This document shows positions 1 through 42,000 of a DNA stretch of 42,000 nt, piece after piece. A program made the position numbers and the translations under genes. Below the pieces are notes generated by a model that saw only the letters and a list, made by a program, of their open reading frames with translations, did no database searches and was not told the origin of the DNA. Source of the stretch: a virus; IMG/VR virus record IMGVR_UViG_3300020185_000104, positions 1 through 42,000 of that record; one strand, written 5' to 3'. The stretch's first letter is position 1. Each line of letters opens with the position of its first letter.

Positions 1-119
1 CTACCATCCCCATCCTCAGATATAGTGACGTTGAGGGCATCCGTCATGGCACCCTCTTTCAGCAAACGCTCGTCCTCATCACTGACGAGGAAGCGTGGTA
101 TCATTTTATCAATCGCCAT
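1..119 (-). CDS. Virion stabilisation-like protein, N-terminal part (cut by window edge)
   Basis: The first 39 codons of a minus-strand gene are present; the rest lies beyond base 1. The peptide begins MAIDKMIPRFLVSDEDER and continues with GAMTDALNVTISEDGDG. I recall this 'GAMTDALNV' opening from the proteins called stabilisation protein in crAss-like phages, which are large and virion-associated; this is memory, not a search. The ATG at 119 shares its A with the TAA stop of the upstream gene (TAATG), which suggests translational coupling. Its position next to the neck-type genes agrees with a tail or neck role. Confidence 0.6.
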   Translation of the reverse strand, partial: MAIDKMIPRFLVSDEDERLLKEGAMTDALNVTISEDGDG

Positions 120-946
120 TAGAACTTAGGTGACTGTTTGTAATTCTTTCTAATCGTCTTCAGAGCCTCCTCTTTCGTGAAGGACTTGATACGCCCATTA
201 GCCTTTCTACGCTCGTTGTAGTACTCCTGACGAGCCCTAGCCTTCTCGTTGGCTGGCACAGAGGCCTTACGTTCAACGATCTTGTAGTAAATGTATGCTC
301 TTAGTGCCTCCTCTAGATATATGTGAACTGAGGGGTTCTGAGAGCGTCCCTCGTCAGCTACATACTCAATCACCACCTCCGACACATTGGAGATAGGGCT
401 AATCTCAATTCTGTTCTGGTCTAGATTTACTCTAAACTCACCTCTGTATCTACCCCCTCCAGCTCCGTAGATAGCGTTCTGGTTACCGTAGTAGTAGTCT
501 CTGAATACTGTTGAGTTAAAGCTAGTAGAGGTGTCACCACCAGTCGTAGCTGTCTTAGCGTCTATTCTGTCGTACACTCCGTCTCCATCACTATCATATG
601 CATCAGCGGAAGTACTTGCCTTCACTCCAGACCCGTTGTCATAGACTTGAGAGTAGTTTAGGTTCTTGTTCTCTCCAAGTACATAGACCAGGTTGTCTGA
701 ACCAACCACACCTACCTTGCTCCAATCCACGAAGTCATCTGGAAGCTCTACAGTATTGTTTGCGCTATTGATAGCTAATACTAAAGAGCGAATCTTTTTA
801 GACATATCAAAGCCCATCTCACGAATGCCTCGCAAAGCATGAGTCCTGATCTGCGTGTCAGAAGCACTGCCCGCGTAATCATCATCCGCTAGGGTTATAA
901 CAAAATCATTTATGATTTGCTTTAAGGGTACTGTATTCCTAGCCAT
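119..946 (-). CDS. Putative neck/ring or head-tail connector protein
   Basis: 275 aa. The N-terminal 60 residues are helical in character and contain IRTHALRGIREMGFDMSKKIRS, split here as a long amphipathic stretch; the middle (about 60-185) is rich in Gly, Asp, Ser and Tyr and looks like beta structure or loops; the C-terminal 45 residues are strongly basic (KASVPANEKARARQEYYNE). No enzymatic motif is seen. It lies between another putative neck gene and the stabilisation-like gene, downstream of the capsid genes, where tailed phages of this type keep their ring and tail-completion proteins. Start and stop both overlap neighbours by one base (TAATG). The function is inferred from position and general character only. 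Confidence 0.6.
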   Translation of the reverse strand: MARNTVPLKQIINDFVITLADDDYAGSASDTQIRTHALRGIREMGFDMSKKIRSLVLAINSANNTVELPDDFVDWSKVGVVGSDNLVYVLGENKNLNYSQVYDNGSGVKASTSADAYDSDGDGVYDRIDAKTATTGGDTSTSFNSTVFRDYYYGNQNAIYGAGGGRYRGEFRVNLDQNRIEISPISNVSEVVIEYVADEGRSQNPSVHIYLEEALRAYIYYKIVERKASVPANEKARARQEYYNERRKANGRIKSFTKEEALKTIRKNYKQSPKF

Positions 947-1668
947 TAGTATGTTTCTGCTTGTTTCCTAGTCTGCATCTCCTGACTAGTGTAGTTAACG
1001 ATATCCGTATCCCTAAGGTTAAGACCAATCATCTTTCCAATCTCATAAACTAAATCAGAAGTGTAGTGCTCTGGAAGCTCAAAGTCTCTAGATGTTCCCG
1101 TAAGAGAATAAGTAGGGAGGTTGGGTTCCCTAACCCCAGATATAGTGCTCTCTGGGTACTTATAGTATCTGATCTCAATCTTGTTTACCGTAGTGGGGAA
1201 CACATGAAGGAATTCAGAAACCAAGGCTACAGGGAACTCAGCTGTAGGTGCGCTTAGGTTGCTTACCAGGATGCGCTCAATCTTCTCCTCGTCATAGCAA
1301 AGCTCAATAGGCTTCTTAGTTGATTGATCAAGCATAATGCTTCCAGCCGTAGTAACACCTATAATCCTGGCTAAATCGTCAGGTTTTGCAAACTTACCGC
1401 TAGCCTTGGGTTGCGTGATCTTCTTAGAGAAATAAGCCAAGTCTTCTTCGATTCGCTTGATGCGTGACTTATCCCTCATAGGGTTACCCCCTGATCGAGA
1501 CAGCCTTTTGGCATCCTTGAGTTCATCAAAGAGTCCGTTGAATATATTGAGTTGGGCAATGTTGGCAAACCGATTGAACTCGGTTGGCGAGATAAATCCC
1601 TGCTGGTCCTTGTTCGCAAGATCCTTTAGGGTGTTGTACACTACCGATATGTCAGCTCCGTATGCCAT
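946..1668 (-). CDS. Putative neck/ring structural protein
   Basis: 240 aa from the ATG at 1668 (MAYGADISVVYNTLKDLANK). The frame stays open to 1722, but that extension crosses a terminator hairpin and a promoter-like motif, so the internal ATG is chosen. The N-terminal third is helical (FNRFANIAQLNIFNGLFDEL), followed by a charged segment and a beta-rich second half ending with SQEMQTRKQAETY. I do not recognise a named domain. Size, position and the one-base overlap with the next gene suggest a virion neck or ring component made together with its neighbour. TATATTTG ends only 4 nt before the ATG, so the message may be leaderless. Confidence 0.6.
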   Translation of the reverse strand: MAYGADISVVYNTLKDLANKDQQGFISPTEFNRFANIAQLNIFNGLFDELKDAKRLSRSGGNPMRDKSRIKRIEEDLAYFSKKITQPKASGKFAKPDDLARIIGVTTAGSIMLDQSTKKPIELCYDEEKIERILVSNLSAPTAEFPVALVSEFLHVFPTTVNKIEIRYYKYPESTISGVREPNLPTYSLTGTSRDFELPEHYTSDLVYEIGKMIGLNLRDTDIVNYTSQEMQTRKQAETY

Positions 1669-1672
1669 GACA

Positions 1673-1680
1673 CAAATATA
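1673..1680 (-). promoter_or_regulatory. TATATTTG motif, candidate late promoter -7 element
   Basis: On the minus strand TATATTTG fits the Bacteroidota -7 consensus TANNTTTG. It is followed by TGTC and then ATG at 1668. No TTTG is present 20 nt upstream. The same octamer with a 4-nt gap before ATG occurs at 29929 and 30370, and the related TATCTTTG at 7684. Confidence 0.5.
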
Positions 1681-1713
1681 CAAAAAAGAAAAGGCCCCCT
1701 TTTGGGAGCCCTT
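1681..1713 (-). terminator. Rho-independent terminator
   Basis: Read on the minus strand, AAGGGCTCCC pairs with GGGGGCCTT around an AAAA loop (one bulged G), followed by a U-rich run TTCTTTTTT. It lies directly after the stop of the gene at 1735-2559 and just before the promoter-like TATATTTG of the next gene, so it separates the two transcription units. Confidence 0.75.
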
Positions 1714-1734
1714 CCTGTCCATATATAACTACGT

Positions 1735-2559
1735 TTAGTCCAGTTGTCGCTCGATCTCGGCTACGACGGGGGCAGCAGCCTCGGTCATGCAATAACGAAC
1801 AAAAACGTCAACAGGATCCTGTCCAGCAGGCACGGATACAATATGCTTGTTAGTGTCAAACCACTTAACTCCATCGTTGTCTGCTTTAATGATTTGGTAA
1901 GAAATTGCTTGTCTAATCTTAGACTTCATAGCCACGACTGGGTTATCGAATGACTCGATGAATACCTTCGGTGACTTCTTAGCCTTGAGGAGTAGGTCGT
2001 GCTTCACCTCAGATGTAGGGCGGTCAATGTCCATCCCATACGCCAGGGCTACAGCTAGCAGCTCATCAAGCTCTTTAGTTCGGAGCATAGTAATAGCATC
2101 GTTTACGAGGAACTCGTTGTCGATATCTACCTCCACCTTCTTTAGGTTGTCTACTAGCTCGAATAGGCTGCCTCCGTTCTCTTTGTTTTCAGGATGGATC
2201 TCAAGGAAGTTCTTGAGGTTAGGCTGTCGTTCGTTTACGAATAGTCTACCCATACGGAAGATGACTGGGGTCTTTACAGACCGATCAGCTTGTTCATCTT
2301 TCCAGATAGAGTTTTCATTCTCGCAATAGCGAATCTCTCGCACCATGCCTGTCTCTTCGTCGTACACGGTGATGCCGCTCTGCATAAGCATCATTACAGC
2401 ACCGCTCCCGTTGGCTTTGTACTCCTGGGTGGCGGATACCTTCTCTTGACGTCGAATAGCCTTCTTCTTAGGCTGTTGTTTTACTGGAGCTTCTGCTACA
2501 GCGGCTGCGGGTGCAGCTTTTTTTGGTCGCCCTGGTGGGCGCTTAGTTGTTTGATTCAT
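1735..2559 (-). CDS. Virion-region protein with N-terminal AT-hook-like segment
   Basis: 274 aa. Residues 6-15 (KRPPGRPKKA) carry the Gly-Arg-Pro core of an AT-hook, followed by an Ala/Pro/Lys-rich linker to about residue 45. The remainder is a charged, probably globular domain (residues 50-274) without a motif I recognise. AT-hooks bind the minor groove of AT-rich DNA, so a packaged or genome-associated DNA-binding role is possible, but this is inference from one short motif. The gene follows the two small virion protein genes and ends 20 nt before a strong terminator, so it closes the capsid transcription unit. Confidence 0.6.
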   Translation of the reverse strand: MNQTTKRPPGRPKKAAPAAAVAEAPVKQQPKKKAIRRQEKVSATQEYKANGSGAVMMLMQSGITVYDEETGMVREIRYCENENSIWKDEQADRSVKTPVIFRMGRLFVNERQPNLKNFLEIHPENKENGGSLFELVDNLKKVEVDIDNEFLVNDAITMLRTKELDELLAVALAYGMDIDRPTSEVKHDLLLKAKKSPKVFIESFDNPVVAMKSKIRQAISYQIIKADNDGVKWFDTNKHIVSVPAGQDPVDVFVRYCMTEAAAPVVAEIERQLD

Positions 2560-2590
2560 AATAAAATTAAATTAAAGTTCTAAATAAGTC

Positions 2591-3256
2591 TTAAGCTTGA
2601 CCTTTAATCAACCCCAAAGAAACCAAGTCGGCTCTCAACCTATTTGTAAGGGTTGTCAAAGATCTTACAGCGTCTGCCACAGCTTCTAAGTCAGTTGCGT
2701 CAGTAACAGAGGCGGCGCTATCTGCGGGAAAATCTGAAATAGCGGTTAAATCAACGGCTGCTTGTGCTGCATCAGCTGGCTGCTCGATCGCTGTCTCTCC
2801 AAAAAATCCAATGCTTCGGCTTGCTGAATCAACCTCAAATAGGTCGGTGTCTATCGTTAGACTTCCAGACATGTCAAGGTCAATAGCTGAAAGATCCCCC
2901 ACAGAGGCGTCTTTTGCGATTACCTCCCATCCAGCGTCGTCTTGACTATCTCTGTCGTCAAAGAAAAGAAGAGTAGCAGACTCTGATGTCGCGTCAAACG
3001 CAATCACTGTAGAATCATTATAAGCTATGGTGACTGTTACTCCTGCCGTTACCGCCCCGCTCTGATCTAAAACCAAGATAGTGCCTGGCATGATTTTACC
3101 CTGAGCTGCAACAGCATCAATGTTAACCGTTGCGTTGGATGTAAAAGCTGGAAGAATAATCCTGCTTGTTACGCCGTTCCAGTTCAGGTCATCACCTTCG
3201 GTCAAGATTTCCTGAGTCGGTGCTTCTAAGTAAAATGGTATAATATGCTTTCTCAT
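2591..3256 (-). CDS. Putative small virion protein, paralogue of 3321-3644
   Basis: 221 aa. The first 100 residues (MRKHIIPFYLEAPTQEI, then LNWNGVTSRIILPAF) match the protein encoded at 3321-3644 in layout: R/QKH, I/V, F/IP, then WNG(V/L)TSRI, then a beta-rich stretch with PGTI(L/V) and a D-x-G/D pattern. The C-terminal 90 residues are extra: an Ala/Asp-rich segment and a helical end (LTTLTNRLRADLVSLGLIKGQA). Beta-rich small proteins encoded beside the major capsid gene often decorate the capsid; that role is inferred. The start is ATG at 3256. Confidence 0.6.
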   Translation of the reverse strand: MRKHIIPFYLEAPTQEILTEGDDLNWNGVTSRIILPAFTSNATVNIDAVAAQGKIMPGTILVLDQSGAVTAGVTVTIAYNDSTVIAFDATSESATLLFFDDRDSQDDAGWEVIAKDASVGDLSAIDLDMSGSLTIDTDLFEVDSASRSIGFFGETAIEQPADAAQAAVDLTAISDFPADSAASVTDATDLEAVADAVRSLTTLTNRLRADLVSLGLIKGQA

Positions 3257-3271
3257 AGTTTTTTTGTAAAG

Positions 3272-3301
3272 ATAGTAAAAGAGTAGGGAGCCATTCTCCC
3301 C
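3272..3301 (-). terminator. Weak terminator or attenuator hairpin
   Basis: On the minus strand GGGAG pairs with CTCCC around a 5-nt loop, followed by TACTCTTTTAC. It lies in the 64-base gap between the genes at 3321-3644 and 2591-3256. The U-run is interrupted, so partial read-through is likely. Confidence 0.4.
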
Positions 3302-3320
3302 GCTCAGTTACCTATTGTGT

Positions 3321-3644
3321 TTATGTTAGGGTGGCAGTTCCAAATGGAATCCAACCAATTGCGTCGCTTACGTACATCACAGTAAATATAGTTTTGTCTG
3401 CAAGTGACTCTACATCAGTATCGGCGTCGCCAAAAGGATCTGGAGAAAGAGTGAGATTCAAAGGTCCGCCAGTGTCGTTTTTAAGCGAAACAATGGTTCC
3501 AGGATCTACAACCACATCAGAAGGGACCGAAAGAGTGAAAGCTCCATTCATATCAATTCTGCTCGTGAGTCCATTCCATGAGCCCGCAGCGGCAACCGCT
3601 TGAATGTCCCCGTCAAGGAACAAAGGGAATACGTGTTTTTGCAT
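3321..3644 (-). CDS. Putative small virion (decoration-like) protein
   Basis: 107 aa, beginning MQKHVFPLFLDGDIQAV and containing SWNGLTSRIDMNGAF, which aligns with the start of the protein at 2591-3256. The whole protein looks beta-rich with no membrane segment and no Cys. It is encoded directly after the major capsid gene in transcription order, separated from it by a strong GC-rich hairpin. A capsid decoration role is likely from context, but not proven by any motif. Confidence 0.6.
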   Translation of the reverse strand: MQKHVFPLFLDGDIQAVAAAGSWNGLTSRIDMNGAFTLSVPSDVVVDPGTIVSLKNDTGGPLNLTLSPDPFGDADTDVESLADKTIFTVMYVSDAIGWIPFGTATLT

Positions 3645-3666
3645 GATAAATATCTTATGAAGATCG

Positions 3667-3692
3667 GGAGGGGAAACCGAAGCCTCCCCTCC
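3667..3692 (-). terminator. Strong GC-rich intergenic hairpin after the capsid gene
   Basis: GGAGGGGA (minus strand) pairs perfectly with TCCCCTCC around a 10-nt loop containing CTTCGG. There is no U-tract after it, so it is more likely a 3' end stabiliser or processing barrier for the abundant capsid mRNA than a complete terminator. Confidence 0.5.
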
Positions 3693-3707
3693 GTTACTTC
3701 AGATTAA

Positions 3708-5123
3708 TTACTTCAATACAACGTGCTGGTTAGCAGCGCGAGTAACGAGGTTACACTCAGAACGGTAGTTGAAGATAGCAGTATCCTTACCGTTTGCAGC
3801 GTTGGTGTGTCCGAGAACACCACCACCAGTTACCCAGTGCTCCATCTCACGAGAGTAGCTTCCAGCAGCCTTGTAGTTCATCTGCAAAGCTGGTGCCTTA
3901 ACACCAGACTTAGCGTCAGCAACTTGAGACAAAGGAATCATCGCACCCTTGTGGATGTTGTTCAAACCACCCAATGTAGGGTCATTCAACAGCTTCCAGT
4001 CGTGCTTGTGGAAAGTGTACCCACCACGAGTAAATGACTTAAAGCCAAGCTTTACAGCCATGTCAGCGTCGTTGTTAAACGCACCGAACTGACCAGCCAA
4101 ACCAGCAGTCACCTGTGTAGCGATACCGTTAGCAAGCATGTCGTCGAGATCCAAAGATGTTGCTCTGTTTACGTACATAGCGTACTCAGCAGGAGCTCCT
4201 TCTTTATCAAGCTCAAGAATGATTGTGTCGATGTCACTCATAGATGCGAATGAACCTTGAGCGCCACCAGAAACAGCAGCAGTAATTCCTCGCTCTTCAA
4301 CAGCAGCGAAGTAACCTTCAGAACCTACACTTCCTTGAGCGTTAGCTACAGTAGCGTCGTTTGCTCCTTCGGTGTCCAAGTTGATCAAAGCAGGAGATCC
4401 TTCTGGACCAACCTGAGAGTACAACAACATCATTTCACGCTGATTCATAAATCGCTTACGAGCATCCATCTCGTTCTTCAAGTACCACATGTACTGTCCG
4501 TTCACGTTCAACCATCCGATGTTAGTGGCCTGAGATCCAGCAACTTCGTACATCTCCTTAGTGATGATGTATGGATTGCTTCTCTTCTTTAAACCAGTCT
4601 GATAAAACTCAGAAGGCTGGTCTGTTCCTTGACCGTAAACGTTTCCAATGATTGCAGCCTTATCTGTTACCGCACCAGGTACCAAAGCACTTCCGTCCAT
4701 TGTCATACACTCAAAACCAGTAGTGCTTACTTTACCTGTAAGTACAATTCTCTGACCAGTTTTAAGAAGTAAAACGTCATTCACTCTAGCTTGAGAGTTC
4801 GTGCAGACGATTTCTCCGTGACTTGTACCCGCAACCGCAGCAGTCACGTTAGTGTAGTCTACAGTCTTGTGAAGTCTACCTTCTTCGTACCAGTCAACTC
4901 TATCTGCCGTTCCAGCATTCTTTTTAGCCCCAGTCAACTCCAAAAATCCAGTAATCCCTTGATCACCATAAGTAGATACGTACAAGTCCTGTACATCTGG
5001 CTTGTTTGGTTCAATAAGATCAGCCAGAGTTGTGTAAGTGTCTGGCGACACTTTTAATCCGCCAGTGTTGCCTACGCTGGCATCATTGGGGTTCAGGTCT
5101 GTACCTGTAGTAGTAATAGCCAT
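3708..5123 (-). CDS. Major capsid protein
   Basis: 471 aa, starting MAITTTGTDLNPNDASVGNT. No diagnostic short motif is visible, but length, lack of Cys-rich or membrane segments, a central segment typical of capsid subunits (LDLDDMLANGIATQVTAGLA, RKRFMNQREMMLLYSQVGPE) and location between a scaffold-like acidic gene upstream and decoration-like genes downstream all fit the major capsid protein. HK97 fold is the family expectation for tailed phages and is not read from the sequence. The gene is bounded by a 19-bp gap upstream and the strong hairpin at 3667-3692 downstream. Confidence 0.75.
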   Translation of the reverse strand: MAITTTGTDLNPNDASVGNTGGLKVSPDTYTTLADLIEPNKPDVQDLYVSTYGDQGITGFLELTGAKKNAGTADRVDWYEEGRLHKTVDYTNVTAAVAGTSHGEIVCTNSQARVNDVLLLKTGQRIVLTGKVSTTGFECMTMDGSALVPGAVTDKAAIIGNVYGQGTDQPSEFYQTGLKKRSNPYIITKEMYEVAGSQATNIGWLNVNGQYMWYLKNEMDARKRFMNQREMMLLYSQVGPEGSPALINLDTEGANDATVANAQGSVGSEGYFAAVEERGITAAVSGGAQGSFASMSDIDTIILELDKEGAPAEYAMYVNRATSLDLDDMLANGIATQVTAGLAGQFGAFNNDADMAVKLGFKSFTRGGYTFHKHDWKLLNDPTLGGLNNIHKGAMIPLSQVADAKSGVKAPALQMNYKAAGSYSREMEHWVTGGGVLGHTNAANGKDTAIFNYRSECNLVTRAANQHVVLK

Positions 5124-5142
5124 AATATTTGTTTTTTAAAAA

Positions 5143-6234
5143 TTAGATAAATCCGAACCCTCCCTTATTCACCCCCAGCGCTTCTTTTAGTTGCTGAGTC
5201 AGTGGGTCAGGTCCATTAGGTGCTTGTCCTTGATTTGGAGACGTAGGAGATACGTTCGCTGCTTTATTCACAATGCCGCGCTGACCGTCGGACATACCCT
5301 GTCTGTAAACAGACTGGACAATGCTCTCTACGTTGTCAATCACAGCTCTGTGCATATTCAGAGTGTCGTAATCCCAGCTCCCGTCCTCTCGCACATAAGG
5401 ATCGAAAAACTCGTCAAGGCGAGTGTTTTTCTCAGCCAGCTGATTCTTGTAGTTCTCATCCATACCGAAAGTAAACGTCTTGTCATTTCCAAGATTGAAT
5501 TCAATCCCTTCCATAGCATCCAGCTCACTACGCATGTTTGAAACCCATTTATCATCAATCATAGAAGTAGACTCTGCTTCTGCTTGGCGTTCTGGGGCTT
5601 GATACTGCAATCGCATTTCATCAATTCCCTTACGCGCATTAGATGCGTCTATCTTCATTTGCAGTTGCGAAAGCTTCACCTCGTCTTCTGAGTTAAGATC
5701 TGGATCGAGCTTATACTTGCTAGAGACCAACATACCGATTTCTTCTTGCGATAGGTTTGGGTAATCAGATGCCATCTGGACCTGAATAGCAGTCATGTCA
5801 TCCATTTCGGATGGGTTCATTGACTGATAGATAAACCAATCTTGTGGATCGCGGCCAGTCTTTTCGACAAAATCCGCAATCACAGAAATACGCTCGTCAA
5901 TCTCTCTTTGCTCCTGCTGCTGCGCCTGTAGGTCGTCGATAGAGGTTACGTTCCTCCCAAGCCTTTCGCTAAGGAATTCGAACACAGCCGTCTCGACTTC
6001 TTCTGGTGCATATTCTTGCTGAACCTCTGGTTGCGCCTCCGTTGGTTCAGAAAAAGTTTCTTGTTGTTGCTCAACCTCTGGAGCAGCTTCCTGTGTAGGC
6101 TGTTCTTGCGGTTGATTCATTTGGGCTACCTCTTCATCGCTTACGAAGCTAAATGATGATGTAGACTCTTCTGGTGTAGAAACGGGAGCCTCTTGCTCCA
6201 TCCCTTCTACGGGTTGTGTGTTTTCGTTTTCCAT
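5143..6234 (-). CDS. Acidic scaffold-like protein
   Basis: 363 aa. Residues 1-85 are low-complexity Glu/Gln/Pro/Thr (QEQPTQEAAPEVEQQQE and similar), residues 90-290 are strongly charged and helical, and the C-terminus is Pro/Gly/Asn-rich ending NKGGFGFI. This arrangement (acidic disordered N-terminus, long helices, short C-terminal hook) and the position immediately upstream of the major capsid gene in transcription order are typical of phage capsid scaffolding proteins. No protease motif is seen here or next to it. A frame-shifted internal frame at 5358-5558 is a shadow. Confidence 0.65.
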   Translation of the reverse strand: MENENTQPVEGMEQEAPVSTPEESTSSFSFVSDEEVAQMNQPQEQPTQEAAPEVEQQQETFSEPTEAQPEVQQEYAPEEVETAVFEFLSERLGRNVTSIDDLQAQQQEQREIDERISVIADFVEKTGRDPQDWFIYQSMNPSEMDDMTAIQVQMASDYPNLSQEEIGMLVSSKYKLDPDLNSEDEVKLSQLQMKIDASNARKGIDEMRLQYQAPERQAEAESTSMIDDKWVSNMRSELDAMEGIEFNLGNDKTFTFGMDENYKNQLAEKNTRLDEFFDPYVREDGSWDYDTLNMHRAVIDNVESIVQSVYRQGMSDGQRGIVNKAANVSPTSPNQGQAPNGPDPLTQQLKEALGVNKGGFGFI

Positions 6235-6255
6235 TAAATTAAGTTTGTTTTATTA

Positions 6256-6537
6256 TCAAGAGAAGTAAACAACAGCCTCTCCAGCGCTCGCCGTTAGTGC
6301 TGTCCATCTTCCGAACAAGGTTACGCCAGTAGGCAAGACTACGCTAGCGCCAAGCTCAGGGTATTCACCACCCTCTGAAGTCATTGTGCTAAAAGCTGTG
6401 GTATCGCTTAGTGACTGAATAGCAACAATAACCTTTCCAGAAGGAATGGCAACGGCTGTATCTACAGTTGTAGCTGCTCCGCCTGACTGACCAAATGAAA
6501 CGAGATTTGCCTCCCCCTGTCTTATAAGTTTTGACAT
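6256..6537 (-). CDS. Small beta-rich virion-region protein
   Basis: 93 aa, MSKLIRQGEANLVSFGQSGG at the start, ending ASAGEAVVYFS. It is rich in Ser, Thr, Gly and Val with almost no charge in the C-terminal half, like small capsid cement or tail-spike trimerisation pieces. It lies just upstream of the scaffold-like gene. TATATTTG at 6556-6563 precedes its ATG by 18 nt and may start the capsid transcript here. No specific family is recognised. Confidence 0.6.
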   Translation of the reverse strand: MSKLIRQGEANLVSFGQSGGAATTVDTAVAIPSGKVIVAIQSLSDTTAFSTMTSEGGEYPELGASVVLPTGVTLFGRWTALTASAGEAVVYFS

Positions 6538-6555
6538 AATTCTTTACTTTAAGTG

Positions 6556-6563
6556 CAAATATA
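6556..6563 (-). promoter_or_regulatory. TATATTTG motif, candidate late promoter
   Basis: The minus-strand octamer matches TANNTTTG and lies 18 nt before the ATG at 6537, at the boundary between the group of small basic genes and the capsid genes. No TTTG is found 20 nt upstream of it. Confidence 0.45.
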
Positions 6564-6581
6564 TAACTTATTTGATATCTG

Positions 6582-6821
6582 TTATTTAGAGCTCTTCTTC
6601 CAGCGGCTTACTCTACCCTTCTCCCTCTTCTCCTTCCTTCCCCTAGCTTTATCTGCTGGAGTTAACTCAGAGGCTGTTGCTGGTGTATCCTTAGAGATTC
6701 TCTTGGTTGGTCTGAATGAGCGATCACCTTTTGAGTAATCCTTATCTCCAGATAAAGTCCTCCAATCCTCTTTAAACCAGCGCTTTAGGTTAAGACCTGC
6801 TTTAGTTTTTCTTACCGCCAT
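6582..6821 (-). CDS. Small basic protein (DUF5872-like)
   Basis: 79 aa from the ATG at 6821: MAVRKTKAGLNLKRWFKEDW, then SKGDRSFRPTKRISKDTPAT and a Lys/Arg-rich C-terminus. The core KAGLNLKRWFKEDWR with SFRPTKR is one I remember from small proteins of phages and large algal viruses annotated DUF5872; the label is from memory. The open frame runs upstream to 6896, but that part overlaps the next gene and looks unlike protein, so the internal ATG is used. Its role is unknown; the charge and company of other basic proteins suggest nucleic-acid binding or virion packaging. Confidence 0.65.
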   Translation of the reverse strand: MAVRKTKAGLNLKRWFKEDWRTLSGDKDYSKGDRSFRPTKRISKDTPATASELTPADKARGRKEKREKGRVSRWKKSSK

Positions 6822-6993
6822 TGTTCCCCCAGTTTTTAACACCCACTTTTCTACACTTAGCCAAAGCACCAGACGCATAAGCAGAAGGCCATACACTGTA
6901 TCGTGACTTCACTTTGCTATAGCAGGCGTCTTTTACACTACCCCCTTTGTTATATTTCTTACAACCGCAGTTGCATTTTTTCTTCGCCTTCAT
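6802..6993 (-). CDS. Small Cys-containing basic protein with KYNKGG motif
   Basis: 63 aa. N-terminus MKAKKKCNCGCKKYNKGG contains a CxCxC cluster and the Lys-Tyr-x-x-Gly-Gly motif; the second half has ACYSKVKSRYSVWPSAYASG and CRKVGVKNWG. This second half is a pattern I recall from small phage and giant-virus proteins of unknown function, usually found beside the DUF5872-like protein, as here. The Cys residues may bind metal. It overlaps the next gene by 20 bases and the preceding one by 4. Confidence 0.65.
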   Translation of the reverse strand: MKAKKKCNCGCKKYNKGGSVKDACYSKVKSRYSVWPSAYASGALAKCRKVGVKNWGNNGGKKN

Positions 6994-7175
6994 GAATGGT
7001 TTACGATCTTAAACTTGGCCTCCTTTACGGCACCAGGGTGAGGCTTGTAGTCTCCTTTCATAAGGAAGTATCTACCCCCCTCCTCCATCCAGTGAAAACC
7101 AGAAGGAGCAGGAACAGCTTTTGTAGCCGAACTCACTTTAAGCTTACCGCCCTTGTTGTACTTGACAGCATTCAT
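6990..7175 (-). CDS. Small protein with N-terminal KYNKGG motif, unknown
   Basis: 61 aa: MNAVKYNKGGKLKVSSATKA, then PSGFHWMEEGGRYFLMKGDY and a His/Lys-rich end. It shares the YNKGG-(K/S) segment with the protein encoded next to it. It overlaps both neighbours by 4 bases (ATGA type). I do not recognise a family; the shared motif at the N-terminus suggests a common targeting or processing signal. Confidence 0.55.
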   Translation of the reverse strand: MNAVKYNKGGKLKVSSATKAVPAPSGFHWMEEGGRYFLMKGDYKPHPGAVKEAKFKIVNHS

Positions 7176-7381
7176 TGCATTTGGTTCTTTGCAAGCAAGA
7201 GCTTGATCTCCTGAATATCTTTCAGAAGCTGTTTTACATCCTCTCGGAATTCCCCATTATCTGCCTCTAGTGCGGCAACCCTTGCCGAAAGCTTACTATA
7301 GTCAGAGTGAAACTTCACCCATCCACCCACTAAAGACCCTGCAACAAGCAGGAATTCAAAATGAGAAATACCTTCTAACAT
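7172..7381 (-). CDS. Small membrane-anchored coiled-coil protein, holin-like candidate
   Basis: 69 aa. Residues 6-24 (SHFEFLLVAGSLVGGWVKF) form one likely membrane helix; residues 30-66 form a heptad-rich coiled coil (LSARVAALEADNGEFREDVKQ then LLKDIQEIKLLLA). One membrane helix plus coiled coil is common in small phage lysis proteins, but also in other envelope proteins. The endolysin gene is 21 kb away in the same transcription direction, so lysis genes are not clustered. A holin role is a guess. Confidence 0.55.
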   Translation of the reverse strand: MLEGISHFEFLLVAGSLVGGWVKFHSDYSKLSARVAALEADNGEFREDVKQLLKDIQEIKLLLAKNQMQ

Positions 7382-7394
7382 ATTAATATCTTAA

Positions 7395-7679
7395 TCAACA
7401 GTTCCACTTCCGTAACGCAAGAGCCTTTCTGGTTGGTTTACCATTAGGCTTCTTCATTGGTCCTTTTACGCCAGACATTCTAGCGCAGAAAGACTTTCTT
7501 CTACCCGCTGCTTTACTTCCTTTCTTAAGCTTTGACGGGGGAGTAGTTACAGCAGTCTTTAGGTTGCTACCTGTTTCTCTGTTGTACTTTCTCACACCTT
7601 CAGCAGTAAGTCCGCCAGAACGAGACTTATGCTTACCCATCTTGAGGCTTACGTTTTTCTTTTTCTTTACGCTAGGCAT
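7395..7679 (-). CDS. Small basic protein (DUF6321-like)
   Basis: 94 aa, about one third Lys plus Arg. It contains KSRSGGLTAEGVRKYNRETGS, then PPSKLKKGSKAAGRRKSFCARM and a C-terminal ALALRKWNC. I recall this GLTAxG...SFCARM...RKW(N/K)C layout from proteins annotated DUF6321 in phages and giant viruses. The function is unknown. TATCTTTG ends 4 nt before the ATG. It belongs to the cluster of small basic proteins here. Confidence 0.65.
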   Translation of the reverse strand: MPSVKKKKNVSLKMGKHKSRSGGLTAEGVRKYNRETGSNLKTAVTTPPSKLKKGSKAAGRRKSFCARMSGVKGPMKKPNGKPTRKALALRKWNC

Positions 7680-7683
7680 AAAA

Positions 7684-7691
7684 CAAAGATA
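7684..7691 (-). promoter_or_regulatory. TATCTTTG motif, candidate promoter -7 element
   Basis: The minus-strand TATCTTTG is followed by TTTT and ATG (7679). The octamer equals the -7 element of the early promoters at 32.3, 34.1 and 35.5 kb but lacks the -33 TTTG. The surrounding 40 bases are almost pure A and T. Confidence 0.4.
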
Positions 7692-7711
7692 ATAAAATAA
7701 TATTTTTTATA

Positions 7712-8110
7712 TTATTCGGCTACTTCCTCTGGGAACCAACCGTTATCCTGCATGTGCTGCTGATCTCTTACAGTAGCTGTAGAAGGGATGATGTCTCCAA
7801 AGCGGAAGTTGTCTGAGCTAGAGATAAACTGAGAGAGCTGTGCTCTTTCTTCTTCTGGCACTTCAGGGAAAAGAGAGATTAGCGTGTCTAAGTTGTTATC
7901 TGGGTGGACATAGATATTATAGTCTAAGTCTACAGACAATGCGCGTTCTCCGCTTTCTGGGTGGTCCATCCATCCGAATACGTATCGAGACACATCTTTG
8001 GGGTGACGAGCGGAGTCTGGTCTAGATACTCTGAAAAGCTCCTCTGTAATAGCTACTGCTCTATCTGCTGATGTCATATCAGCTTCTGGTTCAATGATAA
8101 TGTAATTCAT
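7712..8110 (-). CDS. Small fibre-associated protein, paralogue of 17895-18296
   Basis: 132 aa. It aligns along its full length with the protein at 17895-18296: (I/Y)II at the start, RAxxIT(E/R)EL(F/Y), (S)RP, VFG...HP(E/D)G, ALxVDxDY(N)I(Y/N)VHP, LFPE(V/L)...ER, FG(D/H)I(I/V)PS, then QxxM(Q/E)DNGWFPEE at the end. Both copies sit directly after a gene with GH54-like repeats, so the protein probably serves the fibre, for example as assembly chaperone, cap or adaptor. No known domain is recognised. It is cytoplasmic by composition. Confidence 0.7.
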   Translation of the reverse strand: MNYIIIEPEADMTSADRAVAITEELFRVSRPDSARHPKDVSRYVFGWMDHPESGERALSVDLDYNIYVHPDNNLDTLISLFPEVPEEERAQLSQFISSSDNFRFGDIIPSTATVRDQQHMQDNGWFPEEVAE

Positions 8111-8120
8111 TGTTTATGTT

Positions 8121-11100
8121 TTAAAATATGTTATAGAACGTGTTGATGTTGGTTTCTATTCCTGTGCGGTTTGAAGTGCTTTGTTCGCTGCTAAAAATAA
8201 TTAGTTCCTGAATTGGTCCGTCCCAATGCCTACTTGGATAAGTGCCTCCTATAAATTCAAGAGCGTAGTTATAACCACCCGTTGCGCTATTTGCGGCAAT
8301 AAGAATTTGATTTGAAGTCGTCAGATTAGAAGTCACTGAAACGCCATCAATGTAAATACTTCCATTAAAATAAAAATCATTAACGTTTGCAGCAGGGCTG
8401 CCCGTGATGGGTCGCCAACCACCTTGAGACCGTAGTGAATAGTCTGCACTCGCGCCAATCAAATAACCGTTTGTTGCTCCGTTGTCCTGTTTGGCTACCG
8501 CAATAATTGTTTCCATTCCCGTAAGGGATGAAGTCAACTGAAGCTCTTGTGTTCCTCCTTGATTGTCTACCGCAGGCTTCCCGTTCTCCGTCACTACGCC
8601 CGTCGCACTATCATAAATCTTCGGCTGACTAGCAGCTGCATTCTGAGTAGCGTGATTGCTGTTAGACGATTGATCCTTCCACTCAACTACAAAGCAATTA
8701 GCCCCGTATGCAAACTCACCAAACCTAAACGCCTTTGAGTCGTTAGGAGAGCCAACAGAGACCCCTGTAGAGCTCTCTACAGCATTCTTTACTAATGACC
8801 TTTCGCTGAATACTCCGTTCTCGTCTGGGTATACATCTACCTCTACGTGGTCTGAATCCCTTCTGACCCTTACTAGAGGTCCTTGGTAGAAGTAGTTCAA
8901 AAGCCTTAGAGAGTAAGCAGCAGCAGCACCATCAAACTCGTTTATCAATCCTAACTCTAGCTCAGGGGTGAAGATAGAGTAGTGGTTGTTTATGTTGGTT
9001 TCGATGTCTGTTATTTCGCTTGCTGAATTCACGCTCCAATACATCACAAATTCAGACATTTTCATTTGGGGACTTGACAACCAAGGCGGTTTACCCATAT
9101 AAATTATCCCATCCCAATATCGGTTTGTCTCCACTGTGAACGTGCCTTGCGAAGTGCCATCGATGTTCATAATGCCGTTTGCTCCGTCTTGTTGCCCCGT
9201 AAACAATAATTGAGCGCCCGTATCTGTTCCTACCGACGAAGAACTCCAGCCAAATCGATAGCCTGCTGGGCTTGTTGTGTACCTTATTGTATTGGCGAGA
9301 GAGTTACTCCCTGACCAATTCACTACCCCGCCTTCTCCTGATATTTTATGAAATACTGAATAAATTGTGGCTTCTGAAACTTGACTTGTTCCGATGTTTA
9401 AATTTTGCAAAAGGTCATTTGCCCCATCAAACTCCACCGCTGGCTTCTTACCTTCAGCTACGACAAAGCCAGCATTCACGACTTTAGGTTGAGAAGCTGC
9501 AGTGAGTTGCTGAGCGTCGTTTCCGTTAGATGACTGATCGTACCATACAACAACAAACGCGTCTGTAACACCAGCAGAGTTGTACCTTATATTCCCTACA
9601 AACTCACCGAGGGTTGCTACACCTAGATTAAAAGTAGCATTACTCTGAGGTTTCCCAATAGTCGTTTCAGGCACGTTAGTAACGATAGACTCAAGGGATA
9701 TATTACCACTCTTATCAAAGTACACATCAGCCTCTAGGCTGTCACTGGCTCTTCTTATCTTGATTGCTGGTCCTGCGTACTTAGTGCTAAGCTTTCTGAG
9801 TGAGTAAGCAGCAGCAGCACCAGGGTGCTTGTCTAACAAAAGCTTAGTAGGTCCCTGAGGGGAAATATCAAAGTACTTGTTTATGTTGAATTCAATGTCG
9901 ATGCGGTCGGTGGATTTGTTATCGTTGTAAATCAGAATTTCTTGCAATGTACCTTGGTGAAATTGCCTGTTTCCGCTTGCCTCATATCCGACACCCATAT
10001 CAATACCTGTATTCCCGCCGCCTGTAAAAGTGTTCGTGTTTGTAGCCACTTGCGCTCCATTGACGTGCATTGCGCTTCCCCCGCTTACCCAGTTTGCCGT
10101 CTGTACAATTTGACTGCCTCCATAGTCAATTGCTGGTCGTAAAAACTCTGAAGAGTTTCCAATTGAGGAAAATGAATCAAGTAAATAATTTCCCGACACT
10201 TCGCCGCGCCCTCTTAATGCCGCACCATTTGCGCCAGTTTGGTCTAAGTATCGTGTTGATATGTTTCCTGTCGTGGTTGACTTTACAACTCCAATCAAGC
10301 ATATTGATGAACCCGTCATCACTTCGTTGCTTGTTCTTAATCCGTCATCTGTGCCATCAAACTCAACCGCAGGCTTCCCGTTCTCATAAACAATAGACAG
10401 ATTCCTGCATATAGTCGGTTGGCTGCTATTTACAGCTTGAGCAGCGTCATTACCATTGCCAGACTGATCGTACCACACCGAAATTTTAGCGTTAGGATTA
10501 AAGGAGTTGGCCTTAGCGTGCTGAATAATTGACTCGGTGTCAAGGTCTCCATTTGGAAGTGGATATATATCTAGCTCCGTGTACCCATTGTCAACCCTCA
10601 TAATAGGACCGCTATAGTTAGCGTTAAGCTGCCTTACAGAGTATGCAGCGGCAGCACCAGGATACTCATTAAGTAGCTTCTGAGTGCCTTTAGACCTGGC
10701 CAGTGAATAACTATTAAACGCGGCGCTCATGTCATTCTCAATGGCGGCTCTATCGTTAGATACGTCAGAATTAAAAAACAAAAACTCCTGAAACTTTCCG
10801 CTAAGAGTGTCGTTGCTGCCTCCGTCCTGATAATAGTTAAGTAGGGTTATTTCACTTTCAGTAGCACCTGTCTCCCATGCTGACGAATCAGCCCCAACGG
10901 TACTAAGAATCTTTTTAGTAGAGTCTGATATTAAATTGTAGGCTTGTATAGTGTTTGATGTCGTGACTTCTTCTCCGTTTAAAAAACTAGAAGGAGTGCC
11001 AAAGTTATTTACGTAAGATGCAGACGTAGAAGAGTTCAATCTCGGACCATAATACGCACCATTAACAGCGTACAAATACCCCCTAGAATCACTAGTAGAA

Positions 11101-13271
11101 AGAGAGACAAAAGAGCTAACATTAGGCTTGCCTGCCATCTTAGACTTGTCAAATAAGAAGTAGTTATCCTGGACAACCTCTAAAGACACAGAGCCACCGT
11201 CCTGAACTAGTCCGTTGGTAGCGTCATATATCTTAGGTTGTGCTGTTGAAGGAAAGGCTTTTGCGTTAGAGTCTTGTGTTCTGTAAACAAGATCTGAATA
11301 AGAGTCTATGTCTTCCTTTTGTCCTTGACCTGTAGACTTGTTTTCTCCCCACACGATTAATTCGTGGAAATACATACTATCAATGTCAGATGACTGACCT
11401 GACTCATTCACCTGTATGGATGTTATAGAGCTGGTTAGGCCAGATCCAGAGGTTACAGCACCATTATAGCCAAACTCAGAAGAAGCTCCGTCATGAGCAC
11501 CATAAATGTGATTGACCACTTTTTGAGGCATAAAACCAGAAGGTTCTATAGAATTTACCCCGTCAGAAACATAAAGCTCCTTAGTAGCACCACTTTGAAT
11601 TGACACATTTCCCCCGAAGTCAATGTACTTGTATCCGTCTACGTTTCCTAGCGCTCGAAAAAAGGTTGTGGAATAACTAAATGGTGTAGGGATAGACAAA
11701 GAGGAAACAGACATGCTTTGACGGTAACTACCAGCGGATGCGCCAAAGCTAAATCCAACCTCTCCGTTTACTGTATTGAGAAGAATTTCGGGCATCTCAT
11801 CCCTTGATGACTGAACTAAGTGCCTTCCGTTTCCAGATTGGTCATAAATCTTAGAAGCCCTAATAATAGTCAAGGCACCATGAGTCTGAAGTGCTTGAGA
11901 TCTAAAAGTAGAAAAAGTTTTTGATATACTGCCAGCAGAGTCAAACTCAATGTCTGAAGTTGAGATAAGAGCATAAGGAGAGGTAGAAGAGAAGATAGAG
12001 ACCTCGAAACAAGGACCTGTGTAAGAAGTACTGAGCCTCTTAGTAGAGTAAGCTGCTTCAGACCCTGTGTGATAATCAAGAAGTCTTCTTCTAAGTGTTT
12101 CGTTGGCGGAAGCCTGATCAAACATCATTACAACCCTCCCAGTAGTTGAAGCACCTAAAGAATCTGGGTCAGAAGAACCTGAATCACCTAAGAACTGACC
12201 TAAGGTAGTGGCCTTACTTGGAGGTACCAATAAATGAGGTCCAGCAGCTATACCTGTTGTTTTTTTAAAGCACTCTGAAACAGTAGAGCTAAGTGAGACA
12301 AACCCAGAAGTGTCTGGAAAAACAAATACTTCCTTGTGGTCCACCTCTCTTCGAACGGAAACAAGAGGGTTTGAATCCTCTTTATTTAAAGAGCGCAAAG
12401 AAAACGCATTCGCAACACCATCAAACCTATTCAAAAAAGCTGTCGTGTCGATATCACCTCGGTTAGAGTAAGACAGAGGAGCCTGCCTCTCCCTAGTTGT
12501 CACCACCTCTACGTCTCTTCTTCTTTTACCCTTCTTTGCTCTTGGGTATATATAGAAGTCGGACAGAGAACCCTGTCCTGCGCCTATTTTAGTTATTCCA
12601 GTAGAGGCAAAGGTTCCAGATACAGTTAAGGTGTTGTCTGATCTTGAGTCAAAATCAATAGAGGTTGAACCACCTTTTTTATATCCGTTTAAATGAGTGT
12701 CACTATCTGTGATTTGAGAAAGTGTAATACCATTAGCTGGGGTTGAAATATCAATCAACTCATTTGTCCCATCAAACAGCTTTAAATCAACAAACGGAGA
12801 CAAAAGCCGAAAAGAAAGATAAACAGTAAAGTCACCAACAAGCTCCATAGAGTCCATATGGCGAGAGTCAAGATAAACTGTAGGACCATTATCCCCCTGA
12901 TAAACAGTCCCAGTATTACTAATGATTCTAGGTTGAGAATCTGCAACAACCTGAGTCATGTGGTTGTTTGATCCACTCTGATCGTACCAAACAGCAACCG
13001 TAGCGATAGAAGGGGACCCAAGGGAATCTACGTCGGTATACGAAGCGTTTGCTACAAACTCACCAAGATTGGTAGCCGAAGAAGTTCCAGAGGATATGCT
13101 GATCCTGGAATCAAGGCTTATCACCCCGTTAGCGTCAGCTCTAACCTCAGCATGAGCAGAGTCGGCACGCCTCCTTACGCGCATAATCGCACGCTGATAG
13201 TTTCTGCGAAGAATTCTAGTTGAGTATGCGCCTAAAGCTGAAGGCTGTTTTTCTAGTATAAGTGATTCCAT
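8121..13271 (-). CDS. Giant tail fibre/receptor-binding protein with six GH54 AbfB-like repeats
   Basis: 1716 aa from the ATG at 13271, whose A is shared with the TAA of the upstream gene; the open frame continues to 13337 but the coupled ATG is preferred. About six repeats start near residues 12, 280, 404, 865, 1145 and 1443. A full repeat reads: (G)AAAAYS(L/V)R(K/L)L...Y.GP, RRxSDxxExDVY, then V.WYDQSGNGNDA(T/A)Q, QP.I, ENGKPAVEFDG, and a C-terminal LQE(I/L)IIY...IE.NIN.(Y/F). The first half, especially RRASD and WYDQSGNGN, resembles the catalytic domain of fungal alpha-L-arabinofuranosidase B (GH54), a concanavalin-like jelly roll. Carbohydrate binding is likely; catalysis cannot be judged. 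Repeats 2 and 3 are divergent. Confidence 0.75.
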   Translation of the reverse strand: MESLILEKQPSALGAYSTRILRRNYQRAIMRVRRRADSAHAEVRADANGVISLDSRISISSGTSSATNLGEFVANASYTDVDSLGSPSIATVAVWYDQSGSNNHMTQVVADSQPRIISNTGTVYQGDNGPTVYLDSRHMDSMELVGDFTVYLSFRLLSPFVDLKLFDGTNELIDISTPANGITLSQITDSDTHLNGYKKGGSTSIDFDSRSDNTLTVSGTFASTGITKIGAGQGSLSDFYIYPRAKKGKRRRDVEVVTTRERQAPLSYSNRGDIDTTAFLNRFDGVANAFSLRSLNKEDSNPLVSVRREVDHKEVFVFPDTSGFVSLSSTVSECFKKTTGIAAGPHLLVPPSKATTLGQFLGDSGSSDPDSLGASTTGRVVMMFDQASANETLRRRLLDYHTGSEAAYSTKRLSTSYTGPCFEVSIFSSTSPYALISTSDIEFDSAGSISKTFSTFRSQALQTHGALTIIRASKIYDQSGNGRHLVQSSRDEMPEILLNTVNGEVGFSFGASAGSYRQSMSVSSLSIPTPFSYSTTFFRALGNVDGYKYIDFGGNVSIQSGATKELYVSDGVNSIEPSGFMPQKVVNHIYGAHDGASSEFGYNGAVTSGSGLTSSITSIQVNESGQSSDIDSMYFHELIVWGENKSTGQGQKEDIDSYSDLVYRTQDSNAKAFPSTAQPKIYDATNGLVQDGGSVSLEVVQDNYFLFDKSKMAGKPNVSSFVSLSTSDSRGYLYAVNGAYYGPRLNSSTSASYVNNFGTPSSFLNGEEVTTSNTIQAYNLISDSTKKILSTVGADSSAWETGATESEITLLNYYQDGGSNDTLSGKFQEFLFFNSDVSNDRAAIENDMSAAFNSYSLARSKGTQKLLNEYPGAAAAYSVRQLNANYSGPIMRVDNGYTELDIYPLPNGDLDTESIIQHAKANSFNPNAKISVWYDQSGNGNDAAQAVNSSQPTICRNLSIVYENGKPAVEFDGTDDGLRTSNEVMTGSSICLIGVVKSTTTGNISTRYLDQTGANGAALRGRGEVSGNYLLDSFSSIGNSSEFLRPAIDYGGSQIVQTANWVSGGSAMHVNGAQVATNTNTFTGGGNTGIDMGVGYEASGNRQFHQGTLQEILIYNDNKSTDRIDIEFNINKYFDISPQGPTKLLLDKHPGAAAAYSLRKLSTKYAGPAIKIRRASDSLEADVYFDKSGNISLESIVTNVPETTIGKPQSNATFNLGVATLGEFVGNIRYNSAGVTDAFVVVWYDQSSNGNDAQQLTAASQPKVVNAGFVVAEGKKPAVEFDGANDLLQNLNIGTSQVSEATIYSVFHKISGEGGVVNWSGSNSLANTIRYTTSPAGYRFGWSSSSVGTDTGAQLLFTGQQDGANGIMNIDGTSQGTFTVETNRYWDGIIYMGKPPWLSSPQMKMSEFVMYWSVNSASEITDIETNINNHYSIFTPELELGLINEFDGAAAAYSLRLLNYFYQGPLVRVRRDSDHVEVDVYPDENGVFSERSLVKNAVESSTGVSVGSPNDSKAFRFGEFAYGANCFVVEWKDQSSNSNHATQNAAASQPKIYDSATGVVTENGKPAVDNQGGTQELQLTSSLTGMETIIAVAKQDNGATNGYLIGASADYSLRSQGGWRPITGSPAANVNDFYFNGSIYIDGVSVTSNLTTSNQILIAANSATGGYNYALEFIGGTYPSRHWDGPIQELIIFSSEQSTSNRTGIETNINTFYNIF

Positions 13272-14839
13272 TAATCGTAGTAATCTTCGGTTTGACCAGG
13301 AATTTCTGGCGGTAGGTTCTGACCTGTCGAGCTCCACAGACTATCTACAAAGTCAGAGTACTCAAAAAACGCTATAGTATTATCTTTAGGCAAAATAGGG
13401 AACATGATGTACCTCATAGAAATTGGAAGGGCAATCAACTCACTATACGGCCTTGTTGTTGTCCCATATTCTATAGATTCAACCCTTAGCATAAAAAATC
13501 TTTTTGCGTCGTCCATAGCGGACAAAACTCCTATATCGGTTAAATCTTCTATTTTTTCATCATCACCATAAGAGCTGATAAGGTTTTTAGCCTTAAAGTT
13601 TCTTACGTCTAAGTAACCAGTGTAAGAAAAGAAAGCCTCAGATGTAACCAAATCAAGAACAAATCCGTCAATGGCAACCTTACTGCTACCAGTAGGTATG
13701 TCATCCTGAGACGTTTTATTTAAAAGAACCTCTATGTCTGGGTATCTTCTTTCTGCGTAATCTTCGGAAATACCATTAAATTCTAATGCAGCAACTAGGC
13801 CAAGTTCGTTAAAAACAGATTCAACAGTTGGGTTCGGAGGGTAAAACAAAATGTCTTCATACCCTAAGTTCAACATACTAACCTTTATTCTTTTCTGTTC
13901 TTCATTAGATGGATTCCAAGGGTCTGGAAGATTAAAAGCGTTATTAGGATCTGAAGGATCAACAGGAAATTTAAGGGTAAATTGTAGTTTAAATCTATTA
14001 CCTTCATTGTCGCTTCCGCTCGACATAACAGAAGTTGGATTCGCTATATACATAGGAAATTCAGAGTCGCTTAGAAGATCACCGTTTATGCTAAGGTTTA
14101 CGGAGACGTCGTTGTCTTCATCAAAGGCCTCTGGAATTAAACCACCAGAACTCCTAAACTGGAAATCAGCTGGCTCTGGATCTACAGGATCTGGATCGAT
14201 ATTAGGAGGTGAAGTAGGGTCGCTCCAAACAATTTGCTCGCTTGGGGTAAACCGTCGAACAACCAGGAAATAATGGCTGTTCACGTTTATCTGCTCAACG
14301 GTAGGATATATAGATTCGTCGCCGTCGGTAAATGCAAAATACCATCCAGAATTGTTAGATACCCCGCTATTTGGGTCGCTTAAATATTGACTCCAATTAA
14401 GCGGTGACGCAACCAAGTAAGGGTTTGAAGCATCAGCTGATTGATAGTCATCAGTGAAAGCAGGGTTATCATAAATGTGATCTAAAAAACTTTGAAATTC
14501 ACCAGGGCTAGCCGATCTCCAACCCGTGTACTCAGCAGCATCTTCCTCCCCCTCTTGAACGACCTCAACGTGATTGGGAATATCATTTGCAGCATCAAAG
14601 AGAGTAGCCTTAGAGTCGTCTCCAAAGTAGTAGTGACTTGGATAAACCTCAGTGTATGTGATGTAGCTTCCGTTTTCATCGGAGTCTCCATCTGAATTAG
14701 ACCGAAACCACGATATGACATACCCAGCTTCACCAACAGACCCATAGGCGAGGACATTAAATCCAGGGCCATCTGGAGTGACAGAAACAAAAACAGTACG
14801 CCTTCTAGCCTTGTTTATAGCATTACCTAAGCCTAGCAT
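13271..14839 (-). CDS. Putative tail/baseplate structural protein, unknown family
   Basis: 522 aa. N-terminus MLGLGNAINKARRRTVFVS; the remainder is Asp/Ser/Pro/Tyr-rich and beta-like, with a Pro-Asp linker at about 205-225 (NIDPDPVDPEPADF). No membrane helix or catalytic motif is seen. Its stop overlaps the start of the giant fibre gene (TAATG), so both are made together; the protein probably attaches or organises the fibre. TATATTTG at 14867-14874 lies 27 nt before the ATG, so this gene pair may be its own transcription unit. Confidence 0.55.
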   Translation of the reverse strand: MLGLGNAINKARRRTVFVSVTPDGPGFNVLAYGSVGEAGYVISWFRSNSDGDSDENGSYITYTEVYPSHYYFGDDSKATLFDAANDIPNHVEVVQEGEEDAAEYTGWRSASPGEFQSFLDHIYDNPAFTDDYQSADASNPYLVASPLNWSQYLSDPNSGVSNNSGWYFAFTDGDESIYPTVEQINVNSHYFLVVRRFTPSEQIVWSDPTSPPNIDPDPVDPEPADFQFRSSGGLIPEAFDEDNDVSVNLSINGDLLSDSEFPMYIANPTSVMSSGSDNEGNRFKLQFTLKFPVDPSDPNNAFNLPDPWNPSNEEQKRIKVSMLNLGYEDILFYPPNPTVESVFNELGLVAALEFNGISEDYAERRYPDIEVLLNKTSQDDIPTGSSKVAIDGFVLDLVTSEAFFSYTGYLDVRNFKAKNLISSYGDDEKIEDLTDIGVLSAMDDAKRFFMLRVESIEYGTTTRPYSELIALPISMRYIMFPILPKDNTIAFFEYSDFVDSLWSSTGQNLPPEIPGQTEDYYD

Positions 14840-14866
14840 ATCTCTCGGTTTCTAATTGACATAATG

Positions 14867-14874
14867 CAAATATA
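14867..14874 (-). promoter_or_regulatory. TATATTTG motif, candidate late promoter
   Basis: Minus-strand TATATTTG in an AT-rich gap of 74 bases between the fibre gene at 14914-17523 and the gene starting at 14839. It has an A/T-rich upstream tract but no TTTG at 20 nt. Confidence 0.45.
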
Positions 14875-14913
14875 GCCAAATAAAAAAAGAGCTAAGAATC
14901 AAGAATTATCCGT

Positions 14914-17523
14914 TCATATTGTTATGTCGTAGAAGGTTGCAATGTTGGATTCGATGTTCGTGCGGTAGGCGGATTGGTCAGAACCGTACATAATAATTTC
15001 TTGAACTATACCGCTGAAAAAATTACTTGCAACCTGCGCCCCAATTCGAAACGGTGCCGTCGTATTTGACATTCCTGTGTAAGTTGCGGTGACTGGGTTT
15101 CCCATTGTAGAAGCGACTCCGTTTATATGCATCGTTATGCCCGCCGCTGTTTCGCTTGCATCATATAGCATTGCGCCAACCTGATAAAGATTCAGCTGAG
15201 TGGGTGTTGTTGCGTCTTGGCTGATTTGGTCGTTACCTCCTTGGTTCTTTAGGAAAAATCTCGCTTCACTTTGAAAACCGAAATAACCCCATGCGTATTC
15301 ACGATTCGGGGAGCCGTCATCTTTTGAAAACAAAACCCGTGAGTTTGTTGCCGCTGAGTCAAGTTTGAACGTAGCAAAAGCAGAAATGTACGTGTCCGTT
15401 CCTGCTCCATCTGTAAAACTCAATGTGCTTGAGTCGGGAGCTTCAAGATAGTACCCCGTCCCATCAAACTCAACCGCAGGTTTTCCGTTCTCGGTGACCA
15501 CGCCCGTCGTCCCGTCGTAAATCTTCGGCTGATTTGCTGTCGATACTGTTTGCGTGGCGTCAACCCCGTTGCCTGATTGATCGTACCAAGTTCGCACCGT
15601 GCCGTCTTGGTTCCCGCAATGCGCGGCCAAGGCTACCGTATCGAGTTCGCCAAATACGTTGAAGCCGATGTCAGCCGTGCCATTCGTCCCCGCGTATACC
15701 TCGATGGCTGGCCCCGTATACGTCGAGTCCAAAAGCCTCAAAGAGTACGCCGCCGCCGCCCCGCTGTACGTGTCGAGCAGTGGCGTGTTTTGGGTGAAGT
15801 AGTCTCCTATGTTTTCTTCGATGGAGGTGCGGACGCTGGATTTGTCAATTGAATAAGTTATTATTTCCTGCAATCGCCCAAAATATGCTTGATTGTTAGG
15901 TGCCGCAAGTGTTGCATCATATCCACCAATATATCCTGATACTGCGCCTGTATTTGTTCCACCGTTTGCATTGGTCGCTCCTGCGCTTCCGTCTAAAAAT
16001 ATGCTTTGATTTCCTGCGTAATCCTGCCCCGTTAGTAAATATTGAGACGCATTAGACGCTGTAATTGTTACACTGTTACTAAATCCGTTTCCACTGAATG
16101 CGCTTGTATTGTTGTCGTCATGCCAAACTGCTACAAGTGTTCCCGTAGCTGATTTAATACTAAACGGTCTACGTCTGACGCTACCCGTTTCGTCGTTTGC
16201 TCCTACAATAAATACCGCTTTATTCGTTGCAGATGTTATTGAAAAATTGGAAAAACTTAGCACGTCATTTGAACCGTCAAAGTCCAACGCCACCTTTCCG
16301 TTATCCTTCACCAACGCGCCACCCGTGTAAATCGTCGGCTCATTCGTAGGTGCTGCCGCCGTCGCTGTGTTCCCGTTTCCTGACTGGTCAAGCCATTGAT
16401 AGACCGTGCAACTCGTACCCGTGCAGAACGAAATAATATCAGCCTCGTCGATATTCCCCGAACCGTCGAACCCAATCGTCGTTGTAGTCGAATCCGATGC
16501 CCTGCGAATCACCATGCAGTCCGTTACATTCCCGTTGAGCCTTCGCGTAGAGTATGCAGCTTCAGCTCCGCTGCCATACGTCTCGTTTAAAAGCCCCGTA
16601 AAGCTAGGTGCGGCTGTTACCTCCTCCCATGTCTGTATTAAAGTAAATGGAGCGGTACCGTAAGTATCACCGTCCCTGAACCCTTCAAAAACGCTCTCTG
16701 TCGCGCTATAAGCTATGTCATCAGCGAAAGTGTGAACCAGAGTGTAATCACCGATTAGATCGCCGCTTGCGATAAAACCAACCTTGTGATATATTTTTCT
16801 CTTTATGACCTTACCTGCCGTTGGTGTGTCGCTCTCAGAATCAATAAAGATTCCGTCACCATCCGTTTTCACCGTGTATACACGCTCAACAAAGGGTACA
16901 ATAGCTTGTTTGTTGTTTTCAGCCTCGTCCTCGAATCGATTTGTAAAACTAGGTTGAAATTTAAAGGCATTCGCCGTTTCATCGTAAAGTAGGGTTGTGT
17001 TTTTTGTAGGGGTGCCAACTATACTAACGTCGCTTAAATCATTTAAAGAAACAGGAACAGCGCTTGTGTTTGCCTTTGCGTCCAATGCCGTTTGTGTCGC
17101 TGTGCTTACTGGTTTATCCGAGTCACTTGTGTTGTCTACGTTATTTAAACCTACGTCAGCTTTTCCTAGGCTGTCGTTTACCCACCTGTTGGACTCGTAT
17201 TTTAGTATATCGCCCTCTGAAGGTGAGGGGGCAGTGACGTCAGAAAGACCATCTACAGAAAAATCTATAGCAACGTCTCCTTCAGCGTCTGGAAACTCAC
17301 CGTTGATCGACTCAACAGCGCCAGAATCGCCAGCCACAAAACTTCCGTTATTGTAAACAATAGTCTGACCATTAGTGATGCCAGAGGTGTCAACGTTGTT
17401 TAATTCGTTTAAAGAGATAGATACAGAAGACAAAGCAGCAACACCAGGCGAAACCCGTATTACGTTCTTAGAAGAACTATTAGATACAGTTACTTTTATT
17501 ACGTCGTTTTCGATTACAGCCAT
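14914..17523 (-). CDS. Tail fibre protein with two GH54 AbfB-like domains
   Basis: 869 aa. Residues 1-60 (NVIRVSPGVAALSSVSISLN) match the N-terminus of the protein at 18296-20779 and probably attach it to the same virion site. Residues 60-300 hold short repeats of the type SLNDLSDV and LGKADVGLNNVDNTSD known from phage fibre shafts. Two GH54-like domains follow, about residues 310-575 and 583-869. The first has RRASDSTTTTIGFDGSGN and FCTGTSCTVYQWLDQSGNGN, very close to arabinofuranosidase B wording; the second has WYDQSGNGVDATQ and ENGKPAVEFDG. Parts are nearly identical in DNA to the other fibre gene and more GC-rich than their surroundings, a sign of recombination. Confidence 0.75.
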   Translation of the reverse strand: MAVIENDVIKVTVSNSSSKNVIRVSPGVAALSSVSISLNELNNVDTSGITNGQTIVYNNGSFVAGDSGAVESINGEFPDAEGDVAIDFSVDGLSDVTAPSPSEGDILKYESNRWVNDSLGKADVGLNNVDNTSDSDKPVSTATQTALDAKANTSAVPVSLNDLSDVSIVGTPTKNTTLLYDETANAFKFQPSFTNRFEDEAENNKQAIVPFVERVYTVKTDGDGIFIDSESDTPTAGKVIKRKIYHKVGFIASGDLIGDYTLVHTFADDIAYSATESVFEGFRDGDTYGTAPFTLIQTWEEVTAAPSFTGLLNETYGSGAEAAYSTRRLNGNVTDCMVIRRASDSTTTTIGFDGSGNIDEADIISFCTGTSCTVYQWLDQSGNGNTATAAAPTNEPTIYTGGALVKDNGKVALDFDGSNDVLSFSNFSITSATNKAVFIVGANDETGSVRRRPFSIKSATGTLVAVWHDDNNTSAFSGNGFSNSVTITASNASQYLLTGQDYAGNQSIFLDGSAGATNANGGTNTGAVSGYIGGYDATLAAPNNQAYFGRLQEIITYSIDKSSVRTSIEENIGDYFTQNTPLLDTYSGAAAAYSLRLLDSTYTGPAIEVYAGTNGTADIGFNVFGELDTVALAAHCGNQDGTVRTWYDQSGNGVDATQTVSTANQPKIYDGTTGVVTENGKPAVEFDGTGYYLEAPDSSTLSFTDGAGTDTYISAFATFKLDSAATNSRVLFSKDDGSPNREYAWGYFGFQSEARFFLKNQGGNDQISQDATTPTQLNLYQVGAMLYDASETAAGITMHINGVASTMGNPVTATYTGMSNTTAPFRIGAQVASNFFSGIVQEIIMYGSDQSAYRTNIESNIATFYDITI

Positions 17524-17529
17524 GTCTTT

Positions 17530-17898
17530 TTATATACCAGCCCTTTCCGAGGCTATTTTACAGTGATTTTTATCTATCGAATCCAATAGATCAGAAAGCC
17601 AAATACCAGTATCAGAAAGAGTAGCCTCTCTCTGATTAGCACCTAAAACTGCCGATACCGAATGAGTTCCAAAAGGAATCCCACCTTGAACGATAAGAAT
17701 TGCGCACAAAAACTTAGAAGCCGTAATGGATACGATCTTGGATAAATCTCTAAAGGCATTGTACACAACCCCCCATAAAGATCTAAATGAAGAACACAAA
17801 ACAAAAGCAAAAGATTCAATGAAAGCATACAAAAAACCGACAGGTATAGAGGCCAAAGCAAGCCCCATCAGAAACAGCACTTTAAACCACTTTATCAT
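17530..17898 (-). CDS. Small predicted membrane protein, holin-like candidate
   Basis: 122 aa. Residues 5-35 (VLFLMGLALASIPVGFLYAF plus following) form a long hydrophobic segment, and residues 58-80 a second weaker one around ASKFLCAILIVQGG. The C-terminal 40 residues are polar. It overlaps the preceding small fibre-partner gene by 4 bases and ends 6 bases before the next fibre gene, so it belongs to the fibre operon. Holin function is possible from size and topology but not shown. Confidence 0.5.
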   Translation of the reverse strand: MIKWFKVLFLMGLALASIPVGFLYAFIESFAFVLCSSFRSLWGVVYNAFRDLSKIVSITASKFLCAILIVQGGIPFGTHSVSAVLGANQREATLSDTGIWLSDLLDSIDKNHCKIASERAGI

Positions 17899-18296
17899 GG
17901 CATTTCTTCTTCAGGGAACCATCCGTTATCCTCCATATATTCCTGCGTTCGAATCGTTGTATCGCTCGGCACGATATGCCCAAACGGGAACTTCTGATTG
18001 ACTTGCACGTAACTGCTAAGGCTGTACCGCTCATCGTTCGAAAGCTCAGGGAAGCACGCTACAAGGCGTTCGAGCGTTGCCGCTGGGTGTACGTTTATGA
18101 TGTAATCGGTATCCACTTGCAACGCGTTCTGTACTCCGTCAGGGTGCGTAACGATACCGAAGACGGCAGAGTCGACTTCCCACTCTGCCTGTATGAGAAC
18201 GGGTCGAGAGATGTTGTACAGCTCGCGGGTAATTTGCTTTGCCCGTGCTTCGCTTGTCTGCGTGGGCGTAGGTAGTACTATGATATATCCTTGCAT
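17895..18296 (-). CDS. Small fibre-associated protein, paralogue of 7712-8110
   Basis: 133 aa. Full-length paralogue of the 132-aa protein at 7712-8110, with shared FG.(V/M)..HP.(G/S), DxDY.I.VHP, FPEL, FGHIVPS and a near identical end (M.DNGWFPEE). The ATG at 18296 shares its A with the TGA stop of the fibre gene (TGATG), so it is translated in coupling with it. In both loci the small gene directly follows a GH54-repeat fibre gene, so it likely helps fold, cap or attach that fibre. No enzymatic motif is seen. Confidence 0.7.
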   Translation of the reverse strand: MQGYIIVLPTPTQTSEARAKQITRELYNISRPVLIQAEWEVDSAVFGIVTHPDGVQNALQVDTDYIINVHPAATLERLVACFPELSNDERYSLSSYVQVNQKFPFGHIVPSDTTIRTQEYMEDNGWFPEEEMP

Positions 18297-20779
18297 CAGT
18301 AGATGTTGTAGAAGGTGTTGATGTTGCTTTGAATGTTTGCGGTATTGCCTGCGGTTTCTTGGTCAGATTCCCACACTATCAACTCTGAATAATCCACTCT
18401 ATTACTGCTGCTGGCGTAAGAAAACCGCCCGCCAATTATGGATAAATTTAAATTTGCTCCACCACTTGTAAAACTAACTGAAGCTGGTTGCGCTCCTGTT
18501 GCCTTGGTCTGTCCAAATGAATTTACACCATTCCCTACTCCCAAAATGTGTTGATATTGCCCGACTAAATTGTTGCCGCCGTCAAGGTCTTCGCTTTGAA
18601 ACAGAACCGCGTTCAGTTGTATCTTTATTTGCTCGTTATTTCCTAATAAGAATCCGTAATTGTTGTTATCTCTACCTACAAAGCTGACTGTATATGGCTC
18701 TGCAATTGAAAGCGAGGTTGTCATCGGGCCATAATAAACACCTCCGTCTAAAGAAACAATACAAGGCTTTCCGTTTCGAGTAATCACGCCCGTCGTGCCG
18801 TCATAAATTTTCGGCATGTTCGCGGTGTTCGTTTGGGTCGCGTGGTTGCTTCCTGTCTGCGAATACCACTTCGACACGAACCCATCGTTTGACCCACAGT
18901 GGTCAGCCAGTGCAACCGTATCGAGTTCGCCGAATACGTTAAACCCGATGTCCGCGTAACTGCTCCCGTTGTAAACCTCCACCGCTGAGCCAACATAGCT
19001 CGAGTCCAAAAGGCGCAAGGAATAAGCCGCTGCTGCACCTGAATACGTGTCGAGGAGTGGCGTGTTTTGGGTGAAGTAGTCGCCTATGTTTTCTTCGATG
19101 CTCGTTTGGTCGGTGCCTGATTTGTCGGCATCGTAAAGAATCACCTCTTGAAAAGTACCACCAAAATAACGGGCGTTTCCGTCACGATAAGAACCAAGAT
19201 TAAAGCCGTTCATACCCGTTACGTTTGGAGGCGTTGCGGTTCCTAAACTTGAACCGTCAGCAAATAATTCTAAATTGGTCGTGCCGTTTTTATTGACGGT
19301 GACAATTCTTCGACTTGAATCAAATTGAATTGAGCTTTCAATGTTCACGGTAGTTGTTGCCGCTGAACCTGAAAACGTCCTGATTTTGCTTGGCAAAGCG
19401 CTTTCGCTGTATTCTAAGCTAGGATTGTAAACGCTTGAACCTGTTGAAGTCGTTTCGATTAAGAATTTTCGTGCGCTTCCACCCGTTACCCTATGAACAA
19501 AATACAAAGCGAAATTTGTGCCGAATAAATCTGAAGTTGACGCATTTAGATAATCATTGATTCCATCCAACTGAACAGCCACCTTTCCATTCTCCTTCAC
19601 CAACGCGCCCCCCGTGTAAATCGTCGGTTCGTTTGCAGGTGCCGCCGCCGTCGCTGTATTTCCGTTTCCTGATTGGTCAAGCCACTGATACACCGTGCAA
19701 GTCGTACCCGTGCAGAACGAAATAATATCAGCCTCCGAGATGTTGCCTGAACCGTCGAAGCCGATTGTGGTGGTCGTCGAGTCCGATGCCCTGCGAATCA
19801 CCATGCATTCCGTCGCCGCGTTCCGAAGTTGCCGCGTTGAATAAGCTGCTTCCGCACCTGAGCCAAAGGTCTCATCGAGAAGATACGCGGTTGCGCTCAC
19901 CTCCTCCCACGTTTGCTTGAGGCTTATCGGAACGGTTCCTCCCGTCCTCGCTTTGAGGTATTCCAAAAGAGCCGCCTTCACAGTAGCGAAAGAAGCATCG
20001 TCTGCGGGTGCAGGTGTGAATTCAACCCAAGTCCCCGTGTCAGGGTCTGCAAAACCTTCCTCGGAATAGTAAATCTTTCGCTTGATTATATTCCCCGCTG
20101 TCGGAGTGTCGCTCGATGCGCTCTCTGCGAGTCCGTCCCCGTCCGCTTTAGCCGTGTAATAAAGCTCCACTGTTTCCGTTGCACCGCTTCGGAATGTCTC
20201 CGCGTCCGTTTGAAAGCGATTGTGATACTGGGTATCAATTGCGATGTCTGCCCACTCAACATCGTAATCCGTTCCCGTAGCCTTCACGAGAGCTTGTCCC
20301 GTGGTGCCTCCTGCTGGAAGGGCCTCTAGGTCCTCATTTAGCCATTCACCGCTAAAAGAGTCATAGCGTATAATCTGATCGTCCTGAAGGCTTGTTATGT
20401 TCGTATCTGCAAGTCCGCTAACTCCAGGTGTAGGTGGTGGAGAAGGAATTGTAATAACTACATCTCCGTCTTGTCCGTTTACACTTTTTACACCGCCAGG
20501 CACCCATTTCTGAGAGGCTGCATCATACACAAGCGAGTCACCGCCCTGTGGGGTGGGAATATTCGTGTCGCTTAAATCTGAAAGGGTTGTAGCAACAGCC
20601 TCCATAGCAAAAGTGCCGTCGGATTGCTGAGTAAGTACATGACCTTCAGCGCCATGAGCTGAATTAACGTCTATGAGCTCGTTTAAATAAAGCTGTACGC
20701 TAGAAAGCGCAGATACCCCAGGCGACACCTTGATCACGTTGTTAGACGGGGTTGTTATTTGAACTTTTACGCGGGCCAT
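18296..20779 (-). CDS. Tail fibre protein with two GH54 AbfB-like domains
   Basis: 827 aa. The N-terminus (NNVIKVSPGVSALSSVQLYL) is the same virion-anchoring segment as in the protein at 14914-17523. Residues 60-170 hold DLSDTNIP and LADTNIT fibre-shaft repeats. Two GH54-like domains occupy about 303-565 and 575-827; the first has RRASDSTTTTIGFDGSGN, FCTGTTCTVYQWLDQSGNGN; the second has a variant KWYSQTGSNHATQ in place of WYDQSGNGN. The stretch LLDTYSGAAAAYSLRLLDS is nearly identical to the other gene. The start is coupled to the upstream gene by TAATG. It is likely a receptor-binding protein recognising a polysaccharide. Confidence 0.75.
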   Translation of the reverse strand: MARVKVQITTPSNNVIKVSPGVSALSSVQLYLNELIDVNSAHGAEGHVLTQQSDGTFAMEAVATTLSDLSDTNIPTPQGGDSLVYDAASQKWVPGGVKSVNGQDGDVVITIPSPPPTPGVSGLADTNITSLQDDQIIRYDSFSGEWLNEDLEALPAGGTTGQALVKATGTDYDVEWADIAIDTQYHNRFQTDAETFRSGATETVELYYTAKADGDGLAESASSDTPTAGNIIKRKIYYSEEGFADPDTGTWVEFTPAPADDASFATVKAALLEYLKARTGGTVPISLKQTWEEVSATAYLLDETFGSGAEAAYSTRQLRNAATECMVIRRASDSTTTTIGFDGSGNISEADIISFCTGTTCTVYQWLDQSGNGNTATAAAPANEPTIYTGGALVKENGKVAVQLDGINDYLNASTSDLFGTNFALYFVHRVTGGSARKFLIETTSTGSSVYNPSLEYSESALPSKIRTFSGSAATTTVNIESSIQFDSSRRIVTVNKNGTTNLELFADGSSLGTATPPNVTGMNGFNLGSYRDGNARYFGGTFQEVILYDADKSGTDQTSIEENIGDYFTQNTPLLDTYSGAAAAYSLRLLDSSYVGSAVEVYNGSSYADIGFNVFGELDTVALADHCGSNDGFVSKWYSQTGSNHATQTNTANMPKIYDGTTGVITRNGKPCIVSLDGGVYYGPMTTSLSIAEPYTVSFVGRDNNNYGFLLGNNEQIKIQLNAVLFQSEDLDGGNNLVGQYQHILGVGNGVNSFGQTKATGAQPASVSFTSGGANLNLSIIGGRFSYASSSNRVDYSELIVWESDQETAGNTANIQSNINTFYNIY

Positions 20780-21213
20780 TAGGCTGTAATAGTAACGTCT
20801 TCGTTAATCTGAAAAGTACCGTATAAAATGGTTTCTACAATATTTGGACTCGCACTGGTATCTACTTGTTGTATGTCATATACATACAGTCCAGCAGCAA
20901 CATCCATGTCTTCAGCTTGACATGTAAATAAAACCTCACCAGAAGAGCTCATAGAACCTGACCCAGTGGTTGTTATACGTCCGTCTTGATTTCCTGGAGT
21001 GGAGGAGGGAATACCAGTGGACATAATTCGATTAGCATCAATTGTATTGTCTGTGTCTGCTGTTCGAACGTCCATATTAAAGGACCACCCACTACTTAGG
21101 TCAACAGCGGTTCCGCTCTCGTCGCTAATCTGAAGCTTTAAAGAAAAGGTGTCGTTCTTCCTGCAAACTATATCTACCCTTTGGGATTGGTCTAAGTTTA
21201 AAGTATTTGCCAT
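20779..21213 (-). CDS. Baseplate/fibre adaptor-like protein (BppU N-terminal-like)
   Basis: 144 aa, one compact beta-rich domain: MANTLNLDQSQRVDIVCRKN, DTFSLKLQISDESGTAVDLS, GWSFNMDVRTAD, then a C-terminal ETILYGTFQINEDVTITA. The layout 'nDtf.l.l...d..G...dlsgw.f...vr' is that of the N-terminal domain of baseplate upper proteins (BppU-type) that anchor receptor-binding proteins. The assignment is by pattern recall. It lies between the portal and first fibre gene and is coupled to both by one-base overlaps (TAATG on each side), which fits an adaptor for the fibres. Confidence 0.6.
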   Translation of the reverse strand: MANTLNLDQSQRVDIVCRKNDTFSLKLQISDESGTAVDLSSGWSFNMDVRTADTDNTIDANRIMSTGIPSSTPGNQDGRITTTGSGSMSSSGEVLFTCQAEDMDVAAGLYVYDIQQVDTSASPNIVETILYGTFQINEDVTITA

Positions 21214-23642
21214 TACTGTAGTATCTCTGATGTTATATCTCCTGAATCATCTGATAGTTCGCCGCGCTCTCCGTTTCTCTGAGAAAGCAACTTGCTTTGT
21301 TCAACGGCCTGCTTCTTGACTCTATCGTCCTTCCTGTCTTCTTTTTCTGAATCCGAGCTATACTTAAGTTCTCTGTCTTGTTTAGACCTAGACTCTGCGG
21401 ACTGAGCCTTTATCATTTCTATCTCTTTATTAAACTCATGCTTAACCCCTTCAAGCTTCGCTTCAAGTTCGTTCTTAAGTTGAAGTTCCTGAGCGGTAAG
21501 CTGAGATTGCAGTTGCATTTCCTGCTGTTTTGCTTGTGAAGCAGCTTGCGCTGACTGCTGCTGAATCTGAGCTTGTTGCTGAGAATTTTGCATTGCAACC
21601 TGCTGACTCATGGCCATTCTTTTTTTACGCCTAACAACAAGAAGTCTTTCAGCTTGGTTTATATCCTTTAGCTGCCTGACTGAAATAGCATCTTCTAGAT
21701 CTATTTCTTTTTGAGACAGAGCTATTTGAATATTTTGTTCCAAGTATTGACGCTCACTCTCTTCCATTTCTTTTATTACCCTTACTCCAAAGTTATACAT
21801 AGATAGATTTCTAAAAGAGCTCAAAACGGACATATTTTCTTTGCCTATGGAATTTTCATATATTCTGTAAAGAACAGAGTCTGGATGGATAACCTGCAAA
21901 CACTTAACCACATCACTGCAAACCTTCTTATAAAGAATCATAGAAGAGTTGGTGATGTCGTATATGGCGTTGTTGGCAGCAGCCAAAGCTTGCTGTCTTA
22001 CACCTACTAGAGCATCTCCTTTTGGTGAAGAAGCATCCATGACTTCGTTGATACCAGTAGCATCTCGAATCATTTTTAAGTAGTGGTTGTACAACCCGAT
22101 CAACTCATTGATGTTTCTAATACTATTATTGATCTCACGAATAGGTGGGTTCTGGAATCCTCCTTCTGGGTTTTTACTCCTATAGTAGAATACACCAGTC
22201 TGCTCGTAAATATCATGAAGGTCAAGAGGTTGTAGCTCCCCACCTTTACCTAATTGTACGTTCTCTAGACCTTCGATATCAATGATAATTCCGTCTGGCT
22301 TGGCCTTAGATACAGCCTGCTGAATCTTCAAGTGCGTGAGCTGCAATTGATCAGCAAAGCCGATACAGCTATCCACCATAGACTTAGGCATCATGTCTAG
22401 GATATTCGTAGAACAAACCGAATATGATAGATTCGTTTTAGAGATGTCGTGAATATTCTTAGGAATATTATTCTTTTTGCTGTAGTTAAACAAGAAATCA
22501 GTACCCAGGACGTAACAACCTCCGTACACGGAAGCAGACTCAAGTTTTACTACGTCTCTGTTAAAAACAGAGTTTTGAGGGCCTTTATAGTTCTCCCCTT
22601 TAGAATAAAAACCTACGTTACCGTATCTGCTTTCTTTATTCTCAAAGTACTCACAGTCAACCGACATAAACTCAAAGTCCAATACCTCAACCATATACTC
22701 GTCGTAACCGAAGTTAGACTGGTTGTTCACCCTGTCATAAGAGGATTGTGTCAGCTTGCTAGCATCGTACCCGTACTTCTTCTGAGCTTTATTTGCTATT
22801 TCTTTAAACTCCTCTTCCGTGAACTGATCCCCAGCCATACGCTTAAGCTCCTGGATAGGAACGTATCGGACATGCCCAGCATAAGTCAGGTCACCGAAGT
22901 CTGGATCCTCTGTGAAACTGTGGATGAAATTAATAGGGTCGATGTAATCGGTCTTAATCCCGTAGTTGGGATCGTTGGACCGCTTGACTACAGCCATACC
23001 AGTAATAGCAAGGTCATTCACACACCTGCGCAAAGTAGAGTCGTTGAAGTCGTTCCACTCAAGGGTTAGGTTAGTTCCTATCTGAGCGGCGATCTCTGAA
23101 GAAGACTTTATGTTATTATCTATAAAGATCTCAGACTCCTCTAAAGAATCTGGTATCAGATCAGAACTCATGCCTATAGAAACCCCTGTTTTTTCCTCTA
23201 TTTTAGAAAGGAGCTGCTTAGACTGAACAAGCATATCTACCTTTTTTCTGCTTGCGTCTTTTTCAGAAGAAGACAGAGGGTCAATAGCCTCAAGGTTCGG
23301 GTATGGAGCCAAAGACAGGATCTTATTTACTACAATACGAACAAACTTAGGCAGGATAGGGACAGGAGTAAAGTCGATGTTAAGCATACTTCCGTCACCG
23401 TTATTCGGGTCCAGAGAAGTAAGAAGGGACTTGTAAATAGCTGTATCTTGGGTTCCGTTCGCGTAACGACGGTTTCTTTCAAACGTCTTCTTTCTGTTTC
23501 CGAAGATAGAATTCTGCTGATCCATCTTACCCCACTGCTTGTATACAGCCTTAGCGTAACTAAGACCATAAGCCTTACTTTGCTTCTGCTCAGATAAGGC
23601 CAGCGGGTCTGGAAAGCTAGATTTTTTATTGTTACTGTGCAT
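21213..23642 (-). CDS. Portal protein
   Basis: 809 aa from the ATG at 23642 (MHSNNKKSSFPDPLALSEQK); a TTG two codons earlier is the alternative. The body has the layout of large portals: ANGTQDTAIYKSLL, then FTPVPILPKFVRIVVNKILS near residue 100, DPINFIHSFTEDPDFGDLTY near 240, and RNINELIGLYNHYLKMIRDA with TGINEVMDASSPKGDALVGV near 540-570. Residues about 670-790 are a Gln/Glu/Lys-rich coiled coil. A portal with a long coiled C-terminal extension, encoded directly after terminase, fits crAss-like relatives. The portal forms the dodecameric vertex for DNA packaging. TATATTTG lies 31 nt before the ATG. Confidence 0.85.
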   Translation of the reverse strand: MHSNNKKSSFPDPLALSEQKQSKAYGLSYAKAVYKQWGKMDQQNSIFGNRKKTFERNRRYANGTQDTAIYKSLLTSLDPNNGDGSMLNIDFTPVPILPKFVRIVVNKILSLAPYPNLEAIDPLSSSEKDASRKKVDMLVQSKQLLSKIEEKTGVSIGMSSDLIPDSLEESEIFIDNNIKSSSEIAAQIGTNLTLEWNDFNDSTLRRCVNDLAITGMAVVKRSNDPNYGIKTDYIDPINFIHSFTEDPDFGDLTYAGHVRYVPIQELKRMAGDQFTEEEFKEIANKAQKKYGYDASKLTQSSYDRVNNQSNFGYDEYMVEVLDFEFMSVDCEYFENKESRYGNVGFYSKGENYKGPQNSVFNRDVVKLESASVYGGCYVLGTDFLFNYSKKNNIPKNIHDISKTNLSYSVCSTNILDMMPKSMVDSCIGFADQLQLTHLKIQQAVSKAKPDGIIIDIEGLENVQLGKGGELQPLDLHDIYEQTGVFYYRSKNPEGGFQNPPIREINNSIRNINELIGLYNHYLKMIRDATGINEVMDASSPKGDALVGVRQQALAAANNAIYDITNSSMILYKKVCSDVVKCLQVIHPDSVLYRIYENSIGKENMSVLSSFRNLSMYNFGVRVIKEMEESERQYLEQNIQIALSQKEIDLEDAISVRQLKDINQAERLLVVRRKKRMAMSQQVAMQNSQQQAQIQQQSAQAASQAKQQEMQLQSQLTAQELQLKNELEAKLEGVKHEFNKEIEMIKAQSAESRSKQDRELKYSSDSEKEDRKDDRVKKQAVEQSKLLSQRNGERGELSDDSGDITSEILQ

Positions 23643-23673
23643 CTGCAATGAGTAGAGTTCTTATAACTCAATG

Positions 23674-23681
23674 CAAATATA
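23674..23681 (-). promoter_or_regulatory. TATATTTG motif inside the end of the terminase region
   Basis: Minus-strand TATATTTG in the 45-base gap between the terminase stop (23688) and the portal start. It may give the portal and fibre genes their own transcript start. There is no TTTG 20 nt upstream. Confidence 0.45.
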
Positions 23682-23687
23682 GTAAAA

Positions 23688-25820
23688 CTAGAAGTGCCAC
23701 GCTTTTGGCTTGTGAGTCCTAAAAAACTTCTTGTCGGTAAAGTCAGAAACCACCTTTTCCTTCTTGGCTTTCTGAGCTCCTAAAAGGGCTAGTCCAGAAC
23801 TGATAGTCAAGTCAAATTTAGTGCGTTTATCTATCTTGTATGCAATCCAGTCCTCTAGAGTTCGGTTGAAGTACATATTCCCAAACTCCTCAGTCTCAGC
23901 CTTTATACCTACATGGTCGTGTATGTAAGCTTCGATAGCCTGAGCGTGAGACTGTATCACATCCTGCGAGTTTGATGGGATACCTTTTGTCCTTACGTTT
24001 ACAGAAGAGTTGCCCGTCTTCAGGAAGTCAGGACGATCCATTAAGTAGCCGTCGTAACCCCTTGATTCAAAGTACCTTACGATACCGTACTTATTATTTT
24101 CTACAAGTAAAGGGTACCCATAAAAGAAAGAGCACATCAATACATCCTCGTAGAAGATGCTGGCTAGATCTGGACGAGAAGCATACTCCACTACGAACAT
24201 ATTAGCTGGCGCATCCATGTTAAACTTGTTGTACATATGTAAAGCCCCTTTAGATCCCCGTCCGTCCACTGTAGCGTCTAGGTCATACGAGTCAACGCCC
24301 CCGACTCCGATATGCCCGTTAGGGGCCACCTTTTTGCCTCGCTCGTCTTTTTTCTGGTTCCTGAGGTGATCGGGTGGCATCCAGGAGACTCTAAACCTAC
24401 CGTTGGGGTCTGGAGAGAACACAACTTCTTCGTCTTTCTTCCTCCATATAAAGTTACCCTTTACTACTGGGTTAGGAAACATATCTTCATTGAACTCTAT
24501 CTGCTGGTAGATCTTACCGATATTAAATAGACTGCCCTCGATACTATCTCTAAATGCTTCGTCCTCGGTAAAAGGGAACTGTCTAATGATCTCGTTCAGC
24601 TCAGAAGGGTCGTTTTTAAATGAGCTACGCTCGTTTTTTAGATAGGTCTTACTCCCTTGATCAATGATCTCTCCATCTATACCATGTATGTGTACGCTTT
24701 GGGAAGGGTCATCAATAACAGCATTACCATAAACATCAAAGAATCCTTCTAGGGCGTCATACGCTGGTATGAATATTCTGTATAGCCCAGACCTGGTTCG
24801 TCCGTTTTGGTTTCTTTCATTAGGATCGGAGTCGGCCCATAGCTCTCGGTACTCTTCACCCCCTTTATTCATGGGGTTTACCGTGCTGCCTACCAGCGCC
24901 TTACCTACTACCCTCTTACCAACGATTAAACAGGTTCGCTCAATCCTCCAGGCTTCTCTGATATCAGTAGGTTTCTCCCATTTACCAGCCTCGTCGAGGT
25001 ATAGCATATGCAGCTTCTCACCGTCATATGCGTTGTTCGTAGTGTTCTTCCAGTTGATTACTGAATTAAGGGCGTCCCCAATCTGAGAGGTTTTATTGTT
25101 TTTCGTGATACGCTTCGATGGCTCACGAAATGCAAGCTCCATACGCGGGTTTGTGGTACCGTCCTGGATGGGCTTAAAAAAGAATGGGTAGCTGCGAAAG
25201 ATCGCAACCACTTTCTTCATAAAGATATTTTCCTGCGAGTCTTTACCAGTCTTCGACTGTATGCCAAGAAGCTTCTCTTTAACTTGACTAGCTTCATCCA
25301 CCAAGACAGCAGAGCATACGTTAGTGTAGCCAGAACGACGACACTTAGTATAAAGCTGACCGAAACAACGAGGGTCAGCTTCACAAGCAGCCATGTGCGT
25401 AAAGATGTCTTTTTGGAAAGCGAGGTATGATGGATATCCGATATCAATTTTAGACCATTGTAGAAACATATAGTGTCTCCCTGTAATATACGTAGGTTTC
25501 CCATTATTGTAAAACCATACACCGTCACGCCTACGCTGAAACTCTTGTTCGATGTAAGAACGAAACTTGTTACGAAACTCGGCAGGTTTTTCGAACCACT
25601 CATCCATACTGCGTATTCGGCGCATTTCCTCTGGCATAGGAATGCGTTTCCACATTTGCAGCTTCTTTGGTTGGTCATGGAAGAGAATTTCCGATTTGCG
25701 CGGTTTCTTCGGTAGGACCACGAGTAGCCCGTGGAGCTCAATAGTTTCTCCCTCTGTACCGTTAGGGTCGATCTTAATCCCCTTAGCTTCATAGCCTTTT
25801 ATGTCGATTAAATTGGACAT
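23688..25820 (-). CDS. Terminase large subunit
   Basis: 710 aa. The ATPase part carries TGRHYMFLQWSKIDIGYPSY, a variant Walker A-like segment KCRRSGYTN (about residue 160) and Walker B LHMLYLDEAGKW (about residue 270). The nuclease part begins near GHIGVGGVDSYDLD (about residue 500), whose Asp residues fit the first RNase H-like metal ligand, and continues with LVENNKYGIVRYFESRGYDG. The enzyme cuts and pumps DNA through the portal. The length and the KxRRxGxT-type P-loop fit crAss-like terminases as I remember them. The ATG overlaps the TGA of the preceding zinc-ribbon gene (TGATG). No small subunit is recognised. Confidence 0.93.
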   Translation of the reverse strand: MSNLIDIKGYEAKGIKIDPNGTEGETIELHGLLVVLPKKPRKSEILFHDQPKKLQMWKRIPMPEEMRRIRSMDEWFEKPAEFRNKFRSYIEQEFQRRRDGVWFYNNGKPTYITGRHYMFLQWSKIDIGYPSYLAFQKDIFTHMAACEADPRCFGQLYTKCRRSGYTNVCSAVLVDEASQVKEKLLGIQSKTGKDSQENIFMKKVVAIFRSYPFFFKPIQDGTTNPRMELAFREPSKRITKNNKTSQIGDALNSVINWKNTTNNAYDGEKLHMLYLDEAGKWEKPTDIREAWRIERTCLIVGKRVVGKALVGSTVNPMNKGGEEYRELWADSDPNERNQNGRTRSGLYRIFIPAYDALEGFFDVYGNAVIDDPSQSVHIHGIDGEIIDQGSKTYLKNERSSFKNDPSELNEIIRQFPFTEDEAFRDSIEGSLFNIGKIYQQIEFNEDMFPNPVVKGNFIWRKKDEEVVFSPDPNGRFRVSWMPPDHLRNQKKDERGKKVAPNGHIGVGGVDSYDLDATVDGRGSKGALHMYNKFNMDAPANMFVVEYASRPDLASIFYEDVLMCSFFYGYPLLVENNKYGIVRYFESRGYDGYLMDRPDFLKTGNSSVNVRTKGIPSNSQDVIQSHAQAIEAYIHDHVGIKAETEEFGNMYFNRTLEDWIAYKIDKRTKFDLTISSGLALLGAQKAKKEKVVSDFTDKKFFRTHKPKAWHF

Positions 25821-26008
25821 CAGTAGCTCTGTCCATGTGAGTTCATTCTGCCCAGCGAAGGTACGCCTTCTTTAGGGTTTTTAATCTCCATTTGTTCACC
25901 ACACTCACACTGTCCTTCAGGGTAGTAAACACTACCGTTTTTGAACTTCATGGTGAGGCTTCTTACAGATTTTTCTGCTTTACATTTAGCACAAATTAAG
26001 TCTGGCAT
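25820..26008 (-). CDS. Small zinc-ribbon-like protein
   Basis: 62 aa. CAKC at residues 6-9 and CECG at residues 34-37 (four Cys in two pairs, CxxC and CxC) suggest one zinc-binding knuckle. The centre is MKFKNGSVYYPEGQ. Its stop overlaps the terminase start, so it is co-translated. It is too short for a small terminase. Zinc ribbons this small usually mediate protein or nucleic-acid contact; the exact role is unknown. Confidence 0.65.
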   Translation of the reverse strand: MPDLICAKCKAEKSVRSLTMKFKNGSVYYPEGQCECGEQMEIKNPKEGVPSLGRMNSHGQSY

Positions 26009-26025
26009 CTTATTTAATTTTATTG

Positions 26026-26099
26026 TACCCCCGCTAGGACTCGAACCTAGGACCCACAGCTTAGAAGGCTGTTGCTCTATCCAACTGAGCTACGAGGGC
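26026..26099 (-). tRNA. tRNA-Arg (anticodon TCT)
   Basis: A canonical cloverleaf on the minus strand: acceptor GCCCTCG with CGGGGGT (one G-U at the first pair and one internal U-G), D-arm GCTC/GAGC with loop AGTTGGATA, anticodon stem ACAGC/GCTGT with loop CTTCTAA, T-arm CTAGG/CCTAG with loop TTCGAGT, and discriminator A. CCA is not encoded. It reads AGA codons, which are frequent in this phage. It lies between the zinc-ribbon gene and a small gene in the late block. Confidence 0.95.
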
Positions 26100-26242
26100 G
26101 TGTAGTTTACCTCTAAGTGACCGCTTGTAACTGACTGATTTTCAAAGTCATAGTCATCCCAATAGACAAGTCCGCTTGGGCTACTTTGAGAATTTTTCTG
26201 CGAATCCTCCTGAGTAGTCTTTTTCGTTTTCGATTTCTCCAT
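26090..26242 (-). CDS. Possible 50-aa protein overlapping tRNA 5' end
   Basis: An open frame from ATG 26242, shifted relative to the gene at 26181-26471, runs through its end and beyond: it contains SPSGLVYWDDYDFENQSVTS and ends NYTPS, with the TAG inside the first 10 bases of the tRNA. The segment after 26181 has a protein-like composition (WDDYDFEN) with no ATG of its own. It could be a real overlapping gene or a frameshifted tail of its neighbour. Evidence is weak: only open frame and composition. Confidence 0.3.
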   Translation of the reverse strand: MEKSKTKKTTQEDSQKNSQSSPSGLVYWDDYDFENQSVTSGHLEVNYTPS

Positions 26243-26471
26243 TGTTCTTTAGTTCTTTAACCATTTGTTCTAGCCTCTGGCGCTCCACCAAAAGCTCTTT
26301 ACAGTCGATAGCAGTTTGCTTTATGGATTGGAGCTCGGCCTTACGCGCGGACCCACCCGCTTCGGGATCGACAGGCTTTTTAATTTCCTCGATCATGTTG
26401 TTTATCGCAATCTCCATGCTGTCCATTAGCCTTTGCGCGGCGCTGACGGTTGTGAATTTAGACTTCGACAT
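26181..26471 (-). CDS. Small helical protein, unknown
   Basis: 96 aa, almost entirely helical: MSKSKFTTVSAAQRLMDSME, AINNMIEEIKKPVDPEAGGS, KQTAIDCKELLVERQRLEQM. A coiled coil is likely between residues 45 and 80. It overlaps the GroES-like gene by 14 bases. Small terminase subunits are sometimes small helical proteins encoded upstream of the large subunit, and this is a candidate for that role by position alone. No HTH is evident. Confidence 0.5.
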   Translation of the reverse strand: MSKSKFTTVSAAQRLMDSMEIAINNMIEEIKKPVDPEAGGSARKAELQSIKQTAIDCKELLVERQRLEQMVKELKNNGEIENEKDYSGGFAEKFSK

Positions 26472-27042
26472 ACATAAGGTCTTCTGCGCGGGTGCGGTAA
26501 TACTCCTTGTCGTCTATCTTGATTCTGTAGTCCATGTTCTTAGCGAATCCGACTACATCACCTACTTTTAATCCTAGTTCATCCACCCAAGGCGCCGCAA
26601 ATGCGACCATGCCTTTAGTGACAGGCGATTCCTTAAGCGTAACAACCTCGATGATGTCTGATTTCTTTTCTTTTTCTTCTTCCACTCCTTCGAGAAGCGC
26701 CCACCCCGCCAGCGGACGTACTCTTCCAGTCTCCTGGCACTTGTAAGCAATAGCCTGATTATTAATGGTAGCAGTAGGATCGAATCGAACAAGATAGTGA
26801 TTATCCTCACCAGTAAGAGGCTGACCATCATTAACAACAACGAGATGATGGAAGTAGAGTGTGTCACCAGCTTTGACTCCAGTATCGTATTTAAGCGGTG
26901 CTGAAACCACGACGGCTTCGGTAGTTCTGTTTTGGAATTCATTGAATCTATTGTCTATGTAAAGCTCAAGACCACTATTGGTCGTGATCGTATCGTTGAC
27001 GAGCTTTTCTATCTCGACAACAAACAAATCAAGTGTTTTCAT
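26458..27042 (-). CDS. GroES-like co-chaperonin
   Basis: 194 aa with two parts. Residues 35-110 contain AVVVSAPLKYDTGVKAGDTL, YFHHLVVVNDGQPLTGEDNH; residues 125-194 contain SPVTKGMVAFAAPWVDELGL, KVGDVVGFAKNMDYRIKIDD and end EYYRTRAEDLMYVEV. The end matches the GroES pattern G(D)xVxFxK.....kidg.eY...r..Dil.v. GroES proteins cap the chaperonin GroEL; phage versions (as T4 gp31) help fold the capsid protein. Two GroES-like segments exceed the usual 95-aa single domain, so this is an enlarged or duplicated version. The gene lies at the start of the late unit, before terminase. Confidence 0.65.
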   Translation of the reverse strand: MKTLDLFVVEIEKLVNDTITTNSGLELYIDNRFNEFQNRTTEAVVVSAPLKYDTGVKAGDTLYFHHLVVVNDGQPLTGEDNHYLVRFDPTATINNQAIAYKCQETGRVRPLAGWALLEGVEEEKEKKSDIIEVVTLKESPVTKGMVAFAAPWVDELGLKVGDVVGFAKNMDYRIKIDDKEYYRTRAEDLMYVEV

Positions 27043-27045
27043 AAA

Positions 27046-27282
27046 TTAAAAGTTTAAATCAAATTCAAGCATACAGGGCATCTCGTCTATGGATTTCCAC
27101 AGCAAGGTACCTTCATCGTTTTCAATATACACAAGGTATCTCTTCTTGCCAAACTTATGGAGATAATGATCGTCCTCCAGTATAGCAGATACCTGGCCTC
27201 TACCAGCTTTCATGCCGATATAATAAGCCATGCCGTCTTTCGGCTCCTTGCCGACGACAATTTTTCTAATAAGTCCTTCCAT
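27046..27282 (-). CDS. Small hypothetical protein
   Basis: 78 aa: MEGLIRKIVVGKEPKDGMAY, YIGMKAGRGQVSAILEDDHY and an acidic end. It looks like a compact beta-rich domain without Cys or membrane segments. It is 1 base from the upstream gene and 3 bases from the GroES-like gene, so it is in the same operon. I do not recognise the family. Confidence 0.55.
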   Translation of the reverse strand: MEGLIRKIVVGKEPKDGMAYYIGMKAGRGQVSAILEDDHYLHKFGKKRYLVYIENDEGTLLWKSIDEMPCMLEFDLNF

Positions 27283-27283
27283 T

Positions 27284-27580
27284 TTAGTTTAGGGATATAC
27301 CCAAATCACCCAAGAGGTCGTCTAATGAATCATCTTCTTGATAAGCGTTATCCATGACTTCTTTTAGTGTGTTTAGCTCTGCCCTACTCTCTAGGTTAAA
27401 GCTGTACATGGTCTTCATTTCTGCGCTTTCATCGCCAGTCTCAACAGAGTCAAAGTCTATAACACCTACAACTATAGAGGCTAGAGTGCGATCTTTCATT
27501 TCGAACTCATCAATTGTCTCCTCCATCTTTTTGACGAGAGAATACATTTCGGCAAAGAAGAGGGTGTCTTTCGGGTTCAT
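27284..27580 (-). CDS. Small acidic hypothetical protein
   Basis: 98 aa, strongly acidic and helical: MNPKDTLFFAEMYSLVKKME, ETIDEFEMKDRTLASIVVGV, ending DSLDDLLGDLGISLN. It is the first gene of the leftward unit from 27.6 kb and is preceded by TATATTTG at 27600-27607. The neighbouring gene at 27621 runs the opposite way. No family is recognised. Confidence 0.55.
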   Translation of the reverse strand: MNPKDTLFFAEMYSLVKKMEETIDEFEMKDRTLASIVVGVIDFDSVETGDESAEMKTMYSFNLESRAELNTLKEVMDNAYQEDDSLDDLLGDLGISLN

Positions 27581-27599
27581 GATGTAAATTTGTTTAAGT

Positions 27600-27607
27600 C
27601 AAATATA
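27600..27607 (-). promoter_or_regulatory. TATATTTG motif, candidate late promoter for the GroES/terminase unit
   Basis: Minus-strand octamer in the 40-base divergent gap between genes at 27580 (minus) and 27621 (plus). A TTGACTT lies about 20-25 nt upstream, a possible degenerate -33 element. Confidence 0.45.
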
Positions 27608-27620
27608 CGACACAATTCAG

Positions 27621-28040
27621 ATGCCTAAGTCAACCGTTAAGAAGACAAGATTGTTTCGAGAGGTTTCGAAGCTACCAGAGAAGTATGTAAAGAATAACTA
27701 CTTAAAGAACTTACGTAGTGCTACAGATGAGTTCCTGGAGAGCAACCCAGACCTAACGAGGTCGTATCTACAGCTAATGCTGTTCTTATATGATTTAGAG
27801 TTCTTTACTATATCGTGGGTGGCAGAGAACTACGGTATGTACAAAAAGAACCTAGCTGACAGAATGATATACCCCCTTGTATCTAGTGGTTATCTATACA
27901 AACACTTCGATAAACTTACGCCGTCTCAAACCTTAGAGGATCACTTGTTTCGTGATGAGACAAAATACAACTACAGGGTTCGTTATGCGCTATCTCAGAA
28001 GGGTAGGCTAGCGGTACAGCGATTCTATAACTCTCTTTAG
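27621..28040 (+). CDS. Winged-helix-like protein, single plus-strand gene in the late block
   Basis: 139 aa: MPKSTVKKTRLFREVSKLPE, KYVKNNYLKNLRSATDEFLE, then LTRSYLQLMLFLYDLEFFTI, SWVAENYGMYKKNLADRMIY, PLVSSGYLYKHFDKL and YRVRYALSQKGRLAVQRFYN. The second half follows a MarR/winged-helix layout: helix, recognition helix around NYGMYKKNLADRMIYPLVSSG, then a beta hairpin and 'LSQKGR(L)AV' typical of such wings. It is the only plus-strand gene left of 30.4 kb and faces the small basic gene at 28037, with overlapping stops. A DNA-binding regulator or a virion wHTH protein is possible. Confidence 0.6.
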   Translation: MPKSTVKKTRLFREVSKLPEKYVKNNYLKNLRSATDEFLESNPDLTRSYLQLMLFLYDLEFFTISWVAENYGMYKKNLADRMIYPLVSSGYLYKHFDKLTPSQTLEDHLFRDETKYNYRVRYALSQKGRLAVQRFYNSL

Positions 28041-28171
28041 CGGCCCTGACCTCGATACTTTTTCTTGTAGTTCTTGCTTGTTTTATTGCTAGATGTTTTG
28101 GTCTTAGCATGTACTCCTGGGCGTTTTACGTTACCTTCTTCTGGAGCGTAGTTGTTTAATTGCTTTGCCAT
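28037..28171 (-). CDS. Small basic protein, unknown
   Basis: 44 aa: MAKQLNNYAPEEGNVKRPGV then HAKTKTSSNKTSKNYKKKYR and GQGR. It starts at 28171 with a one-base overlap (TAATG) on the stop of the endolysin gene and ends in an overlap with the convergent stop of the plus-strand gene. NYAPEEG...KRPGVHAKTKTS is a wording I recall from tiny proteins of related Bacteroidota phages. It is very basic and probably disordered; the role is unknown. Confidence 0.6.
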   Translation of the reverse strand: MAKQLNNYAPEEGNVKRPGVHAKTKTSSNKTSKNYKKKYRGQGR

Positions 28172-28632
28172 TATATTACTTTATAATAAACCCCTTTACT
28201 GTCTCGGTAGGCTCGCTTGATCTGCTTTCTGTTCTTCCCACTCTCTTTAAATGATACGTGTACCCAGGCAGGGTTCTCGTCATCTCCGAACTCCCATATC
28301 ATCTGATCCCACTCTAGGTTCTTCTTGATGAAGTCGAATATCTGAGAGTTAGTGACCTTCCCATACATATCGGCGTCTATATCAATAGCCTCCCCAATCA
28401 TATGCTGAGAGTATTTACTCCCCCCAATCGCCTTGTTTAGCTCTTTTGACCTAAAGCCAGAAGTAACCCCGATGGGTACACCGAAGTGATCACGTATTGG
28501 TTGGAAGATATGGTCCGCTACAGCCTGTAGGTTATTAATTGCCCACTGGTCAGGGGTGTTGTCAATCCCTTTTCTTGTCGCGGTGTTGGACTTCACCACT
28601 TCTCTTAGCGTTAGATTTTTGCTTAACTTCAT
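28171..28632 (-). CDS. Endolysin, peptidase M15 family (D-Ala-D-Ala carboxypeptidase/L-Ala-D-Glu type)
   Basis: 153 aa from the ATG at 28632 (MKLSKNLTLREVVKSNTATR); an upstream TTG at 28653 is the alternative start. Visible M15 signature: VTSGFRSKELNKAIGGSKYS, QHMIGEAIDID with Zn ligands His and Asp, then the C-terminal MIWEFGDDENPAWVHVSF with the second His. M15 enzymes cut peptidoglycan cross-link or stem peptides, so this is the likely lysis enzyme. There is no signal peptide; release would need a holin. The gene is followed by a coupled small basic protein. Confidence 0.85.
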   Translation of the reverse strand: MKLSKNLTLREVVKSNTATRKGIDNTPDQWAINNLQAVADHIFQPIRDHFGVPIGVTSGFRSKELNKAIGGSKYSQHMIGEAIDIDADMYGKVTNSQIFDFIKKNLEWDQMIWEFGDDENPAWVHVSFKESGKNRKQIKRAYRDSKGVYYKVI

Positions 28633-28708
28633 TGAATTTATTTTTCTCTGCAATATACGCAGGGTTTATCCGCTTAAGCCTCGGATTGAAGTAGTTCTTA
28701 CTACCCAC
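28562..28708 (-). CDS. Possible 48-aa basic protein with GTG start
   Basis: The frame opens with GTG whose G is the last base of the TAG stop of the upstream gene (TAGTG), copying the one-base overlap style found throughout this phage. It encodes VGSKNYFNPRLKRINPAYIA, then EKNKFNEVKQKSNAKRSGEV and stops at TGA 28564-28562, overlapping the endolysin start by 71 bases in another frame. The 75-base gap between the neighbours would otherwise be empty. Supported by start geometry and composition only. Confidence 0.4.
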   Translation of the reverse strand: MGSKNYFNPRLKRINPAYIAEKNKFNEVKQKSNAKRSGEVQHRDKKRD

Positions 28709-28926
28709 TACCTGTTAGAGTAAACCCTATAAAAGGTCTTCTTGGTCTTTGGGTCTGTAATAGCAACTAACTTGTGTTTAGCCTTACCAGTGGTTGGGCC
28801 TAACTTGTTTGTCATATTGTGAGACTTTGCTCTGGCTAATGCAATAGCCTCTTTGGCTGTTTTACCTTCAGTCGTCCAACCAGAATAACTATCAAGCTTC
28901 TTTTTAGGATCTGTTACTTTCCTCAT
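28708..28926 (-). CDS. Small basic hypothetical protein
   Basis: 72 aa: MRKVTDPKKKLDSYSGWTTE, GKTAKEAIALARAKSHNMTN, then VAITDPKTKKTFYRVYSNR. A short helix followed by a beta hairpin is likely. It starts in a 4-base overlap (ATGA) with the gene upstream. No family is recognised. It belongs to the group of small lysine-rich proteins that dominate both ends of the late block. Confidence 0.55.
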   Translation of the reverse strand: MRKVTDPKKKLDSYSGWTTEGKTAKEAIALARAKSHNMTNKLGPTTGKAKHKLVAITDPKTKKTFYRVYSNR

Positions 28927-29924
28927 TGTCTTTTGTATGGTCTCATTCTTCCGTTTGGAGACTGTCCCATTCCTTTATAGTCACTTAGCTTTTCCATAAG
29001 ATCTTCCATTCTTGAAGCTCCTTGTCCGCCTTGAGCCTCTCTAGCCACCTTTCTGCTGTCGTCTCTCATCATTTCGCTCTCCATCTCTCCAGCATCTAAT
29101 GAATATGTTCCGTCTCCCAATGGAAAGATCCTATAATCCATGTCCTCAATCAATCCTTCTCTGTTAGGGTTGCCGTAGCTCTCCCAGTCTCCGAACACAG
29201 GTACAACCTTTCCGTCAGGAAGTTCCATTGAAACGTACTGTTGACCAGAATCGGGGATTGTCTTAATAGATCCTACAGCGTATTGTCCTGCAATCTTAAT
29301 GCTGTACCCATCGCCTTTTACTTTACCGCCTTGTTCAAACTTACCACCCGCTCCATACTTGTTTCCGTACTGGTTTCTCTTGTAATCAGAAAGTTTTTCT
29401 AGCAGATCCTCCGTTTTAGAAGCTCCTTGTCCTCCTTTGACTTTAGCGGACAACCTTTCTTCAGCGTTAAACGGTCCTTTACCGCGATCTGATCTGTCAA
29501 CTGAGTTTAGTTTATCCAAGAGGTCTTTAGTTGTGCCTTTGTCTTCGTACTGAACTTCTTCAGCCATATTGAACCCTTCCTCCATCCCAGCCTGTGCCTG
29601 AGTTTGTTCTTCATCAATCTCGTATGCACCGTCTCCAGTAGGACGAATAATGTACTCATGGTCATCGCTAATAAATCGGGATCTAGAGTTACTGTATTTA
29701 CTGAAATCTCCGTAAACCTTTACAGCACCTATGTCTTCCCACTCTTGATCCGATGATCCCGATGGTAAACCATCAGCGTCGCCTGCATACCAAACAAAGG
29801 TTCTTCCATCGGCGCTATTCCTAACCCTAGATGCTTCTTGGCCGTACATGCGTTCACCAAGATGGTTGCTGGGAAATCTGCCTCGAAATCTACCTCCCTG
29901 GTCATATCGTTTTTTAGAAATCAT
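28923..29924 (-). CDS. Gly-rich protein with internal duplication and YxxGG motifs
   Basis: 333 aa. It starts MISKKRYDQGGRFRGRFPSN. Two related halves (about 40-190 and 200-325) each hold a beta-rich domain ending with D(G)xYxI(D/S)xxE(T/M)E and then QGGQGAS(K/R)(T/M)EDL(L/M)EKLSDYK. In the linker is NKYGAGGKFEQGGKVKGDGY. Tyr-x-x-Gly-Gly occurs at the N-terminus and again in the linker, as in the small proteins at 6802 and 6990. The function is unknown; a virion or ejected protein would fit its place in the late block. TATATTTG ends 4 nt before the ATG. Confidence 0.6.
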   Translation of the reverse strand: MISKKRYDQGGRFRGRFPSNHLGERMYGQEASRVRNSADGRTFVWYAGDADGLPSGSSDQEWEDIGAVKVYGDFSKYSNSRSRFISDDHEYIIRPTGDGAYEIDEEQTQAQAGMEEGFNMAEEVQYEDKGTTKDLLDKLNSVDRSDRGKGPFNAEERLSAKVKGGQGASKTEDLLEKLSDYKRNQYGNKYGAGGKFEQGGKVKGDGYSIKIAGQYAVGSIKTIPDSGQQYVSMELPDGKVVPVFGDWESYGNPNREGLIEDMDYRIFPLGDGTYSLDAGEMESEMMRDDSRKVAREAQGGQGASRMEDLMEKLSDYKGMGQSPNGRMRPYKRQ

Positions 29925-29928
29925 AAGA

Positions 29929-29936
29929 CAAATATA
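29929..29936 (-). promoter_or_regulatory. TATATTTG motif 4 nt before ATG
   Basis: Minus-strand TATATTTG-TCTT-ATG (29924). The gap is the same 4 nt as at 1673, 7684 and 30370, so the transcript would be almost leaderless. Confidence 0.45.
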
Positions 29937-30365
29937 CTACTTCTTAGATTTAATGTATTTCTTGATCTCCTTACGAGTCTGTATATAGTTCTTTTTAATT
30001 CGCTTCCTGTCTGACCTCATGTCCTTCATGGCTTCTTTAGCTCCAGGATCTTTGTCTCTCTTTAATTGCTTGGCAATAAGCTTGCGTCTTTCTACGGCGT
30101 GGCGAGCAATCTGTCGGGCTTTCTTTCTTATACCCCCACCATTTTTATAACTAGCTGGAGAGCTCAGCCTGGTTCTTCTAATGAAGTTGCCTTCCGTGTC
30201 TTGGGTAAGTTCCGACCCAAGCTGTCGTTCTTCAGGGGTTGCCTTAGAGTTATAAACCTTGTCTGCAACTTCTCTCCTCTTGCTCTTTCCTACAGCACCA
30301 GAGTAGGGGGAGCTAAAGTCTACATCTGTAGATCTTTTAAAAGGCTTTTTTTTCTTAGCTTTCAT
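29937..30365 (-). CDS. Lysine/arginine-rich protein, first late gene
   Basis: 142 aa, more than 30 percent Lys plus Arg. It starts MKAKKKKPFKRSTDVDFSSP (compare MKAKKKCNCG at 6802), has SYKNGGGIRKKARQIARHAV and a helical basic tail (MKDMRSDRKRIKKNYIQTRK). It is the first gene leftward of the divergent region, with TATATTTG ending 4 nt before ATG. A DNA-condensing or virion-packaged role is suggested by charge; no domain is recognised. Confidence 0.6.
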   Translation of the reverse strand: MKAKKKKPFKRSTDVDFSSPYSGAVGKSKRREVADKVYNSKATPEERQLGSELTQDTEGNFIRRTRLSSPASYKNGGGIRKKARQIARHAVERRKLIAKQLKRDKDPGAKEAMKDMRSDRKRIKKNYIQTRKEIKKYIKSKK

Positions 30366-30369
30366 ACTG

Positions 30370-30377
30370 CAAATATA
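30370..30377 (-). promoter_or_regulatory. TATATTTG motif at the start of the late block
   Basis: Minus-strand TATATTTG-CAGT-ATG (30365). It is the first such motif leftward of the divergent region and the best candidate for the rightmost late promoter. Confidence 0.5.
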
Positions 30378-30617
30378 ATGAAGACAGTTTTAGCGCCTTT
30401 ACAACTTAATTAGTTTGATTGACGCTCCGTAGCTTCTGTTTTATTACTTTCATAAGTAATCCTAAAGACAGCTTCGTAGGTTTAAAACATCTATGAAGCT
30501 TTATCGCTGAATAGCTTTGGCGAAGTTACAACTTTTTTCTTACAAAGTCAAGTCAGTAAAACACTTTAATGAAACCCTCTAAGCCTCTAAGCGACAGCCT
30601 ATTAACCAGTATAAAGA

Positions 30618-30651
30618 GGTGGTTTGTGGATAACTCTGTGCATAAGCCACC
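30618..30651. promoter_or_regulatory. Two DnaA boxes inside a stem-loop
   Basis: TGTGGATAA (30625-30633, reverse complement TTATCCACA) and TGTGCATAA (30637-30645, reverse complement TTATGCACA) both match the bacterial DnaA consensus TTATNCACA exactly, in the same orientation, 3 nt apart (12-nt pitch). GGTGGTTT and AAGCCACC (one G-U) flank them as an 8-bp stem. Confidence 0.7.
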
Positions 30652-30804
30652 GCAAGAAGCGGCGAAAAAAGGGGATCGCCAAAAAATTTCTGTGTAATAC
30701 AGAGTTTGGGGATTCTTTTATACGTATGAACGTTGTGTCCTCGAAACCGAAACGAATCTCGTAAACCCCGTAGGTATAATGCAAGGGGGTTTTAGCCAGA
30801 ACTT

Positions 30805-31199
30805 TTAGCCTTTAGGCTAATCAGATAAGTGGCTAACTTCTACGAAGTTAAGAGTTGATTGTAGTTAACTAACTACTAATCAAAGGAATAGAGTCGATTG
30901 GTTAGAAACAGCTTGAAGCTAAACTACTCCGTAGTTCAAGAGGAACCACTGTCAATCCTCCCCCTAACCTCTTAGGTTAGATAACAACCTTCAATACTGA
31001 AGGTTAACTATCTCTTCAAGAAGAGATGCTCAAGAGGCTGAAACTGAGGGCTTTCCTCCAACGCATTGAATCCCTAAAGGGATCGTATCTTGGTAGTCAA
31101 GGCGTGAGTATCAACTTGTTGATACCGTAGGTTGAATGGAGTAGAGATAGAGTATATGAAGAAGGAGTCTTATGACTTCTTCATTTACTCTTTATCTCT
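30805..31199. repeat. Array of short hairpins
   Basis: Successive perfect or near-perfect stems: TTAGCC/GGCTAA (30805-30820), TAACTTC/GAAGTTA (30834-30850), GTAGTT/AACTAC (30861-30876), AACTAC/GTAGTT (30922-30936), CTAACCT/AGGTTAG (30964-30980), AACCTTCA/TGAAGGTT (30986-31005), ATCTCTTC/GAAGAGAT (31010-31027), ATCCC/GGGAT (31070-31083), GTATCAAC/GTTGATAC (31108-31125), and a long one at 31143-31199 (AGAGATA, GAGTA, ATGAAGAA and GTC pairing with their complements, with small bulges). Stem sequences differ from each other; only the shape repeats. Confidence 0.8.
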
Positions 31200-31255
31200 T
31201 AAAGGTTTGGTTTTGGAAGTCAGCCATCCTTTAGGAAACTCAAAATCTCTTAACA

Positions 31256-31984
31256 ATGTCGAAGACATTAGAAAACAAATCAGCTATGCTGAAAGACCTC
31301 AAGAAAGCTGTAAACAGCTTTGTTTACTCTCCTTCGGAGAGCAAGTTGGCAAACTGCCGACTCCAAGTTACTGAACTTGTTCAGTTCCTTCAGTCCATCG
31401 AAGTTCCGAAGGAAGAGGATAAGAAGCCAAAGGCTTCTAAGTCAAAGTCCAAAGCTTCCAAGCCGAAGGCTACTCCGAAGCCAAAGGCTTCCAAGTCTTC
31501 CAAGCCGAAGGCTTCTAAGTCTTCGAAGAAGACAGGGAGAGTGGCTGAAATCGAAGCCCTTCTATCTTCTGGTAAGAAGATGAAGAGAGCAGAACGTTCC
31601 GTTCTGAACAAGGAGTTGTTTGCTCTGCAAACAGCAGAGAGACGCTCTTCAAAGAAGAGCAAGTCAAAAGCTGTCCGTCGTCCTAAGAGGACGTCAGCTA
31701 ATGGTCTTGAGTTAACTCAAGCTAAGACAGCAACTGCCAACAAGGTTGGCAAGGTCAAGAAGACCAAAGTCGTCAACGCAGTTGACGGTGGTGAGGCTCA
31801 GCCGTTCGAACCTCGTAAAGAGGTTCCAGTAGTCGAACCGAAGGTTCGTCGGAAAGAGCAAATGAAGTTGACTCTCCTGGAAGGAGAGACTCCTCAGGAA
31901 GCGATGGCTCGGCACCGCTCTGCTCAGATAGAGGCGGAGCGCCTTGAAGCCTTGGCTTTGATTGCTGAAACTGCTCCATTCTGA
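31256..31984 (+). CDS. Lysine/alanine/serine-rich histone H1-like DNA-binding protein
   Basis: 242 aa. Residues 1-50 form a helical domain (MLKDLKKAVNSFVYSPSESK, LQVTELVQFLQS). Residues 55-95 are a KAS/KPKA repeat tail as in bacterial histone H1-like proteins; residues 100-160 add more Lys/Arg-rich helix (SSGKKMKRAERSVLNKELFA), and the C-terminus (residues 205-242) is helical and acidic-basic mixed. A chromatin-like or genome-condensing early protein is plausible. The coding DNA is unusual: it is filled with short triloop hairpins, and the stop codon TGA lies in the hairpin TGATAAC/GTTATCA (31982-31998). It is the first gene of the early block. Confidence 0.65.
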   Translation: MSKTLENKSAMLKDLKKAVNSFVYSPSESKLANCRLQVTELVQFLQSIEVPKEEDKKPKASKSKSKASKPKATPKPKASKSSKPKASKSSKKTGRVAEIEALLSSGKKMKRAERSVLNKELFALQTAERRSSKKSKSKAVRRPKRTSANGLELTQAKTATANKVGKVKKTKVVNAVDGGEAQPFEPRKEVPVVEPKVRRKEQMKLTLLEGETPQEAMARHRSAQIEAERLEALALIAETAPF

Positions 31985-32034
31985 TAACGTAGTTATCAAT
32001 TCATTAGTTATAAAACCCTTTAAATCATAGATTT

Positions 32035-32277
32035 ATGTCAATTTACTCTTTTATCTTCCCCCTTGGGGAATCAGAATTCCGCACAAAAATGTGCTTTCCG
32101 TCCGTGGCAGACGCTCAGACTTGGGCGGCTGGGCAACTCCTCAAAGATGGGAGTGAATGGTGCCTCCTCAAGGAGGTTCCTTCGAGCGACCACGTGTTCG
32201 ATCCCGTGGAGGAAGCGCACTATGCTGTCCGCTGGACTGCGGATATGCCTTACTTCGATACTCTCTTCATCGACTAA
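32035..32277 (+). CDS. Small hypothetical protein
   Basis: 80 aa: MSIYSFIFPLGESEFRTKMC, FPSVADAQTWAAGQLLKDGS, ending DMPYFDTLFID. It looks like a small alpha/beta domain with two Cys and many aromatic residues. The start ATG follows an AT-rich leader (GATTTATG). A palindromic ACCCTAAAGGGT (32280-32291) follows its stop. The family is unknown. Confidence 0.55.
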   Translation: MSIYSFIFPLGESEFRTKMCFPSVADAQTWAAGQLLKDGSEWCLLKEVPSSDHVFDPVEEAHYAVRWTADMPYFDTLFID

Positions 32278-32302
32278 TTACCCTAAAGGGTAGAAAATTA
32301 AA

Positions 32303-32334
32303 TTTGGAAAGATGGAAAGTATGTTCTATCTTTG
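32303..32334 (+). promoter_or_regulatory. Early promoter P1 (Bacteroidota type)
   Basis: TTTG (32303-32306), exactly 20 nt, TATCTTTG (32327-32334): a full match to the Bacteroidota -33/-7 consensus. The -33 flank AAATTAAATTTGGAA is shared with P2. The transcript leader has GGC/GCC pairing (32340-32351) and the box TCAAAATCTCAAT (32356-32368), ending 3 nt before ATG 32372. Confidence 0.88.
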
Positions 32335-32371
32335 CAGTCGGCAATTCAGCCAAACTCAAAATCTCAATCCT

Positions 32372-32539
32372 ATGCTCAACAGCACAGATACACAGCGCAA
32401 AAAAGCGCAAATGGCTTCGGCTCTCTTCAATGATGTTCAACTCCTTGGCTCTGCATTCACTTGCACTGCAAGCTTCGATGCACTCTCCTGCGATGAGCAG
32501 ATGCGCCTTGAAGACCTCGTAAACTCCTCCTCCAAATGA
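32372..32539 (+). CDS. Small hypothetical early protein
   Basis: 55 aa from the ATG at 32372 (MLNSTDTQRKKAQMASALFN); the frame is open from 32312, but that lies inside the promoter. The protein is helical with a likely amphipathic segment DVQLLGSAFTCTASFDALSC and ends DLVNSSSK. It is preceded by promoter P1 and the conserved leader box, and it overlaps the next start by 4 bases (ATGA). The function is unknown. Confidence 0.6.
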   Translation: MLNSTDTQRKKAQMASALFNDVQLLGSAFTCTASFDALSCDEQMRLEDLVNSSSK

Positions 32540-32670
32540 GAGCGTTACTACTGATGGGTGCTCTTGCGATAGTGTCCTTGGGTTCAGCCCAAACTTCAGA
32601 AGATTCCTCCCCTGAAGGGGAGCAACAAACAATCACTCAAGCGGATGATGATGATGAGTCCGCAGGTTAG
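32536..32670 (+). CDS. Small exported peptide (signal peptide, 44 aa)
   Basis: MRALLLMGALAIVSLGSAQT is a textbook signal peptide with a probable cleavage after GSA; the mature part is only about 25 residues, acidic, ending in DDDDESAG. The start overlaps the previous stop (ATGA). The acidic Asp run is encoded by GAT repeats within a GCGGA/TCCGC stem (32641-32663). The TAG stop ends at 32670, the first base of the hammerhead ribozyme. A role at the cell surface or periplasm, such as inhibiting other phages, is possible but not shown. Confidence 0.6.
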   Translation: MRALLLMGALAIVSLGSAQTSEDSSPEGEQQTITQADDDDESAG

Positions 32671-32722
32671 GAACTCTGATGAGCCTTAAGTAGGCGAAAC
32701 ACTACATAGTAGTGTCAGTTTC
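32670..32722 (+). ncRNA. Type I hammerhead ribozyme
   Basis: All conserved parts are present in order. Stem I GGAACT (32670-32675) pairs with AGTTTC (32717-32722), one G-U. Core CTGATGA (32676-32682). Stem II GCCT/AGGC with loop TAAGT (32683-32695). Core GAA (32696-32698). Stem III ACACTAC (32699-32705), loop ATA, GTAGTGT (32709-32715), including the A15.1-U16.1 pair. C17 is 32716; cleavage would fall between 32716 and 32717. Stem I is the open one, so it is type I. Cleavage would separate the small exported peptide message from the next gene and leave a 26-nt leader with 5'-OH before ATG 32743. Confidence 0.9.
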
Positions 32723-32742
32723 AATTTATTTATTTCTTTATT

Positions 32743-33105
32743 ATGAAAAACTTCTTTTTCATCCTTGCCATCTCTATGGCATCCGCAACCTTTGGTCAAA
32801 CCTTCCAAGCAAAAACCATCGGTGGCAATGGTGTAGGCTTCGACACATCAAGCGGGATCGACGCAGACGAGAACCTTATGGTTCAGGGAGAGTCCTTCGA
32901 AGTGTTCAAGACTACCTCTGGTAGTAAGTACATCAAAGCTATCTCACCTCGAACAGGGGACGAGTATGCGGTGTGGGTAGGCACAGAAACTGAATTCAGT
33001 TTCGAAGGACAGCCAGTTTACGAAAGCCGCAATGGTTCGTACTGCATCTATCTGCTCGGAGGGAACAACTTCCCTTACTCTAAATGGCTCGATGTAGTCG
33101 AGTAA
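32743..33105 (+). CDS. Exported protein of unknown function
   Basis: 120 aa. MKNFFFILAISMASATFGQT is a signal peptide with probable cleavage before QTFQA; the mature part of about 100 residues is beta-rich (NLMVQGESFEVFKTTSGSKY, AVWVGTETEFSFEGQPVYES) with one Cys. Its start follows the hammerhead ribozyme by 20 bases. A phage-made exported protein expressed early suggests superinfection exclusion or envelope change; that is inference. The coding DNA contains several perfect hairpins, including an 18-nt palindrome at 32986-33003 and CTCGA/TCGAG across the stop. Confidence 0.65.
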   Translation: MKNFFFILAISMASATFGQTFQAKTIGGNGVGFDTSSGIDADENLMVQGESFEVFKTTSGSKYIKAISPRTGDEYAVWVGTETEFSFEGQPVYESRNGSYCIYLLGGNNFPYSKWLDVVE

Positions 33106-33117
33106 CTTATCACTATC

Positions 33118-33198
33118 AGCGGCTACCTACCTAAGTACCCATCGCGAGGGGAACAGGGATGGAGGTCAGTGTCGCAGGGTTCGACTCCCTGAGCCGCT
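33118..33198 (+). ncRNA. tRNA-like RNA 1 (acceptor stem plus T-arm)
   Basis: AGCGGCT (33118-33124) pairs perfectly with AGCCGCT (33192-33198). Directly before the 3' strand is a complete T-arm, CAGGG/CCCTG with loop TTCGACT, matching the tRNA T-loop consensus. The 50 nt between lack a D-arm; ACCT/AGGT and CCATC/GATGG can form a long irregular helix instead. No CCA is encoded. Acceptor and T-arm stacked together form the minimal substrate of RNase P, which suggests a processing site between the genes at 32743 and 33221. Confidence 0.7.
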
Positions 33199-33220
33199 CT
33201 AATTTTTTAATCTATTCAAA

Positions 33221-33646
33221 ATGAATACAATGTTTTCAACCCACGCTATTCGCCTTGCCTATGGCAAAACCCTCATGGATGGTGGCTCATCCTTACTCAC
33301 GTCAGACGGCTACGACTTTGAAGTCCCTTATAAGGGCTTCATGGTAGGCGGCTTATCAGGCGAAACCAAAATCCCTTTGGATATCTGCGACTCCACTACG
33401 TTTCACTCTATCTGGCACAAGTACTCAGCCGAAGTGCGCAAGCTAATCAAGGACAACCCTTCCTCCTCGTATGCCGTAGGCACTTGGGTTGACAAGGGAT
33501 GCATCGTCTTCGACGTATCGGAAAAACTTACTGACTCTCGCTCTGCCTATGATTTGTGCAAGGAGCGCAACGAAGATGCCTACTATGATGTAGAGGCAAG
33601 CAAAAGTGTTTTCATAGAAAAAGATAATGACAATGCAGAAGCCTGA
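33221..33646 (+). CDS. Hypothetical early protein
   Basis: 141 aa: MNTMFSTHAIRLAYGKTLMD, GGSSLLTSDGYDFEVPYKGF, MVGGLSGETKIPLDICDSTT, then a helical acidic C-terminus. It looks like one mixed alpha/beta domain without a known motif. An A-rich leader (TCAAAATG) precedes the start, following tRNA-like RNA 1. It overlaps the next small gene by 20 bases. Confidence 0.6.
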   Translation: MNTMFSTHAIRLAYGKTLMDGGSSLLTSDGYDFEVPYKGFMVGGLSGETKIPLDICDSTTFHSIWHKYSAEVRKLIKDNPSSSYAVGTWVDKGCIVFDVSEKLTDSRSAYDLCKERNEDAYYDVEASKSVFIEKDNDNAEA

Positions 33647-33806
33647 ATACAAGCACGATATGACAGACGCTGAATACTCTGTATTCCTCGAAGCTGTCCT
33701 CAATCGCTTTACTGCGCAATGCAGAGGCGAGATACCCGCAGATCCCGTAGAGGTGAGGCGCGTAACACCGAACAGATTTTTAAATCCATTTTCAATGATG
33801 TCGTAA
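33627..33806 (+). CDS. Small hypothetical protein overlapping both neighbours
   Basis: 59 aa: MTMQKPEYKHDMTDAEYSVF, LEAVLNRFTAQCRGEIPADP, ending NPFSMMS. The start lies within the end of the previous gene (an in-frame ATG at 33633 is the alternative), and its TAA stop shares a base with the next ATG (TAATG). This geometry and the sensible composition make it a probable real gene. Confidence 0.55.
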   Translation: MTMQKPEYKHDMTDAEYSVFLEAVLNRFTAQCRGEIPADPVEVRRVTPNRFLNPFSMMS

Positions 33807-34066
33807 TGAAAACAAAGTTTATGAACAAGCGGATAATCCGCAAGGGTACACAGGTGGTGTATCGTGGGGGCTTCGGCTCTGACCCACAGAAAATTGCAGT
33901 AGTCACAGGCGTAGAGCGCACGGAATTCCCCCGCGAGAAATACGGGGATGAGGTGGAGAGCGTACACTTGGATGACCATTACGTACTGACCCTGAATAAC
34001 GGACACTGGTGTTACTCAGACCAAGTTGATGGAGTGGTTGTAATCCCCTCAGAATCAGCGGCTTAG
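33806..34066 (+). CDS. Small SH3-like hypothetical protein
   Basis: 86 aa from the ATG at 33806, coupled by TAATG; the open frame reaches back to 33719 but the coupled start is preferred. MKTKFMNKRIIRKGTQVVYR, GGFGSDPQKIAVVTGVERTE, then SVHLDDHYVLTLNNGHWCYS. The 'kGtqVvyrg......aVvtgv' beginning and short beta strands suggest a small SH3-like barrel. The function is unknown. Promoter P2 follows 8 bases after the stop. Confidence 0.6.
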   Translation: MKTKFMNKRIIRKGTQVVYRGGFGSDPQKIAVVTGVERTEFPREKYGDEVESVHLDDHYVLTLNNGHWCYSDQVDGVVVIPSESAA

Positions 34067-34074
34067 AAATTAAA

Positions 34075-34106
34075 TTTGGAAAAACGAAAACTCTGCCTTA
34101 TCTTTG
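34075..34106 (+). promoter_or_regulatory. Early promoter P2 (Bacteroidota type)
   Basis: TTTG (34075-34078), exactly 20 nt, TATCTTTG (34099-34106). The leader has TGTC/GACA pairing (34110-34123) and TCAAAATCTCAAT (34127-34139), ending 3 nt before ATG 34143, as in P1 and P3. Confidence 0.88.
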
Positions 34107-34142
34107 CAGTGTCAACAACGACAAAATCAAAATCTCAATTAC

Positions 34143-34535
34143 ATGAAATGTACACACAACACACTAACCCACTTGCTGGGTGCATGGGACAGACTAGAAG
34201 TAGTCGGAACCAATCCCGATAATTACAAGTCTATACTCACGAACACCTTACTGCCTCATCGCAATGAGTTCGGAAAGAGGCAAGTCAAGATAGCTATCGA
34301 GTATCGAATCGAAGAGGGGGGTGCAAGGAACGCTCCATACATATATGCCTTCCTCGTCATGTACGATCAAAACGGACACCGCAGAAGCGTCATTAAGAAT
34401 GGCTCATGGGGATGTCATGGTGAGGATATGATGGAGTTCAAGCTGTGGTTTGCTAAGAAGCTAAACCATGCAAACGAAATGCAAGAGCAACGCATCGAGA
34501 ATGCACAGGAAAGCATCACTGACTTCCTGTCATAA
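34143..34535 (+). CDS. Hypothetical early protein
   Basis: 130 aa from ATG 34143 (MKCTHNTLTHLLGAWDRLEV); the upstream ATG at 34104 lies in the promoter. Contains ILTNTLLPHRNEFGKRQVKI, AIEYRIEEGGARNAPYIYAF and VIKNGSWGCHGEDMMEFKLW. A small alpha/beta domain is likely. It is driven by P2 and followed by the structured region at 34544-34778. No family is recognised. Confidence 0.6.
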   Translation: MKCTHNTLTHLLGAWDRLEVVGTNPDNYKSILTNTLLPHRNEFGKRQVKIAIEYRIEEGGARNAPYIYAFLVMYDQNGHRRSVIKNGSWGCHGEDMMEFKLWFAKKLNHANEMQEQRIENAQESITDFLS

Positions 34536-34543
34536 AGATTCCC

Positions 34544-34610
34544 AATGAGTGTGAGTTAGGCGAAACCAACCACTGCAAACGTAGGCTATATGGCGTGTCT
34601 ACGGCTCATT
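34544..34610 (+). ncRNA. Stem-loop element preceding tRNA-like RNA 2
   Basis: AATGAG (34544-34549) pairs with CTCATT (34605-34610), and inside it CGTAG (34580-34584) pairs with CTACG (34599-34603). The left half (ATGAG, then TAGGCGAAAC) resembles part of the hammerhead at 32.68 kb, but the catalytic CTGATGA is broken. It may be a 5' domain of the following RNA. Confidence 0.4.
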
Positions 34611-34615
34611 ACACA

Positions 34616-34778
34616 TAGCGATGATGACCCTGCATGAACACAGGGATGGCATCGGCAACGATTCGCTTCGAAGGTCTTGGTGGGTTTAACCTATCCTGCA
34701 ACGTTCAAAGGTAGCCTTCGAAAACCTCGACAGAGGGGCGGACACTGTTCAGAGTGGGTTCGATTCCCACTATCGCTA
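34616..34778 (+). ncRNA. tRNA-like RNA 2 (acceptor stem plus T-arm)
   Basis: TAGCGAT (34616-34622) pairs perfectly with ATCGCTA (34772-34778). The T-arm is GTGGG/CCCAC with loop TTCGATT (34754-34770), extended by an A-T pair. The 130-nt insert holds CCCTG/CAGGG (34628-34645) and TTCGAAGG/CCTTCGAA (34668-34722) among others. There is no D-arm or anticodon arm. After the acceptor both tRNA-like RNAs continue CTAATT. The layout recalls tmRNA (acceptor, T-arm, large insert), but no tag reading frame is evident. Confidence 0.65.
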
Positions 34779-34811
34779 CTAATTAATTCAAAATCTCAAA
34801 CACATAATACT

Positions 34812-35132
34812 ATGCTAACAAACAAACAAGCCCAAGCCTTCATGCAGAAGGTAGATGCAAACGCCCCATTTTGGGTGGAGTTGCATGACGAAGACCGACC
34901 GATGATGAATATCAACGGCAATGACGTACCCCGATGCCTGTACAATCTCATGCTCACCAAGCGCGACATTAGGCTGTATGCTGAACTAGACATGAAGCCC
35001 AATCGACACTGGAAGATAGGTGACGTGAAGAAGTACTTCGGACTCAAGGGTGGCAAGCAGAAAATCAAGGACGCCATCTTCACAATCCACGACGAGTTCA
35101 TTGGACGAATAGAAAACCAAGACAATGATTAA
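34812..35132 (+). CDS. Hypothetical early protein
   Basis: 106 aa from ATG 34812 (MLTNKQAQAFMQKVDANAPF); the frame extends back to 34677 through tRNA-like RNA 2, which is rejected. It contains WVELHDEDRPMMNINGNDVP and DMKPNRHWKIGDVKKYFGLK, with a Lys-rich helical end. The leader box TCAAAATCTCAAA (34788-34800) lies upstream. The family is unknown. Confidence 0.6.
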   Translation: MLTNKQAQAFMQKVDANAPFWVELHDEDRPMMNINGNDVPRCLYNLMLTKRDIRLYAELDMKPNRHWKIGDVKKYFGLKGGKQKIKDAIFTIHDEFIGRIENQDND

Positions 35133-35139
35133 TTTAAAA

Positions 35140-35289
35140 ATGACTGAGCAAACCTTCACTGCCGTAGCTGATTGGGCAGAGCGCATCCAAATGATGACGC
35201 AAGAGAACAGACTTATCAACTCACAGGATATCGTACACGATGTGTTCGGTATGCTACGAGATGACGAACACTTTTTACCACGACTATGA
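35140..35289 (+). CDS. Small hypothetical protein
   Basis: 49 aa: MTEQTFTAVADWAERIQMMT, QENRLINSQDIVHDVFGMLR, DDEHFLPRL. It is acidic and helical. The ATG at 35140 follows AATTTAAAA; an in-frame ATG at 35125 overlapping the previous stop is possible. Its stop overlaps the next start (ATGA). Confidence 0.5.
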   Translation: MTEQTFTAVADWAERIQMMTQENRLINSQDIVHDVFGMLRDDEHFLPRL

Positions 35290-35519
35290 CAAACTTTGAA
35301 CAACACATTGGGCATGAATTGCCTCAGGAGTGGATTGATTACATCAATGCACACACAACAGATGAACTCTACAACCAAGCGAAGAAACTTAAGTTTGATT
35401 CGTGGTGTCCCATCCTCTTGGAGAATGACTCACCTGAACTGCGAAAGCATTTGGAGGAGGCAAGCGAACTACTATTTAAATACGTTGATCACATTGATTC
35501 TCAGTTAGTTACAAAATAA
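35286..35519 (+). CDS. Small acidic helical protein
   Basis: 77 aa: MTNFEQHIGHELPQEWIDYI, NAHTTDELYNQAKKLKFDSW, then ELRKHLEEASELLFKYVDHI. Entirely helical and acidic, with no recognised family. It is translated in overlap with the previous gene, and its TAA stop ends 1 base before the -33 element of P3, so it closes the P2 transcription unit. Confidence 0.55.
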   Translation: MTNFEQHIGHELPQEWIDYINAHTTDELYNQAKKLKFDSWCPILLENDSPELRKHLEEASELLFKYVDHIDSQLVTK

Positions 35520-35520
35520 A

Positions 35521-35552
35521 TTTGGAATAACGGAAACTAATTCTTATCTTTG
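35521..35552 (+). promoter_or_regulatory. Early promoter P3 (Bacteroidota type)
   Basis: TTTG (35521-35524), exactly 20 nt, TATCTTTG (35545-35552). The leader has GGCAA/TTGCC (35557-35568) and TCAAAATCTCAAT (35572-35584), ending 3 nt before ATG 35588. Confidence 0.88.
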
Positions 35553-35587
35553 TATCGGCAATGTTGCCAAATCAAAATCTCAATCTA

Positions 35588-36109
35588 ATGAAATTATATG
35601 CATCCATACATGGAGTATGTGGACTAGCCGAGGGCTACTCCGAAACCACAGTTCAGTTCTTCAAGACACTTGAACAAGCCAAGGAACACAAGGCAAGAGT
35701 CCTTGCTCTCCTAACGAAAGCCGAACACGAAGAAGTAATCACCCATACAGACGGTACACAAGATATCATTGTCTATGACGATTTGAACAGCGAACAGGAG
35801 ATACTCAAGATAGTCGAGGTCAACCCACTATGGGATACAGACCACTTCAACCCTGCTAACAGCAGTACACGAGAATGGTTGATGTGGAATCAGATGGAAT
35901 CCGAAGCTATGTACGATGGTGAGTACCTACCCACAGACATGGGGTGCATCAAGGAGGCTACCGATATTCTCTATGGAACTAACGAGTCCATGCTGATGGA
36001 GCCTTGGGCTGACTTTGTTGGTGGTATCTACTACCGAGGTGAAGCCATGCTTGATGCAGACGATGTGTGCATCTACTTCTTTCGAGTACCTAAATCAGAC
36101 ACACTATGA
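35588..36109 (+). CDS. Hypothetical early protein
   Basis: 173 aa from ATG 35588 (MKLYASIHGVCGLAEGYSET); the ATG at 35561 lies in the leader hairpin. Contains FKTLEQAKEHKARVLALLTK, TDGTQDIIVYDDLNSEQEIL, and an acidic C-terminal half. A mixed alpha/beta fold is likely; the function is unknown. It is the first gene of a long run of small overlapping genes driven by P3. Confidence 0.6.
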   Translation: MKLYASIHGVCGLAEGYSETTVQFFKTLEQAKEHKARVLALLTKAEHEEVITHTDGTQDIIVYDDLNSEQEILKIVEVNPLWDTDHFNPANSSTREWLMWNQMESEAMYDGEYLPTDMGCIKEATDILYGTNESMLMEPWADFVGGIYYRGEAMLDADDVCIYFFRVPKSDTL

Positions 36110-36204
36110 ACGAGGAATACAACTGCGAATTTTGTGAGAAACCAATGACAGAGGAAGACCACAGCTTCTGCGATATATGTGGCGATTGCCGCGATGAACA
36201 ATGA
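36106..36204 (+). CDS. Tiny zinc-ribbon protein
   Basis: 32 aa: MNEEYNCEFCEKPMTEEDHS then FCDICGDCRDEQ. CEFC and CDIC (two CxxC pairs) make a minimal zinc ribbon. It overlaps the previous and next genes by 4 bases each (ATGA). It probably makes a protein contact; no partner can be named. Confidence 0.6.
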   Translation: MNEEYNCEFCEKPMTEEDHSFCDICGDCRDEQ

Positions 36205-36596
36205 ATAAAAAATACCACATGAAACAAGAAATAATTGACCGCCTCGAATACGTAGAGGAAACATATGCAGGTGAGATGGAGACGTGGCGAGATCCCGTAA
36301 CTGAAGCCTACTACCACGTACCCATTGAGATTGTTCGAGATTGGGACAACTCAGAGTTACTTGAAAGCAACAAACAAAGTAAGATGACACACAAACGCAA
36401 AGAACAACACATCAAACAGCTTGCATTCTCCATAAATCATGGGGCATCAGGTTACGTTACTGACAACTTCGTAATCGAAGACCTACCTACCCCACAGAGG
36501 ACAGGTACTATGACACAGCAGGATACGTACTCCAAGCACAAGGCACGACAAATCTTCGAGGCTTTCCTCGAACAAAACCCTAACATAAATGACTGA
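36201..36596 (+). CDS. Hypothetical early protein
   Basis: 131 aa: MNKKYHMKQEIIDRLEYVEE, TYAGEMETWRDPVTEAYYHV, then basic KMTHKRKEQHIKQLAFSINH and a helical end. No family is recognised. Starts and ends in overlaps (4 and 8 bases) with tiny neighbours. Confidence 0.55.
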   Translation: MNKKYHMKQEIIDRLEYVEETYAGEMETWRDPVTEAYYHVPIEIVRDWDNSELLESNKQSKMTHKRKEQHIKQLAFSINHGASGYVTDNFVIEDLPTPQRTGTMTQQDTYSKHKARQIFEAFLEQNPNIND

Positions 36597-36831
36597 TATA
36601 AACGAAGAGGGCTACTACACTGGCTCTGAATTACAATGGAATATTGAAGACGTTGAGATATTTGCTCAAGCCAATGACATGGAGTTTTCACAGGAGGATT
36701 ACAAACGAATACTCAAGGCTACATTTGAAGACAACCAAATGCTGATGGAGGTCATACAAGAATCCATCGCCTTGACAATCGACTTTATGCTCGACGAGGG
36801 CGAACTTAAAAAACTAAATAACAATGACTAG
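36589..36831 (+). CDS. Small acidic protein ending in LDEGELKKLNNN
   Basis: 80 aa, acidic: MTDINEEGYYTGSELQWNIE, DVEIFAQANDMEFSQEDYKR, ending FMLDEGELKKLNNND. The last 13 codons lie in a 40-nt sequence repeated exactly at the end of the gene at 36958-37557, so the two proteins share their C-termini although the rest differs. The function is unknown. Confidence 0.55.
   Translation: MTDINEEGYYTGSELQWNIEDVEIFAQANDMEFSQEDYKRILKATFEDNQMLMEVIQESIALTIDFMLDEGELKKLNNND
36788..36827 (+). repeat. 40-nt direct repeat, copy 1
   Basis: TGCTCGACGAGGGCGAACTT, followed by 20 A-rich bases ending AACAATGA, is identical to 37514-37553. It includes the start codon of the following gene in both places. Confidence 0.9.
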
Positions 36832-36961
36832 AGATCAATACATGAGATGCCTTTCGGATATCAATCCTCATGCCAAAACTAACCGCCGTGATTCACCAAG
36901 GGCGGAAAGACGAAGGTTAAAGAGAATCGAAGAAAAACAAATCAAAACTAAAGAACAATGA
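36824..36961 (+). CDS. Small basic helical protein
   Basis: 45 aa: MTRDQYMRCLSDINPHAKTN, RRDSPRAERRRLKRIEEKQI, KTKEQ. Strongly basic. Overlaps the previous stop (8 bases) and the next start (ATGA). Its first codon comes from the 40-nt direct repeat. The function is unknown. Confidence 0.5.
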   Translation: MTRDQYMRCLSDINPHAKTNRRDSPRAERRRLKRIEEKQIKTKEQ

Positions 36962-37557
36962 CTAACAACAAAACACAAACATTCACCGACAGCCCTATGG
37001 GTAGTTGGTCACAGTCAACTCGAATCAGATGCGAAACATCCAAGAACAAGGAGTGGAGCGAGAAACGCCTTAACGGGACATTCTTATCGTATCTCATAGA
37101 CATGGTTGGAGACGCAACTATGGACGGAACTCCAGCAGAGATGATTATAATTAACGAACCCATTCCTTTGAGAGCTGAATACTTAAATCAATTGACTGAT
37201 GAGCTATGCCCAGAAGAAAGAGACGACCTTGACAATTTATTTCCTAATGAGGAAATAGACTGGAAGAAAATCGAGAGCCTCGTCAATGCAGCTATGGTAG
37301 AGCTAACCAAAGAACACGAAGACGATTGCTTAAGCGAGCTTGCTTATGTAGAGCGTCAAGAAAACGACAGCTTCAAAGACTTCAAGAAACAATGGAGTTT
37401 CACTAAAAAAAGCGAGAGTGAAGACACATTCAAATTATTTTTTGATTCAGAAATGTATCGGTTGAAACACAGAATCAGGAACGAGCAAAAACGAATCAAG
37501 TATCTCGAATCTCTGCTCGACGAGGGCGAACTTAAAAAACTAAATAACAATGAGTAA
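36958..37557 (+). CDS. Hypothetical early protein
   Basis: 199 aa: MTNNKTQTFTDSPMGSWSQS, TRIRCETSKNKEWSEKRLNG, TFLSYLIDMVGDATMDGTPA, then an acidic helical region and a coiled C-terminus (RIRNEQKRIKYLESLLDEGE). The end LDEGELKKLNNNE comes from the direct repeat. The N-terminal MGSWSQSTRIRCETSK may be a small beta domain. No family is recognised. Confidence 0.55.
   Translation: MTNNKTQTFTDSPMGSWSQSTRIRCETSKNKEWSEKRLNGTFLSYLIDMVGDATMDGTPAEMIIINEPIPLRAEYLNQLTDELCPEERDDLDNLFPNEEIDWKKIESLVNAAMVELTKEHEDDCLSELAYVERQENDSFKDFKKQWSFTKKSESEDTFKLFFDSEMYRLKHRIRNEQKRIKYLESLLDEGELKKLNNNE
37514..37553 (+). repeat. 40-nt direct repeat, copy 2
   Basis: Identical to 36788-36827, 726 bases apart, spanning the end of one gene and the ATG of the next. 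Recombination between copies would remove or duplicate exactly two genes in frame. Confidence 0.9.
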
Positions 37558-37726
37558 CTACGCAGTATACCGAGTCTACAAAGACTGGAACAAACGACCA
37601 AGAGTCCTAATGGATGGACTCACACGAGAGCAAGCACAGACTATCGTGAAGAATACACCGAGCAATGACAACAGCATGGTGGTGTTCGATGAAGAACCAA
37701 GAAACAAACAATGGGGCAGACGCTAG
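37550..37726 (+). CDS. Small hypothetical protein
   Basis: 58 aa: MSNYAVYRVYKDWNKRPRVL, MDGLTREQAQTIVKNTPSND, NSMVVFDEEPRNKQWGRR. It resembles small alpha/beta proteins of the 'yrV...gLt.eeAq.iV' type common in phages. It overlaps the preceding stop by 8 bases. Confidence 0.6.
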   Translation: MSNYAVYRVYKDWNKRPRVLMDGLTREQAQTIVKNTPSNDNSMVVFDEEPRNKQWGRR

Positions 37727-37773
37727 TGTGTGTCCGATCAAGTAAAGCATCAATCTAAAACAAATTAAATGAC

Positions 37774-38175
37774 ATGAAAAACAAAAGAGTAACCCCAGAG
37801 GTAGCTATGCGACGGCTTTATGAGCGTGGCAACACCGTCACCGAAATAGCAGAGCTTTACTCTTTATCTGAATCAAAAGTAGAATCCATTTTAAAACTAA
37901 ACGAAATGCCAAACGGTAAAAAGCAAATCACACAGGCACAAAAGTCCCAGGTGTTAAAACTCAAGAGACAAGGTGTGACCCACAGGGTCATTCAAAAGAA
38001 AACAGGCGTTAGTCTTTCCTCTATCGACAGGATTGTAAACCCTAAGCGAGCAAATAGGCAAAAAGAAAACCGAAGCGTCAAACCAGCCCCAAGTCCAAGA
38101 GCCAATCGGACTTCTCGCAAATCAACATTCAAGTTGTTTTGGGGGGCTTTTGAAATTGTAAAGGAAACAGCATGA
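37774..38175 (+). CDS. Helix-turn-helix DNA-binding protein with two HTH segments
   Basis: 133 aa. First HTH at residues 10-42 (AMRRLYERGNTVTEIAELYS, LSESKVESILK), second at residues 50-82 (ITQAQKSQVLKLKRQGVTHR, VIQKKTGVSLSSIDRIV), the latter of the resolvase/Hin type. A basic Pro/Arg-rich tail follows. Two HTH units suggest binding of an extended operator; it could be an early regulator. It has its own short leader after a 47-base gap. Confidence 0.65.
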   Translation: MKNKRVTPEVAMRRLYERGNTVTEIAELYSLSESKVESILKLNEMPNGKKQITQAQKSQVLKLKRQGVTHRVIQKKTGVSLSSIDRIVNPKRANRQKENRSVKPAPSPRANRTSRKSTFKLFWGAFEIVKETA

Positions 38176-38348
38176 TATGCGTAAGGTCAAGTGTACACGT
38201 CAACCCAGCACAGGACTTCAATGAGTGGGCGGAGTACACATTCAATCAAGTTAAACAGAATTATAAATCAAAAATCTCATGTACAAAGTTAGATTCCACC
38301 TCGGACGAGGCGAACATTTCATGCACTGGCAAATCAAGTCCAAGCTAA
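38172..38348 (+). CDS. Possible small protein overlapping its neighbours
   Basis: 58 aa: MICVRSSVHVNPAQDFNEWA, EYTFNQVKQNYKSKISCTKL. The start overlaps the stop of the HTH gene (ATGA), and the 3' third overlaps the next gene by 70 bases. The first 35 residues look protein-like. Long overlap makes it uncertain. Confidence 0.35.
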   Translation: MICVRSSVHVNPAQDFNEWAEYTFNQVKQNYKSKISCTKLDSTSDEANISCTGKSSPS

Positions 38349-38713
38349 ACACAGGCGATGGGACTGGTGCTAAAGAAGTGGTAGACTACGTAGACCCACA
38401 AGATAATCAGTTAGCTATGCTAGGCTGTAAGCTAAGCGTACAACCAACAGCGGCTCAGAAGATTCATGACGGTGCGAACAAGACTGTGTGTGCATGGATA
38501 GAGTGCGAGGCTGTCCAAGTACTATCGGTCAATCGACTCAAACCAAACGAGCAAGACTACCGCATCAAGTTTAACCCACGTCAAAGTCCTAACTGGACTG
38601 ACGGATACAACAACGTCGTTAGCGGTAACGAATACGAAATACTTTTCACAAATGACAGGACTCTATGGGTGGTTGGTGACGCTTATGAATGTGGAACTTC
38701 CGACTTGGTTTAA
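38279..38713 (+). CDS. Hypothetical early protein
   Basis: 144 aa: MYKVRFHLGRGEHFMHWQIK, DPQDNQLAMLGCKLSVQPTA, CAWIECEAVQVLSVNRLKPN, then PNWTDGYNNVVSGNEYEILF. Many aromatics and four Cys; probably a beta-rich domain. TCAAAAATCTC, a shortened leader box, lies directly before ATG. The family is unknown. Confidence 0.6.
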   Translation: MYKVRFHLGRGEHFMHWQIKSKLNTGDGTGAKEVVDYVDPQDNQLAMLGCKLSVQPTAAQKIHDGANKTVCAWIECEAVQVLSVNRLKPNEQDYRIKFNPRQSPNWTDGYNNVVSGNEYEILFTNDRTLWVVGDAYECGTSDLV

Positions 38714-38753
38714 CAACAAGTTTGGATGGTTCTTTAAAAACGGAAACAAATGA
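38685..38753 (+). CDS. Possible 22-aa peptide
   Basis: MNVELPTWFNNKFGWFFKNG then NK. The frame overlaps the end of the previous gene and meets the next start in ATGA. It is aromatic-rich and amphipathic. Supported only by overlap geometry and by filling the gap. Confidence 0.3.
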   Translation: MNVELPTWFNNKFGWFFKNGNK

Positions 38754-38932
38754 CAACACTAGAAAAAGAATTCCCAGACATACACAAAAGTCTGATGATG
38801 AAGGCTGATGCCGAGAAGCTATTCATGCAGTTTATGCAGGTAATGAGATCACCTGAGGATGATTACTACGACGGAACACTAGATATTAAACTTAAAAAAC
38901 TATACGAAGATGGCGTGGGATACGGATTCTGA
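38750..38932 (+). CDS. Small helical protein
   Basis: 60 aa: MTTLEKEFPDIHKSLMMKAD, AEKLFMQFMQVMRSPEDDYY, then LKKLYEDGVGYGF. Helical, Met-rich and slightly acidic. Followed by an overlapping gene at 38910. No family is recognised. Confidence 0.5.
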   Translation: MTTLEKEFPDIHKSLMMKADAEKLFMQFMQVMRSPEDDYYDGTLDIKLKKLYEDGVGYGF

Positions 38933-39053
38933 AATTACACAACAGCTCTGGAGTTATGAGCGAGACGGCAAGACATACTACACCCCGTCTGGTGCATACG
39001 CTGAGAAGACAGGCACTAACATTCAACAGGTATTAAGCATTACATATGACTAA
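38910..39053 (+). CDS. Small hypothetical protein
   Basis: 47 aa: MAWDTDSEITQQLWSYERDG, KTYYTPSGAYAEKTGTNIQQ, VLSITYD. It overlaps the previous gene by 23 bases and the next by 8. The sequence is well-formed for a small beta protein and it fills an otherwise empty gap. The function is unknown. Confidence 0.5.
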   Translation: MAWDTDSEITQQLWSYERDGKTYYTPSGAYAEKTGTNIQQVLSITYD

Positions 39054-39360
39054 CGAACAAGCAATCCAAATCGTATTGAAAAACAAAGACCCATCCAACG
39101 CAGAACGTCTAGCAGCTATGTATGCTTGCGACGATATACTCGAAATGGATATTGACGTATGGCTAAGCAAAGATGTGTCAGAGTATCTACCTCAGTTCCC
39201 TGATATTGCAGAGAGTTTGGTCGAAGACCTGCTCAAAGAAGACAGCATATCAGTAGAGCGTGTGGCTAACAGCTTGACCGAAGTGTCGAGGTCTATGTAC
39301 CACTACGTTAGATTCTATGAAATTCTCAGCAGTTACGACATGGCATTGTCAGAACGCTGA
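39046..39360 (+). CDS. Small acidic helical protein
   Basis: 104 aa: MTNEQAIQIVLKNKDPSNAE, RLAAMYACDDILEMDIDVWL, then a helical acidic remainder (ESLVEDLLKEDSISVERVAN). Entirely helical by composition. It is the last gene before the structured RNA at 39361-39464 and promoter P4. No family is recognised. Confidence 0.55.
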   Translation: MTNEQAIQIVLKNKDPSNAERLAAMYACDDILEMDIDVWLSKDVSEYLPQFPDIAESLVEDLLKEDSISVERVANSLTEVSRSMYHYVRFYEILSSYDMALSER

Positions 39361-39464
39361 CAAGGGGAGAGATGGATGGTGTGCAGGGAGATCCTGCAAC
39401 GTGCCAGTTGCCTAGCGATAAGCACCATTGAGAGCATTGAGAAACAAAGTCTCTCCTTCCCTTG
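39361..39464 (+). ncRNA. Branched structured RNA of unknown type
   Basis: CAAGGG/CCCTTG (39361-39366 with 39459-39464) and GAGAGA/TCTCTC (39367-39372 with 39450-39455) form an outer helix with a 3-nt bulge. ATGGTG/CACCAT (39376-39381 with 39423-39428) stacks on the hairpin TGCAGG/CCTGCA (39382-39398). GTGC/GCAC is an alternative pairing. The -33 element of P4 lies in its 3' strand. There is no U-tract, so it is not a simple terminator. Confidence 0.6.
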
Positions 39465-39492
39465 GATTAATCACAATTAAACTTTAACTTTG
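39461..39492 (+). promoter_or_regulatory. Early promoter P4 (Bacteroidota type)
   Basis: CTTG (39461-39464), exactly 20 nt, TAACTTTG (39485-39492): one mismatch in -33 and a full -7 match. ATG 39507 follows after 14 nt. The leader box of P1-P3 is absent. It drives the replication/recombination genes. Confidence 0.75.
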
Positions 39493-39506
39493 AACCAGCA
39501 AAACGA

Positions 39507-39875
39507 ATGAATGATGACATTAAAAGGCTACAAGAGGAGTACTATGCTACCCTCGACCTCACCCCCAACACATCTAGGAAAGCACCACAAGTTCAGTCAC
39601 GAGCCGCGCTAATGGTAGCTATGGCTCAGCACATGACCAAAACGGAAGTAGGCAAAAGCTTTGGTAAAGACCACAGCACAGTAGTACACCACACTGGTCA
39701 GCACGAAGCTAATATGTTTTCATGGGATGGGTACCAAGACAAGTACCTGTTGGCTGTAAGGCTGTGCAATATGCACCTCCGATACAACAGCATTGAGGAC
39801 AAACTAAAAACTATTCGAATACAAATCAAAAGGCTAGAGGGTCTAGCTGAAAATCTAAAACAAGAACTCGTATGA
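39507..39875 (+). CDS. DnaA domain IV-like DNA-binding protein
   Basis: 122 aa. Residues 30-72 (SRAALMVAMAQHMTKTEVGK, SFGKDHSTVVHHTGQHEANM) follow the DnaA C-terminal domain: a helix 'R..amyla', then 'eIG..fG.rDHsTVlHa', the segment that reads the DnaA box. The ATPase domain is absent. The C-terminal third is a coiled coil (LKTIRIQIKRLEGLAENLKQ). It could steer replication to the DnaA boxes at 30.63 kb or compete with host DnaA. It is first in the P4 operon. Confidence 0.7.
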   Translation: MNDDIKRLQEEYYATLDLTPNTSRKAPQVQSRAALMVAMAQHMTKTEVGKSFGKDHSTVVHHTGQHEANMFSWDGYQDKYLLAVRLCNMHLRYNSIEDKLKTIRIQIKRLEGLAENLKQELV

Positions 39876-40438
39876 GTAATTACAAATTCAAGACCACGAA
39901 CATCCGTGGCAAGCAGTACGTTGAAGTCAACGAACGAATCAAGTTCTTCCGACAGGAAGAGCAGTACAAGAACTGGAGCCTTATCACAGAGTTTACTGTG
40001 CTAGACGAAGCTCAATGTGTATGCAAAGCATCGATCGTAGATGCTGACAATCGCATCATATCGGTAGGTCATGCACACGAAGTGCAAGGCAGTAGCAACA
40101 TCAACAAGACTAGCTACGTAGAGAACTGCGAGACATCGGCTATCGGTCGTGCATTGGCTATGTTGGGTATCGGTATTGATACATCAATCGCTTCAGCTAA
40201 CGAGGTGTCTGATGCAATTGCCAAGCAAGAGACCGCTGAACCTACCAAGGCTAAGAAGATGATTAAGAAGGTGCAGGAGAAGTTCGACACTGACCCACCT
40301 GAGAATATCATGGATAAGGCTGTCGCTTATATAAAGTCGCAGACCGACAAGAAGAAAGCTTATGAATCAATCGTAGGTAAGTATGGTGAAAGCCTCACAG
40401 ACAAGCAGATGTCTGGCTTACAGAAGTTTGTACGATGA
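39872..40438 (+). CDS. Single-strand annealing / ERF-like recombination protein
   Basis: 188 aa: MSNYKFKTTNIRGKQYVEVN, ERIKFFRQEEQYKNWSLITE, then HAHEVQGSSNINKTSYVENC and ETSAIGRALAMLGIG. The segment YVENCETSAIGRALAMLGIG is the mark of ERF-type or related phage single-strand annealing proteins as I remember them. The C-terminal third is Lys-rich and helical. It precedes the exonuclease gene, giving an exonuclease plus annealing pair as in Red-type systems. Confidence 0.7.
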   Translation: MSNYKFKTTNIRGKQYVEVNERIKFFRQEEQYKNWSLITEFTVLDEAQCVCKASIVDADNRIISVGHAHEVQGSSNINKTSYVENCETSAIGRALAMLGIGIDTSIASANEVSDAIAKQETAEPTKAKKMIKKVQEKFDTDPPENIMDKAVAYIKSQTDKKKAYESIVGKYGESLTDKQMSGLQKFVR

Positions 40439-40743
40439 GCAAGTACCCAGTACTAAGCCGTAAGCTAACTAACATAGCTACGTTCTCAAGCTTTCGACGT
40501 CAATGCCTCGTATCCAAGATGACTAAAAACTGGATTGATAACGACGAAGAACAGCCAATATGTACAGGGTTATACTTCATTAAGCACAAAGACTTCCTAG
40601 GTGATGTAGACATCGCAGAGTATCACATCAACACAAAGGGTAAAGCCTTTTGGTGTACCCCTGGTCAACCTACACACTGGGCTGAGATAGAAACCTATGA
40701 ATACATGCTTGAAGACGGCACACCATTATACGAAGACCAATGA
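40435..40743 (+). CDS. Small DUF551-like protein
   Basis: 102 aa. Residues 29-95 (MTKNWIDNDEEQPICTGLYF, HINTKGKAFWCTPGQPTHWA) resemble DUF551-type proteins: Trp-Ile near the start, P..G.Y.v, then THWA. The start is chosen at 40435, in a 4-base overlap, with an internal ATG at 40519 as alternative. The function is unknown. Confidence 0.55.
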   Translation: MSKYPVLSRKLTNIATFSSFRRQCLVSKMTKNWIDNDEEQPICTGLYFIKHKDFLGDVDIAEYHINTKGKAFWCTPGQPTHWAEIETYEYMLEDGTPLYEDQ

Positions 40744-41522
40744 ATATATCAGATAAATTAATGGAGCGGTACGGCAAGTCTCACTTGTCGTACTCGTCTC
40801 TCAAGCAAGCCCTAGGCGATATGGCGCAGTTCGATCGCTACATGAAGGGGGAAGTCAAATACAAATCAGATGCACTAGACTTCGGTACTATGTACGATAT
40901 GCTGTTGTTTGAACGGGACAAAGCTTTCGAGAAGTACACGGTCATGTCTCCATCTGCTATCGTAACCACGCTATCAGACAAGGCTCAAGCCTCTAAGAAA
41001 CCTACACTTACTGCCGAATACAAGGCTAAGCTGAATGAAATCAAAGAGGAAGCTGCCGAGGAAGGCAAGACAATCGTGTCAGGCGATGAGTGGAAGATGG
41101 CTAACGACATGATCGACAGGCTGGCTACATGTGGTTTGCTTGACTCTCACCTCAAGGGTGACTATCAGGTAGGGTTTCTCGAAGAACTACACGGCATACA
41201 AGTCAAAGGATTCCTCGACTGCTTAGGCGATGGATTCATCAGCGATAGTAAGTCAGCACGTAGCTCAGAGAAGTTTCGGTATGCCATCAAAGACTTCTCA
41301 TATGACATCCAAGCTTATATCTACACACAGGTGTTTGGAATAAAAGATTTCTATTGGGTTGTTCAAGAGAAAACTTACCCGTACCTTCCTGCCCTCGTTA
41401 AGTGTTCTGACTCCACCCTGTTTACAGGAGAGATGAAGTTCCATGACGCACTCAAGCGTATCACCAACTTCCTTGAGCAAGACTATAATCCACAAACAGA
41501 TTACTTAAACTATGAAGTATAA
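40740..41522 (+). CDS. PD-(D/E)XK exonuclease, RecB/lambda-exo type
   Basis: 260 aa: begins with LSYSSLKQALGDMAQFDRYM and LDFGTMYDMLLFERDKAFEK, as in RecB-like phage exonucleases that start with a 'hlSyS.lk' helix. The active site is at about 165-195: GIQVKGFLDCLGDGFISDSK with D...DSK, then DIQAYIYTQVFGIKDFYWVV with the QAxxY motif. It would resect DNA ends for the annealing protein encoded next to it. It overlaps neighbours by 4 and 11 bases. Confidence 0.8.
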   Translation: MNISDKLMERYGKSHLSYSSLKQALGDMAQFDRYMKGEVKYKSDALDFGTMYDMLLFERDKAFEKYTVMSPSAIVTTLSDKAQASKKPTLTAEYKAKLNEIKEEAAEEGKTIVSGDEWKMANDMIDRLATCGLLDSHLKGDYQVGFLEELHGIQVKGFLDCLGDGFISDSKSARSSEKFRYAIKDFSYDIQAYIYTQVFGIKDFYWVVQEKTYPYLPALVKCSDSTLFTGEMKFHDALKRITNFLEQDYNPQTDYLNYEV

Positions 41523-41619
41523 AGCGACGTTTAACCGCATACTAAACGCTACAATAGCTTTAAGCATATACACCTTATTTTTAATAACCTTTATTTTAAC
41601 CTTTAATTCATTAACATGA
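41512..41619 (+). CDS. Small single-pass membrane protein
   Basis: 35 aa: MKYKATFNRILNATIALSIY then TLFLITFILTFNSLT. After a short positive N-terminus there is one membrane helix. It overlaps both neighbours (11 and 4 bases), so it is co-translated between exonuclease and SSB-like genes. The role is unknown. Confidence 0.6.
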   Translation: MKYKATFNRILNATIALSIYTLFLITFILTFNSLT

Positions 41620-41918
41620 GTGAACAAACAAAGAAGTACGAGAGCGTACTAGTAGGCTGGGCCGATGAGCCAAGCTACAACGAAAATGGCGAGTTGATGG
41701 GGTGGTCTTTCCGCCTCAAGGACAACGAGCTTAAGGATGCCATCGACCAGTACACCACCAAGCGTGATGCACAGGGTCAGGGCGGTAACGTTCGATTCCG
41801 ACTATTTATGTCGAAGAATGGAAAGCCATGCCTGAGCGTGTGGGATCCTAATAGCGAGGCGGCGCAGGAGCGGCGTACATCAACCAAAGCTGAAGGGTCT
41901 TCTGACCTTCCATTCTAA
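41616..41918 (+). CDS. SSB-like protein with acidic SDLPF tip
   Basis: 100 aa: MSEQTKKYESVLVGWADEPS, then SFRLKDNELKDAIDQYTTKR, NVRFRLFMSKNGKPCLSVWD and a disordered tail ending AEGSSDLPF. The tail copies the C-terminal tip of single-strand DNA-binding proteins (acidic residues then PF), which recruits repair enzymes. The body shows beta strands compatible with an OB-like fold, not proven. It lies with exonuclease and annealing protein, as expected. Confidence 0.6.
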   Translation: MSEQTKKYESVLVGWADEPSYNENGELMGWSFRLKDNELKDAIDQYTTKRDAQGQGGNVRFRLFMSKNGKPCLSVWDPNSEAAQERRTSTKAEGSSDLPF

Positions 41919-41940
41919 TAGGTTGTTATATCGGAAAATG

Positions 41941-41972
41941 AGGGGTGGAGCGAAAGCTCTGCCCCTTTCTTT
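41941..41972 (+). terminator. Rho-independent terminator
   Basis: GGGGTGGAGC (41942-41951), loop GAAA, GCTCTGCCCC (41956-41965), two wobble pairs in the middle, followed by TTTCTTTCC. It ends the P4 operon behind the SSB-like gene. Confidence 0.8.
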
Positions 41973-41983
41973 CCTCTACTATT

Positions 41984-42000
41984 ATGGGACGACCTATATA
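41984..42000 (+). CDS. Start of the next gene (cut by window edge)
   Basis: ATG GGA CGA CCT ATA TA: MGRPI and then the window ends. It follows the terminator by 12 bases. Nothing can be said on function. Confidence 0.4.

Follow-up and report, generated by a model that had tools for sequence, protein, structure and literature searches.

The window analysed here is a 42,000-nt stretch of viral DNA (positions 1 to 42,000 of IMG/VR record IMGVR_UViG_3300020185_000104), in which leftward structural genes and small rightward genes of early type diverge from a junction. The phage is one of a marine clade. Its terminase and portal families, together with the nearest isolates (the Flavobacterium Elemovirus, Cellulophaga podoviruses and MW202828), assign it to a group of Bacteroidetes podoviruses with a distant relationship to the crAss-like phages. 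The structural arm includes a tRNA-Arg(tct) gene (26025-26099, minus strand), and the virion proteins encoded at 8121-13337 and 18296-20779 contain an alpha-L-arabinofuranosidase-like stretch (PF09206) and are candidate spikes for binding or degrading host glycans. Bacteroidetes-type TTG-N-TAnnTTTG promoters stand before rightward gene groups (32304-32334, 34076-34106, 35522-35552 and 39462-39492). On the rightward side of the junction only, an array of very small hairpins runs through an untranslated leader and the gene behind it (Table 1).

Table 1. Features of the hairpin-bearing locus and its surroundings (window coordinates).
Feature	Position	Strand	Remarks
First gene of the leftward (structural) arm	29937..30365	-	array on the other side of the junction
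Conserved block GGCGAAGTTACAAC, then T-rich run	30519..30532	+	from alignment; upstream of the array
Perfect DnaA box TTATCCACA	30625..30633	-	sole perfect one in the window
Second DnaA-box-like 9-mer	30637..30645	-	one mismatch
Conserved element ATACAGAnnnTGGGGATT	30697..30714	+	left edge of the array
Mini-hairpin array core	30805..32292	+	leader, CDS and following small ORF; ~35 distinct perfect hairpins of at least 6 bp
Leader hairpin ATCTCTTC-AA-GAAGAGAT	31010..31027	+	
Leader hairpin GTATCAAC-TT-GTTGATAC	31108..31125	+	
CDS of the 242-aa protein	31256..31984	+	20 perfect stems of at least 6 bp vs 1.8 codon-shuffled
Overlapping, mutually exclusive hairpin pair	31304..31327	+	AAAGCTGT-AA-ACAGCTTT and GTAAACA-GCTT-TGTTTAC
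Hairpin CTCTCCT-GGA-AGGAGAG	31872..31888	+	synonymous changes only
Stop-codon hairpin TGATAAC-GTA-GTTATCA	31982..31998	+	kept in relatives
Following 80-aa ORF	32035..32277	+	kept in L103 and L126
Bacteroidetes-type promoter TTG-N20-TAnnTTTG	32304..32334	+	right edge of the dense array
Weaker array tail	32607..33227	+	hairpins at 32607, 32699, 32743, 32911, 32986, 33060, 33213

The 242-aa protein is basic and largely disordered, and its predicted model (pLDDT 66.5) consists of five helices joined by disordered basic linkers. No match was obtained in Pfam, PHROG, PADLOC or PDB, nor in phage records. The gene had been called histone-like in a first-pass annotation; given that no histone-, HU- or H1-type family was matched in these four databases, the name describes amino-acid composition only.

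The element at the left edge of the array occurs in one copy per genome checked, the window and the 63.5-kb relative G003 among them. It is common to array-bearing and array-lacking members of the clade (window 30697-30714, loci L053-L132), and the first rightward ORF begins about 400-550 nt downstream of it. The DnaA boxes at 30625 and 30637 are followed by a GGGGATT element and AT-rich DNA; in several relatives a DnaA box precedes the element by about 71 nt, in many there is none, and a DnaA-C domain protein was found in 9 of 10 genomes searched. The GC-skew minimum of G003 adjoins the array, a position confounded by the switch of gene orientation. From this setting we infer a putative promoter or origin element, and the array would adjoin an origin-like region, a putative replication origin. 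G003 is probably a complete genome in circularly permuted form; an open frame runs in phase across its ends (57510-63515 and 1-3411), giving a giant protein of ~3100 aa. Its large terminase lies in two open frames (26692-28825), split at residue ~370-382 of the window's 710-aa protein by a frameshift, an intervening sequence or an assembly error.

Eight triloop hairpins had been named in the CDS at first pass, and their coordinates, arms and loops were all correct, as a subset of those present. Counting perfect stems with loops of 2-5 nt, we found 28 of at least 5 bp, 20 of at least 6 bp and 13 of at least 7 bp. As controls, 2000 codon-shuffled versions were used, in which protein and codon usage are unchanged; these had on average 5.8 (maximum 13), 1.83 +/- 1.26 (maximum 6) and 0.52 (maximum 4) such stems, respectively, and none of the 2000 reached the observed 20. 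Controls with as many perfect stems, the outcome that the first-pass annotation had named as refuting its claim, were thus not obtained. Loops of 6-19 nt were not enriched in this CDS (2 vs 2.6 in codon-shuffled versions), so the excess is limited to very small loops. Triloops are not alone in this, 2-nt loops being strongly enriched too. The RNA minimum free energy (MFE) of the CDS lies 7.4 s.d. below that of codon-shuffled versions, but the antisense strand is 7.1 s.d. lower as well. The same codon-shuffle excess was found in 10 further array genes of relatives, one of them unrelated (at locus L115), which upholds the earlier suggestion that codon choice serves the hairpins besides the protein. 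Ten other genes of the window (four leftward, six rightward) were at or near chance in codon-shuffle tests, except 32743-33105, which has a small excess (2 vs 0.14, reached in 5 of 500 shuffles).

The description of a hairpin-saturated gene holds for the density of the CDS but not for its limits, as the cluster extends past the gene, from ~30.8 to 32.3 kb, leader included. The ~450-nt untranslated leader bears hairpins of the same kind as the CDS, at a lower density, and the 80-aa ORF has 2 against 0.55 expected, which is not significant. Within the 42-kb window, a clear departure from background was found only at 30.75-33.3 kb; most of the hairpins of the tail are common to loci L007/L008. 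When 18 genomes were aligned on the element, hairpins per 250 nt rose from ~0.15 upstream to 3.4 directly downstream, peaked at 5.5 at 500-1000 nt and were down to background at ~2.5-2.75 kb. A hairpin lies 24-25 nt upstream of the TTG-N20-TAnnTTTG promoter in the window and seven relatives. Directly before the start codon there is a single large imperfect inverted repeat (31143-31197, plus strand; 22-nt arms, 86%, 11-nt loop), which is different in kind from the mini-hairpins.

Relatives were sought in IMG/VR by protein and by the conserved DNA element, and ~27 non-redundant ones, all metagenomic contigs, bear the array at the same place. Related genomes are not independent, and only distinct sequences or non-redundant arrays were counted. 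In genome G016 (locus L115; 71% terminase identity), the gene that follows this element encodes an unrelated 155-aa protein and contains 11 hairpins, compared with 0.39 in its codon-shuffled versions. Since the leader has hairpins of the same kind and the gene at L115 is unrelated, the array is a property of the locus and is not specific to the gene of the 242-aa protein. These results also bear on the idea that the stems are a by-product of low-complexity K/S/P/A coding, base composition or chance, to which a few hairpins within KPKAS repeats (e.g. 31422, 31477) might be ascribed. We attach a negligible probability to it: same-protein codon shuffles do not reproduce the stems and, with the genome background of ten other genes at or near chance, rule out chance and composition, while a protein by-product is ruled out because the untranslated leader and the unrelated gene bear the array too.

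The nearest terminase relatives of G016 (G011, G014 and G020) have the element with 0-1 hairpins, and G024, G012 and G013 likewise have ~2 hairpins; G005 is array-poor as well, and in several array-poor contigs little sequence follows the element. As array-rich and array-poor genomes are intermingled on the terminase tree, the array probably arose or disappeared on more than one occasion within the clade, and the members that have the element without the array indicate that the array is not essential to the element. G005 is a 68-kb contig with two terminase matches (3-785, 97%; 62246-64351, 87%) and may be a chimeric assembly. A T7 endonuclease-I-like gene was considered as a marker of the array and rejected, since array-poor G005 has it too and two array-bearing fragments yielded none. 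No comparable cluster was seen in the parts searched of cultured Cellulophaga and Flavobacterium phages and of MW202828 (the first 50 kb of records longer than 50 kb, except for MW202828), and the locus DNA had no match in phage or plasmid collections.

To describe the geometry, distinct hairpins of at least 6 bp were collected from 27 non-redundant IMG/VR arrays. Loops of 3 nt (189) and 2 nt (113) together gave 302 distinct hairpins, compared with 3-29 for each other loop length within 0-15 nt. Of these, 270 are closed by a 5'-pyrimidine..purine-3' pair and 32 by the opposite one, against 51 vs 45 in the rest of the window, and this bias was not seen for longer loops within the arrays. Stem-flanked 4-nt windows with complementary Y..R ends numbered 71 against 1.15 expected (62-fold over shuffled), those with non-complementary ends (true tetraloops) 29 against 8.35 (3.5-fold); block-shuffle expectations ignore codons, and the codon-aware controls are the codon-shuffle tests only. 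Stem length peaks at 6-7 bp for 3-nt loops and 7-8 bp for 2-nt loops, with one hairpin of 10 bp, none longer, and 4-bp stems at background level. Among the 189 triloops, GNA (49) and TNC (46) are about four-fold over composition (12.7 and 10.8 expected). Hairpins are most often spaced 24-31 nt from centre to centre. They all differ in sequence, and geometry alone is their common feature.

We then asked of the hairpins whether they are DNA or RNA. Selection could act on the rightward transcript, leader plus first gene, where tiny co-transcriptional hairpins might act in RNA stability, in protection from nucleases or RNA-guided defences, in preventing R-loops or in adjusting translation. The placement of the array agrees with this, as a promoter-like element stands directly before it and the next host-type promoter lies close to the end of its dense part, and stems of at most 10 bp would escape RNase III. 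RNA MFE was 6.5-10.8 s.d. below codon-shuffled versions in 8 array genes, but the antisense strand was equally extreme, sense being slightly better in 8 of 8. A composition-controlled count gave 25 stems with one G.T against 9.8 expected and 15 with one A.C against 13.8, a modest excess of G.T over A.C. However, wobble-tolerant RNA was not borne out by single-sided stem differences between relatives, where G.T was not preferred over A.C in either of two tests (14 vs 16, other 41; 8 vs 7, other 19); a first look at mismatch types outside the perfect cores gave no signal. Loop classes also speak against an mRNA fold: 2-nt loops far exceed true tetraloops, GNRA and UNCG tetraloops are not visible in the arrays, and GNA and TNC are equally enriched, so that loop orientation is free. 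Natural bacterial inverted repeats are mostly intergenic, often terminators, and favour 4-nt spacers (PMC13155455). Rfam covariance models detected no RNA family in the locus, the only match in the window being the tRNA at 26026-26099. All in all, we consider selection on the transcript, in any of these roles, unlikely.

DNA is known to fold into two-residue loops with a T-A or C-G closing pair (PMC5661647), and a C-GNA-G loop is needed for extrusion of the phage N4 hairpins at physiological supercoiling (PMC4496689). Given the wobble indifference, the strand symmetry and the parity of GNA and TNC, the array hairpins are probably DNA mini-hairpins rather than an mRNA fold. The mRNA structure implied at first pass, where SHAPE had been proposed, is not favoured by such a DNA-like, strand-symmetric signature. 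The G.T excess in one count and the slight sense advantage are hints that the plus strand may act as a single strand or as RNA.

Further evidence came from codon phase and from changes among relatives. Triloops in coding sequence start at codon positions 1, 2 and 3 in 33, 5 and 50 cases (chi-square p=2e-8), and when a triloop starts at position 1 or 3, 2/3 of the pairs include a third codon position; this bias indicates that the hairpins are built from synonymous freedom. With stems defined in a third genome, third codon positions differed at 0.04-0.19 within stems, at 0.09-0.58 within loops and at 0.11-0.30 outside both, stem third positions being up to 7-fold slower than those outside. At 31872, the window has ACT CTC CTG GAA GGA GAG and relatives have CCCTCTTAGAGGGTGAG (CCCTC-TTA-GAGGG), both encoding TLLEGE; a 7-bp hairpin stands in place of a 5-bp one, with its centre shifted and synonymous changes in both arms.

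Pooling compensated changes from every pair of genomes gave no information, as CDS and leader behave differently, and the two were split afterwards. In leader stems, at a minimum identity of 92%, both partners had changed in 26 base pairs and only one partner in 1 (~six independent events); in CDS stems the numbers were 3 and 17, and one-step paired arm changes were found in the leader but not in the CDS. Some of the paired leader changes are of transversion type, without a wobble intermediate. In relatives, the hairpin at 31010..31027 has the paired stem changes AACACTTC/GAAGTGTT and AATACTTC/GAAGTATT and an AA/TT flip of the loop, and that at 31108..31125 appears as GTATTAGC../..GCTAATAC with loops TT, AA or TA. 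Of 28 leader loops that had changed completely, 21 are exact reverse complements, in events that are not fully independent; by our own estimate, the loop pool would give about half for 2-nt loops and a third for 3-nt loops. In the first 13 genomes no clear excess over the loop pool was seen, and the larger leader set was higher.

In published work, template switching is recognised by homogenised arms and inverted spacers (PMC8604942, PMC8794818); in yeast it increases with transcription and with RNA-DNA hybrids (R-loops) (PMC3820800). Since one-step arm copying and loop inversion correspond to these signs, the leader hairpins appear to be partly maintained by template switching. This raises the question of whether mutation could suffice, with a template-switching hotspot linked to replication or transcription perfecting chance quasi-palindromes and the array being a scar without function. 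Besides the leader changes and the tie to transcription, the one-sided, fading hairpin density fits such a process. Nevertheless, we think this quite improbable: unbiased conversion would leave per-site rates unlowered, in conflict with the conserved third positions of CDS stems; the CDS is denser than the leader although the protein limits conversions; the stem-length band (peak 6-8, cut-off 10) is not expected of template switching; and the 31872 hairpin was re-made through synonymous changes in both arms. CDS conservation and the stem-length cut-off are thus unexplained by template switching and point to selection.

That the array exists, at a density well above anything obtained by codon shuffling, is shown by these data, as are its conservation, its recurrence and the constraint on its stems. 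The explanation that we prefer, at a little short of an even chance, is a selected array of DNA mini-hairpins at a divergent promoter or putative origin, extruded in early transcription or replication. According to this proposal, ~30-40 DNA hairpins (6-8 bp Watson-Crick stem, 2-3 nt loop, Y/R closing pair), laid one-sidedly from the element, would be extruded as cruciforms or hairpins from negatively supercoiled or transiently single-stranded DNA, in an N4-like manner, during early transcription or replication initiation. The opened, structured region may be used for replication loading or priming, or by a virion or early polymerase, and the codons of whichever gene occupies the locus would be bent to fit the hairpins. 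Once formed, hairpins may attract polymerase template switching, with arm copied onto arm and loops flipped, which would help to preserve perfect stems, an effect best seen in the leader. We infer that the nucleic-acid form is DNA and that the array most likely serves as an extruded or single-stranded hairpin stretch at the start of early transcription or replication. We also propose, tentatively and with the odds somewhat against it, an undescribed feature: a sequence-unrelated, size-limited mini-hairpin array in an arbitrary gene and its leader, kept by selection plus template switching as structured origin or early DNA, with several gains or losses within one phage clade.

In this locus, a protein-coding sequence clearly carries a second, dense nucleic-acid code, whose rules can be measured (in loop size, closing pair and stem length) and resemble those of DNA hairpins. 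If confirmed, it would mean selection on DNA secondary structure inside dsDNA phage genes, and would offer a natural, replicated test bed of array-plus and array-minus relatives and unrelated proteins at the same locus. Such a test bed could serve for cruciform extrusion and the start of replication or early transcription in Bacteroidetes phages, and for hairpin maintenance by template switching versus stepwise compensation. Published genome-wide inverted-repeat surveys use a 10-bp minimum arm (PMC13155455), so mini-hairpin arrays would be missed.

The first-pass annotation had named no described system with this property in a phage gene, and our comparison agrees in that none matching the array was found. 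The single-strand or primase-recognised origins sso, G4 ori and ssi consist of one to a few specific DNA hairpins. The array would share with them DNA hairpins that adjoin a putative replication region, on the strand exposed by a rightward fork, but has many unrelated sequences spread over a gene. In the genome-scale ordered RNA structure (GORS) of RNA viruses, coding sequence is saturated with local stem-loops via codon choice. The array likewise fills coding sequence with stem-loops through codon choice; unlike GORS, it lies in a dsDNA phage at one 1.5-kb locus, with DNA-like loops, no wobble preference and strand symmetry. G.U tolerance and sense bias of the GORS type were not found in the array (14 vs 16, 8 vs 7; strands alike), with a weak contrary hint in one count (25 vs 15). 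Template-switch or quasi-palindrome hairpins resemble the array in one-step arm homogenisation and loop inversion, e.g. AA/TT and GAA/TTC (PMC8604942, PMC8794818), but the known cases are scattered single events, whereas the array comprises dozens of size-limited hairpins at one locus, conserved at synonymous sites.

The early-promoter hairpins of the N4 virion RNA polymerase differ from the array in being three promoters with conserved bases, a fixed orientation and a start site, compared with tens of unrelated hairpins in either loop orientation through coding sequence. Conserved promoter bases and a fixed orientation of the N4 type were not seen in the array, where stems differ at every site and loop orientation is free, and the 2-nt loop class departs from the N4 loop geometry. 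As for an N4-type polymerase, Pfam and PHROG gave no polymerase match for the parts searched, and a DxDGD motif was not found in the frames of G003. The N4 geometry (5-7 bp stem, 3-nt loop, C-G closing, G..A ends) is present in about a quarter of the triloops per strand. Like the proposed DNA hairpins of the array, the N4 hairpins are small perfect DNA stems with 3-nt loops, closed by C-G with a 5' G and 3' A in the loop (C-GNA-G), have stem bases that are partly free if paired, and lie near early genes, and they are extruded by gyrase-driven supercoiling (PMC4496689).
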